Below, one piece after another: positions 1 to 39,384 of a stretch of DNA of 39,384 nucleotides. The notes beneath the pieces were generated by a model. That model did no database searches. It was not told where the DNA came from and worked only from the letters and a program-made list of their open reading frames with translations. Source of the DNA: Elusimicrobiaceae bacterium (GTDB lineage: Bacteria; Elusimicrobiota; Elusimicrobia; Elusimicrobiales; Elusimicrobiaceae). The position numbers were made by a program, and so were the translations under genes. How positions within the stretch are numbered: position 1 is the stretch's first letter; each line of letters opens with the position of its first letter. The DNA lies in contig JAEELM010000023.1 of assembly GCA_016282685.1 (NCBI GenBank), positions 1 through 39,384 of the forward strand. Direction: 5' to 3'.

Positions 1-513
1 ACCGATTTTTTGCCAGTTGGCCCCTTCCGTACAACCTGTCATCAGGTCTTTACCATATAAGAAAACTTTACTGTTACCCAATACCTCCAAGGTCTTTGCA
101 CCCAAACCGGGGGTTCCCTCACATCTAGGGTCGTTATTACAAGAGCTATCAATTGAGGTTTCCAGTTGGCTAACGGCAACTTGAGCAACACCCGTACCCG
201 TAACAGAAGATCCCAGTTCAGCTTTTCCTGTTCCTTTCAGCGTCTTCACACCAACCAATCCAACCGAGGAGGAAATGACAGTCTGCCCGGATGATTGGGT
301 ACTGGGATTACCCACATTAAGCGGTTTTGACTGGATTTCAAGGCTAGCATCAGAATTGGAGAGACCAAGATCCATTTGGTTATGAACCCCAAGGGCCTTA
401 TACGCTATATTTCCGCTAGGGAACGTGGTAGCCATTGTAACAGTGCTGGGGCGTTGAGCATACGACAACAATGCGCATGCACACAATACCCATAAAAACA
501 AATATTTTCTCAT
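1..513 (-). CDS. Secreted protein, paralogue of the neighbouring Cys-rich protein (partial)
   Basis: Reading from the ATG at 513 leftwards, the frame stays open to the window edge (171 codons), so the C-terminus is missing. An SD-like GGAG lies 8 bases before the ATG. Residues 1-20 form a signal peptide (MRKYLFLWVLCACALLSYAQ). The rest aligns without any net gap to the N-terminal 171 residues of the gene at 641-1948: both start codons and both homologous ends are offset by exactly 1435 bp. Conserved blocks include NVGNPSTQSSGQTVISSSVG and LGAKTLEVLGNSK. The two genes are clearly a tandem duplication. Function is unknown; an envelope or extracellular location is inferred from the signal peptide. 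Confidence 0.85.
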   Translation of the reverse strand, partial: MRKYLFLWVLCACALLSYAQRPSTVTMATTFPSGNIAYKALGVHNQMDLGLSNSDASLEIQSKPLNVGNPSTQSSGQTVISSSVGLVGVKTLKGTGKAELGSSVTGTGVAQVAVSQLETSIDSSCNNDPRCEGTPGLGAKTLEVLGNSKVFLYGKDLMTGCTEGANWQKIG

Positions 514-557
514 ATGATAATCTCCTGATATAGATAAAAAATCTTTCTACGTTATTT

Positions 558-585
558 ATTATACAATAAATTTTCTATTTGTACA
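558..585 (-). promoter_or_regulatory. Candidate promoter for the partial secreted gene
   Basis: On the minus strand TGTACA, 16 bases, then TATAAT (558-563). It lies between the terminator of the upstream paralogue and the start codon at 513, which suggests that the second copy is transcribed on its own. Confidence 0.45.
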
Positions 586-595
586 CACCTGTAAA

Positions 596-620
596 AACCC
601 CCGGGAAATCCCCGGGGGTT
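596..620 (-). terminator. Rho-independent terminator of the 641-1948 gene
   Basis: A perfect 10-bp stem (AACCCCCGGG / CCCGGGGGTT) with a 5-base loop, followed on the minus strand by a short T run. It begins about 20 bases after the stop codon of the gene at 641-1948. Confidence 0.85.
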
Positions 621-640
621 GATGAAACAAACCTTCGTTT

Positions 641-1948
641 TTATAAGTCTCCTGCGTGGCAGTAACGGTGTTTCCATTCACATCTGACAGTGGCATAATT
701 ATTATCATTACTAAGACGCCACCCGCCAAGATAGTTGTTTTGAGTGTGATCTCTCGGGAAACCTGTCGCTGCTGCACCCGTCCAGACAGCACAATCTACT
801 TGACGACATCCGGTATTATAATCATAGAAGTTCAAGTAGGGTGGCCCACTAACAAACGCCGATTTAAGAGCAACAGGACATGCCGCTCCGGAATAATCTT
901 TGTACAAACTGCAAGGGACAAGACCTGTTGGCGTAGTATAGTCCGTCACACCATTTACAGTAATCGAGGAACCACCGCATTCTCGGCGTACACGAGCCGC
1001 ACCAATCCAACCACTCTCATTAGCCACATAGAATGTTACATCATCGCGGCGTTCTTCTTCGATTTTCACTTTACACACTCCATCTAAACTACACGCACAA
1101 CCCTGGTTCGGATCCGGATATGCAGGATAGGTACAAGAAGCACTGGCACACGGGTTATCTACACACTGACATGTTACAGGGTCTAAGTGTTTACCACCTT
1201 GGGCTCCTTGGCAGTATCCCTCTGTATAGCCGTTGTTACATACGCATTCACAGGCATCTGTAAGGTGTTTGTTGGCGGGACACGTCATTTCACCGCATCC
1301 TCCCGGTTCTCCGCCGCTTACACAATCGCAGTTTTCCGCATCAAAGTGTTTACCCAGTGTTTGGCAATATGCTTCTGATTTTTCACACTCGGGTACGGGG
1401 TCAGGTGTTCCCCCACAAACGAGGTAGTAGTAACTACCAATTTTTTGCCAGTTGGCCCCTTCCGTACAACCTGCCATCAGGTCTTTACCATATAAGAGAA
1501 CTTTACTGTTACCCAATACCTCCAAGGTCTTTGCACCCAAACCGGGGGTTCCGGCACATCTGTTGTTCCCCGAGCATCCTTTATCAATTGAGGCTTCCAG
1601 TTGACCAAAGGCAGCTTGAGCGACACCCGTACCCGTAACAGAAGAACCCAGTTCAGCTTTTCCGGTTCCTTTCAGCGTCTTTACGTTAACCAATCCAACC
1701 GAGGAGGAAATGACAGTCTGCCCGGATGATTGGGTACTGGGATTACCCACATTGAGCGCGTTTGACCCGATAATCATCGTAGGCTCTTGTTCAGTTACAC
1801 CTACGTCCATGCGGTTGTGCACCCCGAGGGCCTTATACGTGACATCCCCGCTGGGGAATGTAGTGACTACCGTCACTGTGTTAGAACGATCGGCAAACGA
1901 CACCGTCGCACTTATACACAATATCCATAAAAGCAAGTATTTTTTCAT
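641..1948 (-). CDS. Secreted cysteine-rich protein of unknown function
   Basis: The 435-residue protein starts with a signal peptide (residues 1-19, ending SFA). Residues 20-175 match the neighbouring partial paralogue. Residues of about 180-300 are very Cys-rich and contain four loose repeats of the pattern C-x(n)-H/Y-x-D-x(n)-C-x-C, for example around GKHFDAENCDC, KHLTDACECVC, GGKHLDPVTCQC and YPDPNQGCAC. These look like small disulphide-bonded modules of EGF type. The C-terminal about 130 residues hold further paired cysteines and many aromatic residues. No enzymatic motif is recognised. It lies 18 bp after a pilin gene on the same strand, so a cell-surface role alongside the pilins is plausible but unproven. 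A strong terminator follows. Confidence 0.85.
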   Translation of the reverse strand: MKKYLLLWILCISATVSFADRSNTVTVVTTFPSGDVTYKALGVHNRMDVGVTEQEPTMIIGSNALNVGNPSTQSSGQTVISSSVGLVNVKTLKGTGKAELGSSVTGTGVAQAAFGQLEASIDKGCSGNNRCAGTPGLGAKTLEVLGNSKVLLYGKDLMAGCTEGANWQKIGSYYYLVCGGTPDPVPECEKSEAYCQTLGKHFDAENCDCVSGGEPGGCGEMTCPANKHLTDACECVCNNGYTEGYCQGAQGGKHLDPVTCQCVDNPCASASCTYPAYPDPNQGCACSLDGVCKVKIEEERRDDVTFYVANESGWIGAARVRRECGGSSITVNGVTDYTTPTGLVPCSLYKDYSGAACPVALKSAFVSGPPYLNFYDYNTGCRQVDCAVWTGAAATGFPRDHTQNNYLGGWRLSNDNNYATVRCEWKHRYCHAGDL

Positions 1949-1966
1949 ACTTTCTCTCCATTATAA

Positions 1967-2521
1967 TTATTCTGTACTACCACACCAGGCGTTGTTAGTA
2001 TTATCGTCGCCTGTTCTTGCTAAACCAAAAGTACCACAACCTTCTTCTGTTGGACTCCAACAAAAAAACTTTTTTGTGTCAGACGTCAATTGCCCCACAT
2101 ACAAAAACACCGTGTCCTTAGCATCTCCGCCCGTACGCACGGCACAAACCGCATCTTCGTACGCCGCCCCTGTAGTAGTAAAAGATGCCGGTACATTGTT
2201 GATACCACCGGTTTTATTCGGATAAAGATAATACCGAAATGACTTGGTATCACAATGGAAGTTCGTCCCACCGGTACCATTTCTGCACGGTAAACTTAAC
2301 CCCAATTGTGAAAACCCAAAAGAGGCTGAGTAATTATCTATTTCCATAGCGTCCATGGTGCGCAGTTTGGCGTCCAGCATTTGTTTAAGCACGGTGCGCG
2401 CCTCGGCAATGTATGATTTTTCAATCGTTTTTTGATACATCGGCACCGCCATAGCCGCCAAAATGCCCAGTATGATGACCGCCGTTAAAATTTCTATTAA
2501 TGTAAAACCTTTCCGGTTCAT
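1967..2521 (-). CDS. Type IV pilin-like / pseudopilin protein
   Basis: A 184-residue protein with the class III leader MNRKG|FTLIEILTAVIILG, including the Glu at +5 needed for processing by prepilin peptidase and assembly. An upstream in-frame ATG at 2554 would add 11 residues before the leader and overlap the previous gene. The ATG at 2521, with GAGG before it, is the better start. After the hydrophobic helix comes an amphipathic segment (PMYQKTIEKSYIAEARTVL), then a globular part with several cysteines near the C-terminus (CAVRTG, FCWSPTEEGCGTFG). It is the last of four adjacent pilin-like genes, each with a different globular domain. Which is the major pilin cannot be told from sequence. 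Confidence 0.88.
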   Translation of the reverse strand: MNRKGFTLIEILTAVIILGILAAMAVPMYQKTIEKSYIAEARTVLKQMLDAKLRTMDAMEIDNYSASFGFSQLGLSLPCRNGTGGTNFHCDTKSFRYYLYPNKTGGINNVPASFTTTGAAYEDAVCAVRTGGDAKDTVFLYVGQLTSDTKKFFCWSPTEEGCGTFGLARTGDDNTNNAWCGSTE

Positions 2522-2546
2522 AAATGCCTCACAACCAACTATCGAA

Positions 2547-3083
2547 CTAATCACACTCGTTATTGTAAGTATCTAAACCAAACACGTCACATGCCTTAGT
2601 GGATGCACCGGTTGGCGGATCACAGTAAAAGCTTTCCGTCTGTCGTGAAAATATAATTTTTGTAGCTCTGAACGGTTCCTTTTTTTTATTGGCCATAATA
2701 CATTTCTTGCCGCCATAGCCACTTGGGTTCAAGGTATAACTCCACTGTGTACAATCCAAAACATATTGTCCGTATACACCGCAGTGGGAAGAAAACGCCA
2801 GAGCATTGCCCGCTGCTTCGGTAGAGGGAAGGGTATCTTCGTCCGTTATCATATCCAAACGGGAAATAGCATCTTGTTCAGTTGGAATCTGATCGTAACT
2901 GCGTACACCAAATTCCCCAGCTAAACGTTCGCTGGATTCGTACAACGTACGCAACATGGTTTGTGCTTCGGCCAAGTGCGCCCGTTGTATGGCACGGCGA
3001 TACTGCGGCAAAGCCACCGCCGTCAATACGCTGATAACCAATACCACAATCAACAACTCTAATAATGTAAAACCTTTTTTCAT
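2547..3083 (-). CDS. Type IV pilin-like / pseudopilin protein
   Basis: A 178-residue protein with leader MKKG|FTLLELLIVVLVISVLTAVALPQYRRAIQ. The prepilin peptidase site and +5 Glu are intact. A GGGAG ribosome site precedes the ATG. The globular part has six to eight cysteines, including a C-terminal pair (FYCDP ... KACDVFGLD) that may close a D-region loop as in classical pilins. It sits 42 bp after the preceding pilin gene and 25 bp before the next, so it is probably cotranscribed with them. It should be an inner-membrane prepilin that becomes a fibre subunit or a minor pseudopilin. Confidence 0.88.
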   Translation of the reverse strand: MKKGFTLLELLIVVLVISVLTAVALPQYRRAIQRAHLAEAQTMLRTLYESSERLAGEFGVRSYDQIPTEQDAISRLDMITDEDTLPSTEAAGNALAFSSHCGVYGQYVLDCTQWSYTLNPSGYGGKKCIMANKKKEPFRATKIIFSRQTESFYCDPPTGASTKACDVFGLDTYNNECD

Positions 3084-3125
3084 CGATATTCTCCCGTCCC
3101 TATTCCTGATGTTTTAATGATTCCT

Positions 3126-3806
3126 TTAATGGTTTTGGTCAACCGGAATAGGATACAAATCCGCAACAAGGGTTTTTAATTGTGTAAACGAATACCGGGC
3201 CCCGTTGGGAAACGCCAACCAAGCTTCATCTCGTCCTTGAATAGACGGCATACCCATGAGGCTGCAAGCTCCTTTATTTATTGTAGTTTCTTCCCAACAA
3301 AACCACTGGTTTTTGTTAGAATTTACTTTCATTTTCCCTGTCTTGTCTAATATAGGGTTCCCCTCCGAATCGAACTGGTGGTTTACCCACTCAAAGTTAT
3401 GACCGTTTTCGTCGCCTACTTTAAGACCGGTGCCGGCAGTACTCATATGTATCAAATAAACGCCACGGTATCTTCCTTTCAGTGCACGCGCAACAATAAT
3501 ACCTACTCCGTCCATATTGTAAGCACCATAACAAAAATTGGCTGTACACAATCTCTTTCTTCCTGCGTTAATAACCGTTCCTTTCGCACTCACATCCAGC
3601 AAAGAAAAACTGGGTATTTCCGTTTCTCCTATATTTTCCGCAAAATAACGGCTAAGTGCCCCCTCCAACGCCGGTGCCATCTGTACAAATTCCGTCATGC
3701 GGCTACGCTCAATACTGCGCCGGTACTGCGGCAAGGCAATTGCGGACAATGTCGCCGTAATCAGCACAACGATTAACAATTCAATTAACGTAAACCCTTT
3801 TTTCAT
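3126..3806 (-). CDS. Type IV pilin-like / pseudopilin protein
   Basis: A 226-residue protein, the largest of the four. Leader MKKG|FTLIELLIVVLITATLSAIALPQYRRSIERSRM. The segment after the helix (MTEFVQMAPALEGALSRYFAEN) is closely similar to that of the next gene upstream (MMEFIQLAPAIHDSLSRYFAEN), so these two are recent paralogues whose C-terminal halves have diverged. A WFCWEETTINKGACSLMG motif towards the C-terminus corresponds to WYCWEGNSPHKGACQFMG in that neighbour. These paired cysteines probably form the pilin disulphide loop. Spacing to the upstream pilin gene is 21 bp. Confidence 0.88.
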   Translation of the reverse strand: MKKGFTLIELLIVVLITATLSAIALPQYRRSIERSRMTEFVQMAPALEGALSRYFAENIGETEIPSFSLLDVSAKGTVINAGRKRLCTANFCYGAYNMDGVGIIVARALKGRYRGVYLIHMSTAGTGLKVGDENGHNFEWVNHQFDSEGNPILDKTGKMKVNSNKNQWFCWEETTINKGACSLMGMPSIQGRDEAWLAFPNGARYSFTQLKTLVADLYPIPVDQNH

Positions 3807-3827
3807 AAATCATACCCTTTTTTATCT

Positions 3828-4394
3828 TCAGATGTTAATGTTAAGCGCCTGTTCTACGTTATCCAAGTCTAATTGCGACTGAGCATGACCTGCACGCTGA
3901 AAATTAAAAGTCGCCGAAGTAATCTCCGTAATACCCATAAATTGGCAAGCTCCCTTATGTGGCGAATTTCCTTCCCAACAATACCAATCCGGTACAGCTT
4001 CTCCTTCTGGGAGGATAACGTTAACCGTGCCGGGATGCAATGCAAATATAAATAATGTCCCTTTAAATCTTCCTTTTCTTGCTCTTCCTACCACACTTCT
4101 TTCCACTACGGCATATACAAAATTGGGCGTCACCAAATATGCCCCATCACTGGCAAAAAAACCCTTGGCGGAAAAATCCAACACACTCAAAGGTGGCATA
4201 TTGTCACTACCGCTGTCCGTATTCTCCGCAAAATAGCGGCTTAAAGAATCATGAATTGCAGGCGCCAGCTGAATAAACTCCATCATGCGGCTACGTTCCA
4301 TACTACGCCGATATTGCGGAATCGCCACGGCCGCCAGTACAGCTATAACCATCACTGCAATCAACAACTCTATGAGCGTAAAGCCTCTTTTCAT
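3828..4394 (-). CDS. Type IV pilin-like / pseudopilin protein, first gene of the cluster
   Basis: A 188-residue protein with leader MKRG|FTLIELLIAVMVIAVLAAVAIPQYRRSMERSRM, a typical prepilin cleavage site with Glu at +5. The ATG is preceded by AAGGAAGGG. It is the promoter-proximal gene of the four-pilin cluster, with a good promoter 50 to 80 bp upstream. The globular domain keeps the CWEGN..HKGACQFMG block shared with the next gene. The protein is expected to be processed by PilD and assembled by a type IV pilus or type II secretion machine, whose genes are not in this window. Confidence 0.9.
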   Translation of the reverse strand: MKRGFTLIELLIAVMVIAVLAAVAIPQYRRSMERSRMMEFIQLAPAIHDSLSRYFAENTDSGSDNMPPLSVLDFSAKGFFASDGAYLVTPNFVYAVVERSVVGRARKGRFKGTLFIFALHPGTVNVILPEGEAVPDWYCWEGNSPHKGACQFMGITEITSATFNFQRAGHAQSQLDLDNVEQALNINI

Positions 4395-4442
4395 AAATAC
4401 CCTTCCTTTAAGTATAACAGTTTTTTAGAAAATTACAACCCT

Positions 4443-4471
4443 ATTATATCAAAAAACCTATTTCCTGTAAA
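4443..4471 (-). promoter_or_regulatory. Promoter of the pilin cluster
   Basis: On the minus strand TTTACA (4466-4471), a 17-base spacer, TATAAT (4443-4448). It points at the pilin gene starting at 4394. A weaker TACAAT at 4510-4515 on the plus strand could be the -10 element of the divergent prolyl isomerase gene. Confidence 0.6.
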
Positions 4472-4542
4472 AGAAACAATAATTTGTGGTTATTAAACCA
4501 AAAAATTGTTACAATAAGAAAAATCTACGCAAGGAGAGTACC

Positions 4543-4959
4543 ATGATTAAAGAAGGTTCCAAAGTGAAATTTGACTACACACTGACCGTTGACGGGAAAG
4601 TGGAAGATTCTTCCGCGGGGCGCGGTCCGTTGGAATATACACACGGCGCGGGACATATTATCCCCGGGTTGGAAAAAGAATTAACCGGTATGAAAGTGGG
4701 CGATAAAAAATCTGTTCAGGTATCCCCGGAAGAAGGATATGGCAAAGTATTGGAAGAAGCCATCCGCCGCGTACCTAAAGAAGCCGTCGGCGGTGCGGAA
4801 AATTTGAAAGTTGGAGATATGGTGGGTGCCAGCAATGCCGGGCATACCTTCCGCGCAATTGTAAAAGAAATTACCGATAAAGAAGTGGTGCTTGATTTCA
4901 ACCACCCATTAGCCGGCAAAACACTTAACTTTGACGTGGAAATTAAAGAGATCAATTAA
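4543..4959 (+). CDS. slyD: SlyD-like FKBP-type peptidyl-prolyl cis-trans isomerase
   Basis: The 138-residue protein matches the SlyD layout: FKBP core (VKFDYTLTVDGKVEDSS, PLEYTHGAGHIIPGLEKELTGMKVGDKK), then the inserted chaperone flap (about residues 65-115, with YGKVLEEAIRRVPKEAV), then the end of the FKBP core (DFNHPLAGKTLNFDVEI). SlyD proteins speed prolyl isomerisation and bind unfolded chains in the cytoplasm. The His-rich metal-binding tail of Escherichia coli SlyD is absent, as in many other bacteria. The start at 4543 has an AAGGAG site 5 bases upstream. An in-frame upstream start would add 19 residues unlike the family. A terminator follows directly. Confidence 0.9.
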   Translation: MIKEGSKVKFDYTLTVDGKVEDSSAGRGPLEYTHGAGHIIPGLEKELTGMKVGDKKSVQVSPEEGYGKVLEEAIRRVPKEAVGGAENLKVGDMVGASNAGHTFRAIVKEITDKEVVLDFNHPLAGKTLNFDVEIKEIN

Positions 4960-4985
4960 GTTAAATACAAAACAATAAATGAAAA

Positions 4986-5016
4986 AACGCCCCGCAATAT
5001 GCAGGGCGTTTTTTTC
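4986..5016 (+). terminator. Rho-independent terminator after slyD
   Basis: Stem AACGCCC / GGGCGTT with an 11-base loop followed by a T run. An A run precedes the stem, so it may also stop transcription of the TPR operon coming from the other side. Confidence 0.85.
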
Positions 5017-5078
5017 ATTATCAAAAAATTTATTCGGCAGTTTCCTGATGAATATTTTTGAATTAATTATAAATAAAA

Positions 5079-6146
5079 TCAGGTGTAACTTTCCAAATAA
5101 GTATGCAAACCTTCGGCACGGGCCTGTGCAACCCCTTGGTTATACAACACTTCTGCCTCGTCGGTTTGGCCCAACGCATAAAGCACTTGCGCCAAAGAAA
5201 GTTGCGTTAAAATCTGCCCGCGTTTTTCGTCGGAATTATCAAAAAGAATTTTAGCTTCCTGCAAATCTTTCAAAGCTTCTTTTATTTTATTTTTCCGTTT
5301 CAAAACATCTGCACGGCCCCATTTTACAAATCCCAAATCAACCGTATCGTGAATGGAAGAGTAAAGTTCGGCCGCCACATTGTAATGACGTAAAGCTTCG
5401 TTGTAAGCACCTTGCTGGCGCAGGCCGTTGGCCATACCGCAATTGGTATAAGCTTTGCCAAATAGATCTTCGGTTTTCTTAAAAATCTTCTCGGCCTTTT
5501 TGTAATTTTTTACGCAATCGTCAATTTTTCCGCAAATACGGCTGATGCCCGCCAAACCGCAATAACCGTACGCTTCATGAATTTCATCTCCGGCTTTTTT
5601 TGCAAACGAAATGGCTTTTTTAAATTGGGCGATGCCTTCCTCAAAATGGCCTTGCAGACGGAAAATCCCCCCTTTGGCCCAGTGGATAAAACTAATGCCC
5701 GCATTGTCTTTTTGTTGTATGTAAGCCGCTAAAACTACATCTAACAGTTCCAATGCTTCTTCCAACCGCCCCCAGGCACGCAAAGACATGGCCATCTCTT
5801 GCAAGGCACGAATCATGTAATCATCATATTCCAACTCACGTGCCATTTCCAAGGTTTCTTCTGCCAGTTCGTAGGCGGCCGCAGAGTGACCCAACGTGCG
5901 GTAACAAGAACTCATAGCTAACAAAATATCCATTCGTTCTTCGGCCTGTTCGGTGCGAGATAAAGAATTGGCGTAACTTTTTAGAGCATTTTCAAAAGAG
6001 CCCAACTGGCGTTGCGCTTCCCCCATCAAAAACCAAACCGCCGCCGTTTTAACTTTCACTTTGGCAACAGCTTTTAATACGTCAGAAGGGCGATTGTCTT
6101 CCAACCATTGATTCCATTTTTCTATATCCAGTTGCGTTCTTGCCAT
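5079..6146 (-). CDS. Tetratricopeptide-repeat protein
   Basis: A 355-residue protein made almost wholly of TPR units of 34 to 40 residues from about residue 35 to the end. The repeats show the small-residue/aromatic spacing of the fold (for example GEAQRQLGSFENALKSYANSL, AKGGIFRLQGHFEEGIAQFKKAI, GMANGLRQQGAYNEALRHYNVA). There is no signal peptide, so it is cytoplasmic. TPR proteins are scaffolds for protein-protein contact. The gene begins 8 bp after the stop of a single-domain response regulator in the same operon, so it may be a partner or output module of that regulator. That link is inference from position only. Confidence 0.85.
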   Translation of the reverse strand: MARTQLDIEKWNQWLEDNRPSDVLKAVAKVKVKTAAVWFLMGEAQRQLGSFENALKSYANSLSRTEQAEERMDILLAMSSCYRTLGHSAAAYELAEETLEMARELEYDDYMIRALQEMAMSLRAWGRLEEALELLDVVLAAYIQQKDNAGISFIHWAKGGIFRLQGHFEEGIAQFKKAISFAKKAGDEIHEAYGYCGLAGISRICGKIDDCVKNYKKAEKIFKKTEDLFGKAYTNCGMANGLRQQGAYNEALRHYNVAAELYSSIHDTVDLGFVKWGRADVLKRKNKIKEALKDLQEAKILFDNSDEKRGQILTQLSLAQVLYALGQTDEAEVLYNQGVAQARAEGLHTYLESYT

Positions 6147-6154
6147 AAATACTC

Positions 6155-6520
6155 CTATATCTTTAAAATCTTTTTAATTTCCGCCAAAGTGGACTGCAAG
6201 TCATAGGGCTTGGGAATAAAATAATCGGCCCCTGCCTCCGTAGCGCGGATGCGGGATTCTTCGTCTGACAAAGTAGACATGATTACGATAGGAATCCGCC
6301 AAGTGGCGTTATCTGTTTTGAGCATTTTGCACACATCAAAACCGCTGATTTTGGGCAACATCAAATCCAATAAAATCAAATCCGGACGTACCTGTTTGGT
6401 CAGGGCCACCCCTTTGGCACCGTTCTCCGCCCAATGGGCTTCTACATTTTCCACTTTCAATGCTCCGAGCAGTGCCGTAGCAAGGACTTTTGAGTCTTCT
6501 ATCAATACCACTTTTTTCAT
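6155..6520 (-). CDS. Single-domain response regulator (CheY-like receiver)
   Basis: The 121-residue protein is a lone receiver domain. Visible residues are the acidic pocket E8-D9, the phosphoacceptor D52 in LILLDLMLP, the switch Ser/Thr in IVIMSTLSDE and the conserved Lys in FIPKPY. There is no DNA-binding or enzymatic output domain, so it must act by protein contact, like CheY, DivK or Spo0F types. The start is set at 6520, where ATG overlaps the stop of the upstream gene as ATGA. An ATG four codons earlier is also open. No histidine kinase lies nearby. The adjacent TPR gene is the likeliest partner in the window. Confidence 0.9.
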   Translation of the reverse strand: MKKVVLIEDSKVLATALLGALKVENVEAHWAENGAKGVALTKQVRPDLILLDLMLPKISGFDVCKMLKTDNATWRIPIVIMSTLSDEESRIRATEAGADYFIPKPYDLQSTLAEIKKILKI

Positions 6521-7032
6521 AGTTCTTTGCATTGTTCCTTATAGATAGTAATTGCTTCTGCATAATCCCGAGCATTTTTCAAAATGCCGTTTACTTCGTC
6601 TTCTTCCAACGTACGAATAATTTTCCCCGGTACGCCTACCACCAACGAACCGGCCGGAATGTTTTTACCGGCGGGAACAACAGCCCCTGCCGCAATAATG
6701 CAATTGGACCCGATTTCACTTTCCATCACAACTGCATTCATGCCAATCAAAACATTATCTCCCACTTTACTACCGTGAACCACTGCCCCATGTCCTACGC
6801 TTACTCCCCGTCCCAACACACAAGGAGCACCGTAATTTACATGCAAACAAGCGTTGTCTTGCACGTTCGAACCGGCCCCAACCGTGATGGAAGCGATATC
6901 TCCACGCAACACGGCCCCCGGAAAAACGGATACATTTTCCTGCAATGTAACGGCACCGATTAACGTAGCACGCGGATGCACATAACAACTGGGGTGCACC
7001 GAAGGCGTCATTTCATTAATACCCTCTTTCAT
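6517..7032 (-). CDS. Gamma-carbonic-anhydrase-like hexapeptide-repeat protein
   Basis: A 171-residue left-handed beta-helix protein of the gamma-CA / YrdA / PaaY family. The hexapeptide repeats run from about residue 15 to 135. The metal-binding histidines are present: His in NACLHVNYG and the pair in VGHGAVVHGSKVG. Members of this family are zinc proteins, some of which are true carbonic anhydrases. Activity cannot be judged from sequence alone. The ATG at 7032 has AAGGAG 5 bases upstream, inside the end of the preceding gene, giving a 17-bp overlap. It overlaps the response regulator gene by 4 bp, so all four genes look like one operon. Confidence 0.88.
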   Translation of the reverse strand: MKEGINEMTPSVHPSCYVHPRATLIGAVTLQENVSVFPGAVLRGDIASITVGAGSNVQDNACLHVNYGAPCVLGRGVSVGHGAVVHGSKVGDNVLIGMNAVVMESEIGSNCIIAAGAVVPAGKNIPAGSLVVGVPGKIIRTLEEDEVNGILKNARDYAEAITIYKEQCKEL

Positions 7033-8071
7033 ATTTCTCCTTGCGTTTGCGGGAAGTTGAATCAGTCACAGATAAGTGAAGGCCCCAATAAATAAAGATG
7101 CTAATCATACCCGGAATTACGTAATATACCACCCGGTAAATCAGCGTGGCCATAAGGGCAGCATCCCAATCAATTCCCATTTGAGAAAATACAGCCGTCA
7201 TGGCCAATTCCATAGCCCCCAGCCCGCTGGGTAAAATTGGAATCAGTGTTGTAACCATTCCCACGGCAAACCCGGCAATCAATACCCCCGCCGTGATATG
7301 AATTCCCACTGCGCGGAAGGCAAAATACAATACCATAATGGTAAAGAACCAATCGGCACAAACATACACAATGGTTAACGTCAATTTTTTCTTTTTCTGG
7401 TGAATCAGGTCTATTCCTTCATCTAACTGATCCATAAAATTGTCGTATTTACCTTTAGGAATCAAGGCACCAAACACGTGAAATAAAAATTTGTTGATAA
7501 GGCGAAAAATCTTGCGAATACCTTTGGAACGCCACTGGTTATTAAACAAAAAAGCCGTCACTACGGCACATATCGCACACATGGCAACAATCAAACCGAA
7601 ATTTTGCAACAGTTGACGCGTGGAAGCAGAGGCATTAAACAACATCAATACCGAACCTTGCAAGATAATAACGGAAAGCACAAAGTACAACAATACCGTA
7701 ATTACGATACTGGCCGTTACGCACATTCCAAAGGGAACACGCCGACGGTTAAGTAAATGCGCACGCAAGGCAAAGCCACTGGCACCGAAAGAGGAAATTA
7801 AATAATTAACCGTTGTGGAAACTAACGCAATGCCGATAGCCGCCCCCTTGTGGATACGCCGGCCCATAATGCGCAATACTTCATAAAGGCTCATTCCCAT
7901 GGCCACATAAATCAGTGCAGAGGATAATAATGATAAAAATAAATATTTCGTACGTACTTGCTGCCAAATTTGAACAAAACTCCCCTGGGCCTGGTAAATC
8001 ATTCCTCCCAAAATGCCCACGGAAATTAAAAAGGCAAAAATATAAACAAAATACTTAAGCGTTTTTTTCAC
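7016..8071 (-). CDS. Lysylphosphatidylglycerol-synthase-type integral membrane protein
   Basis: A 351-residue protein with about eight hydrophobic segments, matching the YbhN / AglD / LPG-synthase transmembrane-domain family. Typical features are the SSFGASGFALRAHLLNRRRVPF segment near residue 95 and the C-terminal LIPILPSGLGAMELAMTAVF segment near residue 270. Family members act in lipid or polyprenyl-linked sugar transport, or in the flippase half of MprF. The soluble aminoacyl-transferase domain of MprF is absent here, so lipid lysinylation is unlikely. First gene of the minus-strand operon, divergent from uvrA. Confidence is high for the family and low for the exact substrate. Confidence 0.85.
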   Translation of the reverse strand: MKKTLKYFVYIFAFLISVGILGGMIYQAQGSFVQIWQQVRTKYLFLSLLSSALIYVAMGMSLYEVLRIMGRRIHKGAAIGIALVSTTVNYLISSFGASGFALRAHLLNRRRVPFGMCVTASIVITVLLYFVLSVIILQGSVLMLFNASASTRQLLQNFGLIVAMCAICAVVTAFLFNNQWRSKGIRKIFRLINKFLFHVFGALIPKGKYDNFMDQLDEGIDLIHQKKKKLTLTIVYVCADWFFTIMVLYFAFRAVGIHITAGVLIAGFAVGMVTTLIPILPSGLGAMELAMTAVFSQMGIDWDAALMATLIYRVVYYVIPGMISIFIYWGLHLSVTDSTSRKRKEKYERGY

Positions 8072-8099
8072 ACAACAACTCCAGCATAAGTTTCATAAA

Positions 8100-8117
8100 T
8101 TATATAATATTATATAA
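8100..8117. promoter_or_regulatory. AT palindrome between the divergent flippase-like gene and uvrA
   Basis: TTATATAATATTATATAA is a perfect 18-bp palindrome in the 78-bp divergent region. It contains TATAAT-like boxes on both strands, so it could hold the -10 elements of both genes or be an operator. No recognisable LexA box is seen. Confidence 0.35.
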
Positions 8118-8149
8118 AGTTGGAGTACGGTTCTCTACCGAAACAAAAA

Positions 8150-11053
8150 ATGAAAAATATTAAAGTAATCGGCGCCAAAGGCCATAATTTAAAAAATATT
8201 TCCGTAGAAATCCCCAAAGATAAAATGGTGGTAATTACCGGATTGTCCGGCTCGGGGAAAAGTTCTTTGGCGTTTGATACAATCTACGCGGAAGGACAAC
8301 GCAGATATGTGGAAAGCATGTCTGCTTACGCGCGCCAATTTTTGGAACTAATGGAAAAGCCCGACGTAGAACACATTGAAGGGCTCTCTCCTGCCATCTC
8401 CATTGAACAACGTAATCCGTCTAAAAACCCGCGCTCTACGGTGGCTACCGTTACCGAAATTTATGATTATCTGCGCCTTTTATTTGCACGAGTAGGGCAC
8501 CGCTTTTGTCCGCAATGCGGACGTGAAGTACAAGCATGGAGTGTGCAAGCCATTGCCCAGGATATTTTAAGCCGTTTTAACGAAAAAACCGTTTTTATTT
8601 TATCCCCTGTTATCCGCGGACGTCAGGGAACTTACGAAGAACTCTTCAAAAAATTCAAAAAAGAAGGTTATGTCAAAGCATGCGTAAACGGAACGGTCCT
8701 TTCTTTAGATAACATCCCCACTCTGGAACGTTATAAGAAACACACCATCGAGTTGGTTACCGACGAAATTTTTGTGGAAGAATTTGACCGCGAACGGTTA
8801 GTGGAAAGTTTAGAGGCCGCTTTAAAATATGCAAAAGGATTGGTACATATCGTAGAAACGGAAGGAGAAAAGCCCGCCGAATTTACTTATAGTGAAGCAA
8901 ATGCTTGCGCTCATTGCGGTATCGGATTTAGTGAGTTGGAACCCCGCTTATTTTCGTTCAATTCTCCCTATGGGGCATGCCCGGATTGCAACGGGCTGGG
9001 CGTAAAAATTGAAGTAGATGAACAACTGGTTGTACCCGACACCTCTCTTGCCCTTAACCAAGGCGCTATTGCCGCATGGGACAATCCCGTCACTACCCGA
9101 ACACACCGTTGGAAAACTTCCTGGAGCGGATATTATTATGATATTTTAAAGCAAGTTTGCCGCCAAAATAAAATTAAAATGAACGTACCCTGGAAACAGT
9201 TACCCAAACGCCAGCGCGATTTGCTGCTTTACGGAACGGGCGGTGCCACTTATACCTCTATCATATCGGGCGGAGAACAAGATTTTGAAGGTGTAATTAC
9301 CAATCTAAAACGTCGCGTGGCGGAAAGTGAAAGTGATTTTGTAAAAGAAGAGATTACCCAACGGTTTATGCGCGAAATTCAATGCTCTTCTTGTGAGGGA
9401 AAACGTCTTAAACCGGAAGCCTTGGCCGTAAAAGTAGGCGGAAAAAACATCCATGAAATTGCCCACTTACAAGTATCGGCCGCCAAAGATTTTTTTGCGC
9501 ATTTACAACTTTCCCCCAAAGAAAAAATTATTGCAAAAGATATTTTGAAAGAAATCAATGCGCGGCTTAATTTTTTGAATAGCGTGGGCTTGTCTTACTT
9601 AACCCTGGACCGCAAGAGCCAAACGCTTTCCGGCGGAGAAGCACAACGTATTCACCTGGCTACCCAAATCGGTTCGGGATTGACCGGTGTATTATATGTA
9701 TTGGACGAACCCACCATAGGCTTGCATTCGCGTGATAATGACCGCCTGATTGAAACGCTTAAAAACCTGCGTGATTTGGACAATACACTAATTGTTGTAG
9801 AACACGACAAAGATACAATACTTGCTTCCGATTATGTAGTGGAATTAGGGCCTTTGGCCGGCGAAAAAGGCGGGCAAATCGTAGCCAGTGAACCGACCCG
9901 GGATTTCGTAAAAAATAAAAATTCACTGACCGCTTCTTACCTAAACGGGCAGCGTCTCATTTTACCGCGCCACACACTGCGTAAAGGAAACGGAAAGTTT
10001 TTAACCATTCAAGGGGCACGCCAATTCAATCTAAAAAATATAGATGTAAAAATTCCGTTAGGAAAATTTGTATGCGTAACCGGTGTTTCCGGATCCGGCA
10101 AAAGCACTTTGATACATCAAATTTTGTATAAAGCCTTGGCCAAAAAATTTTACGGAGCAAAAGATGTACCGGGTGAGCATGATGATATCAAAGGACTGGA
10201 TAATATTGATAAGGTTATTATCGTAGATCAAAGTCCTATCGGCAAAACGCCCCGTAGTAATCCGGCCACCTACACAGGAGTATTTTCCCACATCCGTGAT
10301 TTGTTTGCACAAATGCCCGAGGCTAAACGCCGTGGGTATAAGCCAGGGCGGTTTTCATTTAACGTAAAGGGTGGACGGTGTGAAAAATGTCAGGGGGATG
10401 GTATCTTAAAAATTCAAATGCAGTTTCTGCCTGATATTTATGTAAAGTGTGAAGAATGTAACGGGCACCGTTTCAATGAAGACACATTAGAAGTAAAATT
10501 CAAAGGAAAAAACATTGCCGAGGTTTTGGATTTGAGCGTTTCGCAAGCCTTGGAATTTTTCGCCGCCATTCCCAAAATTAAACGTTATTTACAAACTCTA
10601 AACGACGTAGGATTGGGATATATCAAACTGGGTCAAGCCGCCACCACCCTATCGGGAGGAGAAGCGCAACGTGTAAAGTTGGCTGACGAACTTTCCCGCA
10701 AAGGCACCGGCAACACCCTTTATATTTTAGATGAACCGACTACCGGCTTACATTTTGCAGATATTGATAAGCTCCTGCACGTATTACACGATTTAGCAGA
10801 CCGCGGCAATACAATTTTGATTATTGAACATAATTTAGACGTTATTAAAACGGCCGACTGGCTCATTGACCTTGGTCCCGAAGGAGGTGACAAAGGCGGG
10901 CAAGTGGTAGTAGCCGGAACCCCCCAAGAGGTGGCATCCTGTAAAAAATCTTATACGGGCAAATACCTCAAAACCGAATTGGAAGCCGTTGAAAAATATC
11001 TCCGAACGCATCCACAATCCCAAACACCTGCAACCTCTGACAAGAAAAAATAA
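8150..11053 (+). CDS. uvrA: UvrA, excinuclease ABC subunit A
   Basis: The 967-residue protein has the full UvrA plan. First ATPase: Walker [10 protein letters not shown], signature [13 protein letters not shown], Walker [14 protein letters not shown]. Second ATPase: Walker [10 protein letters not shown], signature [15 protein letters not shown], Walker [13 protein letters not shown]. Zinc motifs include CAHCGIGF ... [17 protein letters not shown] and CEKCQGDG ... CEECNGHRF. UvrA dimers detect bulky DNA lesions and load UvrB in nucleotide excision repair. The ATG at 8150 is chosen because [17 protein letters not shown] aligns with the family N-terminus. A TTG at 8120 would add ten residues. 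No good SD precedes 8150. Confidence 0.97.
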
Positions 11054-11094
11054 AAGGCCGACCTCCCCAGCCGGCAATTTGTTATGATATAAGT

Positions 11095-13359
11095 ATGCCA
11101 AGAAAAAGAAAAAATTCTTCAATGGCGCCTCAATGGGCCTTTGCCGATAAAAACGTTACGTTTTTACGTAGTTTACTCCCGTTAGTAACCGGCTGGTTAT
11201 GTTTGTTAGTCAGCCTGTCCTTTTTTACTTTAACGTATGATTCGGCACATGTAAAACTCACCCTTTTTCAAATCGGTACGGTTGTATTACTGGCCTTGTG
11301 GGGAGCGTTGAAAATTTCCGAGCGAAAAAATCCTTTTTCCAAAAAACACTTATTGTTGCTGGCTCCTTTTCTTCTGTACGGTCTATGGCAAATTATTTGT
11401 TTTATATGTTTCCCTTATAAAATAGAAGCTTTGGAGGAATTTGTTCGCCTTTGCCTGTATGGGGTAATTATTGCGTTAATCACGTCTGAATTTACGGAAA
11501 AAGATATCCGTACCGTCACCCGCTTTATAGTGTGGGCAGCGTGGTTCTCGTTTGCTTACGGGTTAATACAAATAGTGGCCATTTGGTTCCCGTCAGTAGA
11601 TATTATGCAGTGGAAAGGTTTTTTTGGAAAACGTATTTTTTCCACACATGCCAACCCTAACTTTTTTGCAGATTTCATTGTCTTTTCTTCTTGTATCATT
11701 GGGGCTGATTATTTTATCCGCCGCAAAAAATCCAATTTGATTTTATTGGCAATGGGATTGGTGTCCCTTATTTTCAGCGAAACAAAAGGCGCTTGGTTAG
11801 CCTATGCGGCCACGTTGGTGGCAGCAGCAATTCTCTATTCTAATTTTTTCTCGAACCGTGATGCCAAGCAATTGCGCAAAATCAATTTGTGCGCCATAGG
11901 CGTATTGGTGCTTGCCGTTGTATTTACCGGTTATTACTCTGTCAAACGCTTTCAATCCGTCAGTTTCCGTACCCACACCTGGCAAGCCACTTGGGAAATG
12001 ATTAAACAATCTCCCGTTGTAGGAACAGGACCGGGCAGTTTTAAAATTCTCTATCCCCGGTATCGTCATCCACAAATTTTCTATATTGAAAACGCTCACA
12101 ACAATGAAACACAACATGCTGAAAATGAATACCTGGAACAGTGGGCCATCGGCGGTATTGTGGGATTAGTTCTCTTTTTGGGAATGTTTGGTTTCTTGTT
12201 CTTTCTCGTTTATAAAAAATTAAAAAATAATTCCCGCTCTCCTTTAACTATCTACACGGCAGGGTATGCCTGTGCCGTGTTTGCTATGTTAGTACACATG
12301 ACAGTAGATGTCAGCATTCACTTCGTTTCTAGCGGATTTTTGATGAGCGTGTTTATAGGGATATTACTGGCTTTGTCTCTTTCTTCAACATCTGCGGACG
12401 ACGCAAAGCCTGCAGCAATTCCCGCTCCTGCCCAAATGGCTGACTCCGTTTTCCTGCCTCTGGCTAAATTATTATTGGGACTTATTATACTCGCCTTGGC
12501 TATTTTTTGCACAGTGCGTTTTTCCCAAATGATACACACCATGGTTCTCTCTAAATTGGGAGAATATGTCATGGCTATTTGTGCTTGGTTGGGGTTTCTC
12601 TTTTGCGCGGGAGGAGTTCTCTACTTATATGGCCGAACTATTTGGCAGACACACCGCTGGAGTGTACTGGGCGTATTAGCACTCTCGCTCCTGCCGATAT
12701 ATTTGTTTTACAACGTATTTTGCGCCAATCATTATTACAGTGTAGGGGTTGCGCTGACACGGTTAGGATCGCCGGAAGGAGCACTGGATTATTTTACCAA
12801 GGCCATTCGGGCCAATCCCTTACAAACGGAATACCGCCAATACCGCGGCAACGTTTTGGCACAACGGCTCAATTTAACAAAAACGTTCTCCCCCCTTAGC
12901 GGAGACACCACCGCCCCCTCTAACGACTACGAACGCGCTTTGAAAGATTTTGCCGTCGTATTAAAAAGGGCGCCCTATCATGCTTTAATCCATCATGATG
13001 CGGCCCAGCTGTATTACATGATTGGGGTGCGTTACATTCAAGCTTCGCAAAATGCCGATACTGCAGAACAATTCAATGAATATCAGCAATTAACTGCCGA
13101 AAATTTTGAACAGGCTCGGAGAGCATTGGAACAATCCTTGCGGTTGGATCCGGTAAATTCCAGTTCCTATGCTATGCTGATTAGCATGGCACTTTTAGCA
13201 CACGATATTTCCACCGCCCAGTATTGGATTGACACCTATCGCCAGGGCCCTAAAAACGTGACGGAAGAAGAATTTCTAGAGCGCCATAAAAACAATCCGC
13301 AGATTGAGTTTTTACAACAACGTTTGTATGCCTTGCAAAACAATTTGGCGCAAAAATAA
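11095..13359 (+). CDS. O-antigen-ligase-like membrane protein with C-terminal TPR domain
   Basis: A 754-residue protein. Residues of about 20-450 hold ten or more hydrophobic helices with the Wzy_C / WaaL signature loop: GTGPGSFKILYPRYR, then HNNETQHAENEYLEQWAIGGIVG near residues 330-360. After further helices (about 450-545) comes a TPR-containing tail (YSVGVALTRLGSPEGALDYFTKAIRANP; EQARRALEQSLRLDP). Such proteins ligate polysaccharide or glycosylate pilins at the outer face of the inner membrane. Given the pilin cluster upstream, pilin glycosylation is possible but not shown. No clear SD precedes the ATG. The gene starts 41 bp after uvrA and may be cotranscribed. Confidence 0.85.
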   Translation: MPRKRKNSSMAPQWAFADKNVTFLRSLLPLVTGWLCLLVSLSFFTLTYDSAHVKLTLFQIGTVVLLALWGALKISERKNPFSKKHLLLLAPFLLYGLWQIICFICFPYKIEALEEFVRLCLYGVIIALITSEFTEKDIRTVTRFIVWAAWFSFAYGLIQIVAIWFPSVDIMQWKGFFGKRIFSTHANPNFFADFIVFSSCIIGADYFIRRKKSNLILLAMGLVSLIFSETKGAWLAYAATLVAAAILYSNFFSNRDAKQLRKINLCAIGVLVLAVVFTGYYSVKRFQSVSFRTHTWQATWEMIKQSPVVGTGPGSFKILYPRYRHPQIFYIENAHNNETQHAENEYLEQWAIGGIVGLVLFLGMFGFLFFLVYKKLKNNSRSPLTIYTAGYACAVFAMLVHMTVDVSIHFVSSGFLMSVFIGILLALSLSSTSADDAKPAAIPAPAQMADSVFLPLAKLLLGLIILALAIFCTVRFSQMIHTMVLSKLGEYVMAICAWLGFLFCAGGVLYLYGRTIWQTHRWSVLGVLALSLLPIYLFYNVFCANHYYSVGVALTRLGSPEGALDYFTKAIRANPLQTEYRQYRGNVLAQRLNLTKTFSPLSGDTTAPSNDYERALKDFAVVLKRAPYHALIHHDAAQLYYMIGVRYIQASQNADTAEQFNEYQQLTAENFEQARRALEQSLRLDPVNSSSYAMLISMALLAHDISTAQYWIDTYRQGPKNVTEEEFLERHKNNPQIEFLQQRLYALQNNLAQK

Positions 13360-13418
13360 AATGCAAAAATCGCATTATTTTGATAGAATAGTAAGTAGTA
13401 TTTACCCTCTTTATTTGT

Positions 13419-13491
13419 GCCAAGATAGCTCAGCTGGTAGAGCAGCCGCTTCGTAAGCGGCAGGTCCGGGGTTCGATCCCCCGTCTTGGCT
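13419..13491 (+). tRNA. tRNA-Thr(CGT)
   Basis: Folds as a complete cloverleaf: acceptor GCCAAGA/TCTTGGC, D arm GCTC/GAGC, anticodon stem GCCGC/GCGGC with loop TTCGTAA (anticodon CGT, reads ACG), and T arm CGGGG-TTCGATC-CCCCG. CCA is not encoded and a T run follows directly. The last prophage gene stops 12 bp downstream, so the 3' half is the probable integration site. Confidence 0.95.
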
Positions 13492-13502
13492 TTTTTTGTT
13501 GC

Positions 13503-13727
13503 CTATTTTTTCACTATACTTCCGTCTTGGCACACTTTTTCATCCACACATAAACAATAAAATGTCAAAAGCGCACGGACATTGGTATCGTTTATGCCCG
13601 TATCTGCATAGTCAAAGTGTACGCTGTTACACACGGTTGCGTTTGTAGTTCTCTGAAACGCTGCGCAACCGAGCACGCACATCAGCAACAGGCATATTGT
13701 CAACATTATTAATAATTTTGTTTGCAC
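13503..13727 (-). CDS. Rz1-like outer-membrane spanin lipoprotein, overlapping Rz
   Basis: A 74-residue lipoprotein read in a different frame from the Rz-like gene, overlapping its last 101 bp. The GTG at 13727 has AGGAG 7 bases upstream. The signal sequence ends in the lipobox V-L-G-C, so lipidation at Cys21 is predicted. The mature part is about 54 residues with four further cysteines and no proline-rich stretch. Rz1-type o-spanins sit in the outer membrane and join the i-spanin to fuse both membranes in the last step of lysis. Lipobox, overlap and position support the call, since sequence identity between spanins is usually low. It is the last gene of the prophage. Confidence 0.75.
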   Translation of the reverse strand: MQTKLLIMLTICLLLMCVLGCAAFQRTTNATVCNSVHFDYADTGINDTNVRALLTFYCLCVDEKVCQDGSIVKK

Positions 13728-13869
13728 GTTCACGCTCCTTTGCTTCTCGCTCTGCAGTTTCCCGCATTGCACGCAGTTGTTCGGCCCTCTTGCCGTTGCT
13801 CCGTACAACGGCAAGAAGAACCGCCAACATGACCGCAAACATTCCTGCGACGGACCATTGCGTGATCAT
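13627..13869 (-). CDS. Rz-like inner-membrane spanin
   Basis: An 80-residue protein with an N-terminal signal anchor (residues 5-22, SVAGMFAVMLAVLLAVV) and then a long charged helix likely to be a coiled coil (residues 25-60, KRAEQLRAMRETAEREAKER...). This is the usual i-spanin plan: the helix spans the periplasm and binds the outer-membrane spanin encoded within its own 3' end. The start lies 4 bp after the stop of the holin candidate. It is short compared with lambda Rz, as in many small phages. An alternative reading as a plain coiled-coil membrane protein cannot be excluded, but the embedded lipoprotein gene makes spanin by far the better reading. Confidence 0.78.
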   Translation of the reverse strand: MITQWSVAGMFAVMLAVLLAVVRSNGKRAEQLRAMRETAEREAKERERANKIINNVDNMPVADVRARLRSVSENYKRNRV

Positions 13870-13873
13870 AACC

Positions 13874-14068
13874 CTATTCCACTTTTTTACCGATAGACGA
13901 TCCGTCGGGATTGACCAAAGACAGAGCGGCCAATACCTTTAAGATTTTTGCCCATACCGTGTCATCTTTATCGGTGCTTGTAAACTTCACAACAAGCGTA
14001 ATCAATGCAACAGCTGCACCGAAAATTTGCAATACTTCATCCAAATGTTCCGTTATAAACTTTCCCAT
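13874..14068 (-). CDS. Small membrane protein, holin candidate
   Basis: A 64-residue protein with one clear hydrophobic segment (about residues 13-29, LQIFGAAVALITLVVKF) and a second weaker one (about 40-52, ILKVLAALSLV). It sits between lysozyme and the spanin pair. The lysozyme has no export signal, so the phage needs a hole-forming holin, and this is the best candidate by size, topology and place. It starts 1 bp after the lysozyme stop codon, with GGAG within the lysozyme 3' end. No family match is recognised by eye. The 63-residue protein upstream of the lysozyme is the alternative. Confidence 0.6.
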   Translation of the reverse strand: MGKFITEHLDEVLQIFGAAVALITLVVKFTSTDKDDTVWAKILKVLAALSLVNPDGSSIGKKVE

Positions 14069-14069
14069 A

Positions 14070-14483
14070 TTAATACTCTCCGCTTTTCATAATTTCGCAC
14101 AAGATTTTTGCTCTGTGCCCAACCTGGGCCGCCCACTTACTGGCTAACATCTCACGGGCCGCCGTAGGATATTCGCCTTTAGCTAAAGCCGCAAACATTT
14201 TTTTAAAAGTCATAAGTCTGCTTATTCCCATATTAAAGGCCATATCCGTCAAAACAAATTGCCGCGCTTCGTTGAGTTTGTGATATCCCGCAAACCTGCT
14301 ACAAACCTCTTTTTCGGCAGTTTTAAGGTCACTGTCCAACAAGGAGGAGGCTATTTCCTCGGTTATTCCATTTTCCAAATTGTGCCCATAGCCGATAGTG
14401 AGATGCCCCGTCGGGCAAAGGTAGGGATGGAAACTCAAACCTTCAAATTTTTTAGTGTAAAATTTCGCTTTTTCCAAGTTCAT
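14070..14483 (-). CDS. Phage lysozyme (endolysin, GH24 / T4-lysozyme type)
   Basis: The 137-residue protein is a T4-type muramidase that cuts peptidoglycan at the end of infection. The catalytic pattern E-8-C-5-T is visible: E14 in KKFEGLSF, C23 in PYLCPTGH, and T29 in LTIGYGHN. Cys in place of the T4 Asp is a known variant in this family. The family block LNEARQFVLTDMAFNMGI is present, and WAAQVGHRAKILCEIM ends the fold. There is no signal peptide or SAR domain, so release depends on a holin. The ATG overlaps the stop of the upstream gene by 4 bp, giving translational coupling. Confidence 0.93.
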   Translation of the reverse strand: MNLEKAKFYTKKFEGLSFHPYLCPTGHLTIGYGHNLENGITEEIASSLLDSDLKTAEKEVCSRFAGYHKLNEARQFVLTDMAFNMGISRLMTFKKMFAALAKGEYPTAAREMLASKWAAQVGHRAKILCEIMKSGEY

Positions 14484-14671
14484 TCTTTTTGCACTCCTTC
14501 GATTTTTGTTTCCAATCGTGCTACTCTTTCTTGTAAATGGTTGTATTTGTCTTGTTTCTCTTCCAGACGGGCAATATCTTTACGGATGGCTCGCAGTTCT
14601 TGCCAAAAAGCTCCTGCGCCAAATATTACGGCTGCCGCCTTCCAAAAGATTTCAATTTGCTCTGCAGTCAT
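14480..14671 (-). CDS. Small membrane/coiled-coil protein of the lysis region
   Basis: A 63-residue protein with an N-terminal weakly hydrophobic segment (about residues 8-24, IFWKAAAVIFGAGAFW) and a C-terminal charged heptad helix (IARLEEKQDKYNHLQERVARLETKI). Its place directly before lysozyme with 4-bp overlaps at both ends suggests a lysis role, such as a holin, antiholin or holin accessory, somewhat like XhlA-type proteins although with the parts in reverse order. Function is not established from sequence. Confidence 0.7.
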   Translation of the reverse strand: MTAEQIEIFWKAAAVIFGAGAFWQELRAIRKDIARLEEKQDKYNHLQERVARLETKIEGVQKE

Positions 14672-14865
14672 GGGTTTACCTCTTGAGACAATGGATCATA
14701 CACAAGACCGTAGGCTGTAAGAGCCTCTCCCAGATTTTCAAACTTATCCCAACCTACATTTTTGCCAGCTGGGGTATACGCTTCATTGGCTTCCAATACG
14801 TTGAATCGTACGTTTTGTTGATTTTTATAATTACCTTGCTCGTTTTGAATTTTCTTATATACCAT
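14668..14865 (-). CDS. Small phage protein of unknown function
   Basis: A 65-residue soluble protein with a strong GGGGGA site before its ATG. It lies 9 bp after the tail fibre gene and overlaps the next gene by 4 bp. Features are a polar N-terminus and the block NLGEALTAYGLVYDPL near the C-terminus. Its position next to the fibre would fit a small fibre-associated or assembly protein, but no family is recognised. Confidence 0.7.
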   Translation of the reverse strand: MVYKKIQNEQGNYKNQQNVRFNVLEANEAYTPAGKNVGWDKFENLGEALTAYGLVYDPLSQEVNP

Positions 14866-14874
14866 AATTCCCCC

Positions 14875-16860
14875 TTATCGTGTAACGGTCCACCCTTTTC
14901 CCGTAGCAATAGCCAAGTCATCAGCGGTTAAATCAGCCGCCCCGGTTGCCCCCGTGATATTACACACCTGGTTGTTTGTTACCGTCGGCATGGAGTTAAA
15001 CAGATTTACTAATGCACCACGGTCTAGTCCTGTGTAAGATACGTTTATTTGTGGACCATTTGAATCAGCAAGAGGCGAAGAAGGAGAAACAACCAATCCT
15101 TTTAGTCCATCTACACGATTCGTGCTTGTCCCACTCACATCTATTTTGTTTACACGCCCAGTATCTAAAGAGAAATCCAGAAAAGTATTTTCAAGTCCGG
15201 TTAATCCTGGATTGTTAAAGTTAAGATTATGGTTTCCTACTAGCCATATTTGAGGAATGTTTTTTAATTTAGGGCAAGAATTAAAAGACCTATCATCAAA
15301 CTGCATTTTAGAATTGATAAGCTCAATTTCCTCTAAATTTGGGTTTTCCCTAAAAGCATCTGTACTATAGTTGATAGTAGCGTTCTTTATTGTTATCTTT
15401 TTAACTCGTGTATTTCTAAACGCATAGGTATCATAATAATTACCACTCGTTGTGCAATTTATAACAGGATTTATTTTCAAACTGGTACAATTTTGAAAAA
15501 TTCCAGGATACCAATCTACTAATAGTTCCCCTGTAGGAGTTGTAACAGCTTCCAATGCTGCATTATTTTTAAATGTATATTCATAATGAATGGCATTTGT
15601 TGCTGTAATATGAGCCCATAATGTTCCCTGGTCGGACACATTCCCTTCTAATCGTGTAATAGTATTTGTTCCTAATGATGGAGCAATACGAACGATATGG
15701 GTCCGTAATGCTTCGGGGTAAGTTACGTCATAGCCCGAAGTGAGGGATAAAGTTTGCCATGTTAAAGTGGTTGCTGTGCCGCTGGCAGTAGTAGCTTGCT
15801 TTATACCATCTACAAACACATCATACGTTCCCGAGTTCGACACTTGAGCCTTCATAGTAAAAGAAGGATATTTTGAATAATCTGCTTTATGGCCTACAAG
15901 AAAAATGGCAGAGTTCCAGTTCGCAGAAGAACGAATATCCGGCCATTGTGAATGAGGCTGCCAGGGTTGCTGTGACTCTAAGGCTTGCATGATAGCTGAT
16001 ATATTTTCCTGTTGGGCAGAGACTTGTTCAACCGTTGTACTTGTAACGCCGCTATTCACCGCCGATAGTTGTGCGGCCGTCAATGCATTTTGTTTAGAAT
16101 TAAGCGTACTTTGCACTACACCAATTGCATCTCCCTGCGAAGCAAGTTGCGTTTGCAACGTTGCATCCGCTTGTTGACGGGCCGAAGTTTCATCCGTCAA
16201 TGCACCCGTCAAACCGGTAAGGCTGGTTTGCAAAGAATCATCTGCCCCACTGCGTGCTGTTTGTTCGTTGAACAAAGCCGTTTGCAACGTAGTAACGGCT
16301 TGATTAAAATTTTGACGAATGGCGGCATGGGATGTAGCACTGTTATCATGGTCCGCTAACGATTGTGTTACTGAGGCCGCTGCTGTTTGTATAGTTTGGT
16401 TAGCCTGAGAAATTACATTCCCCAAAAATGTATCGGCCTGCGTATCGCTTTCTCCCAAAGCCGGGTCCGGTTGATAACGCACACAACGAGAAATTTTTTC
16501 ATCTAAATTCTGTACCTGTAACACCGTTTTATCAAAGGCTTCGCTAAAAGTTTTCGGTAAGACACTTGAACCGAATACAATATTTTGAGTCAACGGTGTA
16601 GAACGGCGTAATACAATTTGATATCCCCGGGCCAACGGCTCTAATCCACTGGACAAAGCCGGATAGGTAACATAGGTATAATCTTCGTCACTTTCCCGGT
16701 CAATTACAACGTGGTCCGTTGCCCGGTAACAAGTGCCTTGCGGCGGTTTTACCCATACTTCTATGGTTTCCTCTTCCAAAATGGGATAATCGAATTGCCA
16801 AGTACGGGTTTGCCCGTCACAAACAATTTGTTTCTTTACTGCGTTTATGGGTACTGTCAT
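14875..16860 (-). CDS. Tail fibre with T7-type base and leucine-rich-repeat tip
   Basis: A 661-residue protein. Residues 1-135 match the N-terminal attachment domain of T7-like tail fibres (DGQTRTWQFDYPILEEETIEVWVKPP; LRRSTPLTQNIVFGSSVLPKTFSEAFDKTVLQVQNLDEKI). Residues of about 140-290 are a long Q/A/T-rich coiled coil for trimerisation. Residues 300-420 form a probable beta domain. Residues of about 430-600 are BspA-type leucine-rich repeats (YAFRNTRVKKITI, AFRENPNLEEIELINSK, SFNSCPKLKNIPQIW). A small C-terminal cap (ITGATGAADLTADDLAIATGKGWTVT) ends it. LRR tips are common on surface proteins of gut bacteria. Here they probably bind the host receptor. The LRR-coding part looks more AT-rich than the rest, which suggests domain exchange. 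Confidence 0.88.
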   Translation of the reverse strand: MTVPINAVKKQIVCDGQTRTWQFDYPILEEETIEVWVKPPQGTCYRATDHVVIDRESDEDYTYVTYPALSSGLEPLARGYQIVLRRSTPLTQNIVFGSSVLPKTFSEAFDKTVLQVQNLDEKISRCVRYQPDPALGESDTQADTFLGNVISQANQTIQTAAASVTQSLADHDNSATSHAAIRQNFNQAVTTLQTALFNEQTARSGADDSLQTSLTGLTGALTDETSARQQADATLQTQLASQGDAIGVVQSTLNSKQNALTAAQLSAVNSGVTSTTVEQVSAQQENISAIMQALESQQPWQPHSQWPDIRSSANWNSAIFLVGHKADYSKYPSFTMKAQVSNSGTYDVFVDGIKQATTASGTATTLTWQTLSLTSGYDVTYPEALRTHIVRIAPSLGTNTITRLEGNVSDQGTLWAHITATNAIHYEYTFKNNAALEAVTTPTGELLVDWYPGIFQNCTSLKINPVINCTTSGNYYDTYAFRNTRVKKITIKNATINYSTDAFRENPNLEEIELINSKMQFDDRSFNSCPKLKNIPQIWLVGNHNLNFNNPGLTGLENTFLDFSLDTGRVNKIDVSGTSTNRVDGLKGLVVSPSSPLADSNGPQINVSYTGLDRGALVNLFNSMPTVTNNQVCNITGATGAADLTADDLAIATGKGWTVTR

Positions 16861-16874
16861 GTATATAATCTCCT

Positions 16875-17819
16875 TTATTTAAACCAAGAAAATAATTTTT
16901 TCGTCATCTTCCATACGGTACTTTTGCGATTTGCCTGATGATGTTGTTGGGCTTGTTTCTCCCGCAGAGAAGACTCCGTTTGAGATTGCTTTGCTTCTGC
17001 CTCCTCAATAGCGGCAGATGTTTGGGCTGCCAACTGGCTTTGGGCTTGATCGGCCAATAATTTATTTTTTTCTAATATCAAGGCTACCGTGGCCGAAGAT
17101 GTATCCAAGCCATTATGTGCCAAACGGTTCTGCAAAGCGGCCGCCTGGGTACGGGCTTGTTCGTATAAGGTACGGTTTTTTTCCGCTAACGAACGAAACA
17201 AATACCCGGTTTGTTGCTGATAATCGACCCTGGCTTGTTCACGCTGTGCTTGCGTTTGTCGGGCCTGTTGCGTAAAATAACGCTGCGTATGTTTACGCTG
17301 ATTTAAGGCTTCAACCGCCGTGGAAGTAAATTGGCGGCCCGTTTGAATAATTCCACCCATAGAATGATTCCTCCTGAATGTAAAAAATAAAAACTTTCGT
17401 TTGGAAAAATTTTGATATTTTCCGCTAAATATTCCCCCCAAATGCACAATCAATTGCACGGCACCTGTATAATTCTGATCCACCCAATTAAAAAGAAGAT
17501 GATGACGGTTTAATTGATTAGCCAAATATAACTGCGCTGTACGGAAAAAAGTTTTAGGATATTTTTCCACCTCTTTTGTCGTCAACAACCAAATGCACCC
17601 TTGAGAAGTAATCCCCCCTACTGCAGCCGGTTGCTGACGAGGAACAAAGGTAAAACAATCTTGCGATTGCCGGACAAATTGTTCCAATAATCCTTGCACA
17701 GATTGTCCGGGAAAAGAAGCTTCCAATTCCGCACGGTCTGCACGTCGTATACGGTGGGAAATAAAAACGATATCGTCTTGTGTTACCTGACGTAAAAAGA
17801 GGCATTGAAAATTTTTCAT
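16875..17819 (-). CDS. Internal virion protein: gp13-like GNAT domain fused to a gp14-like coiled-coil protein
   Basis: A 314-residue protein from the ATG at 17819. A TTG five codons upstream would keep the frame but is less likely, and neither has a good SD. Residues 1-150 resemble the T7 gp13-type acetyltransferase-like fold: HRIRRADRAELEASFPG, AVGGI...CIWLLTT, KTFFRTAQLYLANQL, LLFNWVDQNYTGAVQLIVHLGGIF, FLFFTF. Residues 154-314 are a Q/A-rich coiled coil like the internal virion proteins that form the ejection channel of podoviruses. In related phages these are separate genes. Here one frame runs through both, but a strong internal start exists at 17360. The gene is divergent from the plus-strand gene at 17867. 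Confidence 0.75.
   Translation of the reverse strand: MKNFQCLFLRQVTQDDIVFISHRIRRADRAELEASFPGQSVQGLLEQFVRQSQDCFTFVPRQQPAAVGGITSQGCIWLLTTKEVEKYPKTFFRTAQLYLANQLNRHHLLFNWVDQNYTGAVQLIVHLGGIFSGKYQNFSKRKFLFFTFRRNHSMGGIIQTGRQFTSTAVEALNQRKHTQRYFTQQARQTQAQREQARVDYQQQTGYLFRSLAEKNRTLYEQARTQAAALQNRLAHNGLDTSSATVALILEKNKLLADQAQSQLAAQTSAAIEEAEAKQSQTESSLREKQAQQHHQANRKSTVWKMTKKLFSWFK
17358..17375 (-). promoter_or_regulatory. Internal ribosome site and in-frame start inside the fused virion gene
   Basis: AGGAGG (17370-17375) lies 9 bases before ATG (17358-17360) in the same frame as the surrounding gene. It would yield a separate 161-residue product beginning MGGIIQTGRQ. The SD itself encodes the two Arg that end the GNAT-like part. 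Confidence 0.7.
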
Positions 17820-17866
17820 CAGAATAAATTTCAAAAAGATACAATAAAGAAAAAGGAGAAAGAAAT

Positions 17867-18625
17867 ATGCTTTTATTACTACTGATTTTATTGGTTATCT
17901 TAACACTGACATTCCTATTTCTTTTTGGCGTGTTCAAATTGATTTTTTGGCTTGCTAAAAATAACCGCAATCTTTGGCCGCTCATTTTAGCCGGAGTGGG
18001 AACTTGTATGATAGCTGTTGTTGTGGTGGGAGGAGCTGTGTGGGTATATCACAAATCAACCGCCCCGTTTCGCCCTCTAATAGAGCGCCTGGCAAGCACC
18101 CCCTCTTGGCAAGAAGGAGAACGCTCCTATCATGACAATACTTTTCCCTTTTCAATTACAGTGTTTGACGGAATGGATTTTTCCGACTGGATACGGTTCC
18201 AACAAACCTATGTAAAAATTGGAATTGATACCAACTTCTTTAGGTCTTCCAAACAAGCGGCTCCTACTCATATTCCTACTCATATAATGAGCGCTTTAGT
18301 CCGTTTACCGCATACTCAAAATACGGACCGACCGTTTGAGTTCTGGGAGACATTGCAATCGCAGAATATGCCATCCGGGAAAATAGAGGTTTTTGAAAAG
18401 CGGGAAACAACTATCAATAATTTACCGTCTTACTGGGTTAAGATGATTATTTATACCAGCAACAGCGGACAAATGCTGTCGACTGAAATACCGGTTTGGA
18501 TAGCCGGCATAGCAGATCCCGAAAATAAGGTTATTTATTATGTAATAGCTGCGCAATTCGGGCCGGAAGATAAAACTGAGCAAATTACAACCATGTTAGA
18601 AAGTTTCCGCTTAATCCATCCGTAG
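17867..18625 (+). CDS. Membrane-anchored protein of unknown function, moron-like
   Basis: A 252-residue protein on the opposite strand to the late operon. Residues 1-27 and about 38-62 are strongly hydrophobic (two membrane segments), then a 190-residue soluble domain with the pattern FPFSITVFDGMDF ... EVFEKRETTINNLPSYWVKM ... VIYYVIAAQFGPEDKTEQITTMLESFRLI. The ending resembles PsbP/DcrB-like domains, in which the last helix and an SF motif follow a long sheet. That likeness is weak. AAAGGAGA precedes the ATG and TACAAT at 17840 may be a -10 box. A terminator follows. Own signals, opposite strand and no virion role suggest a gene expressed in the lysogen. Confidence 0.8.
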   Translation: MLLLLLILLVILTLTFLFLFGVFKLIFWLAKNNRNLWPLILAGVGTCMIAVVVVGGAVWVYHKSTAPFRPLIERLASTPSWQEGERSYHDNTFPFSITVFDGMDFSDWIRFQQTYVKIGIDTNFFRSSKQAAPTHIPTHIMSALVRLPHTQNTDRPFEFWETLQSQNMPSGKIEVFEKRETTINNLPSYWVKMIIYTSNSGQMLSTEIPVWIAGIADPENKVIYYVIAAQFGPEDKTEQITTMLESFRLIHP

Positions 18626-18652
18626 TATTTCCACATCTTTAGGTTGGATGCA

Positions 18653-18682
18653 CCGGGCTTACAAAGTAAGCCCGGTCTTTTG
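18653..18682 (+). terminator. Terminator of the plus-strand membrane protein gene
   Basis: Perfect 10-bp stem CCGGGCTTAC / GTAAGCCCGG with an AAA loop, followed by TCTTTTGTTAT. It ends just beside the stop codon of the convergent tail gene. Confidence 0.85.
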
Positions 18683-21289
18683 TTATACAATCCGGCTGAT
18701 ACACGCTAATAATGTAACCGGAAAAGGTTCCTCTTGTTTGAAAATAACAGAAGGGAAATACTCGTGCCGTCCGCCAAGCACACAGTGTACATCTCGCGTT
18801 TGTAAAGGAATCGGCTCTATTAAATTTTGTAAATTCAAACGTTCCCAATAAGTTTGATTTCCGTCGAAAGAGCCGATACTTCCTCCGCGGCTGTCTATCA
18901 ATTTTACGGTAACGGCTACAATGCGCTTTTTCTGGTCCAATATAGTTCCGTTAGAGCGATAAAAAGAAGCGGGAAGTGTTTGCAAAATAGCGGAATATCC
19001 CAATCCTACATGCACACAAGAGGAAGGTTGTGGCAACAGCAACTTTCCTTGTTGTACACGTAAACCGCGCACAAAATTTCCATCCGCCAAAACGCAAACT
19101 TCCTTACCTTCTAAATAATTCAAGTTTTCTATTTTATTAAAAGCAGTTTCTTTGCGGACAGAGGTAGTGGCATCCATAAAAATTTGATCTTGGGGCCGAC
19201 GACTTTCCAAACGCTTAGCAAACATTTCAATGTAGTAAACCCCAGCTCTTTCCACCACACACCACAGGGCATCTTGCCCGTCTTGAGACACTGCACATAT
19301 ACTCCGGAATTTTCCCTGCGTCGTATGATGTGCCCAAGCACAAATTCCCTGTTCGGGTACGTACGTTAACGATAACAAGACCCCATCTTTTCGCACACAC
19401 CATACTAAATGATCCGGCTCTTGCTGGAAGGCAATTTCCGTGATGGTGTGATTAAAAAACAAATGGCGCGCCCGCAACGTAACATCCGCACTGGCATAAG
19501 AAGCCGAATTATAATCGTAATAGAAATTACGCACCGCACTGCCGTGCGCTGACACAAAGAGTGCTTTATTCCCCGTCATTAATGGAGCCGCTGTTGAAGA
19601 GCCATATTCGCTTTGTTGTTCCAATTGCATATTGTAAGGCGTAAAAGCCCCATTAGACGTTAATGTCCATTCACTTCCGGCTGTAAAAATGAGTAACCGA
19701 TTGGCCACTAATACCGAGCGGATTTCATTTAATTTTTTCCCGGATAGATTGATACTGATAGCATCCGTATCTTTCAAGGAAAAACGAGCATGTCCAAAAT
19801 CTGTATAAGCTGCCGTTTTAGAAAACCACAGAGTTTGCGGTTCGGCATTGGTACCAGCAAAGCCCAAACGGTCTTGGAAGAAAAAGACACAACGCGGATA
19901 TCCCGCTAACGGACTAAAAGAGCCTTCACTCCATTTTTCTGTCCAATCTTCACTGGCAAAGGCACGTTCTACTTCTACCACTAATTTACGTGTATTCACG
20001 AATTGCGTTACTTTGACAATTGCCTCCTGTACAAAACAATCGGCTTGCAACTCATAGCCGGCTTCACCGGTAATTTGATTGCTGCGTACACGAACGTAAT
20101 ACAAATTTTCGTCGTCGTTTAAATCCCCAGGAACCGTGAAATTCTCATCTCCTTCCTGACGGGATAATACTTTTACCGTTTTCCAAGAAGTGCCCAAATC
20201 TTTCGAAACTTCTACAATCAATTGCCCCGTCCATACGCCGCTGGTTCGCAAGGTCCATGCACTGCCGGTTTGAATAGAGGATGAATTTGTTTCATACCCC
20301 AACACACCGCTGGCATATTGTGCATCTACAGTATGTTGCAACAAAAAGAGTCCTCCCACGTGAGAGGGAGTAAAATAATCCCAATCGCTGGCAAGTTCAT
20401 AGCGCAATTCGCCTTGTGCAATTTCTTCTCCCTGGTTATATCCTCCGCTTAACGCTTGTGTAACCGTCAGCACAGGGTCTTCATCCAAACGGTCCATGTA
20501 GGCCAATTTAAATTCTGTTCCGTTCCAATCTCCTCCAGTGCTGGCAGGAGAAGTGATTTTAATTACCCCTCCTAAATTGTAAGCCGTAAATCCTTGGGAG
20601 GCATAATGCTGATTAAATGCCGTAACAATCTGCGCCACATCCAATCCATAATTTGCCGCCGCATAAAACCATTCATTATTGAAAAACGCCCACATCACAT
20701 ACTGCGGATATGAAACAGGTTGCAACGAAAGAGTTGCTCTGACGCCGTCGGTTACAACGCTATCTTGCGTTTGGTAAATACGTAAATGGTGGGTTGGATC
20801 ATTGTTAGAAAGTTGAAAAGGGCCATACGCCAATGGCACCGGTTCAAATGTAAAAACCCCGGCTTCTTTACGTATCAACCGATAAGGAGGATGGTGGGGA
20901 TGCGTAAAATAGAGTATGTGGTTATGCTGCGTGTAATTCAGTTGGGGAATTTCATCTTCTTGATACGGAGTCTCACATTCATAAATACTCCCTTGTGCAG
21001 TTAATACCCGTCCTCCCGAAGAAAAGAAACGAAGATAATGACTCCCGGCTTCCACTACATAAGATTCATTTTCTCCAATTACAAAGGAGAATAAACGACA
21101 AGACCCACCGGTTTTACTGGTTCCCTGTAAAATAGTTCCCGGTCGATTGGAAACACCCCCTTGCGCATGAATAAACATATTTTCCGCCGTTTGCAAACAG
21201 GTGGTATAATCAGCCGCATCCACACGTGCATAAAGAGACGGGCTAATCTCTCCCCCACTCCAAGAAGGTTGTAAATGATGCAATACCAT
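18683..21289 (-). CDS. Tail tubular protein B-like (nozzle) protein
   Basis: An 868-residue protein typical of podovirus tails. The N-terminus (MVLHHLQPSWSGGEISPSLYARVDAADY...ENMFIHAQGGVSNRPGT) is the usual start of this family. Other family-like blocks are GYPRCVFFFQDRLGFAGTNAEPQTLWFSKT near residue 455 and LSGKKLNEIRSVLVANRLLIFTAGSEWTL near residue 505. These proteins, related to T7 gp12, form the nozzle of the short tail. The ATG shares one base with the stop of the upstream adaptor gene (TAATG). It is followed by the convergent plus-strand gene, so the late transcript must read through an antisense gene to reach the next tail genes. Confidence 0.85.
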   Translation of the reverse strand: MVLHHLQPSWSGGEISPSLYARVDAADYTTCLQTAENMFIHAQGGVSNRPGTILQGTSKTGGSCRLFSFVIGENESYVVEAGSHYLRFFSSGGRVLTAQGSIYECETPYQEDEIPQLNYTQHNHILYFTHPHHPPYRLIRKEAGVFTFEPVPLAYGPFQLSNNDPTHHLRIYQTQDSVVTDGVRATLSLQPVSYPQYVMWAFFNNEWFYAAANYGLDVAQIVTAFNQHYASQGFTAYNLGGVIKITSPASTGGDWNGTEFKLAYMDRLDEDPVLTVTQALSGGYNQGEEIAQGELRYELASDWDYFTPSHVGGLFLLQHTVDAQYASGVLGYETNSSSIQTGSAWTLRTSGVWTGQLIVEVSKDLGTSWKTVKVLSRQEGDENFTVPGDLNDDENLYYVRVRSNQITGEAGYELQADCFVQEAIVKVTQFVNTRKLVVEVERAFASEDWTEKWSEGSFSPLAGYPRCVFFFQDRLGFAGTNAEPQTLWFSKTAAYTDFGHARFSLKDTDAISINLSGKKLNEIRSVLVANRLLIFTAGSEWTLTSNGAFTPYNMQLEQQSEYGSSTAAPLMTGNKALFVSAHGSAVRNFYYDYNSASYASADVTLRARHLFFNHTITEIAFQQEPDHLVWCVRKDGVLLSLTYVPEQGICAWAHHTTQGKFRSICAVSQDGQDALWCVVERAGVYYIEMFAKRLESRRPQDQIFMDATTSVRKETAFNKIENLNYLEGKEVCVLADGNFVRGLRVQQGKLLLPQPSSCVHVGLGYSAILQTLPASFYRSNGTILDQKKRIVAVTVKLIDSRGGSIGSFDGNQTYWERLNLQNLIEPIPLQTRDVHCVLGGRHEYFPSVIFKQEEPFPVTLLACISRIV

Positions 21290-21867
21290 TAGCGCACCTC
21301 ACTAAAACAATCGACCGAATTGGCCAATTGAAAATTTTCAGTCATATTGCTTCGGCGAGCTTCATCTAAACTAAACGTATATTTTTGAAAAATCTGCTCC
21401 GCCAAGGCACTGTCCCCGGTTAAAGTAATGGCTAAATCTTGGGCCAAGGCCAATGCAAAAGCCTTAACGAACGAACCATCAAATTGTGTTTCATCCGCTA
21501 CGCGCCGGGTATAATAAACCCACACATCAGCAGCTTTTACTGCCAAAACTCTTCCCGCAACCTGTGTATCATAACGTTCATGAAAACACAAAGGATGTTG
21601 ACCAGGGACAAATACCTCCCGGATAAACAGCGCATTAGCCGGATAATGGTACAAAAACTCCCCATTTGGCTGATCATAACGCGCCAATTTCAGTTTTTCT
21701 TTAGTGCCGGCAAAGCCCCAATTATGCGCCCGGAGGACTTCATCACGCACCGGTTCATAAAGCAAACTAATCCGTTTTGCCCTTTCATCTGCCTGATTCA
21801 AAGAAGATATAGGACCTTGTCCTAAATGTGCTAATGCTATATTACATATATTTATTTTTGATATCAT
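21289..21867 (-). CDS. Tail tubular protein A-like (head-tail adaptor) protein
   Basis: A 192-residue protein with the start MISKINICNIALAHLGQGPISSLNQADERAKRISLLYEPVRDEVLRAHNWGFA split over the first 53 residues, as in podovirus adaptor proteins related to T7 gp11. It joins the portal to the tail nozzle. GGAG lies 7 bases before the ATG at 21867. An ATG four codons upstream lacks this spacing. It overlaps the nozzle gene by one base. Upstream is a long AT-rich region that probably carries its leader. Confidence 0.82.
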   Translation of the reverse strand: MISKINICNIALAHLGQGPISSLNQADERAKRISLLYEPVRDEVLRAHNWGFAGTKEKLKLARYDQPNGEFLYHYPANALFIREVFVPGQHPLCFHERYDTQVAGRVLAVKAADVWVYYTRRVADETQFDGSFVKAFALALAQDLAITLTGDSALAEQIFQKYTFSLDEARRSNMTENFQLANSVDCFSEVR

Positions 21868-21879
21868 TTTATACTCCAT

Positions 21880-22290
21880 TTTTATTTATATTTATTTTTT
21901 AAGTATATTTTTAATAAAAAATAACATATATTTTTATTGTTATTTTTATTTTTGATTATTTTTTAAGCATTTTTATTTTTATATATATTTTTACATTAAA
22001 TAGAATACATATAAAAACAGAATAAAGACATTTTGGAACTATCCAATTTAACCAGCAAAGAAAAATATATAAAAATACTTATTTTTTAAGTGTTTTTATA
22101 TTTTTTACGACGATATTTTATTTTGATTGAAATTTATCCATTAAATCAGTTTTTATAAGGGGCAAAAGGTAGGATTTAGAGGCCGTTTTTTTCAAAAATA
22201 CCATTTAAAACGATTTTTTCTCTGTCCCCGGATAGAATTTATGAACCAAACCCTTGAAAAGGTCTGTATTTTCCCTTTTTCTATAAGAGT
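21880..22290. repeat. Extremely AT-rich non-coding tract with three direct repeats
   Basis: About 400 bp with no credible gene between the cement protein and the tail adaptor. The 12-mer TTATTTTTTAAG occurs exactly at 21892, 21956 and 22079, each followed by a similar T-rich stretch. It breaks the otherwise compact head-tail gene order and could be a leader, promoter or protein-binding region. Confidence 0.7.
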
Positions 22291-22311
22291 AAGGGCCCAA
22301 AAAGGGCCCTT
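22291..22311 (-). terminator. GC-rich hairpin after the capsid cement gene
   Basis: Perfect 8-bp stem AAGGGCCC / GGGCCCTT with a 5-base loop, 8 bp after the stop codon at 22319. There is no clear T run on the minus strand, so it may protect or attenuate the transcript rather than stop it fully. Confidence 0.5.
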
Positions 22312-22318
22312 TACCCTT

Positions 22319-22702
22319 TTATTTCTGTTCTACCCCATCTGTTAAGAAACAGGTAATTTTTCCGCCGCTTACGTTTGATACGGTGTAATAGGCACGCACA
22401 TAACGTTTTACTCCTTGTGGCATGGGCACGGCACAAAGGATTTGCCCAGCCGTTCCCAATAAAGAAGCCCCAAACGTAGCGCCGGCCAATTCTACGGGAT
22501 TGGTAAAAGCGGAAGTATCCGCCGTTTGCAACGCCACCTTTACGCTTCCGTCACCTGTAAAAGCAGCCGCTACTTGAGCCACAAAATACAAACTGCCGGG
22601 GGCCACATTTCCAGGTGCGGTCAAATCCATTACCTGAGTGGAAGGGCCTGTTGCACTAATGGCCTGTGCGTCTGACAAAATAGCATTTTCATCTAACAAC
22701 AT
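22319..22702 (-). CDS. Bbp16-like capsid cement protein
   Basis: A 127-residue protein starting MLLDENAILSDAQAISATGPSTQVMDL, the characteristic start of Bbp16-family proteins of BPP-1-like podoviruses. They trimerise on the outside of the capsid and strengthen it. The rest is predicted beta (PGSLYFVAQVAAAFTGDGSVKVALQTA; RYVRAYYTVSNVSGGKITCFL). An AGGAGG site precedes the ATG. It lies 9 bp after the major capsid gene, which fits its role and the high dose needed. Confidence 0.85.
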   Translation of the reverse strand: MLLDENAILSDAQAISATGPSTQVMDLTAPGNVAPGSLYFVAQVAAAFTGDGSVKVALQTADTSAFTNPVELAGATFGASLLGTAGQILCAVPMPQGVKRYVRAYYTVSNVSGGKITCFLTDGVEQK

Positions 22703-22711
22703 TTAATCCTC

Positions 22712-23689
22712 CTATTGCACGACATCTTCTGTATCCGTGATAGCATCACAAATATGGACCGGAATTTCGTTAAACGTCATCAACGGGCGAGACGTAATTT
22801 GGTCCGGGGTATATTGAATATTGGTGCGGTTGCTGGTCAATTTACGCAAAGCCGCTTTAACGGTACGATTCATATACCAGACGGGTTTTCCCATAGACAG
22901 ACTTTGAATGCGTTCTTCCAAATCACACATTTTATCAATCAAATCCGACGGGATATTCGTGACATCAATGTTACAGATACGTCCGGCAAAGCGCCAGTCT
23001 TGGACTGCCAAACCCAATTTCCATTCAAAGTATTCTTTATAAGCCGGATATTCTTTTCCGTCATTATCCACATGGGTTACCAACCCGTAATCCACCCGTT
23101 GGATACCCGCTTTGGAACCTTTTGGGAAAAAGGTAAATACTTTGTCTTGATCCCACACGACCAAATAAATGGACGAGTTTTGTCCATTGGTAGTTCCCCC
23201 CGCATTGATTACATTGCGGGAACTCTCTGCACCGAAAAGTTCATTATAACGTTCGGCCAAACCGGTAAAACGTTCCGGATTTACGCCACAATCTCCGTAA
23301 ATCAGGTTGGATGCCATCGTATTAGACATCCCCGCAATAATCGCGCGGGATTGGCCGGTGCGAACCGCATCTACGTGTCCTCCTTTCTCGGCCACAAGTT
23401 TGTCCACCACACTATAAGCAGATAAGGTGCCGTACGATTCTACCACTACCTTAGTAGTGGCTTTGGCGGGATCAATCCCTTTATAGGCACGGCGCCAGGT
23501 CCCTTCGGGGATACCGGTCCGAACAGCATATTCGTGCCCACTATCCAGCGAACTTTCCTGCACCAATGCATCCCCAATGATGTCGTTGGACTGGCTCAAT
23601 ACTTCCGCAATGGCCAATTCTTGGCCAGACGGATCGAATTGTTTTGCATAATCCACTAAACTATATTGTTTGTCTGCAATAATTGACAT
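22712..23689 (-). CDS. Major capsid protein
   Basis: A 325-residue protein of the HK97-fold capsid type used by BPP-1-like podoviruses. Diagnostic blocks are NTMASNLIYGDCGVNPERFTGLAERYN (about residues 125-150), SSIYLVVWDQDKVFTFFPKGSKAG (about 172-195) and the alternation YKEYFEWKLGLAVQDWRFAGRICNID (about 218-243). It follows the scaffold gene after 1 bp and precedes the cement gene, which is the normal order. No separate protease gene is seen, and the protein lacks an obvious long delta domain. Confidence 0.9.
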   Translation of the reverse strand: MSIIADKQYSLVDYAKQFDPSGQELAIAEVLSQSNDIIGDALVQESSLDSGHEYAVRTGIPEGTWRRAYKGIDPAKATTKVVVESYGTLSAYSVVDKLVAEKGGHVDAVRTGQSRAIIAGMSNTMASNLIYGDCGVNPERFTGLAERYNELFGAESSRNVINAGGTTNGQNSSIYLVVWDQDKVFTFFPKGSKAGIQRVDYGLVTHVDNDGKEYPAYKEYFEWKLGLAVQDWRFAGRICNIDVTNIPSDLIDKMCDLEERIQSLSMGKPVWYMNRTVKAALRKLTSNRTNIQYTPDQITSRPLMTFNEIPVHICDAITDTEDVVQ

Positions 23690-23690
23690 T

Positions 23691-24236
23691 TCATTCTCCT
23701 TTGGTTACATTTCCGTACAATGCTTCGGTGAAAGTTTTGTCCGTCGATACAGAGGGTATTCCTCCTGACGATACATCTTCACTGATGCGCTTGCCGATCT
23801 CGTTAAAGGTACGGACAATAACGGGATGGTTTCCAAGACCCGTAGTTTCCAACAATGTGCGTAATTCCGGGCCGCCAAATGTATCGGCCGCACGCACCGC
23901 CAGCGAAACTTCTTCCTCCCATTTAGGGCCGTAAAACGTTTGAATTTCTTGTGCCCATTGCGTCTGCTGTTGTTGTGCTGCCTGCATTTGTCTCTCTGCA
24001 GATTGCCGTGAAAAACGGCTTTCCAAATCTACCAACTGTTGAATTTGCGGATTGGAAAGTTGAAGCTTTTGCGCCAATTGCATAAACGCTTCTTTTGCCT
24101 CTTCCGGGACAGTTAAATCATCCGGCCAAGCGACCTGTTTTTCTTCAACGGAAGCGGCTACAACCGGTTGCTCTTCCGCAACTTTTTCGGGAACCGACGG
24201 AACGGAAGAATCCGCAGGGATATTTTCTTGTTTCAT
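23691..24236 (-). CDS. Probable capsid scaffolding protein
   Basis: A 181-residue acidic, Q-rich, mostly helical protein directly before the major capsid gene. Residues 1-40 are disordered (Pro, Val and Glu rich). Residues 45-115 form a probable coiled coil (EAFMQLAQKLQLSNPQIQQLVDLESRFSRQSAERQMQAAQQQQTQ). The C-terminal part contains FYGPKWEEEVSLAVRAADTFGGPELRTLLETTGLGNHPVIVRTFNEIGKRI, a block often found in phage scaffold proteins. It overlaps the upstream gene as ATGA and ends 1 bp before the capsid ATG. No protease motif is seen. Confidence 0.78.
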   Translation of the reverse strand: MKQENIPADSSVPSVPEKVAEEQPVVAASVEEKQVAWPDDLTVPEEAKEAFMQLAQKLQLSNPQIQQLVDLESRFSRQSAERQMQAAQQQQTQWAQEIQTFYGPKWEEEVSLAVRAADTFGGPELRTLLETTGLGNHPVIVRTFNEIGKRISEDVSSGGIPSVSTDKTFTEALYGNVTKGE

Positions 24237-24547
24237 AAATTCTCCTCCATAAGGGGTTCGTCTTGGCGGTCAATCTCTGCTTGCGCAGTTTTTACTTCCG
24301 CCAAATACTCTGCCCGCATACGGGCATACACACCGGGCGAAGCTTCCTCCAAGGCAGTTAACAAAAACAGGCCAATGCTTTTTTGTCCGCAATGAAACGC
24401 CGTAGAAAAAGCATCCCCGGGTACAAAACCGTGCTGACCGATTTGAGCACTTTGCAACACGCGGTACAAAACGCGCCGGCCTTCCACGGTGGATAAAACC
24501 GTTTGCAAATCACAAACGTTTCTTTTTTGTAAGATTTTTTCTTTCAT
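24233..24547 (-). CDS. Bbp19-like phage structural protein
   Basis: A 104-residue protein matching the short Bbp19 domain of BPP-1-like phages: VLSTVEGRRVLYRVLQSAQI, then FHCGQKSIGLFLLTALEEASPGVYARMRAEYL. It lies between portal and scaffold, where this family is usually found. Its exact job is not known to me. The ATG has no SD. Instead a perfect 11-bp hairpin sits 9 bp upstream. The stop overlaps the scaffold start. Confidence 0.8.
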   Translation of the reverse strand: MKEKILQKRNVCDLQTVLSTVEGRRVLYRVLQSAQIGQHGFVPGDAFSTAFHCGQKSIGLFLLTALEEASPGVYARMRAEYLAEVKTAQAEIDRQDEPLMEENL

Positions 24548-24555
24548 AACTGGGG

Positions 24556-24690
24556 CGGGAAAGAAAACTCCGGAAAGTTTCTTTCCCGTCGGGATTCTGT
24601 TCGTTACTTTTAGACACGAATCCGCAAATCTGCTTCTCTTGCTTTAACAAAGCAAGTATTTATGGAATCGGTGAAAGATAAGCTCACCGA
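24556..24690 (-). promoter_or_regulatory. Structured intergenic region between portal and Bbp19-like gene
   Basis: Three perfect hairpins in 135 bases: TCGGTGA/TCACCGA (24668-24690), CTTGCTTT/AAAGCAAG (24638-24656) and CGGGAAAGAAA/TTTCTTTCCCG (24556-24588). None has a T run on the minus strand. They may be RNA processing or stability sites that set the ratio of portal to the more abundant head proteins. Confidence 0.55.
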
Positions 24691-24693
24691 GGT

Positions 24694-26232
24694 TTAATTT
24701 TTTCCTTCAGAACAAGAGGAGGGTTCAGCAGTGATTGGAGATAGAGAAGGTGTTTTTAGTAAGTGTAACAAACCCAATTGATTCAGTCCGTCTTCCAAAG
24801 CACGGGAATAATCGATTTGTTCTAAGATAGCAGGCTTACTTTGCGCCAGCAAGCTTGCATATTCCATAGCCTGGGCCAATGTACGAAGGCCGGAAGCTTT
24901 TTGTGCCTGGGCAATCATAGAAATATATTCCACACCCAGCGGAATCCCCTGAATAAAGGCCGGAGCAGGCGGTAAAACGCCTTGCCGCAACAAAATACAA
25001 AAAGTGCGGTGAATCAGCGGATCCAACAATTCACCTTTCAAACGTTCCAAAACAGGCCCTAATACTAACATTTTTTCTTCGTGACGTTCGGCTACTTCCG
25101 CAGCTGTCATTCGTTGGGTTTGCAAAGAAGAAAGCAGCGTAAATACGTCGGCAAAAAAATGAGCCCGAACAGTATTGCGCACATTCTCGATAGCGTTGTC
25201 CAACGCCTGCAGATCCGGCTGCACTTCATAAGCCGGTTTTACGGCCGCGTCCGTTGTGCCACTATAGCGGGTAATTCCGCCGGGGAGCAAATTTACTTCC
25301 CCTTGCACATTGGCTGAAACCATCATGGGAGGATTGGTATTTTTATCCAAGGCTACCAATTTTGTTTTCTGCATTTTTTGCAGCATTTTAACATCTCCCA
25401 AGCACTTCCAGCCCGGTCCGCGGCCGTAAGTTTCTTCGCTGTTCTTGACTTCCCACCGCGCTGCAATAACCGGGAATTCATGATACCCGCTTTCACGCAG
25501 TAGGGTTCCTTCGGGCAGAAAATAGACAGAGGTATAAGCAAAATGGCAATTGTCTTGTCGTGATACATCATAATGCGGATTGGGAAAAATAAGATGAATG
25601 ACACGATACGTACGTGATTGATTTTCCTGCGCGGCCTGTTTTATTTGTGGCGGCAATACTCCCGCTCCAAACGTACGTAGCAACTGACGTGCCGTTAAAG
25701 AAAATTCCCGACCGAATGTATTAATCTGGCCTTTTTCATCTACATCCAGCACATATTCCCCCGCCGTAAAGAGACGGGCACGAACGCCTTTTTCCAAATC
25801 TTCTTCCAATAAAAAAGCCGCCGTTCCAAATACAGAAATTTCATGGTAAAAGCCATGTAACACGCCGTATACATTGCTTTTGGCAAATGTTTCTTCCAAA
25901 CGTTTTTTTACTTCTTCCAACCAAACACAAACACCCGGCAAATGATTTAATTCTGCCGGTGTAAGCGACAAATTAAACCAACTGCGCGCAGGGCTGGTCA
26001 GTCCGCTCATCATGCCGGCACTCAGCACTTCCGCCGCCAAAGATGCAGAACTGTCTAATAAGACCTTATGATTAATACGCTGGCCTTTCCCGGCAGCATC
26101 TTGCGAGAAAAATCCACGCGTTGGTGCAACGTAGGTAGCCAATTCTTTCCACGTTTTGGCCCACGGTGCGCGAGTGTTTTGTAGTGCGTCGTAAAGACGG
26201 AGATATTCAGTTATTCTTTTATTTTGTTTCAT
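24694..26232 (-). CDS. Portal protein (podovirus head-to-tail connector)
   Basis: A 512-residue protein of the T7 gp8 / BPP-1 connector family. The N-terminus (ITEYLRLYDALQNTRAPWAKTWKELATYVAPTRGFF) and the block SSASLAAEVLSAGMMSGLTSPARSWFNL (about residues 58-86) are typical, as is VYGVLHGFYHEISVFGTAAFLLEED (about 120-145). The C-terminal LQTQRMTAAEVAERHEEKMLVLGPVLERLKGELLDPLIHRTF helix (about 385-425) is also a hallmark. Twelve copies form the ring through which DNA is packaged and ejected. In most phages the portal gene directly follows terL; here 10 kb of other genes lie between. Confidence 0.92.
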   Translation of the reverse strand: MKQNKRITEYLRLYDALQNTRAPWAKTWKELATYVAPTRGFFSQDAAGKGQRINHKVLLDSSASLAAEVLSAGMMSGLTSPARSWFNLSLTPAELNHLPGVCVWLEEVKKRLEETFAKSNVYGVLHGFYHEISVFGTAAFLLEEDLEKGVRARLFTAGEYVLDVDEKGQINTFGREFSLTARQLLRTFGAGVLPPQIKQAAQENQSRTYRVIHLIFPNPHYDVSRQDNCHFAYTSVYFLPEGTLLRESGYHEFPVIAARWEVKNSEETYGRGPGWKCLGDVKMLQKMQKTKLVALDKNTNPPMMVSANVQGEVNLLPGGITRYSGTTDAAVKPAYEVQPDLQALDNAIENVRNTVRAHFFADVFTLLSSLQTQRMTAAEVAERHEEKMLVLGPVLERLKGELLDPLIHRTFCILLRQGVLPPAPAFIQGIPLGVEYISMIAQAQKASGLRTLAQAMEYASLLAQSKPAILEQIDYSRALEDGLNQLGLLHLLKTPSLSPITAEPSSCSEGKN

Positions 26233-26289
26233 AATTTTCTTTCCTGCAGAAATAGGAGAAATTTACTAATATGTAGAGGGAGGTGCAAT

Positions 26290-26478
26290 ATGATGGGATT
26301 AATAATGATTTTTGTTTTTGTATTGTTGGTAGCTGTACCGGGGTTTTATATCATCACACGGAAAATATTTCCAAAGATGAGTAAGCGAAAAGCCGCGTGG
26401 CTTACGATGGCACTTACGTTGATAGTGATAGGCTTACTGGTGGTGAATTTACTACTACTTCCTTCACCTGTTCAATAA
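26290..26478 (+). CDS. Small membrane protein, moron-like
   Basis: A 62-residue protein on the opposite strand to the late genes. Two hydrophobic segments (about residues 3-22 and 40-58) are joined by a basic loop (TRKIFPKMSKRKAAW). GGGAGG lies 6 bases before the ATG at 26290. A strong terminator follows 9 bp after the stop. Gene plus terminator sit between the seven-gene array and the portal gene, so it looks like an independent lysogen-expressed unit. A role in superinfection exclusion is possible for such small membrane proteins but is only a guess. Confidence 0.7.
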   Translation: MMGLIMIFVFVLLVAVPGFYIITRKIFPKMSKRKAAWLTMALTLIVIGLLVVNLLLLPSPVQ

Positions 26479-26486
26479 ATTATGAG

Positions 26487-26511
26487 CCGCTTCGAAAGAG
26501 GCGGTTTTTTT
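26487..26511 (+). terminator. Terminator of the small membrane protein gene
   Basis: Stem CCGCTTC / GAGGCGG (one G-T pair) with a GAAA loop, followed by seven T. It acts on the plus strand only. Confidence 0.88.
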
Positions 26512-26544
26512 ATGCACATTTTTTGGAGTAAAAAGAAAAGAATG

Positions 26545-26601
26545 ACAAAGTTCTAGAATTAGAACAAAGTTATTATAGCATAAAAATAATGCCTTTGTCA
26601 A
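26545..26601 (-). promoter_or_regulatory. Strong minus-strand promoter with operator-like inverted repeat
   Basis: TTGACA (26596-26601), 18 bases, TATAAT (26572-26577) with an extended TG. The expected start near 26565 falls on a perfect inverted repeat GTTCTA-GAAT-TAGAAC (26550-26565), flanked by two direct copies of ACAAAGTT (26545 and 26564). It lies just after the seven-gene array and points at the portal gene, running antisense through the small membrane protein gene. Confidence 0.7.
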
Positions 26602-26628
26602 GTATTATTTTTACATTTCAGACGAAAA

Positions 26629-27984
26629 CTACGGAATAATCATGGGAGATAGATCTTGTAAAAACACGACCATATCCGCTCCAATAGAACGTTTGAATTC
26701 GTCTAATTGAGAAGAAGTAAGGCCCTGTTGAGGACTAGGCTCTTTAAAAGAAAGAACATATTTCCCGTTGTGGGCCTCTGAAAATTCACGCCATAATGAA
26801 ATTTTATCTTCCAACATTGCCAAAATCGGGTTGGTTTCTTTCCGACGAAAATCAAGAAGCATCACAGAAAAAGCTTTTCCATTCAATTTGTTGGCAACAG
26901 AGCTGACATTATGATACGAAAGATGTTGTGCCCCGGCATGCACGACCACCAATGCATTGGGATCTTGCGCCTTGATTTGGCGAATGTACTCCACCCATTT
27001 TTGGTTACGCATTTCCATTCCGGCTTCACTTCCGGCAAGAATACGCCGATAAGAGCCGGCCTTTTCAAGAGGCACTCCCGCATTTTCAGCGGCTTCTTTC
27101 GTCAGCGCAACATACGGTTCCAACCCCACCACAGGAATACCCATTTTAAGCGCTTTGTGGAGGAAGAAAAAATCTACATAAAGTCTTTTTCCTATCAAAT
27201 CAAGCAATTCTTGTTTATTACGGACTATCGCCAAAGCAGAAGTTTCCCCCTTAGAGATATCGGCAGCGTCCCACACATATTCGGTGGCCAAATAAATATT
27301 ACGGTTGGGGTAGTGACGTTGAAGGGTTTGTAAAATGGACAAAAGCTCTTCCTGCATCATTGGATTTTCATGCAGTTCCCCCACATAAACAAAATCTACC
27401 GATTCAAACGGAAGATATTGGTCATACGGAATGTCACCGTCAAAAACGCGGGAACGCAACGCAGAATAAAACAGAGCACTTTGCTTTTCTACCGCTGCAA
27501 TACGTTGCATGGAATGCGCTAGAGAGGCCCGTAAAATCCGATTATTTTCTCCCCACAATCGAGGAAAATTTTCTTTTCTCAAAGTAGCCTTTGCATCAAG
27601 CTGGGGAAAATACGGTACATATTTCATAAAAGGACCGGAAATGGAAACAGGTTTTCCCCCCACCGAATAATGCCTTTCATAAGTTGACGGCAAACTGGAG
27701 ACAGGAGCCACCGTAATTTGAGGCGCAGAATAATTATATTTTATTTCATGCGTGGCACATCCATTTGCCGGTAACAAAGCCCGTTCTGCCCCCATCAGCG
27801 GCACTTGTGTTACCCCTTCGCGCGCAGCACTTTCCATAGCGGCCCGGGCGGCATTATCCGCGGCTTGCGGCAGTTGTGCCCCGGCCGGTACACTTCCTAT
27901 ACACAAAAAGCACACGGCCACCGCATACGTGCTGGGGTAACGAATTAGATTTTTTATGAAAGGGATTATAAAATTTTTCTTCAT
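26629..27984 (-). CDS. Secreted ChaN/TraB/TIKI-like protein, array copy 1
   Basis: A 451-residue protein, last of seven tandem paralogues. Signal peptide about residues 1-37 (ending AGAQ, with a long basic start). Shared post-signal segment 38-75 (VPLMGAERALLPANG). Superfamily motifs: GELHEN at 202-207, YLATEYV with E235, VVGLEP at 285-290, MRNQKW at 325-330, and HAGAQH at 349-354. The last is HAG instead of the usual HGG. The family includes the haem-binding lipoprotein ChaN, pheromone-shutdown TraB/PrgY and TIKI proteases. The substrate here is unknown. Closest array relative is copy 3. It overlaps copy 2 by 4 bp and ends before a regulated promoter. Confidence 0.85.
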   Translation of the reverse strand: MKKNFIIPFIKNLIRYPSTYAVAVCFLCIGSVPAGAQLPQAADNAARAAMESAAREGVTQVPLMGAERALLPANGCATHEIKYNYSAPQITVAPVSSLPSTYERHYSVGGKPVSISGPFMKYVPYFPQLDAKATLRKENFPRLWGENNRILRASLAHSMQRIAAVEKQSALFYSALRSRVFDGDIPYDQYLPFESVDFVYVGELHENPMMQEELLSILQTLQRHYPNRNIYLATEYVWDAADISKGETSALAIVRNKQELLDLIGKRLYVDFFFLHKALKMGIPVVGLEPYVALTKEAAENAGVPLEKAGSYRRILAGSEAGMEMRNQKWVEYIRQIKAQDPNALVVVHAGAQHLSYHNVSSVANKLNGKAFSVMLLDFRRKETNPILAMLEDKISLWREFSEAHNGKYVLSFKEPSPQQGLTSSQLDEFKRSIGADMVVFLQDLSPMIIP

Positions 27985-29336
27985 TGCATCTCCGGTTTTG
28001 CGTTGTGTACAATCAACGTTAAATCTGCCCCTAATGTGTTTTTAAATAACTCTCGCATCTGCGGGGTAAGGCCGGCTTCTTCATCAACGGGCCGGAGGGA
28101 AAAGAGAGCTTTGGTCTCCGGTTCGTTTTCAAACCTTTTAGTATCGACCGGCGAAAACAACATATCGTAAAAAATGGGCGGCAACAATACTTCATTTTCA
28201 GTGTTTATGACACTAAGTGTGAATGATTCTCCCGGTAAAGACTTGGAAACCGATAGCAATTCTGCCGAAGAAACATGCATATTTCCGCCGTGTACCACAA
28301 TTAAGGCATTTGGTTCTTGCGCACGCAATTTAAGGATCCTTTCTACCCAGTACTTGTTACGCAGTGCAATACCCAGCTGGCTACCCCACATCCGCTTCAA
28401 CAAAATAGGCTGGTCAACGTAAGAAGATATTACCTCTTCTTCTTGTAATTTATCTATATACTGTACCAATGCATTGTAAGGCTCCAAGCCGACCAGCGCA
28501 ACACCTTGTGCCATTAGTTTTTTCAAAAACCATCTATCTTGCACCCAATCTTTGTGTCGCCCGGCTTGTATTTCAAAGAAAGGATCTTCGGCAGAGTAAA
28601 TAATTTTCAAAGGGTCCTCTTTGCCCCAATACTCCTGGCCGGTTCTTTCTCCCTGGCTGTATAAAGACTCCGTTACGAAATAAATCTGACGGTTCGGTTC
28701 GCGCTCTTTGAGCACACGCATCAGTTGTAAAATTTCTTCTCCCACTGCCGGTAAGCTGTGGGTTTCTCCGATAAAAACATAATCCAAATGTTTGTGGGGC
28801 AAATATTTAGCATAATCAACATCCCCTGTAATTAATTCGTAAGGAGTGCTGGAGTAAAACAGGCGGGTGTTTTGTTGGGCTTGGGCCATATTTTTCATAA
28901 AATACTTCAAAGTGTGACGCAACAATTTCTCATTAATGACTCTGTATTGCGGAATATATTGTGCATTTCCTTCAAGAAACGGCTTGTCCACCATATTAAT
29001 TCTAACGGAGAGATTCTTATACGTTTCCGGATTTATCCAGAAAAAACTCTGATCCAATACGATGGAAACAGGAGTTTTCTCTCTGGAAACAGGGGCCACG
29101 GAACTTTCAGTGGGGTTCTCTGTGTTATATACAACACTGTACTGAGGCAATCCGTTTGCGGGCAGTAATTCTTTTTCAGCAGCTGTAAGCGGTATTTGTT
29201 TTACCGCAGCACGGGCTGCACTCTCTGCCACGGCACGGGTGGCACCTCTCATCAATTGCGGCACTTGTGCTTGCACAGAAATACATGCAACACTTATCCA
29301 CACAAATGCCATCAAAATATTTTTTACCCAGTTCAC
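27981..29336 (-). CDS. Secreted ChaN/TraB/TIKI-like protein, array copy 2
   Basis: A 451-residue protein with signal peptide 1-24 (ending VQAQ). The post-signal segment 25-62 is nearly the same as in copy 3 (GATRAVAESAARAAVKQIPL). Motifs: IGETHSLP with E191 and H193, YFVTES with E223, LVGLEP at 281-286, LRNKYW at 325-330, and VVHGGNMH ending at H354. GETH rather than GExHEN, and the run PAVGEEIL after it, group it with copy 4. It lies 20 bp after copy 3, the widest gap in the array. Predicted periplasmic or surface protein, possible metal- or haem-dependent hydrolase or binding protein. Activity not established. Confidence 0.85.
   Translation of the reverse strand: MNWVKNILMAFVWISVACISVQAQVPQLMRGATRAVAESAARAAVKQIPLTAAEKELLPANGLPQYSVVYNTENPTESSVAPVSREKTPVSIVLDQSFFWINPETYKNLSVRINMVDKPFLEGNAQYIPQYRVINEKLLRHTLKYFMKNMAQAQQNTRLFYSSTPYELITGDVDYAKYLPHKHLDYVFIGETHSLPAVGEEILQLMRVLKEREPNRQIYFVTESLYSQGERTGQEYWGKEDPLKIIYSAEDPFFEIQAGRHKDWVQDRWFLKKLMAQGVALVGLEPYNALVQYIDKLQEEEVISSYVDQPILLKRMWGSQLGIALRNKYWVERILKLRAQEPNALIVVHGGNMHVSSAELLSVSKSLPGESFTLSVINTENEVLLPPIFYDMLFSPVDTKRFENEPETKALFSLRPVDEEAGLTPQMRELFKNTLGADLTLIVHNAKPEMQ
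29188..29247 (-). repeat. 60-bp tract identical to 30546-30605 (array copy 2)
   Basis: Encodes the post-signal Ala-rich segment. Every base is identical to the matching tract of copy 3, 1358 bp away, while the genes around it have diverged widely. It is probably a gene-conversion or recombination tract. Confidence 0.9.
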
Positions 29337-29356
29337 ATTTTCTCCTAATAACTGCT

Positions 29357-30733
29357 CTAAAATCTGTGTAACACTACCGTCATATCGGCCCCCAAGGCGT
29401 GGAGGATTTTTTCCCGATCCTGCGGTAATACTTCTTCTCCTGCCGGCTTCAGCGTGAATACATATTTGTTCGATTTTTTCTTATAAAAATGTTCCTTCTG
29501 CGTAAAACCAAGCTCTATTCTCGAAAATACCGGAGAAGTCAACAACCCCTCAACAGGGGAAATATTAATTACAAATTTATTTCCTTCCAGTTGTTGGGAA
29601 ACAGGAAAATCTTGGTCGTAACCAACATGTGCCAAACCTCCGTGCACAATAATCAGCGCGTCGGGGTCTTGGGCACGCAAACGTTGCAATGTTTTTACCC
29701 ATTCTTGGTTGCGTTTTTCCATGCCCGAACTACTAACCCTAAAAAGGAAAAGAATTTCGTCTTCATCAATATCAGAGATCCTTTCATTCTTCCCGGGTGT
29801 ATGCTTAAGCGTAAGCGACGGTTCCAACCCTACCACCGGGATATCCAAGGCCATAATTTGCTTGAGCAAGCGGTGATTTTCACGACGGTAAGAGACGCCT
29901 TCTATATTCAAATCTTCAAATTGATGTGATATTGCCAGCGGCTCTTCGGAATAAAAAATAATTTCATTTTTTTCTTCCCCGTTTCCGTCTCTGACGAGTT
30001 CCAATGCACTAAAAGGTTTATTGGTGCTGCTTGCATATTCGGTGGCAAAATAAATTTTACGCATAGGTTCACGCTTCCGAACCGTGCGGATTAAATTCAT
30101 AATTTCTTCGCGGACTCGTTGGTTTTCGTGCACTTCTCCAATGAACAAATAGTCTATTCTTTCTGAGGGCAAATAGCGGTAATAGGGAATGGCATCTTCA
30201 AACACCTCACCTTGCAACAAACGGTAGAAAAGTTGGCCATTATTTTCCACATTCAAAATATGTTGAACGGAGTTTTCCAATTCCCTCACCGACACAAGAG
30301 CATCTCTCTCAGCGTATTGCGGGAACTTGCCGCTATGGCCATAATCTTCCGTAAAATAATTCAAATAATCCCCCCGTGCAACCGGCGGGACATACACTTG
30401 GTGCGTACCGATCCGCACTATTTGTCCGTTTTGGGGGACAATTACCGGAATGACAGACGTTCGGAAAGATTGCCTGTCTTGCGGGTAAAGAATTTTATGC
30501 GTTACTTTCCCGGCTACGGGCAATACTTCTCTTTCGGCAATCGTCAGCGGTATTTGTTTTACCGCAGCACGGGCTGCACTCTCTGCCACGGCACGGGTGG
30601 CACCTTCCGCCACTTGCGGTAACTGAGCGCAGACCGGAGAAGACAATAACATTCCCGCCGCAACAGCTAAAATGCCTACATAATACCGTTTAGGCAACGT
30701 ATTAAAAATGGAAATATAGGAAAAATAGCTCAT
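29357..30733 (-). CDS. Secreted ChaN/TraB/TIKI-like protein, array copy 3
   Basis: A 458-residue protein with a long signal region (residues 1-37, hydrophobic part 19-32, ending VCAQ). Motifs: FIGEVHEN with E200 and H202, YFATEY with E232, VVGLEP at 300-305, KRNQEW at 340-345, and IVHGGLAH ending at H369. It lacks strong similarity to its neighbours in the 240-330 stretch, so the region between the TE and LEP motifs is where the copies differ most. Groups with copy 1 by GExHEN and GMExRNQxWV. It overlaps copy 4 by 4 bp (ATGA), so translation is coupled. Confidence 0.85.
   Translation of the reverse strand: MSYFSYISIFNTLPKRYYVGILAVAAGMLLSSPVCAQLPQVAEGATRAVAESAARAAVKQIPLTIAEREVLPVAGKVTHKILYPQDRQSFRTSVIPVIVPQNGQIVRIGTHQVYVPPVARGDYLNYFTEDYGHSGKFPQYAERDALVSVRELENSVQHILNVENNGQLFYRLLQGEVFEDAIPYYRYLPSERIDYLFIGEVHENQRVREEIMNLIRTVRKREPMRKIYFATEYASSTNKPFSALELVRDGNGEEKNEIIFYSEEPLAISHQFEDLNIEGVSYRRENHRLLKQIMALDIPVVGLEPSLTLKHTPGKNERISDIDEDEILFLFRVSSSGMEKRNQEWVKTLQRLRAQDPDALIIVHGGLAHVGYDQDFPVSQQLEGNKFVINISPVEGLLTSPVFSRIELGFTQKEHFYKKKSNKYVFTLKPAGEEVLPQDREKILHALGADMTVVLHRF
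30546..30605 (-). repeat. 60-bp tract identical to 29188-29247 (array copy 3)
   Basis: Partner of the tract in copy 2. Identity begins and ends sharply, as expected for a recombination patch. Confidence 0.9.
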
Positions 30734-32061
30734 TTTTCCTCCACTTCATGGACCAAAACCAACATATCAGATCCCATTGTGTTTTTGAATAATTGACGTA
30801 CTTCTTCCGTACGTCCCACCGTCTCATCTACCGGTTTAAGAGTAAAAAGCAGTTTTGCATTTTCGCTATTATTAAATTGCTCTTCTATAACCGGTCCTAC
30901 TCTCATGCTCATGAAAATGGGAGGCAACACCCATTGTTTCCCGACTCCGATGAAGGACAAAGTAAATGATTTTCCCGGTAAAGAACGACCGATAGATCCT
31001 AATTCGTCCCAAGAGATATGACCATTTCCGCCATGTACTACAATCAAAGCATCAGGGTCTTGCTCGCGCAACTGCAACAAAATTTCTTTCCATTTTTTAT
31101 TACGCAAAGACATTCCGTGGTCACTGCCCCAAAAATCAATCCACAAAGATTCCTCTTTTATTCCCTCAGGAAATGACTGTTTGAAAAACTCACGCACCAT
31201 CATTCGAGAAGGCTCCAACCCCACCAAATCCACCCCTTGTGCCAGTAACTTTTCCAAGTACCAAGCGTATTTTGCTCTTTCATTTTTCCGCCGATTTAAT
31301 ACTTTAAAAACTGGATCTTCTACGGAACGGACAACGTGTAAAAGGGGCAAATCTGTAATTAAACGGTCCCGTCCATCCTCAACAGTATTGCTCAATATTT
31401 CGGTAGCAAAATAAATTTTGCGGGAAGGTTCCCTCTCTTGCAACATACACAACACCCGCAGAACTTCTTCTCCCACCAGAGGGGTGTCGTGCGTTTCTCC
31501 AATAAATACATAATCCAAATGCTCACGCGGGAAATAGGAAGCATAATCGATATTTCCCATAACCACTCCATAAGAGACGCTTGAATAAAATTGGCCAAGA
31601 TTTTGATTGACTGCTTCTAAATTTTTAATTTTAAACGATAAAAGATGACGTGCCAAATTTTCGTTAATCGCCCGGTATTCCGGGAAATATCTACTCGTGT
31701 TTTCTAAGAATCTATTCTCAATTTTTAGAATATGGACCATATAATTTTGCACTAACGGGGGCAATTCTAAATATGAATTTCCCAAAGGCAGTTTGACAGG
31801 TTCGGTGGCCCAAATAATAGGCTCTACGGTACTGGCAGCCGGCACTGCATTATAATTCACTTGGTACATTGGCAGTCCCGCAACAGGTAAAATCTCTTTT
31901 TCGGCCGCCGTCAAAGGCACCTGCTTGACGCTGGCACGTGCAACACTTTCCACAGTATTGCGGGAGGCATTTTCTACTGCTTGCGGCAACTGACCATATA
32001 CTGACGACGTCAGTGTTGCGCACATTACCCCCACCCAAAGAGAATTACTGCTACATTTCAT
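30730..32061 (-). CDS. Secreted ChaN/TraB/TIKI-like protein, array copy 4
   Basis: A 443-residue protein, the shortest copy. Signal peptide 1-24 (ending VYGQ). Post-signal VKQVPLTAAEKEILPVAG. Motifs: FIGETHDTP with E189 and H191, YFATEI with E221, LVGLEP at 279-284, LRNKKW at 319-324, and VVHGGNGH ending at H348. Shares with copy 2 the HLDYVFIGETH context, PxVGEExL and a LPGxSFTLSxI strand, so copies 2 and 4 are one subfamily. It overlaps copies 3 and 5 by 4 bp each. Confidence 0.85.
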   Translation of the reverse strand: MKCSSNSLWVGVMCATLTSSVYGQLPQAVENASRNTVESVARASVKQVPLTAAEKEILPVAGLPMYQVNYNAVPAASTVEPIIWATEPVKLPLGNSYLELPPLVQNYMVHILKIENRFLENTSRYFPEYRAINENLARHLLSFKIKNLEAVNQNLGQFYSSVSYGVVMGNIDYASYFPREHLDYVFIGETHDTPLVGEEVLRVLCMLQEREPSRKIYFATEILSNTVEDGRDRLITDLPLLHVVRSVEDPVFKVLNRRKNERAKYAWYLEKLLAQGVDLVGLEPSRMMVREFFKQSFPEGIKEESLWIDFWGSDHGMSLRNKKWKEILLQLREQDPDALIVVHGGNGHISWDELGSIGRSLPGKSFTLSFIGVGKQWVLPPIFMSMRVGPVIEEQFNNSENAKLLFTLKPVDETVGRTEEVRQLFKNTMGSDMLVLVHEVEEK

Positions 32062-33407
32062 TTTTGATTCCTTCTAATAAACTGATTGAAATAATTTTTT
32101 AAACGAGTTGCCAAAGTGATTTCGGTTTCTTCTTTTGAAGGAGAAATAATCACGGCCATGTCCGTTCCCAAGCCTTCTCTAAATTCACGCAGATCCTCAG
32201 GTGTACGACCCACCGTAAGATCCGGTTGTTTTAAGGACAGTACATACCGCCCGTTTGTTTTTTCATTCTGTACCAAATTTTGAACAAGGGATACTTCTTT
32301 GTTTAAATCTGCCAAAGACGGAGTAACAAATACACTATCCAAACGTTCATCTAACAACAAAATAGAAAACGCTTTCTCCGGCAAAATACGGGGAACAGAA
32401 GTTGCCTCCCAATAGTTTAAATGGGCAGCCCCGCCGTGCACCACAATAAGAGCCGTCGGATCTTTGGCATGAAGTTCTTTCAAATGGTTCACCCATACAT
32501 TACTACGCAAAGTAAAGGAAAGTTCACTATTGATAAATACTTCTTCTAATTCGCCGAGATCTTCCTCATTTATTTTTTTGTCGCTAATTTCTTTTTCAAA
32601 TTCCAACTGCATTTGAATAATCGGCTCTAATCCCACAATGGGGAAACCGTCTTTTGAAATTTGCCGTAAGAATGGGAAACGTTCACATCTAGCATCAAAA
32701 GTGCCAATCATCTCCAACTCCCGGGGATTTGACAGAATGTTGACCGGCACCGTTTGTGCGATAGGAGCCGGGAATAACGTATCCGGTAAATACTCGGTTG
32801 CAAAATAAATTTTGCGCGACGGATAGCGGCGGCGCAGCGTATGTAAAAGATCTAACAGGGTGTCATAGATAAGCTGATTTTCATGCATTTCCCCTACATA
32901 AAAATACGTGATATCATCTAAAGTGGAAGGCAAATAGCGTTCCCAGGGAATTGCATTTTCAAAATAATTCAAGCGTAAAGCGGAATAAAAAGAAGAATGC
33001 AAATCTACGGCCAACAAACGCTCCATATTCGTTTGGGCAATTCTTGTGTACAGAGCACTGTTCATTTTACTGTAATAAGGAAATAAAGTGGGATTTAATC
33101 TGCTTTGGGGTAATGCTGTAAATTGTGCTACGGCTCTTTGTTGTTGTTGAATGTTTGCAATCATTGCACTCCCTTGGGAGGGATTATATTGCATTTCATA
33201 TTTCACGATACCGTCTACCGGCAATAATTTTTCCTCTGCCGCTGTCAGAGCCGCTTGTGTTACGGTGGCACGGGCTCCTTCTTGCGCAGAGATTCTTTCC
33301 CCGGCACGCACGGCATTCTTCACCACCTGCAATCCTTGCGCCCAACCGGTGGCATTTACGCACCATAAAAATAGGAATCCTAATAAAGAAATGTGCAATT
33401 TTTTCAC
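32058..33407 (-). CDS. Secreted ChaN/TraB/TIKI-like protein, array copy 5
   Basis: A 449-residue protein with signal peptide 1-24 (ending GWAQ). Motifs: YVGEMHEN with E173 and H175, YFATEY with E205, IVGLEP at 257-262, LRSNVW at 300-305 (the second position is S where the others have N), and VVHGGAAH ending at H329. Shares DDITYFYVGEMH and the PDTL segment with copy 6. The C-terminus carries an extra basic amphipathic tail (TRLKNYFNQFIRRNQK) that could bind membrane or peptidoglycan. It starts 4 bp after copy 6. Confidence 0.85.
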   Translation of the reverse strand: MKKLHISLLGFLFLWCVNATGWAQGLQVVKNAVRAGERISAQEGARATVTQAALTAAEEKLLPVDGIVKYEMQYNPSQGSAMIANIQQQQRAVAQFTALPQSRLNPTLFPYYSKMNSALYTRIAQTNMERLLAVDLHSSFYSALRLNYFENAIPWERYLPSTLDDITYFYVGEMHENQLIYDTLLDLLHTLRRRYPSRKIYFATEYLPDTLFPAPIAQTVPVNILSNPRELEMIGTFDARCERFPFLRQISKDGFPIVGLEPIIQMQLEFEKEISDKKINEEDLGELEEVFINSELSFTLRSNVWVNHLKELHAKDPTALIVVHGGAAHLNYWEATSVPRILPEKAFSILLLDERLDSVFVTPSLADLNKEVSLVQNLVQNEKTNGRYVLSLKQPDLTVGRTPEDLREFREGLGTDMAVIISPSKEETEITLATRLKNYFNQFIRRNQK

Positions 33408-33411
33408 ACGA

Positions 33412-34821
33412 TCACTCCTCAGAGGATTTTCTCATTTGTTGCCATTTCGTTTTTAAGTAGCCCCACAATGTTTTCATTGTTGATTGGGGATAACCAACTA
33501 TGGATATTACATCGGCACCCAAACCTTTGCGGAATGTCTCCAAATCTTCCGCTGTACGCCCGGCATCTTCATCTACCGGTTTGAGGGACATTACATAATG
33601 CACGCCTTGCTTTTCGGCTTTCAGTGCCTCTGAAATACCGGTTTCCCGGTTCAAATCGTTCAGAATCGGCCCATTAAATACCTCTTCCAACCGTGTATCA
33701 TACAAGAAAACTGTGAATGTCTTGCCTGTTTCTTCTTTAAGCATCAAAGGAACAGAGTTTGGATTAAACCAATTTAAATGGTCACCTCCGCCGTGCACTA
33801 CGATCAAAGCATCGGGGTCTTGTGCGTGCAAGTCCCGTAAATGCTCCACCCATTTTTTATTGCGTTCCGTGACACCTACCCGGCTAGCACGAAATTGATT
33901 CATCAAACCAACGATTTTTTCATCATCCTTTACTCCACGCATCTCTTTTTTCAGCATTCCCTGTATTGTAATAGTAGGATCTATACCCACCACCGGGAAC
34001 CCATCTTCCACAATATCTTTTAAGAAAGAGAATTCTTGTTTGTACGCTTCCATTTGCATGGTTTTTAAATCTTCCCAATTGGTGGCAATAGACAACGATA
34101 TCCTTGATCTAAAAGGAAGCGGAAGTAACGTATCGGGTACGTATTCCGTAGCAAGATAAATTTTGCGCGTAGGATTGCGGCGGCGCAACGTACGCAACAA
34201 AGGAAGCAATTCTCTTTGCACTACTTCATCTCGGTGCATTTCTCCCACGTAAAAATACGTAATATCATCCAGGGAAGAAGGTAAATAATTATCCCACACT
34301 ACGTCATTTTCAAATCGGTCTAACCGTAACGCAGAATAAAACGAAGCGTTCTCATAACTCTCCTTTCTGCGAATGCTTGCTTGCTCGATGGCTCTACGGA
34401 TAGAATCCATCTCGGCCGCTCTAAAAGAAGGGAAGTATTTTGTGGGCACCCCTTGCTTGATTACGTAGCTCCAAATATACTTCATGTCCATACGGGGAAT
34501 AAAAGGCATTGTGTTCACCTTGGCTCTGTTCCCCGGGTAGTACCGGAGGGTATGCGTAACAGTCCCGTTTTGGGGCAAGAGGGCCAATTCCGCATCCGTT
34601 AAGGGAACCTGCGGCACATTGGCGCGTGCCGTGCCTGCAACAACAGAACGGGCCGCAGTACTTGCAGCACTACTCATGGCAGCCTCTGTTGCAGCAGCGG
34701 TAGCCTGTGTAGCGGTACGCACGGTACTTTCCACTACGGTTGGCACTTGGGCAAAACTATTGGTAAATAAAAATCCAAATAAAGAAACAATTAAAACCCT
34801 TTGCTTCTCTTTCATATTCAC
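33412..34821 (-). CDS. Secreted ChaN/TraB/TIKI-like protein, array copy 6
   Basis: A 469-residue protein with signal peptide 1-25 (ending SFAQ). An Ala/Thr-rich insertion (residues 35-68, TATQATAAATEAAMSSAAS) lengthens the post-signal segment before VPQVPLTDAELALLPQNG. Motifs: YVGEMHRD with E194 and H196, YLATEY with E226, VVGIDP at 277-282 (D in place of the Glu found in the other copies), ERNKKW at 319-324, and VVHGGGDH ending at H348. It has a basic C-terminal tail (TLWGYLKTKWQQMRKS) like copy 5. Gap to copy 7 is 3 bp. Confidence 0.85.
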   Translation of the reverse strand: MNMKEKQRVLIVSLFGFLFTNSFAQVPTVVESTVRTATQATAAATEAAMSSAASTAARSVVAGTARANVPQVPLTDAELALLPQNGTVTHTLRYYPGNRAKVNTMPFIPRMDMKYIWSYVIKQGVPTKYFPSFRAAEMDSIRRAIEQASIRRKESYENASFYSALRLDRFENDVVWDNYLPSSLDDITYFYVGEMHRDEVVQRELLPLLRTLRRRNPTRKIYLATEYVPDTLLPLPFRSRISLSIATNWEDLKTMQMEAYKQEFSFLKDIVEDGFPVVGIDPTITIQGMLKKEMRGVKDDEKIVGLMNQFRASRVGVTERNKKWVEHLRDLHAQDPDALIVVHGGGDHLNWFNPNSVPLMLKEETGKTFTVFLYDTRLEEVFNGPILNDLNRETGISEALKAEKQGVHYVMSLKPVDEDAGRTAEDLETFRKGLGADVISIVGYPQSTMKTLWGYLKTKWQQMRKSSEE

Positions 34822-34824
34822 CTC

Positions 34825-36276
34825 TTATTGGCCTTTTCCTTCAAGTTCCTTCAGTTGTCTCTGTAAGTCTTCAATACTTGTGGCTCCAATAATTCTTGGA
34901 CCTCCAATATTCGATTCTTCCTTTGGCAAACTGTTCAACATTTCCCGTTCATGTTCGGGGAGAATATCGCTGAATGTTACTATCACATCAGCGCCCCAAG
35001 CTTTCTTGTAGAGTTCTTGCATGTCAGGGGCAAGTTGATAAAACTCGGGCTTAAAAGAAATCACTTCTTTGGCTTCCGCTTTGACAAAGCTTTCAGGAGA
35101 TTCCGTTGTGCATATTTCCTGATAGAACGAAGGAGAAATTCTGTGAAGATTTTCTATAGGTAAATTTTGCACAACAAAAGATTTTTCTTTTAACAAATTG
35201 GGAACGGAAAACAGGGTGTTACGGTTCATGTGGGCAGCTCCGCCGTGCACCACAATTAAGGCATCCGGATATTGGGCATGTAAATCTTCCAAATGTTCCA
35301 CCCACTTGCGGTTACGTTCTTTGACAATTACTTTACTTCTTGCGAATATATAGAAATTTTTCATTTCCGCTTCGGTCATTTCCGTCAACCCTCTTTCTTT
35401 CAAAAAGGCATCTACTAATGCGCTATCGGGTTCGATACCAACTAAGTCAATTCCCAAATCCATCACATCTTCCAGAATCTGCAAAACCGGGCCTTTTCTT
35501 CCCTTCAATGCCCGATTTAATTCTTCTTTTGTCCGCAACAGGACCGTAGCTGGATGATCTGCAAAAGTACTTTTTTCAAGTGTATCGCCAACGTATTCAG
35601 TAGCAAAAATCATTCTACGGTTAGGATTTTGTTTTCTCAAAGCTTTTACTAATTGGAAAATAGATTGGTGAACGTCGTAATTATTATGAGCTTCCCCCGC
35701 AAAAATAAAATCCACAGGTTCTGTGGGCAAATATTTTTCCCACGGAATGGTTTGATAAACTTCATCTTTGAGGTATTTCAAAAATTCGGTTTCGTGCGGA
35801 GCCCATTTTTCAAAGTTATTTATCACATTACGCAACCACCTTTCTGAGGCTTGTTCATCCAAACGGGCATAGTTGGGAAATAGGTCTTTCGGCAAAGTAC
35901 GGCCGTAGTTAATATACATCCATTTAATATTTTGTGAAAGTCTTTTAGACAATTGCAGATTAAATTCTGTCAGCGTTACTTGGCCATATCTCTGAGTTGG
36001 ATAGATCCTAACTACGCCGGGTTCACCAGTGAATTGATACTGAACCATATGGGTTGGATTCCCGTTAGCGGGCAAAAGGGCTTGTTCTTCCGCAGTCAGC
36101 GGAACTTGCCGAACCATGGCGCGGCTTATGTTTCCGGCCATAGTATTTGTCACAGTTTCCCCAACAGCACGAGTGGCACCTTCGACAATTTGCGGCACTT
36201 GGGCAAAACTACAAGGGCACAACACCCCCAATAAAAAAGCCAACCCTACACAAAAATTTCCTATCTTCATTTGCAT
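34825..36276 (-). CDS. Secreted ChaN/TraB/TIKI-like protein, array copy 7 (first in the operon)
   Basis: A 483-residue protein, the longest and the promoter-proximal copy. Signal peptide 1-26 (ending SFAQ). Post-signal VRQVPLTAEEQALLPANG. Motifs: FAGEAHNN with E195 and H197, IFATEY with E227, LVGIEP at 278-283, ERNRKW at 320-325, and VVHGGAAH ending at H349. A unique C-terminal extension of about 40 residues ends in a charged helix (SIEDLQRQLKELEGKG). AGGAGA precedes the ATG. The next gene upstream is terL, 121 bp away. Confidence 0.85.
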   Translation of the reverse strand: MQMKIGNFCVGLAFLLGVLCPCSFAQVPQIVEGATRAVGETVTNTMAGNISRAMVRQVPLTAEEQALLPANGNPTHMVQYQFTGEPGVVRIYPTQRYGQVTLTEFNLQLSKRLSQNIKWMYINYGRTLPKDLFPNYARLDEQASERWLRNVINNFEKWAPHETEFLKYLKDEVYQTIPWEKYLPTEPVDFIFAGEAHNNYDVHQSIFQLVKALRKQNPNRRMIFATEYVGDTLEKSTFADHPATVLLRTKEELNRALKGRKGPVLQILEDVMDLGIDLVGIEPDSALVDAFLKERGLTEMTEAEMKNFYIFARSKVIVKERNRKWVEHLEDLHAQYPDALIVVHGGAAHMNRNTLFSVPNLLKEKSFVVQNLPIENLHRISPSFYQEICTTESPESFVKAEAKEVISFKPEFYQLAPDMQELYKKAWGADVIVTFSDILPEHEREMLNSLPKEESNIGGPRIIGATSIEDLQRQLKELEGKGQ

Positions 36277-36397
36277 TTCTCTCCTATTTTTCTAATAATA
36301 CTTCTACTCATATCCTAGATGAATTAAGAAGAGAAAACCAGGGCCCTTGGACCCATTTTTTTTGTTTTTTGGACCTAATAATTTAGGACCAAAAGGC
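36277..36397 (-). promoter_or_regulatory. Leader region of the seven-gene array
   Basis: Holds an imperfect inverted repeat TTTGGACCTAA / TTAGGACCAAA (36368-36393) just after the terL stop, a GGGCCC-centred hairpin near 36344-36357, and a weak promoter match (TTCATC, 17 bases, TATTAT) before the array. None has a clear T run, so readthrough from terL is likely, perhaps with an internal start. Confidence 0.4.
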
Positions 36398-37726
36398 CTA
36401 TAAAACCTCGTATTCACTTCGGGCAAATTCCGTTCGGTTCAAATGCAGGCGCGGGCGGACCGGGGCAGCAAAGGTGAGTGCCAAAGCGTCTGCCAAATCC
36501 GGGCTTTTGCCGGTGCGCTCTTTGATTTTTTCTTTTGGCTCTAAACGCAACCGGCCGGAAACATCATAGTCATAACATACGCTACATAAATCAGCTTTCA
36601 GGGCGGGCATATCCGGTAGAGCTCCCACTTCTTTCACCCATTGCGCCATTTCACTCCACATTTCGGCCCGTTTATTGGCATATTGCGTAGAACGGGAAGC
36701 TGCCGCCCCAAAAGCTACTTCCGTTACTGCATACCCTAACTGGCGCAAACGGTCAATTACTCCCCCTCCGCACCCGCTATCTATAAACACAGCGTCCGGG
36801 CGGAAGCGGTCTATTTCATGGGCGGCACGAGCCGCTAAAGTCATATTATCCAAGTGCGTAAATACCAACGGCTCTAATGCCTGGCAACCCTGACGGAAAA
36901 AAATAACGCTGCGGTCATCCCCAAAACGGGCCGGATCTATACCGATAATTTTGGGGGCCTCCTTTAGTTCCGATGGGGAATAGTGACGTGCGCACGCGCG
37001 GACCACTTCGTCAATGGGCAACAATATATCCGCTGAACTGGCAGAGAAATCACACAAATACTCTTGGCGAAAAATAGCTTCCGGAGTTTCTTGTTGTAGG
37101 CGGGCCAATTCCGCACGCGGAATCACGCCGGACTCATCTGCACGAAAGATACCTACCCACCATAAGTGCGGTTCCCGGATGGCATTTTTTTGTGCCCGGA
37201 TAAACAAATCGAAAAAAGCATTTTGCCCTTTGGGCGTGCCCATAAACACCACCCATCCGTCGCGTGACAAAAGCATAGGACGGATAATTTCGCTAAATAC
37301 ATCCGGCTTTATTTGGGCATACTCATCTAACACTACACCGTCGGCATACGTACCGCGCAGCGCATCAGGGTTGTCGGCACCGCATACCCAAATGCGTGAA
37401 TCGTTGGGTAATTTAAGAGACAGTTCCCCTTCGTAAACACGCACGTTGGGAAGAGGAGAAGCATACCGCTTCAAATAATCCCATGCTAATAATTTGGCCT
37501 GTTTCAACAACGGCGCCACGTAAAAATAACGTGCATGCGGCCGTGTGTTTTTAAGGGCACTTTTCAACAAATGATTTACGGCACAAACCGTTTTTCCCAA
37601 TTGCCGGTGTGTAACCAACACACAAAAACGGTGCGTCTCCAACGCCTGGTGAATCTTCCGTTGCACAGGACGCGGATGATAGGCAATAGATACCGCAACA
37701 TCTAATTGGGAAGAATGTTTAAGCAT
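36398..37726 (-). CDS. Terminase large subunit (TerL)
   Basis: A 442-residue DNA-packaging motor. ATPase half: deviant Walker A THRQLGKT (about residues 38-45, like the SRQLGKT of T4 gp17), Walker B GVVLDEYAQ (about 129-137), coupling motif MGTPKGQNAFFDLF. Nuclease half: IGIDPARFGDDRSVIFF (about 244-260), VFIDSGCGGGVIDRL (about 307-321), and a late acidic site SPDLADALALTF near residue 415. The start overlaps the small subunit gene by 8 bp. It packages DNA through the portal, whose gene lies 10 kb downstream instead of adjacent. Confidence 0.95.
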   Translation of the reverse strand: MLKHSSQLDVAVSIAYHPRPVQRKIHQALETHRFCVLVTHRQLGKTVCAVNHLLKSALKNTRPHARYFYVAPLLKQAKLLAWDYLKRYASPLPNVRVYEGELSLKLPNDSRIWVCGADNPDALRGTYADGVVLDEYAQIKPDVFSEIIRPMLLSRDGWVVFMGTPKGQNAFFDLFIRAQKNAIREPHLWWVGIFRADESGVIPRAELARLQQETPEAIFRQEYLCDFSASSADILLPIDEVVRACARHYSPSELKEAPKIIGIDPARFGDDRSVIFFRQGCQALEPLVFTHLDNMTLAARAAHEIDRFRPDAVFIDSGCGGGVIDRLRQLGYAVTEVAFGAAASRSTQYANKRAEMWSEMAQWVKEVGALPDMPALKADLCSVCYDYDVSGRLRLEPKEKIKERTGKSPDLADALALTFAAPVRPRLHLNRTEFARSEYEVL

Positions 37727-38141
37727 GGTCCTCTTCCTCCCACCGCACTACCAACGGGCCGGTAAAAGGAGTTTCTTCTTTGTTATCTTTCCAGCCCAGT
37801 AAATTTTTAGCGGTAAAAATAGCAAAAGAAGAAGCATAATTGCCGCGCAAACTGTTTTGCAAAAGGATATTCCCCTGCAAATCACGTGCGCGCTGTGCCG
37901 CTTGACCAAAAGCGGGATGCTTTTTCTCCCACATGTGCAGTACGGCAACAGTGGTACCCAGTTTTTTAGCAAAAGCAGCAAACGTGGGCAGTTCGCTGGC
38001 ATGTTCCACCAAAGAAACAGAACCATCTTTTTTAGCAATTTCCGTTATATGAAAAGCAGGCACATCAAAAAAACGAATTAACTCCTCACAAAAATCCGAA
38101 CAATAACGAATGGAATTTTTAACAGTTGTTTTCTTACGCAT
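37719..38141 (-). CDS. Terminase small subunit-like protein (TerS)
   Basis: A 140-residue protein directly before and overlapping terL. Residues of about 44-75 resemble a helix-turn-helix used to recognise the packaging site (ELPTFAAFAKKLGTTVAVLHMWEKKHPAFGQAAQRARDLQ). The C-terminus (NLLGWKDNKEE) is a common ending of small terminase proteins. AGGAGT lies 4 bases before the ATG at 38141. Upstream in-frame starts would add up to 30 residues overlapping the preceding gene and lack an SD. Confidence 0.82.
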   Translation of the reverse strand: MRKKTTVKNSIRYCSDFCEELIRFFDVPAFHITEIAKKDGSVSLVEHASELPTFAAFAKKLGTTVAVLHMWEKKHPAFGQAAQRARDLQGNILLQNSLRGNYASSFAIFTAKNLLGWKDNKEETPFTGPLVVRWEEEDHA

Positions 38142-38154
38142 ACTACTCCTGTAA

Positions 38155-38478
38155 TCATTCCGAAAAACTAGGTCCGCGCCCTTGCCATGAAGCCAATATG
38201 GCCGGGAAATCGCACGCAAACAAGGCAACATTTCCCTTTTGCTTCAGCACAGGCAGACAGGTTTGTTGTTTTTTAAAAGAAAGATAAATGCCGTCTTCAA
38301 TAGGTGAACTGGCCTGATTTTCTATCCCAAAAAAACGGTTGTAAACCCTGATAAGAGCGTTTAAATAAGCGTCCGTACTCAACGTACGCAACCGCCCTCT
38401 GACGCCTGCCACAGTTACCCCCAGGCAAGCGGCGCGGAAATAGATATCATTTTCTAATTTTAATTTTTTAGCATACAT
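38155..38478 (-). CDS. Small phage protein of unknown function
   Basis: A 107-residue protein, first gene of the late operon, 13 bp before the small terminase. Basic N-terminal half with many Leu, Tyr and Arg (LKLENDIYFRAACLGVTVAGVRGRLRTLSTDAYLNALIRVYNRFFG). The C-terminal half contains LYLSF-like and FACDFPAILASWQGRG segments. No family is recognised and no SD is clear before the ATG. It could be a regulator or a packaging accessory by position only. Confidence 0.65.
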   Translation of the reverse strand: MYAKKLKLENDIYFRAACLGVTVAGVRGRLRTLSTDAYLNALIRVYNRFFGIENQASSPIEDGIYLSFKKQQTCLPVLKQKGNVALFACDFPAILASWQGRGPSFSE

Positions 38479-38606
38479 AGGAAGGACGTCCAGGCTTCGT
38501 ACGCTAACAGAGAGGAAAAGCCAGAAATTAATTTCGCACGCTGTCCTTTTAAGAAATTAGTCAACAGACGCCTTTATTAACTTTTCTAACCTTTTTAACT
38601 CTTTTA

Positions 38607-38615
38607 TGCTATAAT
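38607..38615 (+). promoter_or_regulatory. Extended -10 promoter reading right
   Basis: TG-C-TATAAT is a perfect extended -10 element. No good -35 is seen, which such promoters can do without. Transcription would start near 38622, at the left end of the structured element, and run towards the repressor gene. Confidence 0.55.
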
Positions 38616-38622
38616 AGAATAT

Positions 38623-38756
38623 ACTTGAGGCCAAGTACATTGTATTTACGGAGGCCAACTGTGGCTAGCGCCACACGGGAAAGAAGACTTCCCCTCCGCC
38701 CAAGCTAACAAGGCTGTTAGTGTAAGATAGCAGTAATAAGAGGTTGCCCTCTTAAG
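38623..38756. ncRNA. Structured RNA element in the switch region (candidate)
   Basis: About 134 bases with a multi-branched fold. A stem CGGAG/CTCCG (38649-38653, 38694-38698) encloses TGTGGC-TAGC-GCCACA and GGGAA/TTCCC. Then follow CTAACA-AGGC-TGTTAG (38705-38720) and AAGAGG-TTGC-CCTCTT (38738-38753). A closing pairing CTTGAG (38624-38629) with CTTAAG (38751-38756) competes with the last hairpin. The fold works on either strand and promoters face it from both sides. It may be a regulatory RNA, or the leader of the late operon. No known RNA family is recognised. Confidence 0.5.
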
Positions 38757-38759
38757 GTT

Positions 38760-38788
38760 AATATAGTAAATTTTGTTAATAATGTCAA
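38760..38788 (-). promoter_or_regulatory. Strong promoter reading left into the late operon
   Basis: TTGACA (38783-38788), 17 bases, TATATT (38760-38765), nearly consensus. Two GTTAATA direct repeats (38757 and 38775) overlap it and may be operator half-sites. The start point near 38753 is at the right edge of the structured element, giving a leader of about 275 bases before the first late gene. Confidence 0.7.
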
Positions 38789-38830
38789 GTGCTTTTGGAC
38801 CTCGGTGTTATTTTTGCAAAAGGAGCTCCT

Positions 38831-39384
38831 ATGACCCCATTTGAAAAAGTGCTGGAAAAATGGAATAACGGTGTATTACGCGGTGCACAAGCCAATTTGG
38901 CCAAAGCCTTGGGCGTATCTTCCGCCATTGTAACGCTGTGGACCACCGGCAAACGCCGCCCCTCTAAAGGCTATGCGGCTAAAATGGCGCAAATGTTTCA
39001 CTTATCCCTTTCGCAAGTGCTCCGTTTATTTCCCACTAGCCTTGATACATTCTCGGCAACCCCGGCTGCTCCTTTCTTGCGTGAAGAACCTTTTTCGTCC
39101 GATAATGAAACCGAATTTCTACAACCTCAAAGCAACAGCGTTTCATTACCCTTTTTAGCCAATGTACCGGCGGGATATCCGGAATTTGATGATAGTAACA
39201 TTATCGAATGGTGGACCCTGCCCCGACGTTATGCCAAAGGGGCTAAATATCTGGTGCGTTGTTGTGGAGACAGTATGGAAGGGGCCGTTGGTTATGATGA
39301 TTTGTGTTTGATAAAACCGGAAACGGAATTTTTGGAAGGAAAAGTAATGTTGGTAAAAATTGCCGACGGATATGTCATCAAACG
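38831..39384 (+). CDS. LexA/CI-type phage repressor with S24 peptidase domain (partial)
   Basis: The 184 complete codons seen start at the ATG at 38831 after AAAAGGAG. The frame is open to the window end. Residues 1-65 hold a helix-turn-helix (RGAQANLAKALGVSSAIVTLWTTGKRRP). A linker with a possible A-G cleavage site follows (NVPAGYPE). Then comes the peptidase domain with the catalytic Ser in CGDSMEGA and the expected Lys in YVIKR near the window end. Such repressors hold the lytic promoters and cleave themselves when RecA is activated by DNA damage. It is divergent from the late operon and probably binds the switch region. Confidence 0.9.
   Translation, partial: MTPFEKVLEKWNNGVLRGAQANLAKALGVSSAIVTLWTTGKRRPSKGYAAKMAQMFHLSLSQVLRLFPTSLDTFSATPAAPFLREEPFSSDNETEFLQPQSNSVSLPFLANVPAGYPEFDDSNIIEWWTLPRRYAKGAKYLVRCCGDSMEGAVGYDDLCLIKPETEFLEGKVMLVKIADGYVIK

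What the first reader, a model, noticed from the sequence alone, without database searches (positions are those of the whole stretch)
26629..36276. Seven tandem secreted ChaN/TraB/TIKI-like genes between terminase and portal of a prophage
Seven adjacent genes of 443-483 codons fill almost 10 kb between terL and portal, which are neighbours in most phages. Junctions are 4-bp overlaps or gaps of 3 to 20 bp. All have a signal peptide ending in a Gln after the Ala, and all keep GE-x-H, a TE after a beta strand, (L/I)(E/D)P, R-(N/S)-x-x-W and H-(A/G)-G-x-x-H in the same order and spacing. This is the motif logic of the ChaN / TraB-PrgY / TIKI / EreA-like superfamily (haem binding, peptide pheromone shutdown, proteolysis). 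I know of no phage with such an array. It could change the host surface, block peptide signals or bacteriocins, or exclude other phages. Diverged paralogues suggest several targets or an arms race.
Basis: partly seen in the sequence, partly recalled or inferred. Interest (0 to 1): 0.92.

Follow-up and report, generated by a model that had tools for sequence, protein, structure and literature searches.

The report
Exported enzyme array in domesticated phage
Seven neighbouring genes for exported enzyme-like proteins sit in a variable slot inside a set of phage particle genes that a group of animal-gut bacteria appears to have inherited from parent to offspring for a long time, which suggests the bacteria keep a tamed virus and use it to carry fast-changing secreted enzymes.

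Summary
Observation confirmed: seven tandem signal-peptide ORFs fill the gap between terL and portal. A structure model matches HopBA1, EreC, ChaN and a succinoglycan-biosynthesis protein, and the catalytic 2His/2Glu set of the TIKI superfamily is complete in 82 of 82 gap copies of 330 aa or more: probably exported hydrolases. "Prophage" needs revision. The podovirus-like capsid gene is in 62 of 66 genomes of this Elusimicrobiaceae genus and 0 of 83 others of the order. The cluster has no integrase within 100 kb on its contig in 22 of 22 genomes (some contigs short), is under strong purifying selection, and its tree recovers 15 of 16 supported RpoB splits. It is therefore a vertically inherited, domesticated, gene-transfer-agent-like element. 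The terL-portal gap is a recurrent cargo slot: 15 of 48 genomes have 1.6 kb or more there, and all 15 hold 1 to 11 copies of this family, upstream of a near-consensus promoter facing portal. Cargo diverges faster than portal, capsid and terL. The family also forms arrays elsewhere in these chromosomes. Particle production, gene transfer and substrate are untested; no earlier report turned up in the searches made.

The parts
34825..36276 (-). cargo copy 1 (nearest terL), 483 aa, exported TIKI-superfamily protein
   Evidence: (TraB_PrgY_gumN 27.4 bits, above the cut-off of 26.8)
33412..34821 (-). cargo copy 2, 469 aa
32058..33407 (-). cargo copy 3, 449 aa
30730..32061 (-). cargo copy 4, 443 aa; the copy whose structure was predicted
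   Evidence: (pLDDT 84.1, pTM 0.81)
29357..30733 (-). cargo copy 5, 458 aa
27981..29336 (-). cargo copy 6, 451 aa
26629..27984 (-). cargo copy 7 (nearest portal), 451 aa
   Evidence: (ChaN 22.8 bits, below the cut-off of 27.7)
26572..26601 (-). TTGACA-18-TATAAT promoter-like site (12 of 12) reading into portal; a site of 11 or 12 matches lies there in 38 of 41 genomes
26224..26478 (+). small antisense ORF (84 aa as called; related ORFs of about 60 aa in many other genomes) with a terminator-like hairpin at 26484-26507
36341..36354 (-). terminator-like hairpin between terL and cargo (consensus match only)
36398..37726 (-). terminase large subunit
   Evidence: phrog_2
37719..38231 (-). terminase small subunit
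   Evidence: phrog_3064
38155..38478 (-). small ORF before terS, conserved in part of the genus (cluster c20)
   Evidence: no PHROGs match
38760..38788 (-). TTGACA-17-TATATT promoter-like site upstream of the packaging genes, divergent from the repressor (consensus match only)
38789..39384 (+). phage-type transcriptional repressor, cut by the window end
   Evidence: phrog_4, E 3.5e-12
24694..26232 (-). portal / head-tail adaptor
   Evidence: phrog_332
24233..24547 (-). conserved 104-aa phage protein
   Evidence: phrog_528
23691..24236 (-). protein of the phrog_458 'protease' family, in the usual scaffold/protease position
22712..23689 (-). major capsid protein, 325 aa; 83-93% identical in the full-length relatives of the same element
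   Evidence: phrog_212
22319..22702 (-). conserved 127-aa phage protein
   Evidence: phrog_427
21289..21879 (-). tail protein (phrog_394; weaker match to a tail tubular family)
18683..21289 (-). tail protein, 868 aa
   Evidence: phrog_376
17867..18625 (+). conserved antisense ORF, 252 aa, no family match
16875..17834 (-). internal virion protein
   Evidence: phrog_308; weak T7 Gp13 match, below cut-off
14875..16860 (-). BspA-type LRR protein at the end of the cluster, possible tail fibre (inference from position)
   Evidence: no PHROGs match
13419..13491 (+). tRNA-Thr at the right border; possible ancestral attachment site (inference)
11095..13359 (+). host O-antigen-ligase-like gene; on the same contig as the capsid gene, 9-29 kb downstream of it, in 23 genomes; clear exceptions G045 and G055

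Best explanation
A gene cluster for a short-tailed phage particle was captured by an ancestor of this genus of gut Elusimicrobiaceae, lost its integrase and probably its replication genes, and has since been inherited vertically as a domesticated, gene-transfer-agent-like element (vertical inheritance and absence of a nearby integrase are shown; particle production and DNA transfer are inferred). The interval between the packaging genes (terS-terL) and the virion genes (portal onward, which have a conserved near-consensus promoter of their own) serves as a cargo slot. The slot holds zero to eleven copies of an exported TIKI-superfamily protein; in this genome it holds seven copies that belong to the portal-proximal lineage. 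Each copy has an export signal and an invariant 2His/2Glu set, so it most likely hydrolyses an ester or peptide bond outside the cytoplasm. My preferred reading is that these are host-serving secreted hydrolases ('moron' cargo). With no sigma70-type site found before them, I infer that they are expressed by read-through from the packaging genes. I infer further that they destroy or trim extracellular peptides, antibiotics or surface molecules, and that exchange and turnover of whole genes keeps the set diverse because the targets keep changing. Confidence by step: exported TIKI-superfamily fold with an intact active site 0.9; vertically inherited domesticated cluster 0.9; makes gene-transfer particles 0.5; cargo acts as a hydrolase on extracellular antagonists 0.35.
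For: Fold: model with pLDDT 84.1 and pTM 0.81; the five best Foldseek matches are HopBA1, succinoglycan-biosynthesis protein, EreC (twice) and ChaN, probability 1.00, E 5e-5 to 9e-4. 46 of 61 aligned members match Pfam ChaN/Tiki at E<=0.01. Active site: 2His/2Glu, shown essential in one TIKI endopeptidase (PMC6254334, passages read), is complete in 82 of 82 gap copies and 54 of 57 copies elsewhere (copies under 330 aa left out). Export: a signal-peptide heuristic is positive in 80 of 82 gap copies. Domestication: capsid gene in 62 of 66 genus genomes and 0 of 83 others of the order; distances of terL, portal and MCP follow RpoB, r = 0.88, 0.92, 0.84, 0 of 2000 permutations; 15 of 16 supported RpoB splits recovered, 0 conflicts; capsid dN/dS about 0.002-0.03; no tyrosine integrase within 100 kb on the element's contig in 22 of 22 genomes, whereas 4 of 6 second terL copies in those genomes have one within 11 kb (positions); nine left-flank proteins of relatives scanned, eight in cellular families, none phage-like. 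Slot: 15 of 48 genomes have gaps of 1.6 kb or more, and all 15 hold the family; promoter in 38 of 41 against 0.38 expected. Turnover: in G063/G067 portal and MCP dS is 0.16, cargo copies 1-3 have dS 0.9-1.6, and copy 4 has 0.16.
Against: No experiment shows particles, packaged DNA, transfer, secretion or hydrolysis. The genomes are draft assemblies, mostly metagenomic, and several contigs are too short to exclude a distant integrase (22.6 kb at the shortest). Window copies fall below Pfam's ChaN cut-off, and only one passes TraB's, narrowly. TM-scores by query length are low (0.27-0.34). The family has relatives in arrays outside the element, so the link to particle biology may be incidental. 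Presence of cargo on the RpoB tree is scattered (6 changes on 28 tips; random mean 7.0, 239 of 1000 random sets as low). The neighbourhood has been rearranged in some genomes (G045, G055). Two of six second terL copies also lack a nearby integrase (G060:C13, G063:C2), so absence of one is not proof of domestication. G005 and G076 show no terL, portal or capsid. Backbone dS is uneven in G063/G067 (terL 0.3, tail genes 0.38-0.48), and host flank genes in G020/G069 have dS 0.8-1.2, so cargo exceeds the host flanks by less than it exceeds portal and capsid.
Confidence: 0.55

Rival explanations
1. It is an ordinary temperate prophage that carries seven morons; its integrase and early genes lie beyond the window end at 39384.
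For: The window ends inside a phage-type repressor, and the structural genes are plainly phage-derived. Probable true prophages with related capsid genes exist in two genus genomes (G006:C9, G065:C2).
Against: In relatives with longer contigs the genes left of the repressor or of terS are host genes: T2SS E and F proteins, KsgA-like methyltransferase, formiminotransferase, MATE and ABC transporters, radical SAM (Pfam; order). No integrase within 100 kb on the contig in 22 of 22. The tree matches RpoB. The capsid gene is near-universal in the genus and was not found outside it in the order.
Confidence: 0.08
2. The cargo proteins are surface- or periplasm-acting exclusion or kin-recognition factors. 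They modify the cell's own receptors so that producers are not re-infected by particles or phages, and they vary to match changing tail fibres.
For: Exported, highly variable, encoded inside a particle gene cluster.
Against: Correlation with fibre type was not tested. 33 of 48 genomes have a gap under 1.2 kb, and the 8 of these read gene by gene hold no copy. Related arrays outside the element argue for a wider role.
Confidence: 0.2
3. The cargo proteins bind haem like ChaN and help acquire iron in the gut; the element is only a convenient expression site.
For: 46 of 61 members match the ChaN/haem-binding Pfam model weakly; ChaN is among the structural matches.
Against: The complete and invariant hydrolytic 2His/2Glu set fits the enzymatic branch. 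ChaN's haem ligands were not tested.
Confidence: 0.12
4. The cluster is a decaying remnant and the array is a selfish, recombining gene family that happened to land there.
For: Scattered presence, arrays at many chromosomal sites, some frames broken in one assembly (G073).
Against: Strong purifying selection on capsid, portal and terL; capsid ORF of 325 aa in most relatives; catalytic residues intact in 82 of 82 gap copies; gap copies form clades of their own with positional orthologues.
Confidence: 0.1

Closest known systems
Gene transfer agents (RcGTA, BaGTA, Brachyspira BhGTA; definition in PMC9662315)
   Same: Tailed-phage structural and packaging genes endogenised in the host and co-diversifying with it, as described there for the Brachyspira agents within one genus (passages and Introduction read).
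   Different: Structural proteins that I take to be T7-like/podovirus-type (inference from PHROGs and Pfam matches); a cargo slot with exported enzymes between terL and portal; particles and transfer not shown; host in a phylum for which no agent turned up in my paper searches (general search; listings only).
TIKI superfamily (Tiki, TraB/PrgY, ChaN, erythromycin esterases, Bcr135, HopBA1)
   Same: Predicted fold and 2His/2Glu residues in the same order.
   Different: A diverged family with about 160 residues before the core, in tandem arrays of up to 11 inside a phage-derived cluster; no PHROGs match for the 3 of 7 copies scanned and no relative in 50,697 phage records for the one copy searched.
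Prophage morons / lysogenic-conversion genes (recalled, no call)
   Same: Non-structural host-serving genes sitting between phage operons.
   Different: Here in a vertically inherited element, in multi-copy arrays of one family.

Membership tests
TIKI superfamily enzyme | 2His/2Glu catalytic set (E-x-H, second Glu about 30 residues on, second His) | tested here: met
   7 of 7 window copies, 82 of 82 gap copies; motif and its necessity from passages of PMC6254334
TIKI superfamily enzyme | parallel beta-sheet core flanked by helices, similar to ChaN/Ere structures | tested here: met
   alternating strands and helices in the model and Foldseek matches; one copy only; coordinates of the pocket could not be inspected
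ChaN (PF04187) proper | score above Pfam's curated cut-off | tested here: not met
   22.8, 19.2 and 21.0 bits against 27.7 for three window copies, no match reported for four
ChaN (PF04187) proper | haem-ligand residues and haem binding | not tested
   no alignment to ChaN ligands made
TraB/PrgY/gumN (PF01963) | score above Pfam's curated cut-off | tested here: inconclusive
   1 of 7 copies passes (27.4 against 26.8); 1 of 61 members matches at E<=0.01
Gene transfer agent | uses tailed-phage-derived proteins to form particles | tested here: inconclusive
   protein similarity met; particles not testable with these tools
Gene transfer agent | fully endogenised in the host genome | tested here: met
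   host genes on both sides in relatives; no integrase near
Gene transfer agent | vertically inherited, co-diversifies with the host | tested here: met
   (28 genomes with all genes at hand, one host marker)
Gene transfer agent | packages mostly random host DNA; cannot package its whole own genome; delivers DNA to other cells | not testable with these tools
   needs particles
Temperate prophage | own integrase | tested here: not met
   0 of 22 within 100 kb on the contig; contigs of 22.6 to 700 kb, so not all 100 kb were visible in every genome
Temperate prophage | own replication genes | tested here: inconclusive
   none recognised in the gene orders read, but not every ORF was searched
Temperate prophage | patchy distribution and trees in conflict with the host | tested here: not met
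   62 of 66 genus genomes; tree congruence

The most novel reading that the evidence does not exclude
An independent gene transfer agent in Elusimicrobiota whose cluster carries a fast-recombining battery of exported hydrolases. The hydrolases are made together with the packaging genes and released or displayed when particles are made, and they act as a kin-specific licence or weapon: they remove barriers or inhibitors around related recipient cells so that the packaged DNA reaches the right neighbours.
Probability: 0.15. Interest if true: 0.92.

Novelty: new variant of a known kind. Interest (0 to 1): 0.76.

Why it matters
If particles are made, this would be an independently domesticated phage in a phylum of largely uncultured animal-gut bacteria, with portal and capsid genes that follow the host tree across the genus. 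The cargo slot would offer a natural experiment on how hosts add secreted enzymes to a tamed phage. It would also give the TIKI superfamily a large, diverse set of probably active bacterial members whose substrates can be assayed.

Tried and rejected
Considered and rejected: (1) ordinary prophage. (2) A phage-specific gene family: the same superfamily forms arrays at other chromosomal sites, mostly as separate clades (45 non-gap tips, support 0.997; 9 non-gap tips, support 1.0); three non-gap copies (G000:C17, G000:C28, G017:C12) sit among or beside gap copies. (3) Positive selection as the cause of diversity: dN/dS of cargo pairs is about 0.1-0.4, so gene replacement and turnover is the better account. 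(4) A promoter of its own before the cargo: no site with 10 or more of 12 matches in 15 of 15 genomes. (5) An endolysin at the right end of the cluster, noted by eye in relatives: the one copy scanned had no Pfam match at E<=1e-5, so it is not claimed.

Led nowhere: NCBIfam (only weak matches far below cut-off), PDB by sequence (best E 0.22), IMG/VR with the family alignment (one peptide pattern, so weakly sensitive), phage records with one copy, viral structure library (five matches of probability 0.99-1.00, among them Hokovirus and Klebsiella phage Miami proteins, E 8e-4 to 6e-3, TM-score by query length 0.21-0.31), literature on Elusimicrobia with gene transfer agents, prophages or domestication, on Avelusimicrobium and on Elusimicrobium minutum genomes, judged from search listings only. 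The second structure job and a test of cargo against tail-fibre type were not run.

Limits of counts: RpoB was found in 41 of 61 genomes; I used 33 of them, and 28 had terL, portal and MCP in the fetched stretches. Gap lengths are for the 48 genomes with both main copies on one contig. Of 48 gaps, 23 were read gene by gene. For the family tree, copies under 330 aa were dropped, and non-gap copies over 620 aa as well. Non-gap copies are a chosen sample of loci, not all. Genus genomes are 61 drawn from a larger group. The promoter control shuffles single bases, and related genomes are not independent. The signal-peptide heuristic gives a bonus to Gln. ORFs were called by a simple longest-ORF script, so starts are approximate.

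None of this changed my odds.
Full report
What is there. Seven co-directional ORFs of 443-483 aa occupy 26629-36276 on the minus strand, with three 4-bp overlaps and gaps of 3, 4 and 20 bp. They lie between a terminase large subunit and a portal/head-tail adaptor. In the alignment of the seven, GE-x-H, TE, (E/D)P, R-x-x-x-W and H-x-G-x-x-H are kept throughout.

What the proteins are. Pfam gives sub-threshold ChaN matches for three copies and one narrow TraB pass. With 61 gap members aligned, 46 match the ChaN/Tiki model at E<=0.01. AlphaFold gave a confident model of copy 4 (pLDDT 84.1, pTM 0.81). Its five best PDB matches are HopBA1, succinoglycan-biosynthesis protein, EreC (two entries) and ChaN, all with probability 1.00; TM-scores are modest (0.27-0.34 by query length). 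In one characterised TIKI endopeptidase two His and two Glu (E-x-H, a Glu 30 residues later, and a distal His) are each essential, and a relative without them showed no activity in the same assay (PMC6254334, passages read). In this family E189, H191, E221 and H348 (copy 4 numbering) are complete in 82 of 82 gap copies and in 54 of 57 copies elsewhere. The three exceptions include a chromosomal copy on contig C17 that groups with window copy 34825-36276 (support 1.0) and lacks three of the four. A signal-peptide heuristic is positive in 80 of 82 gap copies, with Gln after the predicted cleavage site in 68. I conclude: exported, probably active hydrolases of the TIKI superfamily (activity is an inference).

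What surrounds them. The window holds terS, terL, portal, a protein of the phrog_458 'protease' family, capsid protein, two tail proteins, an internal virion protein and an LRR protein, plus a phage-type repressor at the window end. Related terL genes occur in 54 of 61 sampled genus genomes and portal in 56 of 61. The capsid protein occurs in 62 of 66 genus genomes, at 83-93% identity for the element's own copy and with second copies in three genomes, and in 0 of 83 other genomes of the order. Named relatives are uncultured Elusimicrobiaceae whose record titles point to ruminants, chicken and other animals, one of them Ca. Avelusimicrobium excrementipullorum. Of the 53 such loci, NCBI places 16 in Elusimicrobium, 1 in Ca. 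Avelusimicrobium, 8 in the family only, and 28 carry no family, so the genus name is my reading. The nearest other terL genes are 59% identical (a viral contig, capped list), 55% (a second copy in one of these genomes, L163) and 52% or less in Desulfovibrio, Sutterella and others; phage records reach 47%.

Why it is not a normal prophage. Distances of terL, portal and MCP follow those of RpoB (r = 0.88, 0.92, 0.84; 0 of 2000 permutations reach this; 28 genomes). The mean capsid distance (0.115) is about that of RpoB (0.100). The joint terL+portal+MCP tree recovers 15 of 16 RpoB splits with support of at least 0.9, none in conflict; label shuffles share at most 3 of 25 splits. Single-gene trees recover 12 to 14 of 16, and the portal tree conflicts with one. 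Selection is strongly purifying, with capsid dN/dS about 0.002-0.03. The tyrosine integrase family is absent within 100 kb on the element's contig in 22 of 22 genomes, some contigs being short. As a control, of six second terL copies in those genomes four have an integrase within 11 kb (G006:C9, G065:C2, G043:C4, G022:C2) and two do not within 40 kb or at all on the contig (G063:C2, G060:C13) (positions). A host ligase gene lies 9 to 29 kb downstream of the capsid gene in all 23 genomes in which both share a contig (coordinates). G045 (element inside a long contig, ligase on another) and G055 (31 kb visible downstream without it) are clear exceptions, and in the rest the contigs end early or their length is unknown to me. 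Left flanks are of three kinds; nine proteins from them were scanned and eight fall in cellular families such as T2SS E and F, rRNA adenine dimethylase, formiminotransferase, MATE, ABC and DcuC transporters and radical SAM, the ninth being a sub-threshold peptidase match.

The cargo slot. In 48 genomes with terL and portal on one contig the gap is under 1.2 kb in 33 and 1.7-15.6 kb in 15. Of 23 gaps read gene by gene, those 15 all hold the family (1 to 11 copies) and the other 8 hold none. A TTGACA-16..18-TATAAT-type site with at least 11 of 12 matches lies 311-661 bp before portal in 38 of 41 genomes, against 0.38 expected from shuffles and 0 on the other strand; relatedness means these are not independent events. 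In the 15 array genomes read it lies on the portal side of the cargo (positions). No site with 10 or more matches lies between terL and cargo in 15 of 15, so read-through from the packaging genes is my inference.

History of the cargo. In a tree of 139 members (82 gap, 57 elsewhere), gap copies mostly form their own clades: a portal-proximal lineage, which includes all seven window copies, and terL-proximal lineages. Most copies from other sites form separate clades of 45 tips (support 0.997) and 9 tips (support 1.0). The copy nearest portal tends to group by species group, which suggests an old resident gene that was later multiplied or lost. In a smaller search the family was found in 18 of 25 genus genomes and 0 of 16 others of the order. 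Presence in the gap on the RpoB tree needs 6 changes on 28 tips, not clearly fewer than random, so gain and loss are frequent. In the close pair G063/G067, portal and MCP have dS 0.16 and 99% identity, cargo copies 1, 2 and 3 have 74, 42 and 63% identity and dS 0.92, 1.59 and 1.18, and copy 4 has dS 0.157; terL is at 0.3 and the tail genes at 0.38-0.48. In G020/G069 cargo dS is 1.4-2.3, backbone 0.4-0.7 and host flank genes 0.8-1.2. Replacement or turnover of whole cargo genes explains this better than point mutation. Pairs taken by position may be paralogues, which would inflate these values.

What it most likely does. Shown: signal-peptide-like starts, TIKI-like fold (one model), intact active-site residues, in a vertically inherited phage-derived cluster under purifying selection. 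Inferred: particles, DNA transfer, co-expression with packaging genes, and hydrolysis of changing extracellular targets. Rivals are exclusion or kin recognition, haem use, a remnant with a selfish family, and a cut-off ordinary prophage.

Novelty. Searches of the open paper library for Elusimicrobia with gene transfer agents, prophages or domesticated phages, and for Avelusimicrobium, showed no report of this in the listings; subscription papers and preprints were not covered. By the published definition of gene transfer agents (PMC9662315, Introduction and passages read) two features are met here, one is partly tested, and the rest need particles. I rate it a new variant of a known kind.

Noticed in passing
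window 26572-26601: A near-perfect sigma70-type promoter site facing portal is conserved across the genus, with a small antisense ORF in the leader; antisense or leader control of the virion genes is possible.
   Followed up: partly
G000:C17 (L012:8142-9536): A relative of window copy 34825-36276 at another site that lacks three of the four 2His/2Glu residues, perhaps a non-catalytic derivative.
   Followed up: partly
G000:C27 (L009:2770-16451), G000:C48 (L010), G000:C26 (L011): Further arrays of the same superfamily away from the element: 11 tandem copies running to a contig end on C27, 2+3 copies on C48 and 2 on C26.
   Followed up: partly
G006:C9 (L352, L353) and G065:C2 (L354): Second capsid copies at 65 and 73% identity with an integrase about 15 kb away: probable true prophages related to the domesticated cluster. 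In G006 the terL-portal gap there is only about 0.4 kb, too short for cargo.
   Followed up: partly
window 1967-4394: Run of small ORFs grouped with pseudopilin-like proteins (the two scanned carry the N-terminal methylation motif); relatives lie beside terS or inside the terL-portal gap in several genomes.
   Followed up: no
window 17867-18625: Conserved antisense ORF of about 250 aa inside the tail genes, no family match.
   Followed up: no
L166-L187: Contigs of Desulfovibrio, Sutterella, Mailhella and others carry relatives of this terL at about 45-52% identity, probably in prophages (context not examined).
   Followed up: no
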